Shown: positions 1 through 64,000 of the stretch, piece by piece
Layout of the letters: each line of letters opens with the position of its first letter
Numbering within the stretch: the first letter of the stretch is position 1
DNA from: Bolinopsis microptera
Taxonomy: Eukaryota > Ctenophora > Tentaculata > Lobata > Bolinopsidae
NCBI RefSeq assembly: GCF_026151205.1
Contig: NC_087074.1
Coordinates: 16,627,962 to 16,691,961 of the forward strand
Length of the DNA stretch: 64,000 bases
Direction of reading: 5' to 3'
Made by a program: the position numbers and the translations under genes
The notes under the pieces: model-generated
Database searches by the model: none
What the model saw: only the letters and a program-made list of their open reading frames with translations
What the model was told of the DNA's origin: nothing

Positions 1-1
1 T

Positions 2-277
2 ATGAATGAACTTAATGACGGTTTTATGACGAGTATGTTACGGTCCTCTTGCTCAGCCATGTCACTGCTGCATGCCTCTTCTAGGTTTCGTTCCGCGCCC
101 GCTGGTCTTTCCCAGCCAGAGCCCACCAGTAGAGCTCCGCCTCCTCGCGCCTTGTCTCCGCATGCGTTGCGAACCGCGTCTCAACTGAGTGTACTTGTCT
201 TTCAGCATAGCAACTCCCCCACATACACTCCTCACAATCCCACTCACAGTGCACAGTGTGACAGATTAGGTAGTGAC
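2..277 (+). pseudogene. LINE ORF1, 5' part, cut off by the copia insertion
   Basis: This is an open frame of 92 codons from the ATG at position 2, running into the LTR at 278 and stopping two codons inside it. If the copia element and one copy of its 5-bp target duplication are removed, the frame continues without a shift into the long ORF at 5373-8234. The combined ORF1 would be 1,045 codons. The N-terminal part is rich in Ser, Pro, Arg and Ala and shows no recognised domain. The real start could lie upstream of the window. Confidence 0.75.
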
Positions 278-460
278 TGTTAAATCAGAGAAGCAATGAC
301 ACACGTTGATAAGTCAGGAAAGAAGTCAATAGATATACAAAGACCCCACGGCTAACAGAGACATCATATATATAACATACTCCTGAAATATAAGGAGTTA
401 ACTCACATTCAAATATAGATACAAACATATAAAATATAATAGGAGAATATCAAGTTCACA
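278..460 (-). repeat. copia 3' LTR
   Basis: This 183-bp copy matches the repeat at 5185-5367 base for base as far as I can read. It lies downstream of pol on the - strand, so it is the 3' LTR. It is AT-rich and unusually short for copia elements. Confidence 0.93.
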
Positions 461-482
461 ATCTCCCTAAACTTTCTCTCAA
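461..482 (-). other. copia polypurine tract
   Basis: Read on the - strand, this purine-rich stretch (GAGAGAAAG..AGGGAGAT) directly abuts the 3' LTR. That is where the plus-strand DNA primer of LTR elements lies. Confidence 0.6.
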
Positions 483-726
483 ATATTAAAAATGTTTAAA
501 TATTAAAAATCCCTAAAAACAACATACCCAAGTATCAAACTGGGCTACCTTTAAAACACAGATTCTGCCGTGGGTCAATTCAATCAAAACAATAGAATTA
601 TATCAAATAATTCATTCTCATTCATTCACACTTTTTATTTTAAAAGTTCAGTTCTAACTTTCATTATACATTACAGTTTAATAGTTCAATTCCAACGTTC
701 ATTACACATTACATCAATTACTGAGC

Positions 727-3510
727 TTACAATACAGAGTACTGTCTCAGTTCACTAGGAAGTGTCCCTTTTTCTAACACCTCACGCAACAAAGACGAAG
801 ATGCACCAGCCTTTGTCAAACAGTCTGCAAGCTGGAGATTTGTTGGAACCCACACATAACGTACTTCATTTCTGTTGAATCGTTGTCTTAGACAAGCCAT
901 GGGAATCCTCAACCCTTTGTCTTCAAGGGTGTTTGTTGTTTTCACAGCATCAAAGAGAGACTTGCAATCCGTTATACAGACTATAGGAACATCTATTTTC
1001 ACAATTTCATTCCACTGCGCTTTAATCAGCTCTGCAGACTCCAGGCCGTCAACTAATGCCCAACTTTCAGCAGCTAATGTGCTCTTACATACTTTCTTTA
1101 TCTTTCTACTCTGCCATGTAAGTGGACAGCACTGACCAGATCGGTCAACCATCAATACAAGATGCCCACCTTGTGAGGATCCATCAGCCAGGTTACCAAA
1201 GGAAGCATCACTGAATACAACCATTGTTGTGTGTTTAAGGTCAAGTGAAGGAAACCTGATTGACAGTGGGTTTTTCTGCATAAACACAATTGTCTTGTTC
1301 ACCAGTTTCAGATCTTTGATCGTTCCCGAAGCATAGGAGTTGGATGCAATGCATGTGCCATACGCAATATCTGGTCGTGACTGTGTTGCTGCCCAGAGCA
1401 GCTGTCCTGCTACTGATCGCAACTGACTTCTTTCTGCCTCATTGATTGGACATGCATTCAGTTTTACTTTGTTCTGGTCGATTTTGATTCTGCTCACTTG
1501 ATTTACATAACCCAGCTGTGATATTTTGATTGCCCTGTAACTTTGACTGAGATCGAGCCCAGTGTACGTAAAGGATGTATCGACTTCCATACTGAGCTTG
1601 TATTTCATTTTTAGGGCACCAATGACCTCTTTGATGAATATTTCCAGTCCTCCAAACATAAGATCATCAACATGGATCACTATGATCCCACACGGCTTAT
1701 CATTTCTCTGTAAAAAGAAAAATGATTCATCGTACACTGACACTGCTACACCAAGCTCTACTAGGGTATCTCTTAGTTCGACATACCACATTCTTGGACC
1801 ATCGACCAAGCCATAGATGCATTTGAGGAGTTTCCACAATTTTCCAGATACCTTAGCTTCATTTGGTGGTTTAATGTATACTGTTCTTGAGATATCTTTT
1901 CCCTGTAGAAAAGCAGCCTGTACATCAATGTGCTGCAGTTTCCAATGCTCTGCTTGCAAAAGAGTAATTGCCAATCTGATTGAGTCCCTACTGCATGTTG
2001 GGGAATCTGATCGTATTGCTTGATTTTTCTCCTGATAGCCTAGAGCAACTAACCGTGCCTTGTACACATTCGTGGTATTCTTTATCTTCTTTGTGATTAC
2101 CCACCTCACACCAATCGTTTTCTGACCTTCATCAGGAACTTCCTCATAGACTTTATTGGTACAAAACTTTTCAAGCTCTGCCTCCTTAGCATCAACAATT
2201 GCTTGTTCACATGAATCTGTAACGCTTGTAAACATAACTTCATGTTCCTGCTCCTCTTCTGTATCTTCGTGCCATTCCTCTGTTAACTCAAACCAGTCGA
2301 CACAATGAGTTTCTTCCTCCCCATCAAGCTGAATGTTCAGGCAGTTTTTGTATTTTCCTCCAGCCTTACCTGCTCTACTAAGGATGTAAGCCTTCTCCCA
2401 GACATCCTCTTCTCCCTCTTCAGGGTACTTGGGTTTGTACATCACAGAAGTTTTCGTCTTAGGGAGGTTTTTATTTCCATTACCATTAACACTGGCTGTG
2501 CTTACAGGAGCACTAGAAGGAGTATCTATTTCATCAGTTATTTGCGCCTGAGCCAATGGCAAACTGTCATTTTCATCCTGATTTCTTTCTTCTGTTCTTG
2601 TCATATTTTTCTCAAAGTCAGATAATTCATCATTGTTCGATTCTGAAGGAGCTTTGACACTGACGGGATCACTTTTGTCCTTCAAATTACCAGTTTCTTC
2701 TAATTCAGGGACATATGTTGGCTTAATGTGACAAGGATGTACCTTGATGATCTGAAATCCATGCTTTACAACAAACGTCTGACCATCCCGACCTATGACA
2801 ACACCTGGTCCATGCCAGGAGTCACTGTTGTTTCTTTTATAGAAAATCTTTTCCCCTGGATCGAGATGAACATCATTACATGTTCTGACCTGGCTTTTCA
2901 AAGCTCTCATGATCTTGGAACTATTCTCTGCTCTTATAAACCCCTCTCTGGCAATCCTCATTGCTCTTAGATGATTCTCTACAGTTTCACTACAGACACT
3001 ACTACTCGATTCCATTGCAGGAAGCTTACTGTCTATCACATTGGGGAAAGATGGATTTCTACCCATAACCAACTGCATGGGTGAATACCCACCCGTCATT
3101 TGTAAAGAGTTTTTAGCACTAAGTGCCCAGCTCAAAGCTGTTTTCCACGAACAATTCGAATCTTGCTTTGTCTTTATCATACTTTCAGCTAGAACTTGAT
3201 GATGGCGTTCAACCATACCATTGCTAAAAGGACTTTCAGCTGCCGATTGTTGTGATTCGATATTGAATCTCTCACACATTTCTACATATTCTGCATTAGA
3301 AAACTCCCCTCCATTATCGGCCATAAAACGGCGGGGAGGCCAGAACTGTGCTATCCACCCAGAACAGATTGCCTCTACAATTGTCTCTTTTCGTTTATTT
3401 GGAACCAACAATGCAACTGAATATCGTGTAGCACAGTCAATCATGTGCAGAAATGTTACCTCTCCCTGGACCGTTTTCAAGTCCATAGCTACACAATCAT
3501 TAAACACTGT
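727..3510 (-). CDS. copia pol: integrase, reverse transcriptase, RNase H
   Basis: This is the downstream half of the copia polyprotein, in the same frame as gag and separated from it only by the TGA at 3511-3513. The domains in order are an integrase core (D in AMDLK, D in ADNGGEF, E in NGMVERHH), a low-complexity acidic linker, reverse transcriptase (IYGLVDGPRMWY and the HVDD active-site motif in place of the common YVDD), and an RNase H that starts at FSDASFGN and has the ESWAL block. It ends at TAA/TAG-type termination 267 bp before the 3' LTR. It has no good start codon of its own, so expression would need read-through or a TGA-free sister copy. Confidence 0.9.
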   Translation of the reverse strand, partial: TVFNDCVAMDLKTVQGEVTFLHMIDCATRYSVALLVPNKRKETIVEAICSGWIAQFWPPRRFMADNGGEFSNAEYVEMCERFNIESQQSAAESPFSNGMVERHHQVLAESMIKTKQDSNCSWKTALSWALSAKNSLQMTGGYSPMQLVMGRNPSFPNVIDSKLPAMESSSSVCSETVENHLRAMRIAREGFIRAENSSKIMRALKSQVRTCNDVHLDPGEKIFYKRNNSDSWHGPGVVIGRDGQTFVVKHGFQIIKVHPCHIKPTYVPELEETGNLKDKSDPVSVKAPSESNNDELSDFEKNMTRTEERNQDENDSLPLAQAQITDEIDTPSSAPVSTASVNGNGNKNLPKTKTSVMYKPKYPEEGEEDVWEKAYILSRAGKAGGKYKNCLNIQLDGEEETHCVDWFELTEEWHEDTEEEQEHEVMFTSVTDSCEQAIVDAKEAELEKFCTNKVYEEVPDEGQKTIGVRWVITKKIKNTTNVYKARLVALGYQEKNQAIRSDSPTCSRDSIRLAITLLQAEHWKLQHIDVQAAFLQGKDISRTVYIKPPNEAKVSGKLWKLLKCIYGLVDGPRMWYVELRDTLVELGVAVSVYDESFFFLQRNDKPCGIIVIHVDDLMFGGLEIFIKEVIGALKMKYKLSMEVDTSFTYTGLDLSQSYRAIKISQLGYVNQVSRIKIDQNKVKLNACPINEAERSQLRSVAGQLLWAATQSRPDIAYGTCIASNSYASGTIKDLKLVNKTIVFMQKNPLSIRFPSLDLKHTTMVVFSDASFGNLADGSSQGGHLVLMVDRSGQCCPLTWQSRKIKKVCKSTLAAESWALVDGLESAELIKAQWNEIVKIDVPIVCITDCKSLFDAVKTTNTLEDKGLRIPMACLRQRFNRNEVRYVWVPTNLQLADCLTKAGASSSLLREVLEKGTLPSELRQYSVL

Positions 3511-5160
3511 TCATCGTGGGAGACCAACTACTGGTCTGGGCTTTGGCTTAGAGTATCTTTGACACACTTCACACTTTTGGCATACATCCTCTAGTACCTC
3601 AAGAAATAGTTTAGAGTCAAAACCTGCATTCTTTAGGAGGGTCTTTAGTTTGTACATCGGTGCATGGGCAAACTGTCTGTGGAGTTTAAGTGCCTTTTTC
3701 GCCATAAGCTTTTTGTTGTTCCCACCAAAAGTTTCATCTGTAACTGTGAGAAATACTTTCACACTGGAGTCCACAAGACTCCTCTTTTTGTTACAGATAG
3801 GCACACAATAGTGCCCAGATTTGCACTCCAAAAGGGGTATTTTCTCTCCATTGAACTCGAGAGTATCTTCAAGAAAGTTAAGGATTGCACCAACCTTTTT
3901 TAATGCAGGCTTGCTAAGCAGAAGAGGAATATCACATTTGACAACATTTGCCTCAATCAAGATTCTTTTGCTTCCGATTCTTCCAGGAATTTTAATGAGC
4001 TTATTTGACACAACTGACTTACCATCTCCAAACGTGAAAGGTGTATGGCAGCTAGTTGAAGACATCATGATCTCTCTCTCAGCATCATCAAGTGTTTCTA
4101 TGTACTGGCTGACCCAATTCTCGCCAACGACAGATTTTGTACAACCTGAATCGATAACTGCACAAGAAAGAGTCTCAAAAACTAGTGAATTCACTTCACT
4201 GTTTTGCTGGTAAAGCACAGACTCTGGATCAGCCACTGTAGTAAGCAATGTTATGTATGTACGTGACAATGAGTCATCTACTTCCATCTCAGCAGGTTGA
4301 CCTTGAACCAAGAAATTTCTCGATGTCCCTTGTTCAGATCTCCAATTTGGGTTTGGTGCTGCTTGATTAGTACACTCTCTTGAGTAGTGACCATTCTTCC
4401 CACAGTTGAAGCAATTGATCTGAGATCTGGGCCTCTTACCTCTCACATACGGATTCCCCTGATTTCTAAGAGTTCCCCTACTCCTCATGGGACCTCCTCT
4501 ATCTTGTCCTCTACTCCGTCTGTAACCATGGGAGGTAAAATTACATGACTCTTCTGGTTCAGTCTTGATACAAGACCCCGTCACTTGGTCAAGTCCTGAT
4601 CTGTTCACATGTACAGAAAAAATCTTTGATATCGTTGAGATCATTTCTGCATATGTAAACTCTTTAACCGTTGCCAGTGCAAGATCCACTTTTTCACTTG
4701 ACAGATTTGCACTGTTTAGAACTCTATATGCTAGTATTGCATCTGGCAGTTCCATCTTGTGTTTCCTCAGGTCTTCATACAACTTAGCGAATTCAGAAAT
4801 AAATGCCTGAAGATTCATACCCTCTTGACGTTCAAACTTTTCAAATCGACAATATGCTCGATATGCCATGTGAGATGAGTCCTCCTGGTATATACTGTCC
4901 AGGCGTTTTATAACTTTGTCCAACCCGTCATCAGCAGTTAAGACGTCTATTCCTAACGATCTCACATGGTTCTTCACCGGTCCCTCAGACAATTCCAAAA
5001 GGAATGCAGTTGCCCGACGCTTCTTTTCGTAGGATGTGAAAGTATTCCATAGGTCAATATCCAACCGCCAGTCTTCATAATTCTGACCTTCCTTGTATGC
5101 CGGTGGGGCCTTTTGTGGTCCAACAGCTTTCCTTTCTACCACCTTATCTTCACCTGTCAT
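3511..5160 (-). CDS. copia gag plus aspartic protease and GAG-pre-integrase
   Basis: The start is taken at the ATG at 5158-5160 (MTGEDK), because the open frame upstream of it lies in the primer site and LTR. The product has 549 residues. A helical capsid region comes first, then a basic stretch, a CCHC zinc knuckle (CFNCGKNGHYSREC), the aspartic protease active site DSGCTKSVV, and a GAG-pre-integrase zinc region (HRQFAH and CQKCEVC). The TGA stop falls between this zinc region and the integrase catalytic core. That is not a usual site for programmed recoding in copia elements, so I take it as a nonsense mutation. Confidence 0.9.
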   Translation of the reverse strand: MTGEDKVVERKAVGPQKAPPAYKEGQNYEDWRLDIDLWNTFTSYEKKRRATAFLLELSEGPVKNHVRSLGIDVLTADDGLDKVIKRLDSIYQEDSSHMAYRAYCRFEKFERQEGMNLQAFISEFAKLYEDLRKHKMELPDAILAYRVLNSANLSSEKVDLALATVKEFTYAEMISTISKIFSVHVNRSGLDQVTGSCIKTEPEESCNFTSHGYRRSRGQDRGGPMRSRGTLRNQGNPYVRGKRPRSQINCFNCGKNGHYSRECTNQAAPNPNWRSEQGTSRNFLVQGQPAEMEVDDSLSRTYITLLTTVADPESVLYQQNSEVNSLVFETLSCAVIDSGCTKSVVGENWVSQYIETLDDAEREIMMSSTSCHTPFTFGDGKSVVSNKLIKIPGRIGSKRILIEANVVKCDIPLLLSKPALKKVGAILNFLEDTLEFNGEKIPLLECKSGHYCVPICNKKRSLVDSSVKVFLTVTDETFGGNNKKLMAKKALKLHRQFAHAPMYKLKTLLKNAGFDSKLFLEVLEDVCQKCEVCQRYSKPKPRPVVGLPR

Positions 5161-5164
5161 TTTT

Positions 5165-5184
5165 GAACCGCTGCCTGCTACCAA
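5165..5184 (-). other. copia primer-binding site
   Basis: Directly after the 5' LTR on the - strand comes T-TGGTAGCAGG. The first nine bases, TGGTAGCAG, fit the complement of the 3' end of animal initiator tRNA-Met, the usual copia primer. The match weakens after that. Confidence 0.6.
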
Positions 5185-5367
5185 TGTTAAATCAGAGAAG
5201 CAATGACACACGTTGATAAGTCAGGAAAGAAGTCAATAGATATACAAAGACCCCACGGCTAACAGAGACATCATATATATAACATACTCCTGAAATATAA
5301 GGAGTTAACTCACATTCAAATATAGATACAAACATATAAAATATAATAGGAGAATATCAAGTTCACA
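5185..5367 (-). repeat. copia 5' LTR
   Basis: This is the partner of the repeat at 278-460. It abuts the primer-binding site, so it is the 5' LTR and should carry the element's promoter. I do not see an unambiguous TATA box assignment within its AT-rich sequence. Confidence 0.93.
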
Positions 5368-5372
5368 GTGAC
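5368..5372. other. target-site duplication of the copia element (GTGAC)
   Basis: The same five bases lie at 273-277, just before the other LTR. Removing one copy plus the element restores the LINE ORF1 frame, which confirms the borders. Confidence 0.9.
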
Positions 5373-8234
5373 CGGTCTTTGCGAGCTGGGGACTGGTTTC
5401 AGATAGCTGTAGTTGTCCTTCTGAGCCTCTGCTTCCTTGTTGCGACGCTCATAGCCGTTACTTTGCTGCTTTTACTTAGGGAACTCAGAAGCAGACCACT
5501 GGCCCCTACCGTTCCTGTTTACGTCAGTGAAGAAGTAGAAAACCAATGTCTTAGTTCTAGTAAAACCTCGTGTAAACAGATCTCTCAACCCGGTTGTTTT
5601 TCCAACTCAATTTTTGATTTCTCTGCTTTGAAACTTGGTAGTTTGTTTCCACCACCTTGGCTGACTAATGCAACAGTGATGATGGCGAACGGCTCTGGGA
5701 AAACAGACGAGGCTAAAGAATCAAGTGAAACAGAGGATAACGACACTGATATTACTGAAGTAAGTGCCACTGAAGGTCTCCTGAAGCCGACCAACAATGT
5801 GCTATCATCTTGCCAGGAAACTCCCGCCAAGAAGCTCAACAGACGTCTAAGTAACGTGAGCTGGGGTAACACTGAAACAAGTGATGATGCTGGATCTGAG
5901 TCAAGTCTTTCAGGTTCACAGACAAAGAGTGATACAAACAGGCGGAGCACAGTGTGGATCAGAGATGACGGTGAGATATTTCTTGACAAAGGGAAGTCCT
6001 GCAAGCTTGGTTACATAAGCGACTACATCAGTACTGAGAGCAATGCTAACCTTTGTGCAGAACTCACTGCTACTGTTGGGAAACTCTGTACACCAAGCAA
6101 CAAAGATAGGTACAAAATCGTCCTCAAACATGGTGTGGAGACCAAACTGACAGATGTTGATCTAAAAAAGGGGGCAAAGAAGCTTAAGAAGACCGCAACC
6201 CCTAAAATGTCTGAACTATCCGTAAACCTGGACGAACCGTCTGAACTTTGCTCTTTTGTCAAATGCCACCAGGATCGTATCAACAAAACGGTTGAGGACG
6301 TTTTTCAGTTGGATGTTAAGTTTGACAAGACCACTATTTATCGGATGAGTGACCCCTCACACAGTATTCCATACGGCAACACTAGCCAGGAAAACAGCAA
6401 TTTCTCTCCAGTAGTTGCAGTGTTGGCACTTGGTCTGAAGGATCCACGCCCCATGTACATCAAGACCCAAGCTGGGAGTCAAGTAACCCACAAAGCGGCC
6501 CTTATGTCTGGCACGTTGTGCGTACTCAGTGGCAAGACAGAGTTGAGATACAAACGCTCAATACCTAGAGGTTGGGGAAAAGTAGAAGAACAGTACTTCC
6601 TGATATTTGAACAGAAATGTCCAACAGAAACTGACAGCGCCCTCAAAGGTCCGCAGAAGAACCCTCAGTCAGACATCACCACGGAACAGGCTGAAGAAAT
6701 GAACTTCCCCCTCCTTAAGACTCCCCCCACTGTTGTTCGAATAACGTCTGTAGCAGACAACCTGGATTATGAAGCAGATGGAGGACTCCTGCTTGCATCA
6801 ACGATCAGTGCAGTTGTAGGGAAGATGGATGAGGGAACGGTAGATAAGGAGCTCATAAGAAGTCAAGTCTCAACTGCAGGATCTTTATCTGAAAAGCGGG
6901 CAAGACTTCAGAACAAAATGTGCATGTCAATCGGGGAACTCTCCATGTCAGCAGCCAATAACTCGATGTCTCACGGCATGAACTTCTCACGATGTGACTC
7001 CCCGAGGATCGAAGACGTGGAAATGAAAGATGACATTGCATCAGTGCGTAATGCTCAAAAATGTGTGGAGAACTCTCTAAAGCATGTTGTGGATTCCATC
7101 GTATCTGTCAAGGCGAATGTAGCAACTCTCCAGGAAGCGACCAAACAACAAACTCAAAAAGAAATCTCGCCTCACCCAACCAGCAACACCGATGTTTTGG
7201 ATGCGATAAGTGACTTGAAAAGTGCAGTGAGTGATTGCAACAACAGAATCAACAATCTGAGCAAGACAAATGTTTTTACACAAACGATAAAGGAGTGCAA
7301 TGGTAAAATTGATGACCTTGTGGAGAACATAAACGGCACAAAAGATGACCTTCAGTCAATGAGGAAGATTCTGAACGACCTTAGTCAAAATGGAGTAGAT
7401 ATCATGAAGAAATCGGTGGAAGACATGGGGAGCTACTACAATAGTGTCTTCTGCGATGAAACAAGGGAGCACATTAAAGACATCCACGCGTATGTAACAC
7501 ACCAAATGTGCGAGGTCGCAATTCAAACTGACCCTTTGATAAAAGAAATAGCAGCGTTAGGAGACCAACCGAACCTAGCCTCGCCTTCGCCCAAATTTGG
7601 TTTCCCCGATCCAATAAAGCCCTCCCTGAAAGTCTTGGTCGAAAGTGGGCAACCCATCAACGTTTGGCTTGTTACCGATTCAATTATGAGACACATTGAT
7701 GAGTCATGCTTGGAATTTAGGAAATATAGGTTGAATTTCAAAAGAATTGACTTTACATGTAGTGAATCACTGACCGGTGAATACATGATGGGGAGCAAAA
7801 TACCAACAGAGAAGCCTCAACTAATATATGTACATCTCGGCATCAATGATATACACAAAGGAGAGGACATTACCAAAATCATCGACAACTTCAAGATCTT
7901 TAATGAAATGCTAGAACTAGTATCTCCCACCACCAGACTGGTCATCTCTTGCCCCCTACTGAACGGAAACACCTACCAGAACCGACACGTCTTTTCCTTG
8001 AGGAGATCCCTGTCCTTATTGGTCAATCAGCAGCAAGACGAGGACCCTAAAACAAAAAGGATTTTCCTTCAGAGAAATGATAAGTTCTTCATTAACACTC
8101 AGTCCACTTCTAAGCAGAACTTGATGTACTTCCGCGATAATCTCCATCTATCAGAAAGAGGAATGCATGCAATCACCAACACCATGAGAGACACCCTCGA
8201 CAAGATCTTCAGGGAGTTTGAGCTTCCAGTCTAA
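5373..8234 (+). CDS. LINE ORF1, main part: membrane helix, AlkB-like fold, coiled coil, SGNH esterase
   Basis: This is 953 codons of ORF1 downstream of the copia insertion. Its frame joins 2-277. A strongly hydrophobic segment (from FQIAVVVLL to LLLLLREL, about nt 5398-5490) is followed by a Ser/Thr-rich acidic region. Nt 5940-6620 resemble an AlkB-like 2OG-Fe(II) dioxygenase fold (VVAVLALGLKD..., GTLCVLSGKTEL, YKRSIPRGW), but the usual HxD and distal His appear replaced (YGN and R). Nt 7050-7500 are helical, coiled-coil-like. The C-terminus (about 7660-8234) is an SGNH/GDSL esterase: VTDSIMRHI, GIND and DNLH carry the expected Ser, Asn and Asp/His. CR1-type ORF1 proteins often have such an esterase. 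The first in-frame start-like codon here is TTG, so this part alone is not a full gene. Confidence 0.8.
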   Translation, partial: RSLRAGDWFQIAVVVLLSLCFLVATLIAVTLLLLLRELRSRPLAPTVPVYVSEEVENQCLSSSKTSCKQISQPGCFSNSIFDFSALKLGSLFPPPWLTNATVMMANGSGKTDEAKESSETEDNDTDITEVSATEGLLKPTNNVLSSCQETPAKKLNRRLSNVSWGNTETSDDAGSESSLSGSQTKSDTNRRSTVWIRDDGEIFLDKGKSCKLGYISDYISTESNANLCAELTATVGKLCTPSNKDRYKIVLKHGVETKLTDVDLKKGAKKLKKTATPKMSELSVNLDEPSELCSFVKCHQDRINKTVEDVFQLDVKFDKTTIYRMSDPSHSIPYGNTSQENSNFSPVVAVLALGLKDPRPMYIKTQAGSQVTHKAALMSGTLCVLSGKTELRYKRSIPRGWGKVEEQYFLIFEQKCPTETDSALKGPQKNPQSDITTEQAEEMNFPLLKTPPTVVRITSVADNLDYEADGGLLLASTISAVVGKMDEGTVDKELIRSQVSTAGSLSEKRARLQNKMCMSIGELSMSAANNSMSHGMNFSRCDSPRIEDVEMKDDIASVRNAQKCVENSLKHVVDSIVSVKANVATLQEATKQQTQKEISPHPTSNTDVLDAISDLKSAVSDCNNRINNLSKTNVFTQTIKECNGKIDDLVENINGTKDDLQSMRKILNDLSQNGVDIMKKSVEDMGSYYNSVFCDETREHIKDIHAYVTHQMCEVAIQTDPLIKEIAALGDQPNLASPSPKFGFPDPIKPSLKVLVESGQPINVWLVTDSIMRHIDESCLEFRKYRLNFKRIDFTCSESLTGEYMMGSKIPTEKPQLIYVHLGINDIHKGEDITKIIDNFKIFNEMLELVSPTTRLVISCPLLNGNTYQNRHVFSLRRSLSLLVNQQQDEDPKTKRIFLQRNDKFFINTQSTSKQNLMYFRDNLHLSERGMHAITNTMRDTLDKIFREFELPV

Positions 8235-8284
8235 ATTTTAGTCTTCAAATCATGACCACCAACCCAACCTCTTGAAAAAATACT

Positions 8285-11200
8285 ATGAATTTACAATCCA
8301 AAATTATAAGCTGGAACATCCAATCAACAAATACAACTTTTGGCTCTAAGTTTGATGACCCTCAATTTTGTGCCGTCTTTGACAAGTTTCCTATTGTCTG
8401 CCTTCAAGAAATAAGACAACCTGTCAAACACTCGGGTTACAGGTCCTTCAATAAAACCCGCCGGGACAAAAAACATGGTGGCGTATGCATAATGGTCCAA
8501 AACGAAATATCCAAAGGCGTTAAACTTGAAAAATCCACAATTGAAGATGTTGTTGCCTGTAAACTTGACAAAAATTACTTTGGCGTAGATAATGATATAT
8601 TCATTGTTAACTCATACATTAAGCCAGCTAACACTTCCTCTAAAAACTCAAATATTTCGGGCTTTGACACCATCCGTGAACTGGACCAATTTCTCAATGT
8701 TCTTTTAAGTAAAGGTGATGTCATTACTTGTGGTGACTTCAACTCGCGTATCGGCCATGACATTGACTTTATCAAAGAGGACAAATGTGGCTACGAGAGC
8801 TTCATTCCCCTGCCAGAAGACTACACCCCACAAGAACTTCCAACCAGGAACTCAAAGGACAAAAAGTCGAACAATTACAAAAGACCCTTTCTAGAAATGC
8901 TTGTCAATAATGAACTCCATATTCTCAATGGGAGAACTTTAGGAGACTCATATGGTGACTTCACTTGTATTCAGACCAGCGGTGCCAGCGTTGTTGACTA
9001 CTTTATTATATCACCAAACTGCAGTAAGTATCTAAGTCATATGACAATCCAGCCGTTCACTTGCTTTTCTGATCATAAACCACTACTCCTGGCACTCAAC
9101 TTCTCTCCTTCCAACACTCTTGTAAACACAAAGGCACTCCATGAAACTTACGCTCGAGCCCCACTTCGTTACAAAATAACTCCTGATAGCCTTTCAAACT
9201 TACGGGATACAATGATGGACCCACTTGTGGAAGAATGTTCCAAAAGCCTCTTAGAAACAGATTATCCCGAAGATCTCCTAGGTACATACAAATTAAACGA
9301 AGATATCACAGTACACTTGAACAAAATAGCAGACAAATGTCTCCAAAAGACCAAACATCCCAAAATAACCAAAAAGGGATCAATAAATAAACAACCCTGG
9401 TTCACACAAGCCACCAGAGAAGCTAAAATATCTTGTACTCGTGCAGCTCAAATTGTTTCTGATTTCCCCAATAGCGATTATCTTCGAAAAAATTTTTACC
9501 AAGTAAAAAATACGTACAAAAGTTTAATTGACCGTACAAAAAACAAATATCTTGACAAATTGAATACAGATATTGAATCTGGTAAAATTCTTAACTGGAA
9601 ACAATTCAAAAAACTGAAAAAATTTAAAGGAAGAGTTGACAAATTTGATTGCCATGACATGGACAACTTTCAAAAATTCTTTGGTAAACTTTATGCCAAT
9701 GCACATAGCACCATAACTGTAGAGAATAAGGAAGAAATGCTTCAAAATGCAGAGGCTATTAACAATAATTTCCAACCATCCCCTGCACAATCAATACTCA
9801 ATGGCCAGATCTCTGTGGACGAAATATCTACTGCGATCTCTTCACTCAAAAACGGCAAAAGTTCCTCGGAGGATATGATATGTAATGAAATACTGAAGAC
9901 CTTGTCCACAACAAACACACAACTCCTTTGCAAAGTCTTTAACCGCTGTTTGGACACTGGAACTTACCCATGGAACAACAGCATTATTACACCCCTACAC
10001 AAAAAAGGCGACAAAGATAATCCAGACAATTACAGAGCAGTTGCTGTGAGTAGTACAATCGGAAAACTATTTTCGACCATCATGTTAAACAGGATAATCA
10101 AGTTCAAAAATGAATACAACCCGGACCCCATAAATCAACTTGGCTTCGCTAAAGGAGCTCAAACATATGACCACATACTCACACTCAACACCATTACGTC
10201 TAAATACAAAAAGCTCAAGGTTCCCGTCTATGCTGTTTTTGTGGACTTCCGGAAGGCCTTCGACTCTGTTTGCCGTGAAGCTCTTTTCTTAAAATTAGCT
10301 AAACTAGGTATCACTGGCAAAACATTTAATGTTCTTAAACATATGTATAAAAATTCCACTGGCCAGATAAAACTATCTGGATTTGTCAGCGAAAAATTTG
10401 ATATCAATAAAGGAACTGAACAGGGTCATCCACTTTCCCCTGATCTATTTAAGATATACATCAGAGATCTTTCCCCTCGACTAGAATATGATAACTGTCC
10501 GAAACTAATGAACCAACTTATCAGTCACTTACTATGGGCAGATGATCTGATACTCTTGGCACTGGACCCCAAAACCCTCCAAAAGCAACTCGATGCTTTG
10601 AACAATTTCTGCTTGGAATGGGGCGTCGAAATTAATGCAGATAAAACTAAACTCATGAAATTTAATGCCCGTTTTGATACTTATCAGCCGGTTCCCCTCA
10701 AAATTGGTGATCACTTGTTAGAAGAAGTCGAGTCATACTGCTATCTAGGAATCGAAATACACAAATCCGGCACATTCACAAATGCCCGAACTGAGCTCAA
10801 AAAGAAAGCCATGCGTGCACTTTATGCCATGAAAAGCTCAGTAAACAAATCCAAATTATCATTCCGCTCTCTAACAACACTCTTTGATGGTCTTATTAAA
10901 CCTATCGTTCTTTACGGAGCGCCTATTTACACACCTAACATGGCTATCATAAAACACATAACAAAACAAGTCGATCTCAATATGGATGCCGACACAAAAA
11001 CAAAATTTCAAACTAGTATCCTCAAGAAAATTAGCCTTCTGAACAGCGAAAAAGTTCACCTTCACTTTCTTAAATGGTCACTGGGGGTAAATCGTAAAGC
11101 CAGCAACGCAGGCGTCTGGGGTGAGTCAGGCCGCTACCCATTAATCTATGAATGTATTAACCTCACTCTCAAATATAGCCAACGTTTGAAAAATCTCAAA

Positions 11201-12046
11201 GATAACTCGCTTGTCTCCTTAGCTTTCAAAGAACAGATGAACATGAAATTGGACTGGTACAGGGGTTTGGAGCCTGTCCTCGCGCTAGACCCATGTTTCT
11301 CTACCGATCATGTCACAGCCTACCGCACACTCAAAAACAATCACTCCAAGTTACTTTTCGAAAGAAACCCGAGTATCGCAAAACCACCAAAAGAGGACTT
11401 TCTTATTCACAACGGTTTCAAGAAACGAATTCCTCCTCAATCAACACAACCCATCGGGAGTAAAATATTCACACCACACGTCATTACTAAAACTTTGAAA
11501 TGTAACTTTAGAGAATATTGGGGGTCCTGTATCAACACTTCTCGGAAATTAGAATTCTATCGTGACCTAAAATCCAAATTTAACAAAGAGTATTACCTAG
11601 ATAGTGTCATTAAATATGCAGACCGTGCTAATATCACAAGACTGCGGATCAGTGCACATCGACTCGAAATTGAACTTGGCCGATATAATCAAACTCCACG
11701 TGACGAGCGAATATGCTCCTGGTGCAATATAGTCTTAGGTTCTGGTATTATTGAGAATGAAGACCACTTCCTTAACCATTGTGATCTTAACGCTGCATCG
11801 AGGCGAAAAGTCCTAGACAAGATCCAGTCACTCATATCAAATCCAATCAAACCGTCTGCGACATCTTATTCTGTTCACAATGTCATCCCTGGAGCAAACG
11901 TCCTCAAATTCATCAGCAACAACAGTGAAATCATTGAACTTATCACGAACGAAAGTCAAGTCCACCTCACGAGAGTCGTTGCTAGGTTTGCCACTACGTG
12001 TTTTAACAACCGCAAGAAATTTGTTGACTCTCTGGCCAGTACATGA
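8285..12046 (+). CDS. LINE ORF2: AP endonuclease and reverse transcriptase
   Basis: The product has 1,253 residues and starts at the ATG at 8285. The N-terminal AP-type endonuclease carries WNIQS, LQEIR, CGDFNSRIG and SDHKPLL. The reverse transcriptase follows, with HKKGDKDNPDNYRAV, FVDFRKAFDSV, GTEQGHPLSPDLF and the catalytic WADDLILLA. A C-terminal Cys/His cluster (CSWC...EDHFLNHC) probably binds zinc and nucleic acid. The protein nicks the target and copies the element's RNA into it. The frame is fully open, and family assignment to the CR1/L2 group rests on the domain set. Confidence 0.92.
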   Translation: MNLQSKIISWNIQSTNTTFGSKFDDPQFCAVFDKFPIVCLQEIRQPVKHSGYRSFNKTRRDKKHGGVCIMVQNEISKGVKLEKSTIEDVVACKLDKNYFGVDNDIFIVNSYIKPANTSSKNSNISGFDTIRELDQFLNVLLSKGDVITCGDFNSRIGHDIDFIKEDKCGYESFIPLPEDYTPQELPTRNSKDKKSNNYKRPFLEMLVNNELHILNGRTLGDSYGDFTCIQTSGASVVDYFIISPNCSKYLSHMTIQPFTCFSDHKPLLLALNFSPSNTLVNTKALHETYARAPLRYKITPDSLSNLRDTMMDPLVEECSKSLLETDYPEDLLGTYKLNEDITVHLNKIADKCLQKTKHPKITKKGSINKQPWFTQATREAKISCTRAAQIVSDFPNSDYLRKNFYQVKNTYKSLIDRTKNKYLDKLNTDIESGKILNWKQFKKLKKFKGRVDKFDCHDMDNFQKFFGKLYANAHSTITVENKEEMLQNAEAINNNFQPSPAQSILNGQISVDEISTAISSLKNGKSSSEDMICNEILKTLSTTNTQLLCKVFNRCLDTGTYPWNNSIITPLHKKGDKDNPDNYRAVAVSSTIGKLFSTIMLNRIIKFKNEYNPDPINQLGFAKGAQTYDHILTLNTITSKYKKLKVPVYAVFVDFRKAFDSVCREALFLKLAKLGITGKTFNVLKHMYKNSTGQIKLSGFVSEKFDINKGTEQGHPLSPDLFKIYIRDLSPRLEYDNCPKLMNQLISHLLWADDLILLALDPKTLQKQLDALNNFCLEWGVEINADKTKLMKFNARFDTYQPVPLKIGDHLLEEVESYCYLGIEIHKSGTFTNARTELKKKAMRALYAMKSSVNKSKLSFRSLTTLFDGLIKPIVLYGAPIYTPNMAIIKHITKQVDLNMDADTKTKFQTSILKKISLLNSEKVHLHFLKWSLGVNRKASNAGVWGESGRYPLIYECINLTLKYSQRLKNLKDNSLVSLAFKEQMNMKLDWYRGLEPVLALDPCFSTDHVTAYRTLKNNHSKLLFERNPSIAKPPKEDFLIHNGFKKRIPPQSTQPIGSKIFTPHVITKTLKCNFREYWGSCINTSRKLEFYRDLKSKFNKEYYLDSVIKYADRANITRLRISAHRLEIELGRYNQTPRDERICSWCNIVLGSGIIENEDHFLNHCDLNAASRRKVLDKIQSLISNPIKPSATSYSVHNVIPGANVLKFISNNSEIIELITNESQVHLTRVVARFATTCFNNRKKFVDSLAST

Positions 12047-12331
12047 ACAGTGAACACTGAAAATCACTGTACCCGCTTTTGTTTCTTTTCGCGCAACGAC
12101 GAGTGCAAACTGCAAAGTGACCTGGCTCAAGCATTACAGCATTACCAAGGCGACTGAAAACAAAATATTTTATGTCAAATCTTTATTTTTCACTTTAGTT
12201 AAGTTATATTAATATAATAAATTCAAATCTTATGATATTGTTATTATCTTAACAGTTACTATTGTAGCTCAAGATTTTAAATTTGTATTCCTTGTATTCC
12301 CTTGTATTCCTTGTATTCCTTGTATTCCACT
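12047..12331 (+). repeat. LINE 3' UTR and tandem-repeat tail
   Basis: AT-rich DNA follows the ORF2 stop and ends in about five copies of a 9-bp unit, TTGTATTCC, at roughly 12284-12331. CR1/L2-type LINEs end in short tandem repeats rather than poly(A), so I take this as the element's 3' end. Confidence 0.65.
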
Positions 12332-13109
12332 GGTGAGCAAGCATTTGTTTGTTGTTTAGTTGTGTTGAAAGGGAACATTACTTGATTAATTTATCCATTC
12401 GGATTTTAATAACGATGAGCTATGATATACCGTTCATCTTAGACTATTGGATCAATCTTATTATATGATTAGATTTTATAAACGAACTTGGCATACAAAA
12501 GATTATAATGCGGAGGTTGGCTGGCTCTTCCATAATAAATACGACACTTCAATTTACAGAATGCTTGCTAGAGATAAGACAAAATATTATCAGACTATAC
12601 ATGCAGCATGAGTAACTGGTGGATAAGCCTTCGGTAAAAACGGATCCGGAAAAGTCAATGCGGCACTCGGGTCCTTGGTATTGTCGTCGGTATATTGTCC
12701 ATTATCTACGTTCTGCTTTCGTAGTTTAAACAATAGTGAGTTCTAAATATACAGCTTTAAACCAATTAAGTATGAATGAATGAAATACCTGACAATCCGC
12801 ACTCTTATAATCCAAAAGCATGAGTAACTCGTAGTGATGTATGATTTCTAGAAACTTTAAATTAATTTTGGCGCTCACAGGTCCTCATGAATATATGTGA
12901 TTGCCGCATAAGGTTCTGTAAATGCGCAGGGCACCTTCAAGCTTAAATTATTCACCTTACTGAGGCAGTCAACCAACGCGTGGCTTTATTTTTATGATAT
13001 GATATGTTTTGATTGTTATTAATAAATACCAAAATTTAAATTTGTTTTCCTAAAAAAATTTGTTTTCCTAACAATCAAATATATACAAGTTTCAAAACGC
13101 ATGATCTAC
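12332..13109. other. intergenic DNA, no gene seen
   Basis: This is AT-rich sequence with no sustained reading frame. At 13037-13073 a short unit (TTTGTTTTCCTAA) is repeated twice. Nothing else is recognisable. Confidence 0.5.
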
Positions 13110-13112
13110 ATT

Positions 13113-13640
13113 CTACTCCATTATAATAGGGGCATGGATGAGGTTGTATGAGACTTCTGATAGATGGGTCTCATGCTTGGTGTCTACATTCTTCTCTTGG
13201 TACCCTCGTAGAGCAATAAGAGTTGTTCTCAACATTGCAAATGTTATCCTCGTCCTCACATGCCTGTCTACATCGCAGTATCTCTCCCTTCTTTTTCTTG
13301 GTATGAGGTCTGCTACTCTGTTGACAAACTGCTTACACTCTTTAGAAATTCCTCCAGATATGAGGAATACAGCTGGGGTTAAGGTAGCCTTCTCAACATT
13401 CAACACTCTCCAAACTTACTCATCCTTCTTCTCGTTCTCATTCATTTCGTAAACTTCTTGAAGAGTCTTTATCCTGTTTGATAAGCAATTGGGGTGTGAT
13501 ACCCTAATGTCAAGAAAGGTCAAGAAAACAACAATTTCAAATGGAGTCCAAACTCCTCTAGAAGATACATCAAGCCGAGCTTGGTCACCTGTTATGGTCT
13601 TGGGGTTGAGACAGTCACCCTCGTTTACCTTCTGTAGCTG
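13113..13640 (-). pseudogene. remnant of a retroelement-associated C-terminal domain
   Basis: The - strand is readable in one frame from about 13640 to 13113 with a single internal stop (TAA at about 13408-13410). The first part, with ARLDVSSRGVW and FLDIRVSHPN, resembles the nuclease-like (PD-(D/E)XK-type) tail found next to reverse transcriptases in many invertebrate repeats. The second part, with GGISKECKQFVNRVADLI, ITFAMLRTTLIALRG, is the conserved helical end of the same family. No reverse transcriptase is left beside it. A second, more decayed copy of the last part lies at 53880-54105. The assignment is from pattern memory, not a search. Confidence 0.55.
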
Positions 13641-13797
13641 TATAAATGTTTAAAAGCTCTCAAACAAGGCGATTTTGTATAATTTTTCTTTTCTGCCATG
13701 ATTATGAGCATTATTGAGTGTAGCAGATTTAGTTAAATGCTTTTGCAGTAATTGTTCAATTAAAAAATTTCTCTCAATCCTCAGGTTGGTGTAAAGC

Positions 13798-14853
13798 ATG
13801 ACGGTCGATACTTGTGAACTATGTGGCAATCAGTCAAACCGTTTTACATGCCAGATGTGTATAACCACAGGCAATTTCTGGGCTGACAAAGCTAGGTTTT
13901 CATTCAATGGAAAAAAACAAATTGTTTATAATTTAAAGGGGGAGAAATCAGATCTTCAGAATCAGGTGGCAAAAGCTTACACTTCATCTTGTGAATCAAA
14001 AGAAAGCACTTTAAAATCTGTTAGAAATGAGATAGTGACTCTACAAGAAAGGATTGAACTCATAAAACAACAGACAAATGATCTAAGGGACCAGACAATT
14101 ATTAAGCAAAAGCTGTTAGTTGAGCGTCACAAAAGAGTCAATGAGAAAAAATTATCCCTTCAGAAATTTGTAGAAAAATTGGAGACTACTCAAACTCAAC
14201 ATTCTAAAACATTAGAATTTGTGGCAGATGTTCGAGATGATCTGCAAAGACAGTCTCAAGATGTTCTGAGATCCTTGAACAGAAACATCTACAAAATAAA
14301 CAGCAGTGACGAAGATAATAAAAGTATGCTTGGTATTCATTTTCACGAGTGTTGTGATGCATCTTCATATGTACGGCAGATAAAGATAAACAGAAACGAA
14401 GAATTATCCCACAATACCTACGTCGTATTATCTCTGTTAACCCAACTTTGCAATGTGCTGTCTCCAATTCTTGATTGCAATTTACCCTATAAAATCGATC
14501 TGAGCAGTTTTGCAGGCTACGGAAGAACTTCAAGACTTATCTTCACATCGGTCAAACAACTCAGCTCAAACATTCTTTATCTTTGCTTATCACAACAGGT
14601 TCATCCAGAACTTTTAGAGCCATACGCTTTCATCAGCAACCTCCAACAGCTGTTTGAGTCAGAAGATGTGTGTGACTATCGAACATTCTGTCATTCCCTC
14701 GATCGTCCAGGGGACAGTGATTCAGAGGACACCCCCCCTTCTAGTTCAGATTCTGATGCAGGATGGGAAACAGTCACAGAGGTACAGGAGGAACCCGCTC
14801 CTGCTCTTATGGGTCGTTCTTCTTCTTACTTGGGGTCTCTTATTTGGAAATAA
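13798..14853 (+). CDS. ATG14: Beclin-1-associated autophagy factor ATG14 (Barkor)
   Basis: This is a 351-residue protein in a single exon. ATG14 targets the class III PI3-kinase complex (VPS34, VPS15, Beclin 1) to the ER sites where autophagosomes form. The N-terminus has the paired CxxC motifs typical of ATG14 (CELC at 6-9, CQMC at 18-21, then GNFW). Residues about 45-155 are heptad-rich coiled coil for Beclin 1 binding. A conserved C-terminal core follows (LTQLCNVLSPILDCNLPYK and NILYLCLSQQVHPE). The tail is acidic and Ser-rich, has WETV, and ends in a short hydrophobic stretch (SSYLGSLIWK) resembling the membrane-sensing end. It is shorter than the human protein. A 3' splice-like site, CAATCCTCAG, lies about 13 bp before the ATG, so a spliced or trans-spliced leader is likely. 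Confidence 0.92.
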   Translation: MTVDTCELCGNQSNRFTCQMCITTGNFWADKARFSFNGKKQIVYNLKGEKSDLQNQVAKAYTSSCESKESTLKSVRNEIVTLQERIELIKQQTNDLRDQTIIKQKLLVERHKRVNEKKLSLQKFVEKLETTQTQHSKTLEFVADVRDDLQRQSQDVLRSLNRNIYKINSSDEDNKSMLGIHFHECCDASSYVRQIKINRNEELSHNTYVVLSLLTQLCNVLSPILDCNLPYKIDLSSFAGYGRTSRLIFTSVKQLSSNILYLCLSQQVHPELLEPYAFISNLQQLFESEDVCDYRTFCHSLDRPGDSDSEDTPPSSSDSDAGWETVTEVQEEPAPALMGRSSSYLGSLIWK

Positions 14854-14854
14854 A
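14849..14854 (+). terminator. polyadenylation signal overlapping the ATG14 stop codon
   Basis: AATAAA spans the stop codon TAA at 14851-14853. If used, the 3' UTR would be only some 10-30 bases long. Confidence 0.55.
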
Positions 14855-14875
14855 GATTTTAATTCTTGTTGACAG

Positions 14876-16480
14876 TTTGAAGTTAATGTAATATAATTTA
14901 GGTTCACACCCTGGATTCGAGCTGAGTCATCTCGGATGATGCAAAGGATGATAGGTAGTTTTGTCACTACTCAAAGTATGAATTAGAATCTCATTACAGC
15001 ATAGGATTGGCCCTTGTCAAATTCTAAAAGCAAGATATTTGCAATTTTACCATATACATTTTAACTCCATATTTTTGTGGATTAATCTTTGACTTAAATC
15101 GTTGTATGGTTGTTGTCAAATTCACATATTATAACATTCTAAGTTCTGTAAAAAATATGTTACATATGACCTTGGTGGTGAAGCACTTTCTTTCATGTTG
15201 AGTCGATTTTAAATGTTGAGTCGATATGGTAATAATCAGACTGTAATTGCTGGATTTACAATATAATCATGTCCAGACATTCTCCTTACTTCGAATTCCA
15301 AAACCGAAAGGTCAGGTAGAATCACCCTCACTCTAATCACTTATCTGGTTTCTAATCAGTATTTTTTAGCTGTGTTCGATTCTCTTACCCTAACTGACTA
15401 CCTGTTAAGCTATCTGCTATCCAGTTTCTATCTGACTCCATTTCCTGGTATCCGGTTACCTCATCTTAAGGGGACATATACAAAAAGCTTTTATGTCCTG
15501 ACCATGCTGTTAACTTCATATTAGAATGAGTACAGTATTTATTATTTACGATCGTGCCTTAAATAATGAAAATTTTTTGAAAATTCGGCTTTTCTTCAGT
15601 TTTGAATATTTCGCTGAGAATTTTAGTACCAGTTGCAGTTGCAGTTATTACTGTTTCACTGAATAGCAGTCACCACAGACCGCCTCCAGTTAACCAGTTG
15701 TTACCATGTAGTTTCAGTATCAATATGGTGTTAAACATTGACTTGTGATTAAAATGAAAACTATTCTCGCCCAAATCATCTTCCGTATTTAGATACATTG
15801 TATAATACATTAATACATGAAAATTAGATAGGCTTTATTCTTTCGAATGTTCTCACTTTCCGTAACGTGTTTTTCGACCTTTTCCCCGGCTTCTCATCTA
15901 GTCAGGTCACATACCTGTATTCCACCAGGTCAACAGAAATCAAATCCATCTGTGTTTAGTTTCCCTTAGTTCAATATCAAACTACATTTCACAGTAATTA
16001 ACCCCAGTCCACGTACCGCTGCAGACCTCGTCTACATTTATAATACACAAAACCACATTAATTGTAAACCAATCAAGTCTTCCAAGTGCAGGTTGGGAAC
16101 TAGTTCCGGCTCAACACTGACTGTATTAATTCGGTGGCAGAAATTGAATTAATGGTTGGTGGGAAGTTGTCCTGAAGCTGCTCTTAACATTTTGCACTCC
16201 TTTTTTGTTTAGTGTATTGTGTAGACGACACTAATAGTAATGTAGTGCATTGTAAATGATTGTTTAGTGGCGTGAGTTGTTAGAATTCTCTTCTGAAAAC
16301 CAATATTTCCTGAAAAGACAACCAATATTTAAGATAGAACGTACATTTTCTGAACAAGTTGCTGTTGTCATACTATTAGATCATAATACATACTTGTAAG
16401 TAATCCTCTGGCACTTGTCAACCCCGCTAACATTCCGTCAACATTACGTGCTCGATAAAGTGAACGTTTTGCTTCACTGC
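14876..16480. other. intergenic DNA, no gene seen
   Basis: This is AT-rich, non-coding sequence with no open frame of note. A run of G bases at 16481-16490 marks the start of the low-complexity block that leads into the minisatellite. Confidence 0.5.
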
Positions 16481-16545
16481 CGGGGGGGGGGGACCCAGCA
16501 CACCCCCCTTCACTGCTACAGGACCCCCTTATGTCTCTTCCCCTA

Positions 16546-17522
16546 AACTCGGCACTCCCTCCTGGCCTACTGAAACCCGGCACTCTCCCCTACTGAAACC
16601 CGGCACTCCCCCCCCCCTACTGAAACCCGGCACTCCCCCTACTGAAACCCGGCACTCCCCCCTACTGAAACCCGGCACTCTCCCCCCCCCTGGCCTACTG
16701 AAACCAGGCACTCTCCCCTACTGAAACCCGGTACTCTCCCCTACTGAAACCCGGCACTCTCCCCTACTGAAACCCGGCACTCTTCCCTACTGAAACCCGG
16801 CACTCTCCCCTACTGAAACCCGGCACTCTCCCCTACTGAAACCCGGCACTCTCCCCTACTGAAACCCGGCACTCTCCCCTACTGAAACTCGGCACTCTCA
16901 CCTACTGAAACCCGGCACTCCCCCCTACTGAAATCCGGCACTCTCCCCTACTGAAACCCGGCACTCTCCCCTACTGAAACCCGGCACTCCCCCCTACTGA
17001 AACTCGGCACTCTCACCTACTGAAACCCGGCACTCTCCCCTACTGAAACCCGGCACTCTCCCCTACTGAAACCCGGCACTCCCCCCTACTGAAACTCGGC
17101 ACTCTCACCTACTGAAACCCGGCACTCTCCCCTACTGAAACCCGGCACTCTCCCCTACTGAAACTCGGCACTCTCACCTACTGAAACCCGGCACTCCCCC
17201 CTACTGAAAGCCGGCACTCCCCCCCCCCCTACTGAAACCCGGCACTCCCCCTACTGAAACCCGGCACTCCCCCCTACTGAAATCCGGCACTCTCCCCCCC
17301 CCCCCCCCCCCTCCTGGCCTACTGAAATCCGGCACTCTCCCCTACTGAAACCCGGCACTCTTCCCTACTGAAACCCGGCACTCTCCCCTACTGAAGCCCG
17401 GCACTCTCCCCTACTGAAACTCGGCACTCTCACCTACTGAAACCCGGCACTCTCCCCTACTGAAACCCGGCACTCTCCCCTACTGAAACCCGGCACTCTC
17501 CCCTACTGAAACCCGGCACTCC
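16546..17522. repeat. 23-bp minisatellite, about 40 copies
   Basis: The unit is built from GGCACTC, a C run, CTACTG and AAACCC. Copies vary mainly in the length of the C run (4 to about 18) and in CCC/CTC before GGCACTC. Two copies contain an extra CTGGCCTACTG junction (near 16688 and 17313), which suggests internal block duplication. Confidence 0.9.
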
Positions 17523-18055
17523 TCGTGGTTGCTCCTGCACCACGGGCTGTAACCAGACACGACCGTGAAACTCTATCGTTCATTTCTAGGTCCTGTAACT
17601 TCATACATCCTGACAGCTTACATCGTGTGCTCAGTGTATTAGTTGTTTTGCTGACTCTTTAATTTTCCATCTGTTGGTACCTCTTGTCGTGTTTCTGTGA
17701 TTTGGTGTCTTCAGACTGTCTATTGTCAGACTGCATAATTTCAGATTGCATTAAAACCCGGTTTAACTGGACTATTGATAGTAAAAACGCCATATCCCGT
17801 TTTTTTGATCGAAAGAATCTCCCGATATAGATAGTTGAACTTCAATTTCCCAATCATAGGTGCAGATTTCGTTTTGAGGTGAACTTTTAAGTTCCCGAGA
17901 AATTTTCTTAAGTTTGCTTTTTTTTCCTCCTCGGGCACATTCGTAACCTACGGGCCAGGTAAACCTAAACTACATATTGACCGTTATGTACGTCGGTATC
18001 TGTTGAGGAGCCAAATCATCTGAAAAGCCCTTAACCTATATTTTGCTCAGGCACG
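17523..18055. other. intergenic DNA, no gene seen
   Basis: This is unique-looking non-coding DNA between the minisatellite and a G-run repeat. The 65-codon - strand frame at 17741-17938 shows no recognisable domain. Confidence 0.4.
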
Positions 18056-18215
18056 TAGCCAGGATTTTTCTTTGGGGGGGGGGGGGGGGGGCTGTCGGCG
18101 AGCGAAGCTGCAAGCTGTGGCAGGGGTCTGGGGGCGCGGCCCCCAGCGGGGTCCAGGTAAGGGGCGGACCACATTGGCGGGGGCTAGGGGGGCGCAGCCC
18201 CCCGGAAAATTTTGC
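18056..18215. repeat. GC-rich dispersed-repeat fragment with G run
   Basis: A 20-base G run at about 18074-18093 follows GCACGTAGCCAGGATTTTTC. After it come GC-rich inverted motifs such as GGGGGCGCGGCCCCC and GGGGGGCGCAGCCCCCC. Local GC content is far above the surroundings. Similar G-run termini occur in the elements at 35217 and 36061. I take it as a transposon end, family unknown. Confidence 0.5.
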
Positions 18216-19613
18216 GAAATAGGGTGTTTTAGGCTAAATTGAAAGTTTAATGAATTTACAAAAATGTATGGTTTGGCATAATCATTGCCTACAATCCTGA
18301 CCTGAGTAATTTACCTCTTTGAGACTTTATTTTGGGTTGAAAATTAAGTTTATCGAGAGGAAGTGAAAAATCTCTGGTTCAAATTTGGATTTGAAGCCAT
18401 GTTTAATTTTTTCTGTTGAGGTCAATTTTTTGCGCAGAAAGCGTTCGATTTTATGTTTGCTTTTAATTTTTATGGTACCGACGGCACCTGAAATCGACGA
18501 AATCTGCAGGGGTGTTCCCAATCTCTGTGTGACATGAAAAAGATCAGGCAACAGTCACTATCATGCTTGTAGAATACACTTAACAGTGACCAGTCATGTT
18601 CATGTAGAATTTTCTAGTCCCATACCGTAATGGTGTTCAACTTATTGCGTCAGAGATACCTTACTATACTTGCACTATTAGGGTAATGAACTTGTTGGCC
18701 GTTTAGACCAACATACGACGTCTATACGTGCTATAAGATGGAGGAAACCTTACATGTTACAGGGAAGTGAGATAAACAACCTAAAATCATCAAGATTCGG
18801 TAGTAATAGCTGTTAAGCTCTATTTTGGTCAAGATTTTAGGATTGTCGATATTATCACTTAGTTGGTTAGTGCTTTGTCGACGTTTGTCAGTGTTTGTCA
18901 GTTGTTTAATTCACGTGAAAGGTACCTTTGTGCCCATTAGCCAGGAGCAGGAAGTAGCTACTAGATGTACTACACAGTACAAATTAATATACACTAATTA
19001 TACATTTCCCTGGCAAACAGCACGTAATGGTATATATTATATTATTTGTCTGTGGGCCTTTACTTGGCACGAAGGTTTATAAAACATTTTGGTTATTAAA
19101 TATTTTGTAACATTTTTTTGTGTTCAAATTCTTTTCTCAAAATTGTTTCCGTTACTCTGAGAATTAGGTTGAAATTTTCTCAATATAATGTTACGTGTTG
19201 TAGTGATTTAATCTGATTCCAAAACAGCAATGACTCTCTAGTTTGATTGTGTAATTCAGTAAAAGTACAGGAATCATTAGCCACACCTTAATATAAGCGT
19301 GATCTTACGAGGTCTTGTAATGTTAACACACACTACTCCACCAGAGCTCGAAATGACAAATTTGTCAACACTTTTATTAGCTTGTAAACATTCGGCACAT
19401 AGTTTCGAAATGTTCGCAGTAACAGTATCACGACTTACGAGAGTGGTAGAAGTCATATTTTGAATATTGGGTGCGTGACCTGTAGAAACCAGATGGTTAC
19501 TATGGTTACTAACCACTAACCAGGTGGTTAGCCATAGCCTATGTTTCTGGACCCTTTTCATGTACATATTTGGTTAAGTTTCAATATATTTAACATGAAA
19601 TTAATATCTTTAG
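18216..19613. other. non-coding DNA upstream of the five-exon gene
   Basis: I see no convincing exon here. Frames at 18825-19082 (+) and 19277-19567 (-) are open but show no recognisable domain. Because the first exon I assign at 19614 begins with a 3' splice-like site (CTTTAG), an upstream 5' UTR exon may lie in this stretch. Confidence 0.4.
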
Positions 19614-19620
19614 CTTCAAG

Positions 19621-22600
19621 ATGATGGGAGAACCAGACTCCGATAAACCAAACTCACAACTCCTGAAAAGAAGGAAGACTGGGAGTAACATTCTTAGACG
19701 ATTGTCCCTTACTGGAAACAAGAAGAGGTTTTTTTTAGTCTTCTTCAATTTTAAAATAAAAATCTGGATTAACTTTTAATGTGACTCTTAGATTTCGATT
19801 GGTTGTAATGGCTCAGAGAGGATCTTTAATAATCTGAAAATGGAATGCTTAAAAATGCCTTATGTAAATCTCCTTTATAATATAAAGCTTCAATCAAACA
19901 TTAATTATAAATTTATACTGCATAAATATCCCAACAATTATCACATGTTAATTGACAGCTTGTAACTTGTAGCAGTTGTGACGTAAAGTATCGAATATTG
20001 CAAGTTTTTAACAAAATACAAGTTTTTCGGGGAAATAATTCCCGGAAAATATTATAATATATATACTACCAGTGAATACAGTGTATTATACTTATAATGG
20101 GTCGTTAGGTATAGCCTCCTCCAGGCCTCTGTACTGCCTCTAAAACTTGTTAATCAGGATAATTATTTAGTCACTTAGTACAAAATTGCTCCAGCAAATG
20201 TTTCTTTTTGTGATTAAGTTTTCTAATTTCCAAGACAAGAAAGGTGTAGAGGTTGAACTTGCAATCGATCGGTTTAACACGTGTAATTAACCCCAGGGAG
20301 AGTATTATCTATAAGCAGATGAAGGATGATGAGGAGGTAGATGAAATGCTGCTAGATCCAGACGACGGGTCGAATGTTCGCTTCAAACGTTCCATCATCC
20401 AGATTAACAGATCCTCCACCTCCACACCAATAAGTAAGTAATTAGTAAGTGATTAGTACGTGATTTAATAATAACTTTACTGATGTTCAATATTAACTTG
20501 ACGATGAGTATTACTGTACATCATGTGCATAATTAATGATTATTTATAATATATTTACCTGTACTACACACACGTCATGTATGTTTTAACTACTGTCTTA
20601 CAACATGAGAATGCAGACTACATCTTGTTACTACATGATTTTACTACATGTGATATTTACATGATAATTATTTTGTATATTTCTGGAGAAATTAAAGGTC
20701 CTTATCTTCTAAATTTAATCTTGTGACGGGAAAGTTCTGGATGTTTTCTGATTAGACCGGATGACAGGGTGACTGATGAGTAGTGAGTAGCAACATACTA
20801 CGTCACCGTGACGTCACGCCAACCCCATTTATACCTCACATTTTTGTGAACTGGGCATCGCCTTAAAGACAGCTCAAACTATATTTACGACGAAAATGAA
20901 TATTTCCATCGTGTTCGCCGTCCTCTAATTAGCAAATACAGCTATATCTCAGCAGTATGGTCTCAGAAAAATGTAATTTTTGATTTTTTTATTTTGACCA
21001 AACAATGATGCCCATTTCGCCCATTTATTCCTCAACTTTTGGTCGCATGGGTGTGGCATCGATGTTCTACGTTCGAATGTGATTTTAATAAAACTTTGTC
21101 TTTAGTCGAGCCTGATCTCAGAAAACATCGGGAATTTTCAAACACAATTTAAAAGACAAGACAAGACAAGGCAACAATTACTGTTCACAACTACATCAGA
21201 CTCATCTAGCTATTGACAATATTATGATATTATGTTACATAATTATAAACGCTAATTGTAACGGTGAGCTGTAGTTATTTGGCAGCTTTGCAATCACCGC
21301 AGACTGTTCCTGCCAGTCGCTACATATCTTATATATTATATAATTGATATACAATTTGAAATGTAATCATTATTCAACCGCACTTGCCTGAGTCCGGATA
21401 TTATTAATACAAAAACTTATTTTGTACTATTAGCTCTGTATACTGAATCACATTCGCTGAGTAATAATATTATAATATGACCCATACTTAACATAATCTC
21501 GCTATATAAATTAATGAATGGGATAAGTTGTACAACATTTGCTTACACGATTCGACTGATAAGAATATCATTTACATTTATTTGTTAAATCTATTTATAG
21601 ATAAATACTAACTTCATTCGAGTCTGACATCAATATGTTAACGCTAAGTTGACTTGTAATCCTTGCAGTGTGAGAAAATCATCTGGTAAACAGTAGCTTG
21701 ATAAATTTAAATAACTGCAAATCAAGAGCAAAAAGTTTATTGATTCATTGGTTTTATTTCGTAGAATTAGTCTTTTCTAACGATCGAAAGCTGTTGTCAA
21801 GATAATACGGGATACTTTGATCTTTTAAGATAAATCCGTCGATCAAATCTCTGTATTTAAAAGATAAGGAGCTGCACTAGTGTTACACAGCACTTGAAGC
21901 CCTACTCCAGAAACCCCACAAACTCTGTGGCACACTTGTTAGTTCAGGGCTCAGCTACGTCATTATAATGACGTCATTATCCACAATCCAGATTATTATA
22001 TTCGTCATTATCCAGATATGCGAGGAAATTTTCGATTTTGGAGGAAATTTGGTGTTAAAGACGAAACTTTTAGAAAACCTGACTTTTTTGGGGGGAGGGG
22101 ATGGGATTCCACAATCAGCCCTTATCCTAACAAAACCCTCGTGTCACTCCTACTTGTTGAACATGCAAGCTTAATGAAGATGTTGTATTGACTAAATCTT
22201 TCAGTAAATACTATTAATGGTTGCGTAAATTGGCTGCTTGTACAAGAGTCATTAATGAATGATATTGATAATGACGGTTTGTTAGTTTAGCAGCGGTATT
22301 ATACGATACTTCCTCTTGAGACCGTGTGCCAACAAGGTCACAGGGTGGTAGCCGGTAGGAAATGACCGGAGTTTTCAGCTGTTTTACTGCACTGAGTTCA
22401 TCTTGTGTTCATCTTGAGTTTAGTCAGGTATATATATTACAGTATGTATTAGTATGCTGCGATTAATTACTGTAAATTCATCTTTGACCTGAGACATGAT
22501 ATCTTAATAGTTATTAAATATAAATATTTGAAAAACTTTTATCAAAAGAGAGTAATCTGTTACTTTTACTGATAACGAGTTTTGTTTCTGAATATAACTA

Positions 22601-25600
22601 ACACCCTCTTTACTTCTCTGTAGTGTTACTTAGCAAGGTGCTCCCTGCAGTTAAAAACAAATAGAACTATACCATTATGGCAGCGCAGATGATCGACAGA
22701 TTTATTGCTGAGGATGACATATTCATGCTAGCTAATGACTCCCACGAATGCAGCGAATTTCTTATCAATAAACTAAGAAAGTAAGAAGGGTGGCTACAGC
22801 AACAAGCTAAGAGTTTTAAAGGTAGACTGTCCCCGACGGGATTGCCCCAACTGCATCTACCCAATTGAGGATTATGTAAACCACTGTGAGCAGTTGACCG
22901 GGACCAAATCTTTACCTCAGTTCTGGGTAAAGGGAGAACACTTTGGAGATGAAGTGAAGTTTGATTACGCTCTCAGATGTGGTGATGTCAATCGAAAGAT
23001 GGGTTTTCTTTTTCCTATCGAGTTGTTGAGGATACAGGCGGCCCGTTTCAAACCCGTTCAACCCTCCCTTTAACCGTCTAATCCCTCTACCTGAATAAGA
23101 GAAAGAGAAAGAGAAAGAGAACTTAATGAGTCCACCTTCTGTATCCCGCACAACTCTGCTGTATTATTAGTTGAATATTTCGGTTCTAAACACGGTACTT
23201 ACATAACACATAAAATGTTTCGTTTGTTCCGGCTATTCTTTTATACAAGTTACAATATATGACTTTCTAGCTTTGTTAGAGATGCAATCTGTCATGATTC
23301 TTAAATCATATTTGTGTTGTCATAGCTCCATTTAAAGTAAATTTGATTTTCTTGTTTCTAACGTGAATGAAATCTAATATTTTATAAAACGTTGATGAAC
23401 TATAAAAACCGTCACAAAGTCGGCTGATTTCCAAACTTTCGAGCTCTGCAAAGTTACCTTCCCAAGCTCTAATCAAATTATAGTACCTCCTACACATGTA
23501 CGTGCTGCAGTTGTAAATTTCAAGTAATTGTTGCTGTGAAAATCCAGATAAACTCAAATAAAGATCTTATTTTTTTGTCTGATAACCATTATAGTAATGT
23601 CATAATATGTGTCCTCCTATAATCGTGTGCGGTACGGATATTACATAGGGGAGGGGGGTTCAGCCCCAAAATCAACGGGATTTTTGGGGATAGGGGAAAT
23701 GAGGGTGAAACCCCCTTTATAAATAATGATATACTTGGTGTGAGAATCCTTCTGTGCGTAGACATTCCCGCATGATATAATATTACATATAATACAACCA
23801 AAAGGCGTTTCAATAGAGCCAGCTCATTAATTCATTGTGATTTGAGGTTCAGTAGTAAGTAGTAAACCGAGGATCTGCTGCACCAGAAACTCAAATAACA
23901 TATCAAGAATGATTTAATTTACACGTCAGTCTGGTGTTGAATAGTTGCTAAATTATGCGAGTAATTCGTCTCGGTTCCAGCATTTAGTTTGACATGATAA
24001 TATGAAATCATAAAAGCACGTTGTCGTTATACGATGCGTTAATCAACATGATATGGCAGTGCTTCTGGTTAAGACACACTGGGCCGCAGTTAGTTTGTAG
24101 TAGACATACAAACTCTCCCAGCAACTCCAGCCCCGAGCTTCTCCTCACACATTCCTGCAATACCTGGCAAAATGCCATCAAAGTTTTAAATGTGTGAAGT
24201 TGTAAGAGAATATCAGTTATTAAGTCATGTACTAATCCCGACAGCACAGTAACTGTATGTGATTCCAGGAACTCTCACTCTCGGAGTGCATTAGAGTACT
24301 GATAGTATATTAGAGTACTGTAATATCAGCTGACTTTGTATCGCCATAAAGGAGACGTTAGAGGCACAGCTTTAAAGTTTAAAGCTCATTTTAAGTTTAA
24401 GCTCATTTGAACAGACTGCAGCCTTTGAGTGTGACCGTGGAAATATTTTAGTTTTAAAACAACAGATGACAGCACTACTAATACTACTAGTACAGCTGTA
24501 GACAGTACAGAAGAAGGATTGTAGCGAGATAAAAAGCCAGTTCCGTCTAGTCAAAAAGTGTTATTTTTACATTCCATACGTTCCATATGGTTTCATTCCA
24601 CTGTCAATACAATCTAAAAACACGCTGTTTTCATTGTATAATGTATGAATGTATAATGTCTCCGCAGAAGATCCAGCTACAGATAAGCCGGGACTATTCC
24701 AGCGATTCAGACAGAGTTTCAGACGTCGACCAGCTCAGAGGTCACACAGCAGCTCCCCCAACTCAGCATATGACCCACTCGAGTCCGGTAATTGATCAAT
24801 TATTACGACTAATTAACCAATTATTTACCCATTACTGATGCAATGTTGAGACACGTTAACTTTAGGGAATCATCATAATTAAGGGAGCAAAATACCAGTG
24901 ATATTCCTATGTTTGGCGATGATAACGACTCTCCACCCATATAATAACATATAAATACAGCCTGTCAGTCCCAAATCCCTGTTTTTAGTTTAAATTTAGT
25001 CATGTAATAATAACTACTGCTGAGATCCAGGCTAAATATATATTTCTAGACCACTTGAAACTCCCTTCCTTTAACCCCAAACCCTCGTCACTACTTTATA
25101 AACAGTTTGCGGCCTACACGGCATGTAGTACACGTGTAGTACACGTGTAGTGCACGTGTAGTAAACGCCTACAAATTTCAGCTCCTCTACCTAGTTGTAG
25201 AGGTATGACGTTAATACTTGACGTTAATACTGGACGCTGTAATCAATTGTAAGGCAGCAAGGTTGTTACACTGGACTATTAGGCGTGTTTTATTGATACA
25301 ATCCGTAACGATCAATGTGGCGTTTCTGCGGGGCATATTTATTATCCACTGTAAGTGTAAATAATGAATATTTTAAGAAATTCTGAGATCTGTGCTTTGG
25401 TAACGGCCCCTCACAGAATTAGCGTATTTTACCCGAATCCATATAAATTATAAAGTGTATTAAATATTAGCTGGTATAACTAATTTATCTTTCCAATACT
25501 GCAAGTTTCTTCTTAAGTCAGATGTGGTTGCTTGGAGTAATACCCTTGTTACAAACTTACAGTACATTAAAGTAAAGGAATGTGTAAAACAGCAGTACCT

Positions 25601-27125
25601 ATATTACAGTAGGTGACATCATTGCCACCAGCTCTATTGTTAACGCTAGTTACATACTTCCTAATATGGGCATGTTTGTAGTCGGTAACTACACTGTGGT
25701 TATTGTTAGGAAGGACACATCAAAGAGAGAATTTTACAAAAGAAGACGGGAGATGGGGATTTCGATCACCAATTGCATGCACCTTCAGTGAGCTATCCGC
25801 TTGCTAAAAATAAAATGTATTGTTTTAAAGAGTGAAGTCATGGTTTCGAGAGAGGATTGTAATTATTTATAGTTACATTTGTATAATTTATAAATATTCA
25901 TCGTCATTTCTGGGCCGTGGCCGTGGACAGTTACTTTCCTTCTGCCATAACAAGTGGTACATATTTTGAAAATTCCATAAATTTTGAAGAAGAAATTGTG
26001 TAAAATTTCAAAACGAAAGAGGACTATAAACGGGCAACAGCACAAATTATCCTTTTTACCGTTTTTTAGTCTCCCATACGCCTACAAAAAGGCTGCACAT
26101 AATACAGCTTCACTGACCGTTGCAGTTCGACTATTAGATAATCACGTACAGCCATATTTATTTTCCACATATTAATAATGGAAAACATTTTGAAACAGAG
26201 ATAATAGAAAAATAGTCTGGTAAGCAAGAGATCATTACGACCATCCGCGTCATACCCTGAAATTTCTATTCGGCCATGGAGATGTAGTTGTTGTTCCGCT
26301 CCGCCCTAGTAACCAGTAACCACCCTAGTAACCACCCTAGTAACCACCTAGTAACCACCTAGTAACTACCCTAGTTCCGCTCCACCCTGGTTACTTGTAA
26401 CTTGGATCATTACAATATCCCACTTTGCGACTAGTCATTATAAATCAAGTTATAATGTGTTGATCAAGATTAGAAGTGTACATTTAAATGGGGCCATTGT
26501 TTCGTGTAAACATTTTAAGTGTATTTGAAACTTACAGTCGTCGAGACTTCTTTGAGTAATTTGTGTGAGTAATTTGTATTGTTAATATAAGTTTTCCCCC
26601 GTTCAGATGAGGAGGGAGACAAAGAGAAGTGTCTGACACCTGACAATGATGATGACGTCATAAATGACGTCATAGCAACAGAGGAGGCCGAGGAGTACCA
26701 GAACAAGATCGAAACTAACGAGGAACACGAGATTTTGTCAGATCATTCTAGTCCCAATGGTTTGAATAGTTGGAATAGTTTCAATTGTTAATCATTGTGT
26801 TAGACAAGTGATGATAAATTACTGATCTCTACACAAGTAACGGCTACAGAAGTCGGATTCCTAATAAAAATGCCATTATAATTATCAAACTGTTATAATT
26901 TCAGATTCAGTGGAAGGCCGGACAGCCTACAAGTTTTCATCTCAATCCACGCCCAACAGACCGAACTGGAAGCAGCGACTTTACAGTTCCTTCAGAAAGT
27001 CAAAGAAAAGCTCCCGCTCGAAATCTATAACCTCTGACACAGAATCACCTGTACCCCTGAAGCGAAGGTATTCGTTACCTACCTTCAAGCGGAAGAAGAA
27101 AGGGGTGAACTATGAAGCTTTGTAA
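19621..27125 (+). CDS. five-exon gene for a basic, disordered phosphoprotein-like product (unknown function)
   Basis: Exons are 19621-19727, 20297-20433, 24668-24787, 26607-26759 and 26905-27125. Each border has GT/AG and the phases (2, 1, 1, 1) fit, giving 738 nt and 245 residues. I do not recognise the family. It has no signal peptide or membrane helix. Basic patches with Ser/Thr recur: ILRRLSLTG, VRFKRSIIQI, LFQRFRQSFRRR, NWKQRLYSSFRKSKKSS and PLKRRYSLPTFKRKKK. These alternate with acidic stretches (DDEEVDEMLLDPDD in exon 2, most of exon 4). Basic-hydrophobic patches with RxxS sites often bind the inner membrane leaflet and are released by PKA/PKC-type kinases, so a membrane-associated kinase substrate is a reasonable guess. 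The first exon may not be the true first one. Confidence 0.65.
20434..24667. other. large intron 2 of the five-exon gene
   Basis: This 4.2-kb intron is AT-rich. It holds a CRE-like TGACGTCA near 20810, a G-rich low-complexity stretch near 22090, the glutaredoxin-like sequence at 22677-23073 and a G/C-rich inverted stretch near 23647-23715. The remaining reading frames look like chance. Confidence 0.45.
22677..23073 (+). pseudogene. glutaredoxin-like sequence with one frameshift, in an intron
   Basis: An ATG at 22677 opens 35 codons (to TAA at about 22782), ending FLINKLRK. The next frame continues at once with GGYSNKLRVLKVDC and runs to the TAA at 23071-23073. Together they read like a thioredoxin-fold, glutaredoxin-type domain: IFMLANDSHECSEF where the CPYC active site should be, LTGTKSLPQFWVKG around the cis-proline strand, then GEHFGDEVKF. 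The CxxC is lost (SHEC). One extra base near 22782 breaks the frame. It has no intron, so it may be a retrocopy. Alternatively GTAAGA at the break is a real 5' splice site. Confidence 0.45.
24788..26606. other. intron 3 of the five-exon gene
   Basis: This non-coding stretch contains the E-box cluster at 25126-25165 and, at about 26305-26370, a short 12-bp tandem repeat of the type CCCTAGTAACCA. Nothing else is recognised. Confidence 0.45.
25126..25165. repeat. short tandem repeat with three CACGTG boxes
   Basis: Ten-base units of the type GTAGTACACG place CACGTG three times at regular spacing within 40 bp. CACGTG is the E-box bound by bHLH factors such as CLOCK, MYC and USF. Whether it acts as a regulatory element is unknown. 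Confidence 0.5.
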
Positions 27126-27586
27126 CTTTTAATATGTGTCGTAGGGAACTTCATTTCTGGACAATTTTCTTGCACGTAAAATCGATGGGATTGGCTTTTA
27201 GTTTGAGTTATATCACGGCAAACTTGGCGTGTTATTTAAACGAGCTGAAATTTTGTATCATCAAACGTGGTCCTGTTGGATTTATTGGATTAAGCAATAA
27301 AACTGAAAGATCAAAACTTACATGAGATTATCTAAAGATCTTTGTTGTGTCAGAATTTTGCTGTTTCAAATGTTTTCCCGAAAGATAAGAAACTATAAAG
27401 TCACGGGAGTGGGGGGAAGAAATACTTCTTAATGATTGGTCTGATAAGATATATTACATACTTCAGAGTTTTAACACTAGCCATTAATATGAGACTTAGA
27501 GCGAACAGGAGTTGAGTTACAATGCAGCACTACAAAACGCATGCAGTATTACACTAAAAGAGGGCGTGGTCAGCATGTGTGTAAAG
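27126..27586. other. 3' region of the five-exon gene
   Basis: The 3' UTR presumably begins at 27126. AATAAA occurs at 27296-27301 and could serve as the poly(A) signal. No further gene is seen. Confidence 0.45.
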
Positions 27587-27842
27587 AGAGGGAGTGAGGA
27601 GTGAGGAGTGAGGAGTGAAGAGTGAGGAGTGAGGAGTGAGGAGTGAGGAGTGAGGAGTGAGGAGTGAGGAGTGAGGAGTGAGGAGTGAGGAGTGAGGAGT
27701 GAGGAGTGAGGAGTGAGGAGTGAGGAGTGAGGAGTGAGGAGTGAGGAGTGAGGAGTGAGGAGTGAGGAGTGAGGAGTGAGGAGTGAGGAGTGAGGAGTGA
27801 GGAGTGAGGAGTGAGGAGTGAGGAGTGAGGAGTGAGGAGTGA
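27587..27842. repeat. 7-bp tandem repeat (GTGAGGA), about 36 copies
   Basis: The array is nearly perfect, with one A replacing G near 27618. The unit length is not a multiple of three, so all frames stay open. The long frames across it are by-products and not genes. Confidence 0.93.
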
Positions 27843-28109
27843 TCGACAAGATCCATGTTTTTTCAAACAGGAGCCTAAAACACATGTAAATATATAAAGA
27901 TATAAATTCTGTACGTATTTACAGACTTCAGGGCGTTCAAATACTCTGACACGACAAGCACTGATAGATACGGCACAATACGCTTTTAGGAATAGTATTA
28001 TTGCTGCTGACTGCTGAGGCTGTTGGATGCACTCAAACAAGGCCATATAGCAGTCCCTCAAACTTTCATGTGTTTGTGAATAGCCCCTTATCATACCAGA
28101 GGAGTTTGG

Positions 28110-28771
28110 TACGGTACTGTACAGTAGTTGGTAGTAACCGGTACTGGTACTGTACAGTAGATAGTAGTAACCGGTACTGGTACTGTACAGTAGATAGTAG
28201 TAACCGGTACTGGTACTGTACAGTAGATAGTAGTAACCGGTACTGGTACTGTACAGTAGATAGTAGTAACCGGTACTGGTACTGTACAGTAGATAGTAGT
28301 AACTGGTACTGGTACTGTACAGTAATTAGTAGTAACTGGTACTGGTACTGTACAGTAGATAGTAGTAACCGGTACTGGTACTGTACAGTAGTTAGTAGTA
28401 ACTGGTACTGGTACTGTACAGTAGATAGTAGTAACCGGTACTGGTACTGTACAGTAGATAGTAGTAACCGGTACTGGTACTGTACAGTAGATAGTAGTAA
28501 CTGGTACTGGTACTGTACAGTAGATAGTAGTAACTGGTACTGGTACTGTACAGTAGATAGTAGTAACTGGTACTGGTACTGTACAGTAGATAGTAGTAAC
28601 CGGTACTGGTACTGTACAGTAATTAGTAGTAACTGGTACTGGTACTGTACAGTAGATAGTAGTAACCGGTACTGGTACTGTACAGTAGTTAGTAGTAACT
28701 GGTACTGGTACTGTACAGTAGATAGTAGTAACCGGTACTGGTACTGTACAGTAGATAGTAGTAACCGGTAC
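28110..28771. repeat. 33-bp minisatellite, 20 copies, with higher-order structure
   Basis: Each unit contains GGTACTGGTACTGTACAGTA plus a variable GATAG/GTTAG/ATTAG segment. Because 33 is a multiple of three, several frames are open on both strands, giving 11-residue repeats such as NRYWYCTVDSS. The rare ATTAG variant recurs exactly nine units (297 bp) apart, at about 28324 and 28621. Confidence 0.93.
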
Positions 28772-30857
28772 TGAGAACATGGCAAGGGTGCAAACTGCAA
28801 ACTTTATAAGTTTATAATCAAAATGGGGTTTTTTTTTGAAGATTTATACCAACTAATGTTTACAACTTCTACCAAATTTCTTCCTCAAGTAACGAATATT
28901 TTTCAATAGCTGAGCAATCGTTTTAATAAGCCGGCACCAACTAATACTTTGTGTACACTTACAAGTGTTGCTGAGTCATAATATTTTAAGTTACTTAAAA
29001 ACGTTTACCAATTAAAGTTACGTAATAATATAAAATGTCAATTTGGAGTGCTGTTGTTAATTATTAAATGGTAAAGGTTTTTTTGTTGGGAAGCGGCTTC
29101 GAGTTTTAATTGATAAATGTTTGATTAAAGTAATAAGTTATAGTGTTATTATTATCATCATCATGAAAATTTTTATGCATGTAAAATTTACTCAATTTAT
29201 TTAAGATGTGACAAATCACTATTTATGTACCTACTTAAGGTATCGCGAATTATTATTTATAAGTCTTTATATTTTAAATCAAATTAATTGATGTTAATGA
29301 GACAATTAAAAGTTCCACAATTATCAATGTCACGCCCTAGCACTGATTTAACTATAAATTTTAGAATAAGAGCAAGGATGCATAACCAAAGATCATTCGG
29401 CCAATTAGCCGTCAGAGGAATACCTCCATACTGGAACCAATTATTTGTCGAGCATTGCACATACAGCCGGAATGCTTGTTAAGTCTGCAAATGTAGCAGA
29501 AGAATTTGGAAATAATCGGCCACCCGTATTAGATCACGTTTTAATAAAAATTAATGGGTTTGATTGAATACCAATAATAAGACATTTTAACAGCATCTCA
29601 ATCAGAGGGGACCTCTGTGTATTGGATTTTTAAAATTATCTTTTTGCAAACGACTTTCTGGTGTAACACTAAGTTTACTCTTACCAAGGCTATCACATTA
29701 CATGTGTTGAAACCCCACCAAGCCCTTCAAGCATGACTTAACATGTCCTGTATTAATAAGTCCGATTCTCAGTACACAGACTCTAAATTTACCGCCAAAC
29801 TGCTCTCCGCTTGAAGTTCAGATATTATCTGAATTTAAATCAGAGAGCGTAACGTGTGATTTGTTTTGATTATTATATTGTACAAAAGTGATGTTTTTGA
29901 GTTGTAAAGAATGATTAAGATTGCCAAATGACGGGCAGTGTCAAAGAATATATATTACTGGAATACGATTGTAATTTAAATGCATGTTGTTTTTAATTTC
30001 TTAATTTATCGTCTCAATTTGTCTTCAGTTAATTTTCTAGCCTGGCTAGTGGGAGAGCGTTTCAAGATATACGGCCACGTTTTTTGCCACAAACACGGAA
30101 AATATTGTCCTGCTTTGAAATATCTGTACCGGTGCAAAAGAGATGGTGGGACAAATATTATCAGAACTGTAATTTGATGGAACCCGCGTTATATTTTTCT
30201 TTACATGTGCAGCGCATCACAACATTGTCATGTCGCGCGCGTCCGCTCCATGATAATATTATAAGCACGGTGAGAGGTAGAAAATATGTGATGTGGCCCA
30301 TTTCTTGTCTTGCATGGGCTGAGTGTGTGGCAACATTGTTGTTACATGGGCCGAGTAGTGAGATTGGCAATATTGAATCTCAAAAATTGCGAGTTGGAGG
30401 CCATATTCACGATTCCAGTCACACTGTATCAGCTAGTCAGTTGTGTCCAATTTAATAATTGTGTCATCTTTCCTTTTACTATTTTAGTTGCTTGTCTTTT
30501 AAGAGATGATACCATGACCATCAGTGATAATGCTAAAATAATGATTAATGACCACTGAATATTTAATATAATTACTTTTAAGTATCAGACATTGGCGCAA
30601 AAAAAGTACGCATTTTATATATTTCGAATAAAAAGTACGCATGAGATTTTTAATTCAAAGTGATATTTTGAAAAAATCACACAAGATTCAAAATTGAATA
30701 AGTACGCATAATTATAAATGAAAACCTTTCAATTAAAGACAGTCAATTATAATAATGTTCATTCAAGCAATCAGTTCCTGTAATAAATGATTACAATGTT
30801 AAACAGATCGGTATTGCTTATTTCTGTATATTACTCTTTTGTATCTGCTGATCTAAG
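28772..30857. other. intergenic DNA and 3' flank of the BTB gene
   Basis: This is AT-rich non-coding DNA. From about 30600 the sequence has repeated AAAAAGTACGCAT motifs and is similar to 34325-34680, so it belongs to the duplicated 3' flank of the BTB genes. Open frames near 29288 and 29980-30455 show no known domain. Confidence 0.5.
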
Positions 30858-32564
30858 TTACCCTGTGTAATACACGACAGGTCTTATCTTTGCGGTGTTA
30901 CCGTGGAAGTGACCGCGGTAGTCATAGACATATCCCGGTGGTTTACTTCCTTCACCTTGCTTGTAGAAACGTTGTGACCCCCAGCACCAGTATTTGTTAG
31001 TTCCATCTCGTTGTGGTTTACCGCACCATGTTACCGGACGGGCGTTGTCAGATTTACCCATATAGTTAGTTACATCAATAGTAAAGTGTAAGTTATCAGC
31101 TAACATGTGGGATTCTCTGTGGAAATGTATATCATCAGGGTAGAGGTTAGGGTCTGTGACTAGTTGTATGTTGAACGAATCATCGTATTTTCCTGTTGCG
31201 GCTGTTACTCGCAGTTTAAACCCACAATCCCCTTCCTTGCTGCAGTTTGTTATAGATGATTGTCTGTATTTGAACTTGATGTCGTGATCTCGTGCAAATA
31301 GTTCTTCTGGTGTGTACTCAGAAATTGATGGAATACGATTGATAATTTCATTAGTTACCAAATTAGGATGTTTTCGTATTCTATCAGTTAATCCACCACT
31401 GCCTAGATAACCTTTAGCTTCCATATATTTGAGATCTATAGGTTTCCAGCCTCTTCTTATCATGAGATCAGAGAATACCTCAACACAATAGCTGCTGATG
31501 TATACAGATGGGGTATTCACTTCAATTCCATTGTCAAAAAACCAGCTATAAACCGCATCATAAAAAACATAGCTGTTTACCACCAGTGGAGATTCAATCA
31601 AGAAGTTTGTTATTCGCACGGGAGTATTTAATTCGTTCGCGTTCACCTGCTTGTAGTCATGAAACAAGTTGGGTAAAGCTGCATGTGGTATGACAGTGTT
31701 TGTCTCTTTCAAAGCCATATTGTTGGGTAAAGCTGTGCATGCGATGTTCATCTCTTTCTGGGCTTTATTATATTGTTTCAGAGCCCTCATAATTAACCTG
31801 AAGTCCTCAGTCGAAGGATTTTCGATTTCCTCAAGCTTTTCGAACAGTCGTTGATAACCATGAGTTACGGAGGAAGAAAGGGAGGATTTATAGTTCAATC
31901 TCTCAAGTATAAATCTACGGTTCTCATCAATAGTACATTCATTGTTTTCTAAGTTGTTCAATAGAGCTTCCACAAGAATGTGCTCCTGATCAGCTGCCAT
32001 TTCTATTATCACTTCAAGATTCTTTTTAGGACAAGATGAGACGTCTTTCAAGTATTGGGCTGCAAAATATTGAGTGCAAGTTGACAAGGATGCGAATTGC
32101 TTGATGACAATATCTATAAGTCTCCTCTTTTTTCGTTTATCCATAACGAACATGGCCTCGTCAAATAAGAATAGCTGGTCTTCAAAGTTATCCTCTCTTA
32201 CGGACTCAGTCAATTCCTGAAAGTACTCAAAGCACTTTTCGACTACCCAATCCACCTCAAACACGCAGGCCATTTTATTCAGATCTCGGAAATTTGACTT
32301 TGACAACTTCTCCAAAACACCAGAGTAAGAAGCTTCTAGAAAGCACTCTACAGCATATTTCGAGAAGTCCTCGACTGGTATTTCTGTTTGGAAAAGTTCT
32401 ACTGTCATTTTCTTTATAACCGGACTGTTGAAGGACATAATTGCTGAATTAGCGAAAAGTTCATCGTCCTGTAGAATGAACTTGAGGTTGCCGTGGGAGG
32501 GGGAGCCGAGATATTCCAACCCAAAGTTCATCGGCACTTGAATGCACGGTATTGGGGCGGCCAT
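30858..32564 (-). CDS. BTB/POZ-domain protein, intact copy
   Basis: This intronless gene encodes 568 residues from the ATG at 32562-32564 (MAAPIPC). A longer frame starts at 32675, but its extra part encodes a poly-Lys run from a purine tract. The other copies vary in that tract and lack an open frame through it, so the inner start is preferred. Residues about 8-115 look like a BTB domain (GNLKFILQDDELFANSAIMSF, FLEASYSGVLEKL, ACVFEVDWVVEKCFEYF). A helical BACK-like region follows (about 120-260). The C-terminal 240 residues have six or more Cys and no domain I recognise (CSKEGDCGF, TWCGKPQRDG, NKYWCWGSQRFYK). BTB-BACK proteins often act as Cullin-3 adaptors, but that role is not shown here. 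Confidence 0.8.
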   Translation of the reverse strand: MAAPIPCIQVPMNFGLEYLGSPSHGNLKFILQDDELFANSAIMSFNSPVIKKMTVELFQTEIPVEDFSKYAVECFLEASYSGVLEKLSKSNFRDLNKMACVFEVDWVVEKCFEYFQELTESVREDNFEDQLFLFDEAMFVMDKRKKRRLIDIVIKQFASLSTCTQYFAAQYLKDVSSCPKKNLEVIIEMAADQEHILVEALLNNLENNECTIDENRRFILERLNYKSSLSSSVTHGYQRLFEKLEEIENPSTEDFRLIMRALKQYNKAQKEMNIACTALPNNMALKETNTVIPHAALPNLFHDYKQVNANELNTPVRITNFLIESPLVVNSYVFYDAVYSWFFDNGIEVNTPSVYISSYCVEVFSDLMIRRGWKPIDLKYMEAKGYLGSGGLTDRIRKHPNLVTNEIINRIPSISEYTPEELFARDHDIKFKYRQSSITNCSKEGDCGFKLRVTAATGKYDDSFNIQLVTDPNLYPDDIHFHRESHMLADNLHFTIDVTNYMGKSDNARPVTWCGKPQRDGTNKYWCWGSQRFYKQGEGSKPPGYVYDYRGHFHGNTAKIRPVVYYTG

Positions 32565-32675
32565 CCTATTCTTTTTCTTTTTTTTCTTTCTTTTCTTTTT
32601 CTTTGAGACAGGCTCAACCTGGTGGCCCACGAGAGGATTACATGAAAATGCTTTGCCTGCTTCTGGGTTCAGCAT

Positions 32676-34674
32676 GATCCCTGCTGGATGGAGGGGTTAA
32701 ATGTGTGGAGATGATAATGTAAAAGTGAGAGGTGATATAATGTAGTGAGTAGATGTTGTGTTGATTAATGTGATCCTGTTCTTGTGTTATAGTGCTGGAA
32801 GTGATTTAATTTCAGATAGTGATGTTTACTCAATTCACAGCTAATTGCAAATAAAGGTTAAGTTTTATTATATGGAAAAACTTCCATTTTCAATACGTCA
32901 CAATGGAATAACTGGATTGTGATAGGATAAACGTAACTGAATCTTAAGTGCAGTGGATTATTACTGTTTAGATGCAATTTCGATATACATATAATGAAGG
33001 ATCAAACAAATCTATACGGGTAACAAAATAATACGTACGCAACATAAAAGAACGAAAGCGTCACTAGATTTCAAATATAATACATCGGTGCACTCTTTCT
33101 GAGGTTTGTTTGTAAAATAATTATGTGTGTAAACACACAATACACATCATATGCTTTGTATTTATAACCAAGACACGCTGAAAATTAAATATACACAGGT
33201 ATTCCAAGTTCCAGCCCAAAATTCACCGGTACTATTGCACATACTTACAGTGCGCTACTTATTACTTAAGAAATTACAAAAGAAATAAAGTCGTAATAAA
33301 ATATTTATTAAATAATAATAAAACGTCTATCATTAAGAATTACAGAAAATCGTTAAAAAGAGGAAATGCAAATCAAAATAATTTCGTGCTTTGAGGGACT
33401 GCAAAAAATAAAAAAGTACTGAATTGTAAAGAATCAAAATCAAAGTTATCGTCATATGCTAGTCACAAGGTTTTTTATCACAAGTCCAGTAATTTTCATT
33501 GGTACGCTCAAATTACAGAGGACAGAAGTACTATGTATCCAGTCTAAAAATTATCAGTTGTCTCAAGTCTCAAGTATCATTGTGGTCGATTAATTAATAC
33601 TATGTACACTTACAGTACATTAACAATAACATCACCACATCTATCACTAATAAGTAATTCCATGGTCCTGACACGCTCTAAAGATGTTTCTCTCACAACT
33701 CTACCGACCATGATCTCAATTATCGCACATATTTCGACAGGTAGATAACATACTCCGGTAATATTTGTGTGCTTATCTGGTAATGCACAACACAGCTGTA
33801 CGGTGCTACTCCTGAACTTGCCAACTCGTGTCTAATTGTTGGGCTGAAAACTTAAATCACACTTGCTCTGCTGAAAGCGTGGAAAATTAAATAATATTCT
33901 CTGAGAAAAGTAGAACTACTTTTCCAGGAACTGAGAAATGGCCCAAGGTGGCGGTTGTGTCTTATATAATCGTTAAAATAATATCAAGTACAGTGGCGTA
34001 ACGTTGCCTGTTAAATCAGTCGCCAGAACAGAGTCACATTTCACTTTTATATAACAGACGTTAATTCTACCGACGTCGTTTTGAGCCGAACCTTTCTCCC
34101 CAATCGTCGCCAAAGTCGTAAAATTGGAAACCTCCTCCCCTTTGTTTGACGACGTAATTCATTCCAGTTACAACCTTTACTTGAACTATAAATGACCTGT
34201 TAATCGTGCCTTTTTAACTCCAAGCTAAAATTTTCAGTTATTTGTCTTTTAAGAGATAGAATAAGCTCGACATATAAAATGGATATACCATGATCAGTGG
34301 TAATGCTAAAATAATGACCACATATTGTCGCAAAAAACGTGCGCAGATAATTTCGAATAAAAAGTACGCATGAGATGTCTAATCAAAAGTAATATTTTAA
34401 ACAAAGAGTATGTATCAGTATTCAGTATAAGATTTTTTAGAGTACACATTATAATTCCTTAATTCAAAAAAAAAGCTAACATAGGATTTAGAATTGAAGA
34501 AGTACTCATACTATTTTAAATTACACCTTTCAATTTAAGACAGTGTCAAAATAATTTTCAGGCAGGCAATCAGTTCCTGGGATGAATGATTTCTATGTTT
34601 TCATAAACAGTTCAGGTATTGTCATTGATTATTTCATGTTCTGCGAATTAATCTCTTGTATCTGCTGATCTAAG
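32676..34674. other. upstream region of BTB copy 1 and 3' flank of copy 2
   Basis: This is non-coding, AT-rich DNA. From about 34240 to 34680 it is recognisably similar to 30480-30860 (shared AAAAAGTACGCATGAGAT and ATCAGTTCCTG motifs). The tandem duplication therefore included the 3' flank of the gene. Confidence 0.55.
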
Positions 34675-35216
34675 TTACCCTGTGTAATACACGACAGGTC
34701 TTATCTTTGCGGTGTTACCGTGACAGTTGACCCAGCTGTAGACATATCCCGGTGGTCTAGTTCCTTCATGTGACTTGTAGAAACGTTGTGACCCCCAGCA
34801 CCAGTATTTGTTAGTTCCATCTCGTTGTGGTTTACCGCACCATGTTACTGGACGGGCATTGTCAGTTTTATCCATATTGTTAGTTACATCAATAGTAAAG
34901 TGTAAGTTATCAGTTAGAATATGGGATTCTCTGTGGAAATGTATATCATCAGGGTAGAGGTTGGGATCTGTGACTAGTTGTATGTTGAACGAATCATCGT
35001 TTTTCCCCGTTGCGGCTGTTACTCGCAGTATAAACCCACAATCCCCTTCCTTGCTGCAGTTGTTTATAGATGTTTGTCTGTATTTAAACCTGATGTCGTG
35101 ATCTCGTGCAAATAGTTCTTCCGATGTGTACTCAGAAGCTGATGGAATACGTTTGATGGTTTTATTAGTTACCAAATTAGGATGTTTTCGTATTTTATCA
35201 GTTAATCCACCACTGC
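34675..35216 (-). pseudogene. BTB copy 2, C-terminal part
   Basis: About 180 codons here match the C-terminus of the gene at 30858-32564 closely, up to the same stop codon and TTACCCTGTGTAATACACGAC context. The match breaks at CCACCACTGC next to a G run, the border of element A. The missing sequence resumes at 39786 (50 bp) and again at 46653. The long frame that runs on into the G run is an artefact. Confidence 0.88.
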
Positions 35217-35409
35217 GGGGGGGGGGGGGGGGGGGGGGCCAATGACTACTTTTGGGGACTTGGGGAATTACGTCAACGATTTTACCCCGAGTCCCCATGA
35301 TTTTTAGTCCCCATTAGTCCCCAAAAGTCTCCATTAGTCCCCATTTAGATTTCAAAAAATCTGGCTTCTCCAGACCAGATCGTAAACTTCTCAAGACTGA
35401 AGTCTAGAA

Positions 35410-35728
35410 TCTTACTATATATAAAGCGAGACGATATATATATATATATATCTGTGCCATTTTACTGACACCACGGCATCGACTTTAACGCAACTTTCTG
35501 CAAAAACCGTAAAAGATATACAACTGAAACTTTTTTGGCTGGGTCAAATGCTTTAATATCCTCCAAATCAGCATGAAAAAATAAAAAATTGGTCGAGGAA
35601 TAATGATTTTAGAGCCGAAAATTTGGACCCCCAAGTGGTGTCAAAAACGCCAATTAAATAGGTAATAATTATTTCAGTATCTTGAGTCTTGACACCGTTT
35701 AGGGCTATATTTCACGGGTTCCTGCTAG
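35410..35728 (+). mobile_element. non-autonomous Helitron-like element
   Basis: The 5' end is TCTTACTATATATAAAGC and the 3' end is CTAG, preceded by a short hairpin-prone CACGGGTTCCTG. The flanks are A and T, as for Helitrons, which insert between A and T without duplication. A second copy with the same ends lies at 54558-54922 in the opposite orientation. It has no coding capacity. Confidence 0.65.
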
Positions 35729-36060
35729 TATTTATAAATGGTCACTGGACATTCCTGACTTCTTGGGAGCTACTTGAGGGCTGTTAGAGTACCTCAGGTA
35801 AATTAAGGGAGGGGGCGGGGGCGACTACCAATGACAATATTGAGGAGACATATTGCATATATACGCTTATTTTATCAGATTGATCTAGTAACACGAGTTG
35901 TAGCGCAAGGAAAATAAACGCATTATCAATTTTTCTTATTACTTTTGTATTTATTTGTCTGAAATGATATGCTCAGTAATTTGAAATTGGCGTTGGTTTC
36001 TTTTGTTTTTGACGATCATTTATGGAAATACTCACAAAAGAGTGCTTGCCAGTGCTTAAA

Positions 36061-36309
36061 GGGGGGGGGGGGGGGGGTGACATGTCTCCAATGTCTCCCG
36101 CACCTTATCTTTTCGAAAAAGACAAAGACATTGGAGACATTGGAGACACAGCTTTTGGAGACATTGGAGACATTGGAGACACAGCTTTTGGAGACTCCTC
36201 CTCCTCCTCCTCCTCCCCCTCAGTCCTCCTCAGTCGTTCTCCTCCTCCTGAGTCTTCCTCCTGGGACCTTGGTCCTCCTCCTCCTGGGTCCTCCTACTCC
36301 TCTTCATCA

Positions 36310-36340
<31 letters not shown>

Positions 36341-39317
36341 TCTCAGTCCTCTTCCTCATCCTTCTCGTCAGTCTTCCTCCTCCTCATCAGTCCTCCCCAA
36401 GTCCCCCTCCTCCTCAGTCCTCCCCCAGTCCCCATCCTCCTCCTATTCAGTCCTCATCCTCCTCCTCCTCAGTTCTCCTCAGTCCTCCTCCTTGTAAGTC
36501 CTCCTCCTAAGTCCTCCTCCTCTTCCTGAGTCCTCCTCCTCCTTCTCCTCCTCCTCCTCAGTCCTTCTCCTCCTCCTCCTCCTCCCTCTCAGTCATCCTC
36601 CTCAGTCATCCTCCTCAGCCATCCTCCTCAGCCGTGCTCCTCAGCCATCCTCCTCAGCCATCCTCCTCAGCCATCCTCATCAGTCCTCCTCATCAGTACT
36701 CCTCCTCCTAGGTCCTCCTCCTTCTCCTCCTCAGTCCTTCTCCTCCTCCTCCTCAGTCCTCCTCCTCCCTCTCAGTCATCCTCTTCAGCCATCCTCCTCA
36801 GTCCTCCTCCTCCTCCTCAGTCCTCATCCTCATCCTCCTCTTCAGTCCTCCTCCTCCTGGGTCCTCTTCATCCTCCTCCTCTTCCTCAGTCCTCCCCAGT
36901 CCCCCTCCTCCTCCTCCTATTCAGTCCTCCTCCTCCTCCTCATCAGTTCTCCTCAGTCCTCCTCCTTCTCATTCCTCCTAAGTCCTCCTCCTGAGTACTT
37001 CCCCTCTTCCTCCTGAGTCCTCCTCCTGGTTCATCCTCCTCCTAGTTCCTCCACCTTCTCCTTCTCCTCCTCAGTCCTTCTCCTCCTCCTCCTCCTCCTC
37101 CTCCTCAGTCATCCTCATCAGTACTCCTCAGTCCTCCTCCTTCTCAGTCCTCCTCAGTCCTCTTCCCGAGTTCTCCTCCTCCTCCTCATTCCTCCTTCTG
37201 GGTCCTCCTCCTCCTAGGTCCTCCCCCTCCTTCTTCTATTCACTCCTCCTCCTCCTCCTCAGTTTTCCTGAGTCCTTCTCCTGAGTCCTCATCCTCCTCC
37301 TGAGTCCTCCTCCTGAGTCCTCCTCCCGAGTCCTCCTCCTGGGTCCTCCTCCTCCTAGGTCCTCCTCCTTCTCCTCCTCAGTCCTTCTCTTCCTCCTCCT
37401 CAGTCCTCCTCCTCCTCCCTATCAGTCATCCTCCTCAGCCATCCTCCTCAGTCCTCCTCAGTCCTCCTCCTCCTCCTCAGTCCTCATCCTCATCCTCCTC
37501 TTCAGTCCTCCTCCTCCTGGGTCTTCTTCCTTCTCTTCATCCTCTTCCTCTTCATCCTCCTCCTCTTCCTCCTCAGTCCTCAGTCCTCCTCCTCATCCTT
37601 CTCGTCAGTCCTCCTCCTCCTCAGTCCTCCCCAGTCCCCCTCCTCTTCCTATTCAGTCCTCCTCCTCCTCCTTAGTTCTCCTCAGTCCTCCTCCTTCTCA
37701 TTCCTCCTAAGTCCTTCTCCTGAGTCCTCCTCCTCTTCCTCCTGAGTCCTCCTCCTGGTTCATCCTCCTCTTAGTTCCTCCACATTCTCCTTCTCCTCCT
37801 CAGTCTTTCTCCTTCTCCTCCTCCTCCTCTTCAGTACTTCTGAGTCCTCCTCCCTCTCAGTCCTCCTCAGTCCTCTTCCTGAGATCTCCTCCTCCTCCTG
37901 AGTCCTCCTTCTGGGTCCTCCTTCTCCTAGGTCCTCCTCTTTCTCCTCCTCAGTCCTACTCCTCCTCCTCAGTCCTCTTCCTCCTCCTCCCTCTCAGTCA
38001 TCCTCCTCAGCCATCCTCCTCAGTCCTCCTCAGTCCTCATCCCTCCTCCTCCTGGGTCTTCCTCCTCTTCATCCTCCTCAGTCCTCAGTCCTCCTCCTCA
38101 TCCTTCTCGTCAGTCCTCCTCCTCCTCAGTCCTCCCCAGTCCCCCTCCTCCTCCTATTCAGTCCTCCTCCTCCTCATCAGTTCTCCTGAGTCCTCCTCCT
38201 TCTCATTCCTCCTAAGTCCTCCTCCTGGTTCATCCTCCTCTTAGTTTCTCCACCTTCTCCTTCTCCTCCTCAGTCCTTCTCAGTCCTCCTCAGTCCTCTT
38301 CCTGAGATCTCCTCCTCCTCCTGAGTCCTCCTTCTGGGTCCACCTCCTCCTAGGTCCTCCTCTTTCTCCTCCTCAGTTCTACTCCTCCTCAGTCCTCTTC
38401 CTCCTCCTCCCTCTCAGTCATCCTCCTCAGTCATCCTCCTCAGCCATCCTCCTCAGCCATCCTCCTCAGTCCTCCTCAGTCCTCATCCCTCCTCCTCCTG
38501 GGTCTTCCTCCTCTTCATCCTCCTCAGTCCTCAGTCCTCCTCCTCATCCTTCTCGTCAGTCTTCTTCATCCTCAGTCCTCCCCCAGTCCCCCTCCTCCTC
38601 CTATTCAGTCCTCCTCCACCTCAGTTCTCCTCAGTCCTCTTCCTTTTCAGTCCTCCTGAGTCCTCTTCCTCTTCCTCCTGAGTCCTCCTCCTGGGTCCTC
38701 ATCCTCCTAGGTCCTCCTCCTTCTCCTTCTCCTCAGTCCTTCTTCTCCTCCTCCTCCCTCTCAGTCATCCTCCTCAGTCATCCTCCTCAGTCATCCTCCT
38801 CAGCCATCCTCCTCAGTACTCCTCAGTCCTCCTCCTTCTCTGTCCTCCTCAGTCCTCTTCCTGAGTCCTCCTCCTGAGTCCTCCTCCTCCTCCTCCTGAG
38901 TCCTCCTCCTGGGTCCTCCTCCTCCTGGGTCCTTCTCCTCCTAGATCCTCCTCCTCAGTCATCCTCCTCAGCCATCCTCCTCAGCCATCCTCCACAACCA
39001 TCCTCAGTCCTCCTCCTTCTCAGTCCTCCTGAGTCCTCTTCCTGAGTCCTCATCCTCCTCCTTCTCCTCCTGAGTCCTCCTCCTGGGTCATCCTCCTCCT
39101 AGATCCTCCTCTTTCTCCAATCATACATCTACGTCTCCAGTGTCTCCAATGTCTCCAAAAGCTTTGTCTCCAATGTCTCAAATGTCCCCAATGTCTCCAA
39201 TGTCTCCAAAAGCTGTGTCTCCAATGTTTCCAATGTCTCCAGGACATGTCTCTGCACCCTATCTTTTCAAAAAAGACATTGGAGACATTGGAGACATGTC
39301 ACCCCCCCCCCCCCCCC
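36061..39317. mobile_element. element B: G-run-ended element with a polypyrimidine core, nested in A
   Basis: The left end is 17 G then TGACATGTCTCCAATGTC; the right end is the inverse, ending in 16 C. Both subterminal regions repeat ATTGGAGAC / GTCTCCAAT units and share TATCTTTT(C/T)(G/A)AAAAAGAC. The flanks share TTAAA or CTTAAA, a 5-6 bp duplication. The core from 36189 to 39112 is CCT-rich. There is no transposase gene. Its layout mirrors element A, so the two are probably related. Confidence 0.7.
36189..39112. repeat. 2.9-kb polypyrimidine block of CCTCCTCAGTC-type repeats
   Basis: The + strand is almost entirely C and T with scattered CAGTC, GAGTC, GGGTC and AGCCATC interruptions. Blocks several hundred bases long recur (for example the AGTCATCCTCCTCAGCCATCC cluster near 36590, 36775, 37425, 38000, 38415, 38760). 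Ser/Pro-rich frames across it are not genes. Confidence 0.9.
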
Positions 39318-39785
39318 TTAAAATAAAGATCACCAAGTCTGTTCACAGAACGGCTGTTATAAATACTCATTCATCCATCATCTAACATCTTTAAGTGTAT
39401 TAGGAGGGTAAGTCGAAGGGTTAATTCATGATTTTTCATTCGATTATAAGATTCAGATAGTTCAGCGAGTCGGCTACTTCTACCTTCACGAGAGCTAAAC
39501 TTCAATTTACCTCAATCTGAACTGACTTGTACAGTGGTAGAACACATTACAACCGGGCTTATCATTTTACTTTTAAGTCAGATTTATCCTACTCTTATCT
39601 TGGACAAAACATCTCGATCGTATCGTTATTAAACTAACTTGGAAACCATAAATAACTGTCAAAAATTCTGGGGACTTATGGGGACAAATGGTGAATTACG
39701 TCAACGAGTTGACCTCTAGTCCCCATGATTTTTAGTCCCCATTAGTCCCCAAAAGTCTCCATTGGTAGTCATTGGCCCCCCCCCC

Positions 39786-39835
39786 ACCACTGCCTAGATA
39801 ACCTTCATTTTCCATATATTTGAGATCTATAGGTT
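39786..39835 (-). pseudogene. BTB copy 2, 50-bp middle segment between two insertions
   Basis: This short stretch continues the BTB coding sequence after element A (CTGCCTAGATAACCTT, then ATATATTTGAGATCTATAGG), matching copy 1 at 31398-31443. It ends at the 5' junction of the RTE-like LINE. Confidence 0.85.
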
Positions 39836-39837
39836 GG

Positions 39838-40980
39838 ATGAATGCGGGGCTTGAAGAACTGCTCCGAGAGAATCAGTGCGGGTTCAGGAAAAACAGGTCT
39901 TGCATAGATCAGATTTATTCGCTCCGTACTATTATTCACAACAGCATTGAGTTTAATTAAATCTCCCCCTTTACATAAATTTTGTGGACTTTAAAGCTGC
40001 ATTCGATTCACTTAATCGGGAGTTTATCTGGAAAGATTTCAGTCATTATGGCTTGCCTTGTAAATACATTCGCATAATGCAAGCATTCTTTTGCGGCACC
40101 GTCAGCGCTGTCAGACATAATGGCGAGCTCTCTGAGTGGTTTGACGTTACATCTGGTTCTGGGCAGGGGGATATTCAGGGTCCACCTATCTTTAATGTTT
40201 GCATCAACCTGCCTGCGCAGCGGGCTGAGGATAACAAAGTGTTGTCACACGGGGCAGTGCTGCAGAGAGCTACCACCAGCTCTGGTCAGGATACAGTCGT
40301 CTTGGATACTGACTATGCAGATGATTTGGCTATCATGGACAACACCAAGGACGGTCTCCAGGAGACGACTGATCTTTTATGCAAGTATGCGGCTCAGGCT
40401 GGCCTCAGAATCAATGCGAAGAAAACAGAGGTTATGGCCATCGGCAAGAATACATCACAGAGGCCGTATACTGAAGCATCAACGGTGGACATTACAGTAG
40501 GAGACACGGCTATCCAGCAAGTCAGCAACTTCACTTACCTTGGGTCGATTATATCAAGTGATGGGACTATTGACCGGGACTTGTCTGCACGGATCCAGAA
40601 AGCCTCAGGAGCATTCAATCAGCTCGGTAATATTTGGAAGAATTGCAATATCCAAACTAACACCAAAATACGGATATATGTTGCAGCGGTTCTAACAATA
40701 TTACTTTATGGAAGCGAAGTCTGGAACACTACTTCAAAGCAACTACATCGCTTCGAAGTTTTTCATCAAAACTGTTTGAGGAGAATCCTTCGAATTAAGT
40801 GGTTCCACCGGACGAGCAATGTTCAAGTGTTGGAGCGGGCAAGAATAAACCTGGTTATAACCTACATCAGTGCCAACCGTCTTCGCTGGTTTGGACATGT
40901 TTCTAGAATGCCGGACACCAGGCTACCAAAGTATCTACTTGACTGGACACCTGCTCTCGGCCGAAGATCACGTGGGCGGC
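39838..40980 (+). pseudogene. RTE-like reverse transcriptase, first part
   Basis: The frame opens with ENQCGFRKNRSC, shifts by one base near 39957, then continues with VDFKAAFDSLNREF, GSGQGDIQGPPIFN, the catalytic DYADDLAI, YLGSIISSDG and RRILRIKWFHRTSN, followed by RLRWFGHVSRMPD. The last motifs are common at the end of RTE-type reverse transcriptases. It breaks off at the foldback insertion after GRRSRGR. It lacks the endonuclease and N-terminal half. Confidence 0.85.
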
Positions 40981-41050
40981 AGTAGTGTATTGTGCACAGT
41001 ACACACCTTTTTTGAAGGGTTTCCGAGGTAATTTCCAAACATACCGTATG

Positions 41051-41114
41051 TGGCGTGATGACACGGTAATATGTCACAATATTTTACATAGTTGAAGGTA
41101 CCTGGTTCGATCCC
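41051..41114 (+). promoter_or_regulatory. tRNA-like pol III promoter, left arm
   Basis: TGGCGTGATGACACGG resembles an A box and GGTTCGATCCC at 41104-41114 is a near-perfect B box, 53 bp apart. This spacing is within the tRNA range. The T stem is imperfect, so it looks like a tRNA-derived SINE head and not a working tRNA gene. Confidence 0.45.
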
Positions 41115-41718
41115 CCACCAGCCCCGCCCCATAATTTAATTACATGTACATCTATTGTTTAAAGTATCAACAATGTTAACATCTGGCAAGCGGCGACCTT
41201 TTAACGGTGTGCTGATGAGGTTCGAAATAATGTCTAATGTTCTTTAATCTAAATTTAGTGCACCGTTTCAGGACAACACCTGGCACTTTGCTTACACTAT
41301 CATTCAGCGTTCAGCTGTTTGTTGCGTAAATTCTGACTCTGTTTCAGCTTTAATTGTTCTGAACTTTAACTTAACTGTTTTTAATTCTTTTGACTGTAGT
41401 GTTTACCTGATACATAATTTTCCTCTAGACGAGTAATTATTACAGAAATAAATTCAAACATTCAACTTGCCAGGATTATGCTGAACGAAATTATATCAGA
41501 TCTCCATAAGGTAGTATGACGCAATGAATAAAGATGCAACTGCCAGTGCACCATGTTAATTACTGTTCCCAATTCTTTAATCATACCCGTAAATATTTGC
41601 TCGGTATCTGACAGCAGTTCATCGATTGATGTTCCGTGTTCTGTTTCCTGATATTTTGTGAGCGGAATATTAAATATTTTCTTGCGTAAGATAAGATGAA
41701 ATCCGTCACCTTATCTTA

Positions 41719-42545
41719 CACAATACTGAATACTGAATGAATACTGACTACTGAATGAATACTGAATGAATACTGAATGAATACTGAATACTGAATGAAT
41801 ACTGAATGAATACTGAATGAATACTGAATGAATACTGAATGAATACTGAATACTGAATGAATACTGAATGAATACTGAATGAATACTGAATGAATACTGA
41901 ATGAATACTGAATGAATACTGAATGAATACTGAATGAATACTGAATGAATACTGCATGAATACTGAATGAATACTGAATGAATACTGAATGAATACTGAT
42001 GAATACTGAATGAATACTGAATGAATACTGAATGAATACTGAATGAATACTGACTGAATACTGAATGAATACTGAATGAATACTGAATGAATACTGAATG
42101 AATACTGAATGAATACTGAATGAATACTGAATGAATACTGAATGAATACTGAATGAATACTGAATGAATACTGAATGAATACTGAATGAATACTGAATGA
42201 ATACTGAATGAATACTGAATGAATACTGAATGAATACTGAATGAATACTGCATGAATACTGAATGAATACTGAATGAATACTGAATGAATACTGAATGAA
42301 TACTGAATGAATACTGAATGAATACTGAATGAATACTGAATGAATACTGACTGAATACTGAATGAATACTGAATGAATACTGAATGAATACTGAATGAAT
42401 ACTGAATGAATACTGAATGAATACTGAATGAATACTGAATGAATACTGAATACTGAATGAATACTGAATGAATACTAAATGAATACTGAATGAATGTTGA
42501 ATAATGAATACTGAATAATACTGAATAATATACTGAATACTGAAT
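41719..42545. repeat. 11-bp tandem repeat (GAATACTGAAT), left arm
   Basis: About 75 copies with rare variants (GCATG, GACTG, a shortened GATGA unit). The same variants occur in the mirrored array on the right arm. Frames across it encode only SIHSVFIQYSF-like repeats. Confidence 0.95.
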
Positions 42546-42699
42546 GATAATTATGATGTATTATTTTTAAAAAAAGTTATAATGTAGACAAGGAAACACA
42601 TGTTTAGATTTTTGAAGATAATTTTAACTAAACTATATTCAATAACTCTATATATCCAAATTCTTATCTCAATAATTATCAACGTTTTGGTTATAAAGT

Positions 42700-43395
42700 T
42701 CAAGAATCTTCCTGACGATATATTTGTGAAAGTTTAAGAAGCTTGATGATAATATTTTTGTTCTCGTTCATTAGTTTGTTGACATCAGATAGACTAGTAG
42801 TCGTGATAACTGCATTCAACAGAGCTTGTTCTTCCATACTTAAAATTGTGGCGATGTCTTGTCCACAGTCAATGAGATGCTGCTCAAATTTCGCAAACAT
42901 TTCCGTTTTCATTATGTAAGAGAATAAAAAGTCCATACATTCGTTTTCTTCCTTGCATAATTTACTTTGTAACAGGACATCTAGAGATTTGAGTAATTTC
43001 GACATATCATTTACCTTTTTATTTATTTGCTTGATTGCTACGCTTTTCCGCTTGCCTTTGTGTTGCCGAACTGAGTCAGATTCTAACTCATCACTACTTA
43101 ACACACTTCTACTATCACTATATGGTATTTTTGACTCATCATCAGCACTTGTTTCCTCATAGTTAGAACCGTCTTGTTGAGATTCTTCAGATATTATCGT
43201 ATCAGCATCTGAATATGTGGAAGCAGGATAATCCAGTTTTACATCAGTCGCATCCGAGTTAGCTTTTGATAGTGGTTGAATTTTAGAGCTTGTTTCTGAC
43301 TCTCCGTTCTCTCGATGATACCGACTTTTGTGTGAGGACAGGCTATATCTATTGACAAAAGACTTGTCACAAAATGAGCAAGATATAGGACTCAT
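42700..43395 (-). CDS. C2H2 zinc-finger protein carried by the foldback element, intact copy
   Basis: The product has 231 residues from the ATG at 43393-43395. One C2H2 finger lies at the N-terminus (CSFCDKSFVNRYSLSSH...H, Cys-x2-Cys-x12-His-x4-His). A Ser/Asp/Glu-rich acidic stretch follows, then a basic KGKRKS motif, and then a helical C-terminal half with no recognised domain. It may be a DNA-binding accessory protein of the element or a captured host gene. The mirrored copy at 43824-44519 is nearly identical but broken. Confidence 0.75.
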   Translation of the reverse strand: MSPISCSFCDKSFVNRYSLSSHKSRYHRENGESETSSKIQPLSKANSDATDVKLDYPASTYSDADTIISEESQQDGSNYEETSADDESKIPYSDSRSVLSSDELESDSVRQHKGKRKSVAIKQINKKVNDMSKLLKSLDVLLQSKLCKEENECMDFLFSYIMKTEMFAKFEQHLIDCGQDIATILSMEEQALLNAVITTTSLSDVNKLMNENKNIIIKLLKLSQIYRQEDS

Positions 43396-43546
43396 GATAT
43401 TACAAAGGATACGTTTAGAACGTTTTGCAACAACAGTCTTCAAATATATTATTCAATCTAACGGGAATGCTTCAAATTTTGTGGAGTAATTAACTCAGAC
43501 CCACGTGCTATTTTATATTTTAAAAAAACAACTAATCTGCTTTCCC

Positions 43547-43672
43547 TACCCTACCCTCCTCCCTCCAGGGAGGGAGGGTAGGAAAGGAGGGAGGGAGCCC
43601 GAAGTCCTTAACACCCGTACATACAAATACAATGGGACCTAACCGTTGGTTAAGAAAAAGACACGTCGATCA
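43547..43672. other. spacer at the centre of the foldback element
   Basis: These 126 bp are the only part of the element not duplicated between arms. They begin with a smaller imperfect inverted repeat of CCCTCCCTCC/GGGAGGGAGG type. That could be where the fold-back arose. Confidence 0.7.
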
Positions 43673-43823
43673 GGGAAAGCAGATTAGTTGTTTTTAAAAA
43701 ATATAAAATAGCACGTGGGTCTGAGTTAATTACTCCACAAAATTTGAAGCATTCCCGTTAGATTGAATAATATATTTGAAGACTGTTGTTGCAAAACTTT
43801 CTAAACGTATCCTTTGTAATATC

Positions 43824-44519
43824 ATGAGTCCTATATCTTGCTCATTTTGTGACAAGTCTTTTGTCAATAAATATAGCCTGTCCTCACACTAAAGTCGGTA
43901 TCATCGAGAGAACGGAGAGTCAGAAACAAGCTCTAACATTCAACCACTATCAAAAGCTAACTCGGATGCGACTGATGTAAAACTGGATTATCCTGCTTCC
44001 ACATATTCAGATGCTGATACGATAATATCTGAAGAATCTCAACAAGACGGTTCTAACTATGAGGAAACAAGTGCTGATGATGAGTCAAAAATACCATATA
44101 GTGATAGTAGAAGTGTGTTAAGTAGTGATGAGTTAGAATCTGACTCAGTTCGGCAACACAAAGGCAAGCGGAAAAGCGTAGCAATCAAGCAAATAAATAA
44201 AAAGGTAAATGATATGTCGAAATTACTCAAATCTCTAGATGTCCTGTTACAAAGTAAATTATGCAAGGAAGAAAACGAATGTATGGACTTTTTATTCTCT
44301 TACATAATGAAAACGGAAATGTTTGCGAAATTTGAGCAGCATCTCATTGACTGTGGACAAGACATCGCCACAATTTTAAGTATGGAAGAACAAGCTCTGT
44401 TGAATGCAGTTATCACGACTACTAGTCTATCTGATGTCAACAAACTAATGAACGAGAACAAAAATATTATCATCAAGCTTCTTAAACTTTCACAAATATA
44501 TCGTCAGGAAGATTCTTGA
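43824..44519 (+). pseudogene. C2H2 zinc-finger protein, broken mirrored copy
   Basis: This has the same length and frame as the intact copy, but a TAA replaces the Lys codon that follows SLSSH inside the zinc finger (at about 43890). Other differences are few (for example R to K in the finger, K to N after TSS). The nonsense mutation removes everything after the first part of the finger. Confidence 0.85.
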
Positions 44520-44671
44520 ACTTTATAACCAAAACGTTGATAATTATTGAGATAAGAATTTGGATATATAGAGTTATTGAATATAGTTTAGTTAAAATTA
44601 TCTTCAAAAATCTAAACATGTGTTTCCTTGTCTACATTATAACTTTTTTTAAAAATAATACATCATAATTA

Positions 44672-45706
44672 TCATTCAGTATTCAGTATATTATTCAGTA
44701 TTATTCAGTATTCATTATTCAACATTCATTCAGTATTCATTTAGTATTCATTCAGTATTCATTCAGTATTCAGTATTCATTCAGTATTCATTCAGTATTC
44801 ATTCAGTATTCATTCAGTATTCATTCAGTATTCATTCAGTATTCATTCAGTATTCAGTCAGTATTCATTCAGTATTCATTCAGTATTCATTCAGTATTCA
44901 TTCAGTATTCATTCAGTATTCATTCAGTATTCATTCAGTATTCATTCAGTATTCATTCAGTATTCATGCAGTATTCATTCAGTATTCATTCAGTATTCAT
45001 TCAGTATTCATTCAGTATTCATTCAGTATTCATTCAGTATTCATTCAGTATTCATTCAGTATTCATTCAGTATTCATTCAGTATTCATTCAGTATTCATT
45101 CAGTATTCATTCAGTATTCATTCAGTATTCATTCAGTATTCATTCAGTATTCATTCAGTATTCATTCAGTATTCATTCAGTATTCATTCAGTATTCAGTC
45201 AGTATTCATTCAGTATTCATTCAGTATTCATTCAGTATTCATTCAGTATTCATCAGTATTCATTCAGTATTCATTCAGTATTCATTCAGTATTCATGCAG
45301 TATTCATTCAGTATTCATTCAGTATTCATTCAGTATTCATTCAGTATTCATTCAGTATTCATTCAGTATTCATTCAGTATTCATTCAGTATTCAGTCAGT
45401 ATTCATTCAGTATTCATTCAGTATTCATTCAGTATTCATTCAGTATTCATTCAGTATTCATTCAGTATTCATGCAGTATTCATTCAGTATTCATTCAGTA
45501 TTCATTCAGTATTCATTCAGTATTCATTCAGTATTCATTCAGTATTCATTCAGTATTCATTCAGTATTCATTCAGTATTCAGTATTCATTCAGTATTCAT
45601 TCAGTATTCATTCAGTATTCATTCAGTATTCATTCAGTATTCAGTATTCATTCAGTATTCATTCAGTATTCATTCAGTAGTCAGTATTCATTCAGTATTC
45701 AGTATT
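44672..45706. repeat. 11-bp tandem repeat, right arm
   Basis: This is the inverted counterpart of the array at 41719-42545, about 200 bp longer (roughly 94 copies). The length difference means the arms have changed independently since they were formed or last homogenised. Confidence 0.95.
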
Positions 45707-46314
45707 GTGTAAGATAAGGTGACGGATTTCATCTTATCTTACTCAAGAAAATATTTAATATTCCGCTCACAAAATATCAGGAAACAGAACACGGAACATC
45801 AATCGATGAACTGCTGTCAGATACCGAGCAAATATTTACGGGTATGATTAAAGAATTGGGAACAGTAATTAACATGGTGCACTGGCAGTTGCATCTTTAT
45901 TCATTGCGTCATACTACCTTATGGAGATCTGATATAATTTCGTTCAGCATAATCCTGGCAAGTTGAATGTTTGAATTTATTTCTGTAATAATTACTCGTC
46001 TAGAGGAAAATTATGTATCAGGTAAACACTACAGTCAAAAGAATTAAAAACAGTTAAGTTAAAGTTCAGAACAATTAAAGCTGAAACAGAGTCAGAATTT
46101 ACGCAACAAACAGCTGAACGCTGAATGATAGTGTAAGCAAAGTGCCAGGTGTTGTCCTGAAACGGTGCACTAAATTTAGATTAAAGAACATTAGACATTA
46201 TTTCGAACCTCATCAGCACACCGTTAAAAGGTCGCCGCTTGCCAGATGTTAACATTGTTGATACTTTAAACAATAGATGTACATGTAATTAAATTATGGG
46301 GCGGGGCTGGTGGG

Positions 46315-46377
46315 GGATCGAACCAGGTACCTTCAACTATGTAAAATATTGTGACATATTACCGTGTCATCACGCCA
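46315..46377 (-). promoter_or_regulatory. tRNA-like pol III promoter, right arm
   Basis: This is the mirror of the left-arm sequence: B box at about 46315-46325 and A box at 46362-46377 on the - strand. Both arms would therefore direct transcription inward. Confidence 0.45.
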
Positions 46378-46448
46378 CATACGGTATGTTTGGAAATTAC
46401 CTCGGAAAACCCTTCAAAAAAGGTGTGTACTGTGCACAATACACTACT

Positions 46449-46621
46449 GGCGGCCAAGAAAGAATTGGCGAACCTGTGTCCTAGAAGACGCAGTAACATT
46501 CACAGGAGATCCAGACATTGTATTTGATAAGGTCCGAGAGTTGGCAGGAAACCGAAAGCACTGGAGAGAGATGATACGACATAAGCGGCAATTCCTTGCT
46601 GCAGGCCACTCGAATGATTGA
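46449..46621 (+). pseudogene. RTE-like reverse transcriptase, C-terminal end
   Basis: This continues the frame of 39984-40980 after the foldback element is removed: PRKNWRTCVLEDAV ... RHKRQFLAAGHSND, then TGA. About 30 bp later the LINE ends in AAGT repeats. Confidence 0.85.
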
Positions 46622-46652
46622 GGAGACCTTATCAAGTATCAAGTAAGTAAGT

Positions 46653-47779
46653 ATAGGTTTCCAGCATCTGTTTATCATGAGATCAGAGAATATCTCAACA
46701 AATTTGTCGCTTCTGCACAAAAGCAGGGTCTTCACATCAATTCTTTTGTTAAAAAGCCAGCTATAAACTGCATCATAGAAAACATAGCTGTTTACCACAA
46801 GTGGAGACTCAATCAAGAAGTTTGTTAGTGCCTCCAGATTCTTTATGTCGTTCACCTACTCAAAGTCATGAAACAAGTTGGGTAGAGCTGCATATGGTAT
46901 GACAGTGTTCATCTCCTTCAAGGCCCTTATATTGTTGGGTAAAGCTGTGCATGCGATGGAAGTTTTCATCTCCTTCAGGGCTTTATTGTATTGTTTTAGT
47001 GCCCTCATAATTAACCTGAAGTCCTCAGTTGAAGGATTTTCCAGTTCCTCGAGCTTTTCAAATAGTCGCTGATACGCAGACTCGGAAGGAGAAAGGGAGG
47101 ATTTATAGTTCAATCTCTCAATTATAAATCTACTGTTCTGATCAATAGTGCATGCTTTGTATTCTAAGTTGTTCAATAGAGCTTCCACAAGAATGTGCTC
47201 CTGATCAGCTGCCATTTCCATTATCACTTCAAGATTCTTTTGAGGACAAGATGACACGTTTTTCAAGTATTGTGTTGCAAAATATTGAGTGCAAGTCGCC
47301 AAGGATGCAAATTGCTTAATGACAAGATCTATAAGTCTCCTCTTTATTCGATTATCCATAACGAACATGGCCTCATCAAATAAGAATAGCTGTTCTTCAA
47401 AGTTATCCTCTCTTACGGACTCAGTCAATTCCTGAAAGTACTCAAAGCACTTTTCGATTACCCAATCCACCTCAAACACGCATGCCATTTTATTCAGATC
47501 TCGGAAATTTGACTTTGACAACTTTTCTAAAACACCAGAATAAGAGGCTTCTAGAAAGCACTCTAAAGCATATTTCGAGAAGTCCTCGACTGGTATTTCT
47601 GTTTGGAAAAGTTCTACTGTCATTTTCTTTATAACCGGACTGTTGAAGGACATAATTGCTGAATTAGTGAGAAGTTCTTCGTCCTGTAGAATGAACTTGA
47701 GGTTGCCGTGGGAGGGGGAGCCGAGATATTCCAACCCAAAGTTCATTGGCACTTGAATGCACGGTATTGGGGAGGCCAT
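46653..47779 (-). pseudogene. BTB copy 2, N-terminal and middle part
   Basis: The ATG is at 47777-47779 (MASPIPC). About 307 codons match the BTB gene at 30858-32564, followed by a TAG at 46856-46858 where copy 1 has a CAG (HDYKQVN). The match then continues to the LINE border (TNFLIESPLVVNSYVF). The middle contains a short duplicated NI(R)ALKEM segment not in copy 1. With the nonsense codon and the two insertions downstream, this copy cannot make the full protein, though a BTB-only product is possible. Confidence 0.88.
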
Positions 47780-47818
47780 CCTATTCTTTCTTTTTTTCCT
47801 TTCTTTAAAAGACAGGCT

Positions 47819-47939
47819 ATTGCTGTTATCGAAGAATATGTCAATATCATGCTGCACTGTTCTAAACTGTTAGGCACCCGCGCGCTACGTATCCAAAGGA
47901 AAGTACCAAACGCCGAGACACAAAACCTACAGCCATTAA
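47819..47939. repeat. 121-bp dispersed repeat at the BTB duplication junction
   Basis: It starts ATTGCTGTTAT and ends CAGCCATTAA, and matches 50654-50770 in the same orientation with few differences. It sits exactly between the 5' flank of copy 2 and the truncated copy 3. Confidence 0.85.
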
Positions 47940-47941
47940 CT

Positions 47942-48445
47942 CGCAAAATATTGAGTGCAAATCGCCAAGGATGCAAATTGCTTAATGACAAGATCTATAA
48001 GTCTCCTCTTTATTCGATTATCCATAACGAACATGGCCTCATCAAATAAGAATAGCTGTTCTTCAAAGTTATCCTCTCTTACGGACTCAGTCAATTCCTG
48101 AAAGTACTCAAAGCACTTTTCGATTACCCAATCCACCTCAAACACGCAGGCCATTTTATTCAGATCTCGGAAATTTGACTTTGACAACTTCTCCAAAACA
48201 CCAGAATAAGAGGCTTCTAGAAAGCACTCTACAGCATATTTCGAGAAGTCCTCGACTGGTATTTCTGTTTGGAAAAGTTCTACTGTCATTTTCTTTATAA
48301 CCGGACTGTTGAAGGACATAATTGCTGAATTAGTGAGAAGTTCCTCGTCCTGTAGAATGAACTTGAGGTTGCCGTGGGAGGGGGAGCCGAGATATTCCAA
48401 CCCAAAGTTCATTGGCACTTGAATGCACGGTATTGGGGAGGCCAT
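47942..48445 (-). pseudogene. BTB copy 3, N-terminal fragment
   Basis: The ATG at 48443-48445 begins about 168 codons nearly identical to copy 2, covering the BTB domain and the start of the BACK-like region. It stops where the 121-bp repeat begins. Its upstream DNA (to about 48570) matches the upstream DNA of copy 1. A truncated BTB-only protein could be made from it. Confidence 0.85.
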
Positions 48446-48570
48446 CCTATTCTTTCTTTTTTTTCCTTTCTTTAAAAGACAGGCTCGACCTGGTGGCCCA
48501 CGAGAAGATTACATGAAGATGTTTTGCCTGCTTCTGGGTGTAGCATCCCTGCTGGATGCCGGGGTTAAAT

Positions 48571-49245
48571 GCAATGATGTTAAATAGTAATACGTTTCGT
48601 AGCCTACAAACGTATGGCGAATACGAATACGTATTTCTCAAGGGTGAACGATGTACTTCGAAATCGAATATGGGATATACATTTTTTACATATTTTTCAT
48701 TTGAACGCTTAGGAAAGCTTCTGCGAGTACAAAGTAAACATTGTTACGTAGGAACTGTGCTGATTATACGAGTTAACGTCCCACGAGTAAAAAATAACTT
48801 AGTATCCGGGCAATGGTTACTCGAAAATGATGCCTTCCTCTGATTCTCCTTGCTATTCATAAGCGCAGTAAACAGGTAAGCATCAGGTGACTGTATTCCG
48901 AGTTTCTTATTGACGTGATGCAGATGCGGGCAGGCATCTACTCACAGACATGTTTCAACCTACCAGGCAATGTTGTCTCCTTATTTGGATGTAAAAAACC
49001 GATACACGAGAATTCTGGCTCCATAGTTAGAGCTTCATTTTTCCTTCTTGGCTCTGCACGTGTCTCACCAAGATATTGTACGGAATATTGTAACTAGTTA
49101 CTACTTATATATTACACTAATGAGTAATGTAGAAGGAATGACTGGAATGATCACACTATACTACCTGTAATAACATATCCTAAGAAGTGTTTTACAGTGA
49201 TAATATCAAATATGGTAACTTAGTAATTAACTAAAATGTTTTATT
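48571..49245. other. intergenic DNA, no gene seen
   Basis: AT-rich sequence with a 95-codon + frame at 48556-48843 that shows no known domain. I see no splice-supported gene. Confidence 0.4.
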
Positions 49246-49567
49246 GGGGTCAGGGTCAGGGTCAGGGTCAGGGTCAGGGTCAGGGTCAGGGTCAGGGTCA
49301 GGGTCAGGGTCAGGGTCAGGGTCAGGGTCAGGGTCAGGGTCAGGGTCAGGGTCAGGGTCAGGGTCAGGGTCAGGGTCAGGGTCAGGGTCAGGGTCAGGGT
49401 CAGGGTCAGGGTCAGGGTCAGGGTCAGGGTCAGGGTCAGGGTCAGGGTCAGGGTCAGGGTCAGGGTCAGGGTCAGGGTCAGGGTCAGGGTCAGGGTCAGG
49501 GTCAGGGTCAGGGTCAGGGTCAGGGTCAGGGTCAGGGTCAGGGTCAGGGTCAGGGTCAGGGTCAGGG
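49246..49567. repeat. hexamer array (TCAGGG), about 53 copies
   Basis: The array looks perfectly homogeneous over about 320 bp. TCAGGG is a one-base variant of the animal telomere repeat TTAGGG. Frames across it (GQ and GS repeats) are by-products. Confidence 0.95.
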
Positions 49568-50653
49568 ACTTGAGGAACTTTTTTTACTTGATTGGAACGT
49601 GCTAGCTAGCCAGTTTCGGGCTCAATATACTCTTTGTTCACGACTCAATACAACAATGCTGGTAAGGCTGTATCTTTATAATTATGTAAACTTGCCTTTT
49701 ACGACTTTCAGTCTTTCACGTATATATGTAACAGAACATTTTATATAACAATAGCTTCAATCAATTACACAATCTCCAATTTATCGATATCAAATTAAAA
49801 TATACCAAGTAGCAATGAGCAAGTAACAGATCAAATCGTATATTTAATCGGAAATGTGCTGCATTCGGATCAGTTTATAATTTTGGACAAACGTCACGTC
49901 GGACAAAAGTCGTGTTACCCATGATATTATTATTACGTAAATTATACATACTGTGGCAGTGTTGACTCATATAATAGCGACAAGAGAAACGCCATTGTTG
50001 GACGTGAGGAGCTGGAGGGTGAGAACTCCTCAAACTTTTTTTCAATTCCTTCTGTAACGTCCCGAATAAATATAGTCGATCAGGTGCTATTTTGGATTCA
50101 GAGTAGGATGGTTTTCACTTTAGTTCCGCGATGGTAGTGCAAATATTTTTTCTACGACAAATCTCACTGTATCCCGTATCCGGCAGTGTCCCGTATCCGG
50201 CAGTGTCGTCATTTTTGTGTTGAGCGCTGTAGCAGGTTATAGCTGCACTTCGATATTTTTCAGCTCGGCTCCATATTCACGATCATTTCAACTATATTAG
50301 TATATACGAGATAGATCCAGAAAACTCGGCCATCCTCGTATCTGTCTTCAGCTGTCAGGTTTCCTGGTTCTTACAGTTTACACTGATGGTTGCTCTCAGT
50401 CTCACAACAACAGATCCGGATATTGAGGACTATGATTCGGGGTTCCTGTATGCTGTACGATCCCCATAACGAACGGACACATTACACTTTGTATCTCAGT
50501 CACCTGAGTAGCTAGTGGTCCCATTTTTAAGCACAATTGTAAATTGTCTCAATTTGACTCGATCCAATCATTTTAAGTACACAAAATCGCAGAAATTAAC
50601 GTTCGACCACTCCCAGCAAGCAAGCGCTGACCTGTGGCGCGCATCCGCATATT
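49568..50653. other. intergenic DNA, no gene seen
   Basis: Non-coding. A short CCCGTATCCGGCAGTGT unit is repeated twice near 50175-50208. Confidence 0.4.
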
Positions 50654-50770
50654 ATTGCTGTTATTGAAGAATATGTCAATATCATGCTGCACTATTCTAA
50701 ACCGTTAGGCACCCGCGCGTTACGTATCCAAAGGAAAGTACCAAACGGACACAAAACCTACAGCCATTAA
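50654..50770. repeat. second copy of the 121-bp dispersed repeat
   Basis: This matches 47819-47939 in the same orientation, with a few substitutions and a short deletion. It contains TTAGGCACCCGCGCG. Family unknown. Confidence 0.85.
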
Positions 50771-51425
50771 ATCATGGCCACTGAGCAAACAACCACCTAG
50801 AGTTCCGTGTTCCAAGCATCTACTTGTGTCATTACTCGTCTAGACTTAATTGGTCGAAAGCCTGGAAAAGGAAATTCAAATAAAACCCGGAAATGTTAAC
50901 TTGATCAGATCTCAGCCCTGATACACTGCACGTTCATCTCAGGAAAGCTTGGCTGGTCTACATTCTTCCTTTTCCAGCTCCTTGGAATGTGATCTAACAC
51001 TGAACAATGAACATCGAATTATCGGAATTACAGGAATGTACATTCAGATTCCAGTGCATCCTGCTTTACATTCCAACTACCTATTACTAACATTGGGACT
51101 GCCTGGTAACCTTGAAGTTCAGCAATAAAACAAGAAGCATCCTTAAATTGCGGACATGAGAAGTGTGGTTGTTTATAGAAATTGTTAAATTATTGCAATA
51201 AAATAAAGAGCAACTGAAGAACCTTAGCTTTTTCCATAAAACGTCTATGCAAATCTTCACAAATTGATAAACCAACAATTTAACTAAGAAAAGCAAGTTT
51301 GTAGAGGGACACAACTTGCTGAACTGGCCTGTAAAGACTAAGGTTTACTTATATTTCTATGTGTGTGTCTGACGTGTATGTGGGAAAGTAGAAGGAAACT
51401 TCCCCTGATTCTGTTTATCTAAACG
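50771..51425. other. intergenic DNA, no gene seen
   Basis: Non-coding sequence. The - strand frame at 51087-51314 has no recognisable domain. Confidence 0.4.
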
Positions 51426-51426
51426 T

Positions 51427-51475
51427 GGCTGTACCACGTGTATACCACGTGTATACCACGTGTATACCACGTGTG
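51427..51475. repeat. 12-bp tandem repeat with four CACGTG boxes
   Basis: Units of the type CCACGTGTATAC repeat four times, giving four CACGTG E-boxes at 12-bp spacing. The spacing is close to one helical turn. Confidence 0.7.
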
Positions 51476-51640
51476 GTCATCTCACTACACATTACACGTC
51501 ACCCAACTTCAAACCACGGTTCCAATCGATATGCACTTAACACTGTAGACCATTGTTTCTTTGATACATTAATTCTATTCAGGGGACTACATTGCTCATT
51601 CTCCACCTCGCACCTCGCACCGCATGACAGAGTGTACACC

Positions 51641-51681
51641 AATAAATATATATATATCGTCTCGCTTTATATATAGTAAGA
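51641..51681 (-). mobile_element. Helitron-like 5' terminus, fragment
   Basis: On the - strand this reads TCTTACTATATATAAAGC followed by GAGACGATATATAT, the same 5' end as the elements at 35410 and 54558. No matching 3' end was found nearby. Confidence 0.5.
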
Positions 51682-51752
51682 TTAGATATATATCAAGCAT
51701 CATGATAAAAACGGGCACTTAACCAAGACACTTAAGACAAACAGATCTATTA

Positions 51753-51830
51753 ATATTGTACAATGTACAATGTACAATGTACAATGTACAATATACAATG
51801 TACAATTAACAATGTACATAAATAGCGACC
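51753..51830. repeat. 7-bp tandem repeat (GTACAAT)
   Basis: About ten units of GTACAAT with two degenerate copies near the right end. Confidence 0.85.
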
Positions 51831-51839
51831 TTTTTATGG

Positions 51840-52406
51840 CCCAACCAATAATCAGTTCTAAGGCGCATTTACATAACCTAAGAAGTAGGCACACGAACCA
51901 TAGATGTATCATCTAGATCCTACTTCACTCATTGTTTCATTGTTTCCTTGTGAAATGTGATAATGGTCGACTGTTTTGTGTATTGGCCCATTTCTCTTAT
52001 GATGTTCAAACTAAACTTTAGTATTTATCCTCAGCCACACTAATGGGGCGTGGATTTGTATTTTATTGTCGGTGCTTTAATTGTGTTGGATTGCACGATT
52101 ACGTTTATTGCCGGCGGGTGGCTGATTAGTTAGGAACTAAAGTCCAAACGGTGAGGCATGGTTTGTTAACTTTTTAAAAAGCACCTACACTGTATCCTGT
52201 GTAGAGCACTAACCTGATCAGGCAAATTCCTAAAATACCTTGTTCACATAGATTACCTCCATGACTGTTCATTCCTCCTAACCTGATGATAATCCAATTG
52301 TCGTGAGCGGTGAGAGTCTAAAAATTGACAGAAACGATAATCGTCATATAACTAGTTAAATTTGGGGATTGGGACCAATACGTACTACGTAGTAATGTTA
52401 ATATAG
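51840..52406. other. intergenic DNA, no gene seen
   Basis: AT-rich with no sustained frame or recognisable repeat. Confidence 0.4.
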
Positions 52407-52464
52407 ATTTGTAGTGTTGTAATTAGTTTTATATATATATAAAACTAATTACAACACTACAAAT
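52407..52464. repeat. perfect 58-bp palindrome
   Basis: ATTTGTAGTGTTGTAATTAG and its inverse flank a central TTTTATATATATATAAAA. The two 29-base halves are perfectly complementary with no spacer. Confidence 0.9.
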
Positions 52465-52490
52465 ATATTGCATTTATTCATTATTGAGTA

Positions 52491-53541
52491 CTAGTGTTAC
52501 CCGTGCCTACGACCGGGACTTTATGCAAAATTATAAACCCGTCTATTATATTCGAAAACACGCATTACATTTTCGTAGTTAAAACTTTAAAACGGTGCGA
52601 AAGTATGAACAGACCGCAATTTAATACTGAGTGTCCCTCATATATATTATAGTAAAACTTTCACTGCTTCACACACTAGTTCAGATAAGTATCTTCAAAA
52701 TTGTGATCTCATAGCTTTATAGATCGGTTGGGAGCTTCTGATTCACTAACTGCACTAATCAAACTACAAGTGTGCTGCATTTGGACTACAATTTGAACTA
52801 CAATTAGCTATCATCTTACAATCATATCTTAACTTATCAGACTGTTATTAGACTGTGTAATAGGTAGTGTAATTTTACTGATCAGTGTTCTGATATGACA
52901 ACCAGGTGGTACACAATTACTAATCACTGATAGTAAGTAATCAACTAATTATGTGTAATTACAGTGATCAATTAGTTTCTTCTATCAAGCATCATGACAA
53001 CTAGGACGGACGGGGTCACTGACCAACGGATATTTTAAAATATCCGTGAGTTTTTAAACTTTAAATAGGAAAAATTTGGGCCAAACAGTCCATTTTTAGG
53101 TGTGTGATTAAAACAGTTTTTAGCATTTTCTTGAAAATTGAGGGCCTAAGCGGTCACAAGTCAATTATAAATATGCTCATATTGCAGAAATTTGCAGAAT
53201 TTAGCGAAGTCTCTAAAGGACAAGGAAGGTTTAGGAATAGAGGGGACGTTCTCAAAATGATTCACATTTTTTTGAAAACGAAATTAGATATATACAGAAT
53301 AGTATTACAGGTTATATATTATGAATATCATCATTGCAAAAATAAAAACCAACCAAAAAATTTGTTGATTTTCGATTCGAAAGAGTTAAATTCTAGATCA
53401 TCCATGTTAGATAGTTTTTCCCACTTAATGGAGAGTATGCTTATGATTATAGTTTCAATCAACACATTTTATAGATGATTTATTCATTTATTCAATTGCA
53501 TGCTATGTATTGTATTTCAGTTTATCTTTACCCATAAAAGG
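52491..53541. other. non-coding DNA with a possible Helitron 3' end
   Basis: At 52491-52512 the - strand ends GCACGGGTAACACTAG followed by T, which resembles a Helitron 3' terminus. I could not find its 5' end. The + frame at 53104-53478 (124 codons) is AT-rich and shows no known domain. Confidence 0.4.
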
Positions 53542-53824
53542 TTTGACCGTTGGGAGCGGTATCAAAAAAAAAGAAGTTAGATAGTTGATGACAATGATTC
53601 ACATGCGATCTCCGAGTGTTTGAAAACTAAGAACTGTACACCACGGTCCCAAAGCTAGATATTGATCTAATTAGGAGGGCAGATCCGTCTATAAGTCACT
53701 GATTGCGGTTGCAACTTCTTGACTTTCTGGGACAATGTTTATTTAACGATGATGTGTCTAGCTTTGTGCAATATCTCCCTACATTCCTAACTTTTTTTTG
53801 AAGGTACCGCTCCCAACGGTCAAA
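53542..53824. mobile_element. MITE-like element with 38-bp inverted ends
   Basis: The left end TTTGACCGTTGGGAGCGGTA and an A-rich continuation to GTTAG are mirrored at 53787-53824 with few mismatches. The element is 283 bp and has no coding capacity. A clear target duplication is not visible. Confidence 0.7.
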
Positions 53825-53879
53825 GTGTAAAATTATTATATATAATACAATTTGAAAATATAAACATAATATCAACACA

Positions 53880-54105
53880 TATTACTAGTCCATCCTGGTA
53901 TGAGGTTGATGTCGCTGTTCGTGTCGTCGCACCATTGGACTGCTCTTCCTCTGTGTCCTCGGATGGCGGCGAGGGTTGTGCGGAGGATTGAGAAGCGGAG
54001 TTTTCGGCGTATGTGAGAAATCGTATCACTATAGGGTGTTCCCCTTTTGTTTGATATGAGTGTTGCGATTCTCTTATGGAAAGCTTCAGCCTCTTTCCCC
54101 ATGCT
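53880..54105 (-). pseudogene. decayed retroelement C-terminal remnant
   Basis: The - strand frame reads MGKEAEAFHKRIATLI ... LRFSILRTTLAAIRGHRG, which parallels the end of the remnant at 13113-13640 (ISKECKQFVNRVADLI ... ITFAMLRTTLIALRG). Only the last helical block is left. Confidence 0.5.
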
Positions 54106-54557
54106 TCCCCATGCTTCAGTTCACCGATCATGTCACGTTTCGCACCTAAATTTGTGTCCCTCTTGATTGTGTGGGCCTCCAAGACAGTGAGAAGGTGGTT
54201 ACAGAAACAGGAGTTTATAAAAGGGGCCATATCCCTTCTTTTAAAATCTAACAAAGTGTTTTGCGAGTTTTGCGACCATCACGACTGCCCCACAGCTGAA
54301 TATCACGAGTTTTGTAATCGAAGAATGAAGATGTAAAATCGAATGTGCACCTGTTCATGCTAGACGCTAGTCGCCAGTGTACAGTCCTATGATTGAATCA
54401 TGTTAGTGTAGCACGTGTTAGTGTAGCACGTGACTACCATACTATATTACTCTTTTTACTTTCAACACTACTATATAACAAATAATTTAGTAGTTTTACG
54501 AAGATTTCAAGCCTTACGTTGTGTGTTTCCCTTCGTGTCCTAAAGCATTATACTATA

Positions 54558-54922
54558 CTAGCAGGGACCCGTATAACCCTAAAATGGTGTCAAGACTCGA
54601 GAGACTTAAATAATTATTGCCTATTTAATTCGCGTTTTTGACACCACTTGGGAGTCCAAATTTTAGGCACTAAAATTCTTATTCCTTGGCCAATTTTGTA
54701 TGTTTTCATGCTGATTTGAAGGCCATTAAAGCATTTGACCTAGTCAAAAAAGTTTCAATTGTATATCTTTTACGGTTTTTGCGGAACGTCGCGTTAAAGT
54801 TGATGCCGTGGTGTCAGTAAAATGGCACGGATCCATATATATATGGATATATATGTATATATATATGGATATATATGTATATATATATACATATATATCG
54901 TCTCGCTTTATATATAGTAAGA
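54558..54922 (-). mobile_element. non-autonomous Helitron-like element, second copy
   Basis: On the - strand it starts TCTTACTATATATAAAGC and ends GGGTCCCTGCTAG, with A and T flanks. It aligns over its length with 35410-35728, the main difference being a longer AT dinucleotide tract near the 5' end. Confidence 0.65.
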
Positions 54923-55468
54923 TTACTCATTGTATAGGCATTACGTGACATAAAGACATAAATATTAAATAACCTCCGCTAATTTGAACAAGTGAAACAA
55001 TTTTTCAAGATCTGAGAAAAGCTGACTATACTTTCAACGCATTCAATGAAGATCTTAATCAATTCACAAATACAGCATTCAAGATGACATGTGTTGGTTT
55101 GGTGCAGCAGACTGTAACTACGTTTTTATATACATATCCGTCAAAAATTTCAGAATTATGATAAAATCAGTAGCTTTAAATCAAAACTCTTATATCAAAA
55201 TTGATCTGACAGTAAAGATAAAAAGTGTTATTTAAAGACTGCTATGTTTAGCAGGTTTAATGCTAAACTACGGCCATGAGAAGAATGGTACCATTCTTAC
55301 TAAAAAGATCATGGAGCTCTAAACAGTTCCAATAAGAATATCGACAAAACTCTGGAAACAAATCCCGTGAATGGTTTTGTAAAAGTTTAATAACTGAAAT
55401 AAAATAAAGACTAAAATAGACTGAGGCACTAAATATACTGGAAGGTAAATTACAACTTGTATTTAATT

Positions 55469-55474
55469 TGTTTA
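55469..55474 (-). terminator. candidate poly(A) signal of the PAH-receptor gene
   Basis: AATAAA on the - strand, about 505 bp downstream of the stop codon at 55980-55982. Other signals cannot be excluded. Confidence 0.35.
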
Positions 55475-55979
55475 TTAAAAATTCAAATTCGATATTCCAT
55501 GTAATTATGAAAACTAAAAGTTCAAACAAGCCCATCACTTTAATAACTGTTAACATAAAATTAAAAATATCAATCTACAATTGTAAAAACTAAATTCTAG
55601 TGCAGACCCCTTCCACTCGAATTTGGTTAAAAATATTGAAATTAGAAATCAAGTAAAAGTTATGAATCTAAATATACATTTAAGTTTATATCACAAAATT
55701 TCATTCTTAATCTCATAATATAATTTAAACTAAGAGTTCAAGGATGAAGATTCTCGCTATACTAGTCCGATCAAAGTCAATAATTAGTTAGCACAACAAG
55801 AATTGTTGTTAACAAAATTTAATTTGCCTCAATTAACCGTTAGGCGTTAACTAAATAAATAGTCAATTTGTAGTAACCACAAATACTTCAACGTTTGACA
55901 TGATATTGTTGATTACGACTTCACAGCGACTGAAATCAACATATTTAATTTGTCTGCCACTACATTCACACATTCATAC

Positions 55980-58900
55980 TCAAAGTTCAATGTCAACTTC
56001 TCCTTTGGTAGCCACGTTGACGTGAACTTCTCCGTTCTTTGCGTTCCTTTTACCACCCTATAGAAAAAAGGTGTTACCAAGGTGTTACTGAGGTGTTACT
56101 TAGGTGTTACTACCATGATTTTAGGTTATACAAAAAAGATTCTGAACATGACATTGGGTATTGATTATATTTAAATCATTTGTGTTTTCCTAGCTACAAG
56201 TACAATCAAGGAAAATAATCAAGGAAAACAATCAGGGAATACAGTTCAGGTTCATGCGATGATTGTGAAGTATTGTAACATGCGATTTTAATGATTGGAA
56301 ATAATATTTACAGCTATAGCAGGGAAAATTATTTCTGTTAAGTGTTAAGATTTGCGGCAAGATAGTCGTATCCAGCATTTAACATTTAACAATCATACCT
56401 GCATATCTACCACAATAACTTCAATTTCGGGCTCGGATTTCTTTTTCTTTGAGCTTATGAAATCATTAAACCCCTCTATAAGATCCGGGTGACCATCGAA
56501 AAGAATCTTAACCTCTGCTCTGAGATCTGATTTACTAAGTTTCTTAGGTTTAAAGTCATTTAGCATTTTTAGAAAAGTCTTATAAACTTCAGGTTGATCC
56601 GCAAATCTGGTCTGGACTTGATCCACGAACTCAGTGGCCGCATTGAATTTAGGGTGGGACTCTGGTGATGCCGCCAGATCCGTGATGATTTCCTTATCAG
56701 AATCAATTGCTGCCGGGTTCTTCGTAACCTGATACATTTTACTATATAGATACCGTAGACCCGGCCAAGTATATTATGTGCCCACTATTTTATCAGCTCC
56801 TTGTTTCTGTTATTGATGTATTCAACATATTTGCATAAAAGAACCTTGTGCAATCAAAACGGATTGGATTCATTGAAAAGTTTGGCATATTTATCAATAT
56901 GGGCATACTTTATACATACTGTACAGCAGCAATCATGGCTTTCTAAAGACTAAAATACCATTGAACTAATCATTAGGATTCTATTTTAAAATAATTATTT
57001 TCATGACCCCGACCGTACCTGAAGTACATCGACTACTGTGTATTCATTTTCCGTAGTTTGATTTTTCCCCTTCGATTTCAAGAACTCATTGAAGGCATCC
57101 ACCAGGTCCGGATGCCCTTGAAACAGCACCTCAACCTTTCCCGCCAAGTCCGATCTATTTATGTTCTTAGCTCTGTATTCTGTGAGGGTGTTCAAAAATG
57201 CTCGATAAATATCCGGTGCTTTCTCGAAACGGTCCTGTACTCTGTCCAGGAAATTAACAGCATCATGGAATTTAGGATGAGACTCGGGCGGGGACAGGTT
57301 AGTTTCCTGAACCGGATTTCTGATGACCGTTGGTTCCAGAGGTATCGGCTTCTCCTGCAACGAATAATTCTCTGTACAGGGCGCCAACTAATTGCTGGGG
57401 TGTGATACTGATAGCATGGTAGTTGTGGGGGTTAATGGGGCCACCACTTAAGTTTATTAAATAACCACTCGGATCCTTGCCAATTGTGCTAACATGCTCT
57501 ACCAATTAGATAAACAGCAATTTAAAGACCAATAACAGATGTTGACTGTTGATATAAGTTGGCCACCTAGGCCACCTTGCACCTTCAAATCACCAGTGTA
57601 CAAATTGCCCTTAATAACATCACCAAGCACATCTTTAATAGACTCGACTATTATAGCATCTAAACTGGTAGATGAATAGCTGGCCGCGTGTTATTAGTCC
57701 AGGGAAACAATTAGCTAGAGATACAGGCTGTGTCACATGGGAACACGGCACAATGGCTACTTACAAAAGGAGTGAAATGTGAAAACATGACAAAGACCAC
57801 ATTCTACTCTCTTCTTAGAAACGCAGTTGGAATGTGAACCGGTACCTGAACGCTGGTAGGTCACATGAGATGTTTACCTAACACTTATAGCTATATAGCC
57901 ACTTTGTGTTCACATTCAACTGATATAGAGGGCTATTAAAGCTCGGTAATTATTGTGAACGAAGAGACGGTGGTTCTTTGTCACGTCAGCTAATGAACTA
58001 TTTAAATGAAACAGAATGTTTTTTTAAAAGAATGATGTCTACTTGTCTAGCCAATTAAGGGACGTACAGCAAATATAAAGCTTTTCAACTTTGGAGCTAT
58101 AAACTTCTCAGAGCGATAATATGAAAAACACAAGCTTTCCCGCTCATCACTCACCAGATACAATGCTAATTTCATGAATTTAAAGAGATATAGTTAATGG
58201 TGAAAGCTTAGAAACAGAACGTTTGCATATAAATGAAATAAAAAAATGCTTTTCTTAACTAAGTTAGTTAACTTGGTTAAGTTAACTAAGTTCGTTAGTA
58301 TTGAACAGATCACAAAGAGATTTGGAAACGCTATATCTTACCTTTGTCTTTTTGCGTTTTGCGCAACATGTTCGGCAGCAGATGAACGCGAAAATGATGA
58401 AGAGGAGCCCTACAGCAATACAGATGGCTACGATTATTCCACCCCAGTTCGTTTCTGCGGGTAGGGTTGGTTTAGTGTTTTCTAACAACAATATTGCTCT
58501 TGATTAACCGTTCATTGAGAAAGGAAGCTGCCACAAAACTCCCCTTTTATCATTTCTCTGAGCAGTAAAAACAGAATCTTCACAATCCCATGCTTCAAAG
58601 TTGATGCCACCCTTTATCTCTTTATAATGCCATCTGGCAGCATCGTACACACTCCATCAAACGAAACATTTGTTATTGCTTAAATCATATTAAATCCACC
58701 ATTCTCTTCTACATTCAAGGCAGCTAATTCTATTTTGTATAACCAATTTTAGAACTCCAGAATGCTATTTAACAAATTCAATATCATCTAACTTATAGAA
58801 TAACGTCAGAAAGGGTCGAAGTTAACTAACTACAGTATTATACAAGTAAAAATCTCCGCAAGCAACCCTCGCGCGAATAATGAAATGTTGGGTACTTACT

Positions 58901-61080
58901 TTCCTTGGGGTCGAATGTAACAGTAAACTGAAAGAAATGTACACCGTTAGTAAATGTTATACAGTTTCCATGGATAATTCGCATAATAGTTTGCCACAAT
59001 ATATAGCACAGAATTTTCAACTTGAGATTGGGGACATCACGGTCAAAGCTTATTCTTTGTTAAATTACGGAGAAATAGAATTCTCATAGACTTACTTCTC
59101 GACTAAACTCGGCCTCTTGTCCATCATACGAAAACCGGAAAGCACACCCATATTTCTCATCCAAAATTGGTTCCTTTTGATCCTCCTTCTTCTTCAACAA
59201 CTCCAGTTCATTAAATTTAACTGCTGCCGTATTCGCATCTGGATAAACCAATTCCTCCAATATCTTTCCAGATACCAAATGTGTTATATCACTCTCTGAA
59301 TGAGGAGTATGTTACACTTATTATCTTCACTTAATGAGGAAAAAGTTACACTAATCATTTTCACTTAATGATGAATATGTTGCACTCACTATCATCACTT
59401 TATGAGAATTTCGCCCTAACGTGCTCTATTTTTACATTTGAGTCAATCATAAAGTATTTGCAGCCTTTAAAATGCTGCAAAGTGTCAATTTACTTACCTT
59501 CTAGTTTGCCTTCTCCTGGGTTATCAATAAATGTGCAAACAAAAGCATCCTCTTCCCTCTCCTTCTCATCCATCCGTTCGTAATACACCACTTGGAGCCC
59601 AGGGTGGTTCTTCCAATCAACAGAGGGGACCGAATTTATATCTGTAGGTGGGAGAGTGTGTTAGAGCAAATCGGGCTGTTTCTATGGTGACGCGTAACTA
59701 GACGTGTATGGAATGTTAAGTGGAATGTTAAGTGGAATTTTGCAGAATTCCATTGTTTAAGGTTCCCAGTTTTACATTCCGGAACGCATCCAGATTGAAT
59801 TGCTTGGAAGGAAACTCAATTATGGGCACTGCTCCCGGAATTTAAGGGAGATTTTGTTTGTATAAGCGATGGAATTTCTTTGAATTGAATAGATTGACTG
59901 GTGGACTAATAAAAACACTAATAACGCTAATAAGATGGTAGTAAGTGCCAAGTGGAACTGGTGAAAGTGGAAGAATAGCTTAAATTAGCTCTGTAAAAGT
60001 CGGTTATAAAATAATATGAGTAGTGATACATTTCAGTATTATGTATCACGATGGAAATATTTTAAGCCAGTCCAAACCAGCTGGCTCCATAACATGAAGA
60101 CTTCGTTTTAACAATTGTATGAAAAGCACGAATAAGTAAATTCAAAAATAGAAAATTTTGGCGGAAGAAAAATTACCGATCTGATAGAATCTGAGTTTGG
60201 AGTAACCAGTACTGGCATCATTCAGTTTCACAGTGGCGTCAACTTCAAACTTGTAAGTTTCACTTACAATGGGCCACACTTGCAGAGTCACCTTACTCTC
60301 TTCAATTTTGCTGAAAAGAATTTATTGTAGATTTTAGAAAGTGCCAACAACAAAATTATATTAAGTTTAAGAGATTTATAAATACTGTAGTCAAGGGTAA
60401 AATACTTGACGAATTCATGCAGCAAATTAAAATATTAGTAGAAATATTTAAAATGTATCTTACAAGTTGTATTTTGCGACTGCTACATTGAATGTTACAC
60501 TTGGTGCTCCATTATAACCAGTAATTTCATACACTGATTCTCCCATAACATTCCCTGCTTCTATCAAGGCTCCATCGTATATCTCCAGAGTATTTACAGG
60601 ATCCTCCTCTGAAATTGATACTCGTTAGATGAAATTGATACTCGTAAGACGAAATTGATACTTGTTAGCTGTTAATTAGAAACAATGATTAAAACTTTTG
60701 AATTATGACTAACTATTTGTTTCAGAATATGGCACTAACCAGTGCCAAGACACGTATAACAGATCAGGGAACTTGAAGTCTTAAAATCAAGTTCATAATA
60801 CAAAAGTAACTTAGTCCCACGAAAACACAGTAACGGGGTCACTACTACACGTTACACAGAGTAACGGGTCACTACTACACTACTTATTTGTTGGATTTAA
60901 CAGTTGACAATACGCTTGGAACTGTGTAGCTCATATCGTGGTAAGTGGCCCCCTTTTCTACCGTGCCCCCTTTTCTACAGTGTAAACTTAAAAGAACAGC
61001 TCACCTGTACCCAGCTTATTACAATGCAAAACATCGAACAAAGTCACTGAAAACGCCAGGAAACGCACAAAACCGCACAT
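55980..61080 (-). CDS. type I membrane protein with two cytoplasmic PAH (SIN3-type) domains
   Basis: Ten exons: 61005-61080, 60464-60608, 60177-60310, 59498-59641, 59096-59295, 58900-58927, 58342-58454, 57019-57354, 56399-56728, 55980-56057. Every junction has GT/AG and matching phase, giving 1,584 nt and 527 residues. Residues 1-20 are a signal peptide (MCGFVRFLAFSVTLFDVLHC). About 21-245 form a beta-rich, possibly Ig-like extracellular part with few Cys (FVCTF, YGCAF). A membrane helix (about 249-269, IIVAICIAVGLLFII) ends in CCRTCCAKRKKTK. The tail has PAH domains at about 306-373 (KFHDAVNFLDRVQDRFE, LFQGHPDLVDAFNEFL) and 417-484 (KFNAATEFVDQVQTRFAD, LFDGHPDLIEGFNDFI). PAH domains bind short amphipathic helices and are otherwise known from the nuclear corepressor SIN3. 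Function is unknown; cleavage and nuclear signalling, or scaffolding, are guesses. Confidence 0.78.
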
Positions 61081-61689
61081 GATACAGTTACTATTTACTA
61101 AGCTACATTCCACACAACTTTACGAGACTTCAAGCAACTGAATGGCACTGAATGCGATGACCGATCGTGAACGAAACGAAAGAACGAGAAATGAAAACAC
61201 ATTAATACCGGTGTGTCACACATGTTATTAGTGTTATTAGTCAATACCGGCATTACCGACACTCCATATCACATTTCTTATGATTAACATAATAGAATCT
61301 CGAGTTACACACGGGAAGGTGTCTAAGGGGTCATGACAAAAGCTCCCAGTAGTTACTATGGTGGTTACCATGGTAACAGTTGGTGGTTTCCATGGTTATA
61401 CTTACGGTATACTTGGAGGTATTTCCGTGCGTATTCAGCGCCTCCAGATACGACTCCCTTCACTACGAAGCTTGTGGAGGACTTAACGGTGTCTGAAATT
61501 AGTAAGATTAGTAAAATTTATATTAAAATTAGTAAAATTATTAAAATTAGCGAGATTGTTATTCCACGGAAACACACAATAATCCATACCACTGATGGAC
61601 CATAGATTATGGTTAATCTATATCTTTTAAACGTTATTCGAGCCCAGAATATAGGTTGCGTAATAAGTCAACAATTAAATATTCTCCAA
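61081..61689. other. upstream region of the PAH-receptor gene
   Basis: No gene is seen. The stretch 61168-61197 is rich in GAAA motifs. The + frame at 61333-61605 has no recognisable domain and ends in ATT/AAA-rich repeats. Confidence 0.45.
61168..61197. promoter_or_regulatory. GAAA-repeat cluster, IRF/ISRE-like
   Basis: CGAAACGAAAG and GAGAAATGAAAAC lie about 90-115 bp upstream of the start codon. Closely spaced GAAA motifs resemble sites bound by interferon-regulatory-factor-type proteins. The spacing is not the strict consensus. Confidence 0.25.
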
Positions 61690-63483
61690 CTAGCTGGGAG
61701 GGTAATAGTACAGTAGGTGGCTACTAACTAGCTGGGAGGGTAATAGTACAGTAGGTGGCTACTAACTAGCTGGGAGGGTAATAGTACAGTAGGTGGCTAC
61801 TTACTAGCTGGGAGGGTAATAGTACAGTAGGTGGCTAATTACTAGCTGGGAGGGTAATAGTACAGTAGGTGGCTACTTACTAGCTGGGAGGGTAATAGTA
61901 CAGTAGGTGGCTACTTACTAGCTGGGAGGGTAATAGTACAGTAGGTGGCTACTTACTAGCTGGGAGGGTAATAGTACAGTAGGTGGCTACTTACTAGCTG
62001 GGAGGGTAATAGTACAGTAGGTGGCTACTTACTAGCTGGGAGGGTAATAGTACAGTAGGTGGCTACTTACTAGCTGGGAGGGTAATAGTACAGTAGGTGG
62101 CTACTTACTAGCTGGGAGGGTAATAGTACAGTAGGTGGCTACTTACTAGCTGGGAGGGTAATAGTACAGTAGGTGGCTACTTACTAGCTGGGAGGGTAAT
62201 AGTACAGTAGGTGGCTACTTACTAGCTGGGAGGGTAATAGTACAGTAGGTGGCTACTTACTAGCTGGGAGGGTAATAGTACAGTAGGTGGCTACTTACTA
62301 GCTGGGAGGGTAATAGTACAGTAGGTGGCTACTTACTAGCTGGGAGGGTAATAGTACAGTAGGTGGCTACTTACTAGCTGGGAGGGTAATAGTACAGTAG
62401 GTGGCTACTTACTAGCTGGGAGGGTAATAGTACAGTAGGTGGCTACTTACTAGCTGGGAGGGTAATAGTACAGTAGGTGGCTACTTACTAGCTGGGAGGG
62501 TAATAGTACAGTAGGTGGCTACTTACTAGCTGGGAGGGTAATAGTACAGTAGGTGGCTACTTACTAGCTGAGAGGGTAATAATACAGTAGGTAGCTACTT
62601 ACTAGCTGGGAGGGTAATAGTACAGTAGGTGGCTACTTACTAGCTGGGAAGTGGGAGGGTAATAGTACAGTAGGTGGCTACTTACTAGCTGGGAGGGTAA
62701 TAATACAGTAGGTAGCTACTTACTAGCTGGGAGGGTAATAGTACAGTAGGTGGCTACTTACTAGCTGGGAGGGTAATAGTACAGTAGGTGGCTACTTACT
62801 AGCTGGGAGGGTAATAGTACAGTAGGTGGCTACTTACTAGCTGGGAGGGTAATAGTACAGTAGGTGGCTACTTACTAGCTGGGAGGGTAATAGTACAGTA
62901 GGTGGCTACTTACTAGCTGGGAGGGTAATAGTACAGTAGGTGGCTACTAACTAGCTGGGAGGGTAATAGTACAGTAGGTGGCTACTTACTAGCTGGGAGG
63001 GTAATAGTACAGTAGGTGGCTACTTACTAGCTGGGAAGTGGGAGGGTAATAGTACAGTAGGTGGCTACTTACTAGCTGGGAGGGTAATAGTACAGTAGGT
63101 GGCTACTTACTAGCTGGGAGGGTAATAGTACAGTAGGTGGCTACTTACTAGCTGGGAGGGTAATAGTACAGTAGGTGGCTACTTACTAGCTGGGAGGGTA
63201 ATAGTACAGTAGGTGGCTACTTACTAGCTGGGAGGGTAATAGTACAGTAGGTGGCTACTTACTAGCTGGGAGGGTAATAGTACAGTAGGTGGCTAATTAC
63301 TAGCTGGGAGGGTAATAGTACAGTAGGTAGCTACTTACTAGCTGGGAGGGTAATAGTACAGTAGGTGGCTAATTACTAGCTGGGAGGGTAATAGTACAGT
63401 AGGTGGCTACTTACTAGCTGGGAGGGTAATAGTACAGTAGGTGGCTACTTACTAGCTGGGAGGGTAATAGTACAGTAGGTGGC
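61690..63483. repeat. 38-bp minisatellite, about 47 copies
   Basis: Each unit contains TAGCTGGGAGGGTAATAGTA and CAGTAGGTGGCTACTTAC. Two units carry a 9-bp extension (GGGAAGTGGGAGGG, near 62645 and 63030) and two have a paired change to AATAATACAGTAGGTAG (near 62577 and 62700). The array lies between the start of one - strand gene and the end of another. Confidence 0.95.
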
Positions 63484-63833
63484 TTCGTTCTCTGCAACTA
63501 CATATTTTTCTGAGTTTGATCTCTTTTTCCTCCCATAATATCCCGGATTAGTTTGTCTCTTGTACGTTTTTCCAGTTGATTCGTCAAACCTGAAGATTCA
63601 AGTCAGCAGAGGCACACTAGACAGAATTTATTTGAGTTATTTATATTATCTAAACTTACAAAATCTGACGCGAAAATGTGTTACACTATGCACATGAACA
63701 TCACCTTCAGTTGTCAGTTATGTTTATTGTTCAACCTACCATGAGCAGCCAAGATTAACAACTTTTTTACTGAAATACACCTTCAGTTTAATTCCATCGT
63801 TGTATTCAACATAGTCGGTGGTGTGGTCAAATT
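63445..63833 (-). CDS. last two exons of an unidentified gene, rest beyond the window
   Basis: Exon 63740-63833 (acceptor TTTTTTGCAG, donor GTAGGT) joins exon 63445-63589 (acceptor ATCTTCAG) in matching phase. The product reads FDHTTDYVEYNDGIKLKVYF ... VNLGCSWFDESTGKTYKRQT ... YYGRKKRSNSEKYVVAENEA and then stops at TAG (63445-63447) inside the first minisatellite unit. The first exon enters in phase 1, as most extracellular exons of the neighbouring gene do. I do not recognise the family; a beta-rich secreted or extracellular protein is possible. Confidence 0.5.
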
Positions 63834-63838
63834 CTGCA

Positions 63839-64000
63839 AAAAAGGGGATATTAGCGGATATTAGCAGATATTAGCAGATATTAGTGGAACTGAGAGGTGA
63901 TTTATAATAATAAAACCACGATTTACCACGATTTACCGCGTTTTCTTCCATTCCGCCAGTCTCTGTAGTAACTAGTAAATCAGGGTTTTACCAGATAAAA
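63839..64000. other. intron of the partial gene
   Basis: AT-rich sequence with GATATTAGC units repeated four times at 63847-63885. No exon is evident before the window ends. Confidence 0.4.

Follow-up and report, generated by a model that had tools for sequence, protein, structure and literature searches.

A candidate ctenophore receptor gene with Ig-like ectodomain exons and a predicted tail of two SIN3-type PAH domains

In a 64,000-nucleotide stretch of the Bolinopsis microptera genome (the window), we find a minus-strand locus that, on balance, we read as encoding a large single-pass receptor of the Ig superfamily, whose tail of two SIN3-type PAH domains would dock amphipathic helices at the membrane. 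Sequence and structure models together provide the predicted PAH folds with conserved, hydrophobic clefts, a membrane helix and a phase-compatible chain of exons. PAH domains are modules of transcription complexes that bind short helices of repressors. If true, a receptor that carries them would link cell contact directly to the repression machinery, or would show a nuclear binding module put to use at the membrane, and its occurrence in a ctenophore would bear on the way in which signalling receptors were assembled from pre-existing parts early in animal evolution.

Exon chain and PAH domains of the tail

The locus comprises the following features, with splice-site ranks given among 343 AG sites (taken from 61600–55900) and 375 GT sites.

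55980..56057, minus strand: exon 10, last coding exon, phase 0, C-terminus VATKGEVDIEL-stop; acceptor rank 1/343
56399..56728, minus strand: exon 9 (PAH-B), second PAH domain, a single phase 0-0 exon; acceptor weak, rank 98/343
57019..57354, minus strand: exon 8 (PAH-A), first PAH domain, a single phase 0-0 exon; acceptor rank 3/343, donor rank 5/375
58342..58454, minus strand: exon 7, transmembrane helix GIIVAICIAVGLLFIIFAFICC and juxtamembrane CCAKRKKTK, phase 1 in and 0 out; hydropathy peak 3.34, donor rank 4/375
58900..58927, minus strand: exon 6, ectodomain, from the in-phase exon model and splice-site scan
59096..59295, minus strand: exon 5, ectodomain, from the same model and scan
59498..59641, minus strand: exon 4, ectodomain, from the same model and scan
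60177..60310, minus strand: exon 3, ectodomain, from the same model and scan
60464..60608, minus strand: exon 2, ectodomain, entered in phase 1; acceptor weak, rank 66/343
61005..61080, minus strand: exon 1 as first drawn, signal-peptide-like, with a phase 1 donor of rank 1/375
61406..61492, minus strand: upstream ectodomain exon U3, phase 1 at its end
63453..63589, minus strand: upstream ectodomain exon U2, whose end and splice donor are the unit of the adjoining 38-bp minisatellite
63740..63833, minus strand: upstream ectodomain exon U1, beyond which the draft gene runs on past the window to C3:16708287

Exons 1 to 10 join in phase across nine GT-AG introns into a 527-residue frame, as the initial annotation had proposed, and the one membrane helix claimed there is borne out as a single strong segment at residues 249–267 (peak Kyte-Doolittle 3.34), preceded by an N-terminal hydrophobic stretch (peak 1.5). 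Exons 2–3 form one phase 1-1 module and exons 4–6 another, the latter without a Pfam match. In nine of the ten exons, all but the membrane exon, codon usage ranks the chosen frame above both alternatives; the score of PAH exon 8, however, is equalled or exceeded by 30 of 41 open non-coding stretches.

The two tandem PAH domains first noted in the tail are recovered by profile search and by structure prediction. Pfam PAH (PF02671) matches the 527-residue model in two stretches at 102.1 bits (E 1.2e-29; cut-off 21.3), the best stretch of PAH-B lying at residues 439–482, and a PAH profile search of the genome scores exon 9 at 59.6 bits and exon 8 at 52.3 bits. A PDB sequence search with the tail returned SIN3-family chains in all 18 rows (best E 2.3e-24). 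The AF2 models of both PAH exons have four helices, with block pLDDT of 77–90 within the domain; the means over the entire exon are only 66.7 and 68.3, both ends being low. Foldseek, with matches classed by entry title, placed SIN3 PAH domains or SIN3/HDAC-complex chains at ranks 1–22 for exon 9 (best 50 of 53 rows) and at ranks 1–17 for exon 8 (best 50 of 88 rows), the top exon 8 matches being SIN3 PAH1/PAH2; the best E-values are modest (9.2e-4 and 3.2e-3). Both exons are thus predicted to adopt the four-helix arrangement seen in solved SIN3 PAH structures.

At eight cleft positions, in SIN3A PAH2 numbering, PAH-A is hydrophobic throughout, whereas PAH-B is so at seven and has Thr in place of I308. 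Given the conservation of these positions, we infer that each cleft is a putative binder of an amphipathic helix. The two exons, both phase 0-0, align end to end with 48% identity over the domain, and a dN of 0.41 with saturated dS (89 codons) is consistent with selection at the protein level.

PAH-model loci in the genome (E up to 0.001) are of three kinds: the receptor-like gene, an RTEL1-like helicase and a SIN3 at a locus of its own. That SIN3 is on a different contig and has introns within both PAH1 and PAH2, which rules out a misassembled SIN3; a recent copy of its PAH1 exon is likewise not supported, PAH1 being split by an intron, the PAH exons of the window being intact, and their identity to SIN3 PAH1 of other species being 34–38%. 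The HDAC-interaction domain (PF08295) and the Sin3 C-terminal domain (PF16879), the pair that would mark a SIN3 co-repressor, are absent from the receptor model in Pfam scans of its 527-residue (E up to 10) and 2,011-residue (E up to 0.01) versions. As for a viral or plasmid origin, six peptide patterns found no match in viral contigs, and the PAH exons as query found none in plasmids. Rfam and tRNA scans of the window returned nothing.

Extent of the gene and its ectodomain

Ig-like exons continue for 16 kb past the window edge, up to a distal signal-peptide-like exon at window-extended coordinate 80326 (C3:16708287). The resulting draft gene has 41 exons and encodes about 2,000 residues, among which Pfam recognizes several Ig domains. 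Ig_3 (102 bits), Ig_2 (87) and I-set (78) all exceed their cut-offs in this long model, as do ig and C1-set. Scanned one at a time, two of ten modules exceed a cut-off, four have sub-threshold Ig matches and four have no match. The ectodomain within the window (U1–U3 and exons 2–7) has no Pfam match above cut-off, and the Ig assignment thus depends on the long gene model, that is, on exons past the window. The short ectodomain has no PDB match at E up to 10. When U1–U3, exons 2–3 and exons 4–6 were compared pairwise, two of the three pairs gave no signal (the observed score was matched or beaten in 431 and 458 of 500 shuffles); for exons 2–3 against exons 4–6, the score was reached by 23 of 500 shuffles.

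Where the gene begins bears on the signal peptide and beta-rich ectodomain of the initial annotation. The N-terminal hydrophobic stretch stands; the protein probably has a long, multi-Ig ectodomain, and exon 1 is doubtful. A scan for signal-peptide-like exons over 113 kb found three on the minus strand and one on the plus strand, exon 1 being the sole minus-strand candidate between 54,000 and 77,000. The gene is probably much larger than first drawn and a start at 61080 unlikely; exon 1 as first drawn may possibly be an alternative first exon or a chance occurrence.

We think it rather unlikely that two genes or two promoters lie here, an upstream multi-Ig gene being followed by the short receptor first drawn, which begins at 61080 and combines two ectodomain modules with the membrane helix and PAH tail. 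Such a split would account for an exon 1 that is signal-peptide-like and has the best donor in the region, and its coding-model score, computed without start or stop penalties, nearly equals that of the single gene (479.5 versus 481.2). The scoring model was trained on upstream exons only, and the exon borders came from an earlier scan whose training included the disputed exons. Against the split, the single-gene path won a multi-gene scan with a start penalty of 10 bits, and the phases argue for one gene: U3 has a phase 1 end that suits the phase 1 entry of exon 2, and its best modelled terminal exon before exon 2 has only 8 bases. A single gene joining the U exons to exon 2 is therefore the likelier reading, though the scores are almost equal.

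Possible roles of the tail

Hydropathy and splice scans give the single-gene model a predicted signal peptide and one membrane helix, and the long gene model places Ig domains above cut-off in its ectodomain. The protein would thus be laid out as a receptor, in which a signal peptide is followed by a long series of Ig-size ectodomain modules, mostly bounded by phase 1 introns, and then by one membrane helix. If its exons are spliced together and the protein resides in the plasma membrane, as we infer, each PAH cleft could bind a cytoplasmic partner by its short amphipathic helix. The tail would then capture such helices at the membrane, as a dock or scaffold for signalling adaptors or for transcription regulators that carry SID-type helices, and its cargo might be altered when the ectodomain binds a ligand or clusters. 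Having neither the HDAC-interaction domain nor the Sin3 C-terminal domain, the tail would bind SIN3 partners and would not recruit a deacetylase complex. A bolder proposal, which we advance tentatively, is that the locus represents a new class of animal receptors with SIN3-type PAH hubs, in which contact at the surface decides which SID-bearing regulators are held, released or, when the tail is cleaved, kept from the SIN3-HDAC complex.

It is also conceivable, and in our view unlikely, that the tail carries a signal from membrane to nucleus, where, freed by intramembrane proteolysis, it would compete with SIN3 for SID-helix transcription factors and relieve repression because it lacks the HDAC-interaction domain. 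The retained PAH clefts and the absence of Sin3_corepress and Sin3 C-terminal domains from the Pfam scans fit this proposal, as do two putative nuclear signals, the basic KRKKTK beside the membrane and KKKK after PAH-B, although a basic run that follows a membrane helix is also the ordinary stop-transfer signal.

The membrane-docked tail requires that exon 7 be joined to the PAH exons. Exon 8 lacks a Met in its reading frame, so a phase 0 exon must precede it; exon 7 ends in phase 0 with a highly ranked donor and is a compatible partner. Intron 7 contains no internal phase 0-0 exon of at least 30 bases with both site scores above 2, which leaves exon 7 as the best upstream partner. The coding model likewise prefers running on into the PAH exons over the best end before them (481.2 versus 444.1). 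Intron 7 does hold four short ATG exons able to join exon 8 in phase 0, among them 58175–58155 (MKLALYL; strong donor, rank 3), and an in-frame ATG lies 9 bases 5' of the weak exon 9 acceptor, at 56737, from which PAH-B could in principle have its own start; soluble PAH isoforms may thus exist. These same elements, together with an AATAAA at 57458, a kind of polyadenylation motif that is uninformative in AT-rich DNA, would suit a gene-model error that merges two transcripts, one with the membrane exon and another with the PAH exons, the latter encoding a small soluble protein; given the partner search and the scoring, we regard such an error as very unlikely.

Relation to known systems

The favored receptor resembles the SIN3 family in having two PAH domains of PAH1-like length and the same predicted fold, with 34–38% identity to PAH1 of four SIN3-type proteins of other species, one from fish, in an alignment made without the genome's own SIN3. 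It differs from that family in lacking the two co-repressor domains and in having a membrane helix and an Ig ectodomain. With multi-Ig superfamily receptors it shares the signal-peptide-like first exon, Ig domains, one membrane helix and mostly phase 1 introns (28 of the 37 introns 5' of the membrane exon in the long model), the difference being a tail of PAH domains. As first supposed, no description of a receptor with such a PAH tail turned up among the literature matches listed.

Other hubs of this general kind act near membranes or in receptors. In excerpts of PMC7948954, the HHD domains of harmonin and whirlin are alpha-alpha-hub scaffolds that hold partners near membrane proteins; those scaffolds are soluble and bind receptor tails, whereas here the hub would be fused to the receptor itself. 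A PAH module fused to a receptor also occurs in plants, where some NLR immune receptors, WRKY19 among them, have an integrated PAH domain (PMC7948954, PMC4759884). Unlike the receptor proposed here, NLRs have no Ig ectodomain, and they are intracellular (PMC4759884).

Two protein searches with the 527-residue model, which admit proteins of about 290–922 residues, gave no single-pass PAH protein among the matches inspected, an absence that is uninformative for relatives of 2,000 residues, which lie outside that size range; one of the searches limited its scoring to the 7,997 candidates with the most words in common. P0007 (ENA) is, like the receptor, a membrane protein with a PAH domain. It is a multi-pass protein, with four hydrophobic stretches against one, a single C-terminal PAH and no Ig match in Pfam, and could itself be a gene-model fusion. 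Among the 13 PAH domains compared, where SIN3 PAH1 (34–38%) is the closest to neither exon, its PAH is the nearest to PAH-B after PAH-A (40%), while PAH-A, after PAH-B, is nearest to a plant domain (36%).

Two PAH domains in the predicted tail

All ten minus-strand exons of the initial annotation are present, with GT-AG borders at all nine introns, and they join in phase into a 527-residue frame, as had been claimed. Those that define the membrane segment and tail are:

58342-58454, minus strand, exon 7, a single strong membrane helix (hydropathy peak 3.34)
57019-57354, minus strand, exon 8, one PAH domain (PAH-A)
56399-56728, minus strand, exon 9, one PAH domain (PAH-B)

The proposed tandem PAH domains were recovered by profile search, with Pfam PAH matching the 527-residue model in two stretches at 102.1 bits (cut-off 21.3); PAH_ZNF598 was barely over its cut-off (25.9 versus 25) and fell under it, at 21.4, in the longer model described below. 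Searching the PDB by sequence with the tail gave 18 distinct sequences, each bearing a SIN3-family name. AlphaFold, run on each exon separately with 14 sequences in each alignment, predicted four helices in exon 8 (27-42, 47-61, 67-77 and 82-97; mean pLDDT 68.3, domain blocks 82-90) and four in exon 9 (31-41, 46-59, 66-76 and 81-93; mean pLDDT 66.7, domain blocks 77-87). Foldseek ranked SIN3 PAH structures first for both models, in agreement with the proposed likeness of the tail to SIN3, at probability 1.00 and with modest best E-values (3.2e-3 for exon 8, 9.2e-4 for exon 9); judged by title, ranks 1-17 and 1-22, respectively, were PAH domains or SIN3/HDAC complex chains.

Eight cleft positions were compared, numbered after the SIN3A PAH2-Mad1 complex. 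All of them are hydrophobic in PAH-A; in PAH-B seven are, and Thr occupies the I308 site. The two domains are 48% identical. Among 13 other PAH domains, the nearest to PAH-A is a plant one (36%) and the nearest to PAH-B is that of P0007 (40%), a protein with a C-terminal PAH and four hydrophobic stretches; SIN3 PAH1 domains come next, at 34-38%. Protein searches found one protein with the 527-residue model and 11 among 733 candidates with the PAH part, all 11 carrying PAH, seven SIN3-like by domain or name, and P0007 among them; candidates were limited to about 290-922 residues, so longer relatives would be invisible.

The window occupies C3:16627962-16691961 of a 264.65-Mb assembly (232 contigs). 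Across that assembly, the PAH model gave seven matches at E up to 0.001: two in the window, three at the SIN3 locus on C2, which was confirmed by tblastn, and a single match on each of C11 and C93, these two with identical score and equal open-frame length. By eye, the C11 frame (L006, C11:9646374-9646502) looks like an RTEL1-like helicase; in the RTEL1-like frames on both contigs, a C-terminal helical domain passes the PAH cut-off, and an alpha-alpha-hub review has RTEL1 carrying a related helical hub (PMC7948954).

Extent of the gene and its ectodomain

The initial annotation had the gene starting at exon 1 (61005-61080); its exons hold, and its extent probably does not, with three further ectodomain exons lying upstream within the window and Ig-like frames going on past the window edge on the same contig:

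63740-63833, minus strand, ectodomain exon U1
63453-63589, minus strand, ectodomain exon U2
61406-61492, minus strand, ectodomain exon U3

The receptor gene is thus probably larger than first modeled. When the window plus 49 kb of upstream sequence was scanned with a simple dynamic-programming gene model that permitted several genes (start penalty 10 bits), a single gene resulted, drafted as 41 exons and 2,025 residues with its start set at the signal-peptide-like exon MILKKALAVLCLVTTVWSG (C3:16708287); four small exons (26, 26, 36 and 42 bases) are doubtful. Introns upstream of the membrane exon are phase 1 in 28 of 37 cases. Division into an upstream gene and a short receptor scores almost equally (479.5 versus 481.2, start and stop penalties left out), but would leave the upstream gene a last exon of only 8 bases. 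One gene across the locus is our reading, not a proof. Exon 1 is possibly an alternative first exon, as no other minus-strand exon between 54,000 and 77,000 combines a signal-peptide-like sequence with a phase 1 donor; it could also be chance, since the same scan over 113 kb (GC 0.389) yielded three minus-strand exons of this kind and one plus-strand exon.

In the long model, Pfam Ig_3 (102 bits), Ig_2 (87), I-set (78), ig (57) and C1-set (26) exceeded their cut-offs. When ten ectodomain modules were scanned singly, two passed a cut-off, four more gave sub-threshold Ig matches at E <= 0.05, and four, including the two nearest the membrane of those scanned, gave no Ig match; the whole in-window ectodomain had no Pfam match over a cut-off. 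Given these per-module and in-window results, the predicted Ig domains can be assigned firmly in the middle of the ectodomain but not in its membrane-proximal part.

A 38-bp minisatellite (61689-63484, ~47 copies, 97% matches) has a unit that includes the end of U2 and its splice donor GTAAGT, placing dozens of tandem donor copies just inside the intron.

Probable joining of the PAH exons to the membrane exon

Four lines of sequence evidence favor joining exons 8 and 9 to exon 7. The exon 8 reading frame contains no Met. Exons 8 and 9 align over their full length (112 and 110 codons) and are both phase 0-0, so that each backs the other's borders (dN 0.41, dS saturated, over 89 codons). Exon 7 has a phase 0 end and a donor that ranks 4 of 375 GT sites, and the exon 8 acceptor ranks 3 of 343. 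Finally, running on into the PAH exons scores 481.2 versus 444.1 for the alternative, with a codon table that excluded exons below 61,100 and exon borders from a gene model trained with those exons included. Codon usage favors the chosen frame in nine of ten exons and does not separate these exons reliably from open non-coding sequence: of 41 such stretches, 30 score at least as high as exon 8. The PAH exons could instead have an independent start and encode a soluble product: the exon 9 acceptor is weak (rank 98) with an in-frame ATG 9 bases upstream, and intron 7 holds four ATG mini-exons joinable in phase to exon 8, one with a donor of rank 3. Read-through of the exon 7 donor (58282-58342) would give a short alternative tail, VRYSVSKSLCDLFNTNELS-stop, possibly an isoform without PAH domains.

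Disordered partners contact PAH domains through short amphipathic helices, as established for SIN3. Joined to the membrane exon, two PAH clefts on a receptor tail lacking an HDAC-interaction domain would most plausibly form a dock that holds helix-bearing partners at the membrane, with cytoplasmic adaptors or transcription regulators as candidates. Among the open-access literature matches listed, none reported a receptor tail with a PAH domain, consistent with the earlier statement that no described protein of this architecture was known. According to the alpha-alpha-hub review, PAH domains are used by SIN3-type proteins and by WRKY19 of plants, and hubs of the harmonin type serve as scaffolds at membranes (PMC7948954); another paper tabulates PAH as one of the domains that occur in fusion with NLR receptors of plants (PMC4759884).

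Other features of the window

within 727-12046, minus strand, Copia-like gag and pol frames, named by eye from translations
within 727-12046, plus strand, LINE-like pair of long frames (endonuclease and reverse transcriptase), named by eye from translations
13795-14853, ATG14 homologue, single open frame
30858-32696 and 46481-48508, minus strand, BTB-domain gene copies, 90% alike over 1.2 kb
40973-46456, two inverted segments, 98% identical, each with a C2H2-like ORF copy and a long 11-bp repeat
42703-43452, minus strand, C2H2-like ORF copy 1
43893-44519, plus strand, C2H2-like ORF copy 2, shorter at its start

In the first BTB copy (30858-32696), the one scanned with Pfam, no domain other than BTB exceeded a cut-off. 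The ATG14 homologue has 11 relatives at 97-35% identity, none of them an nr entry.
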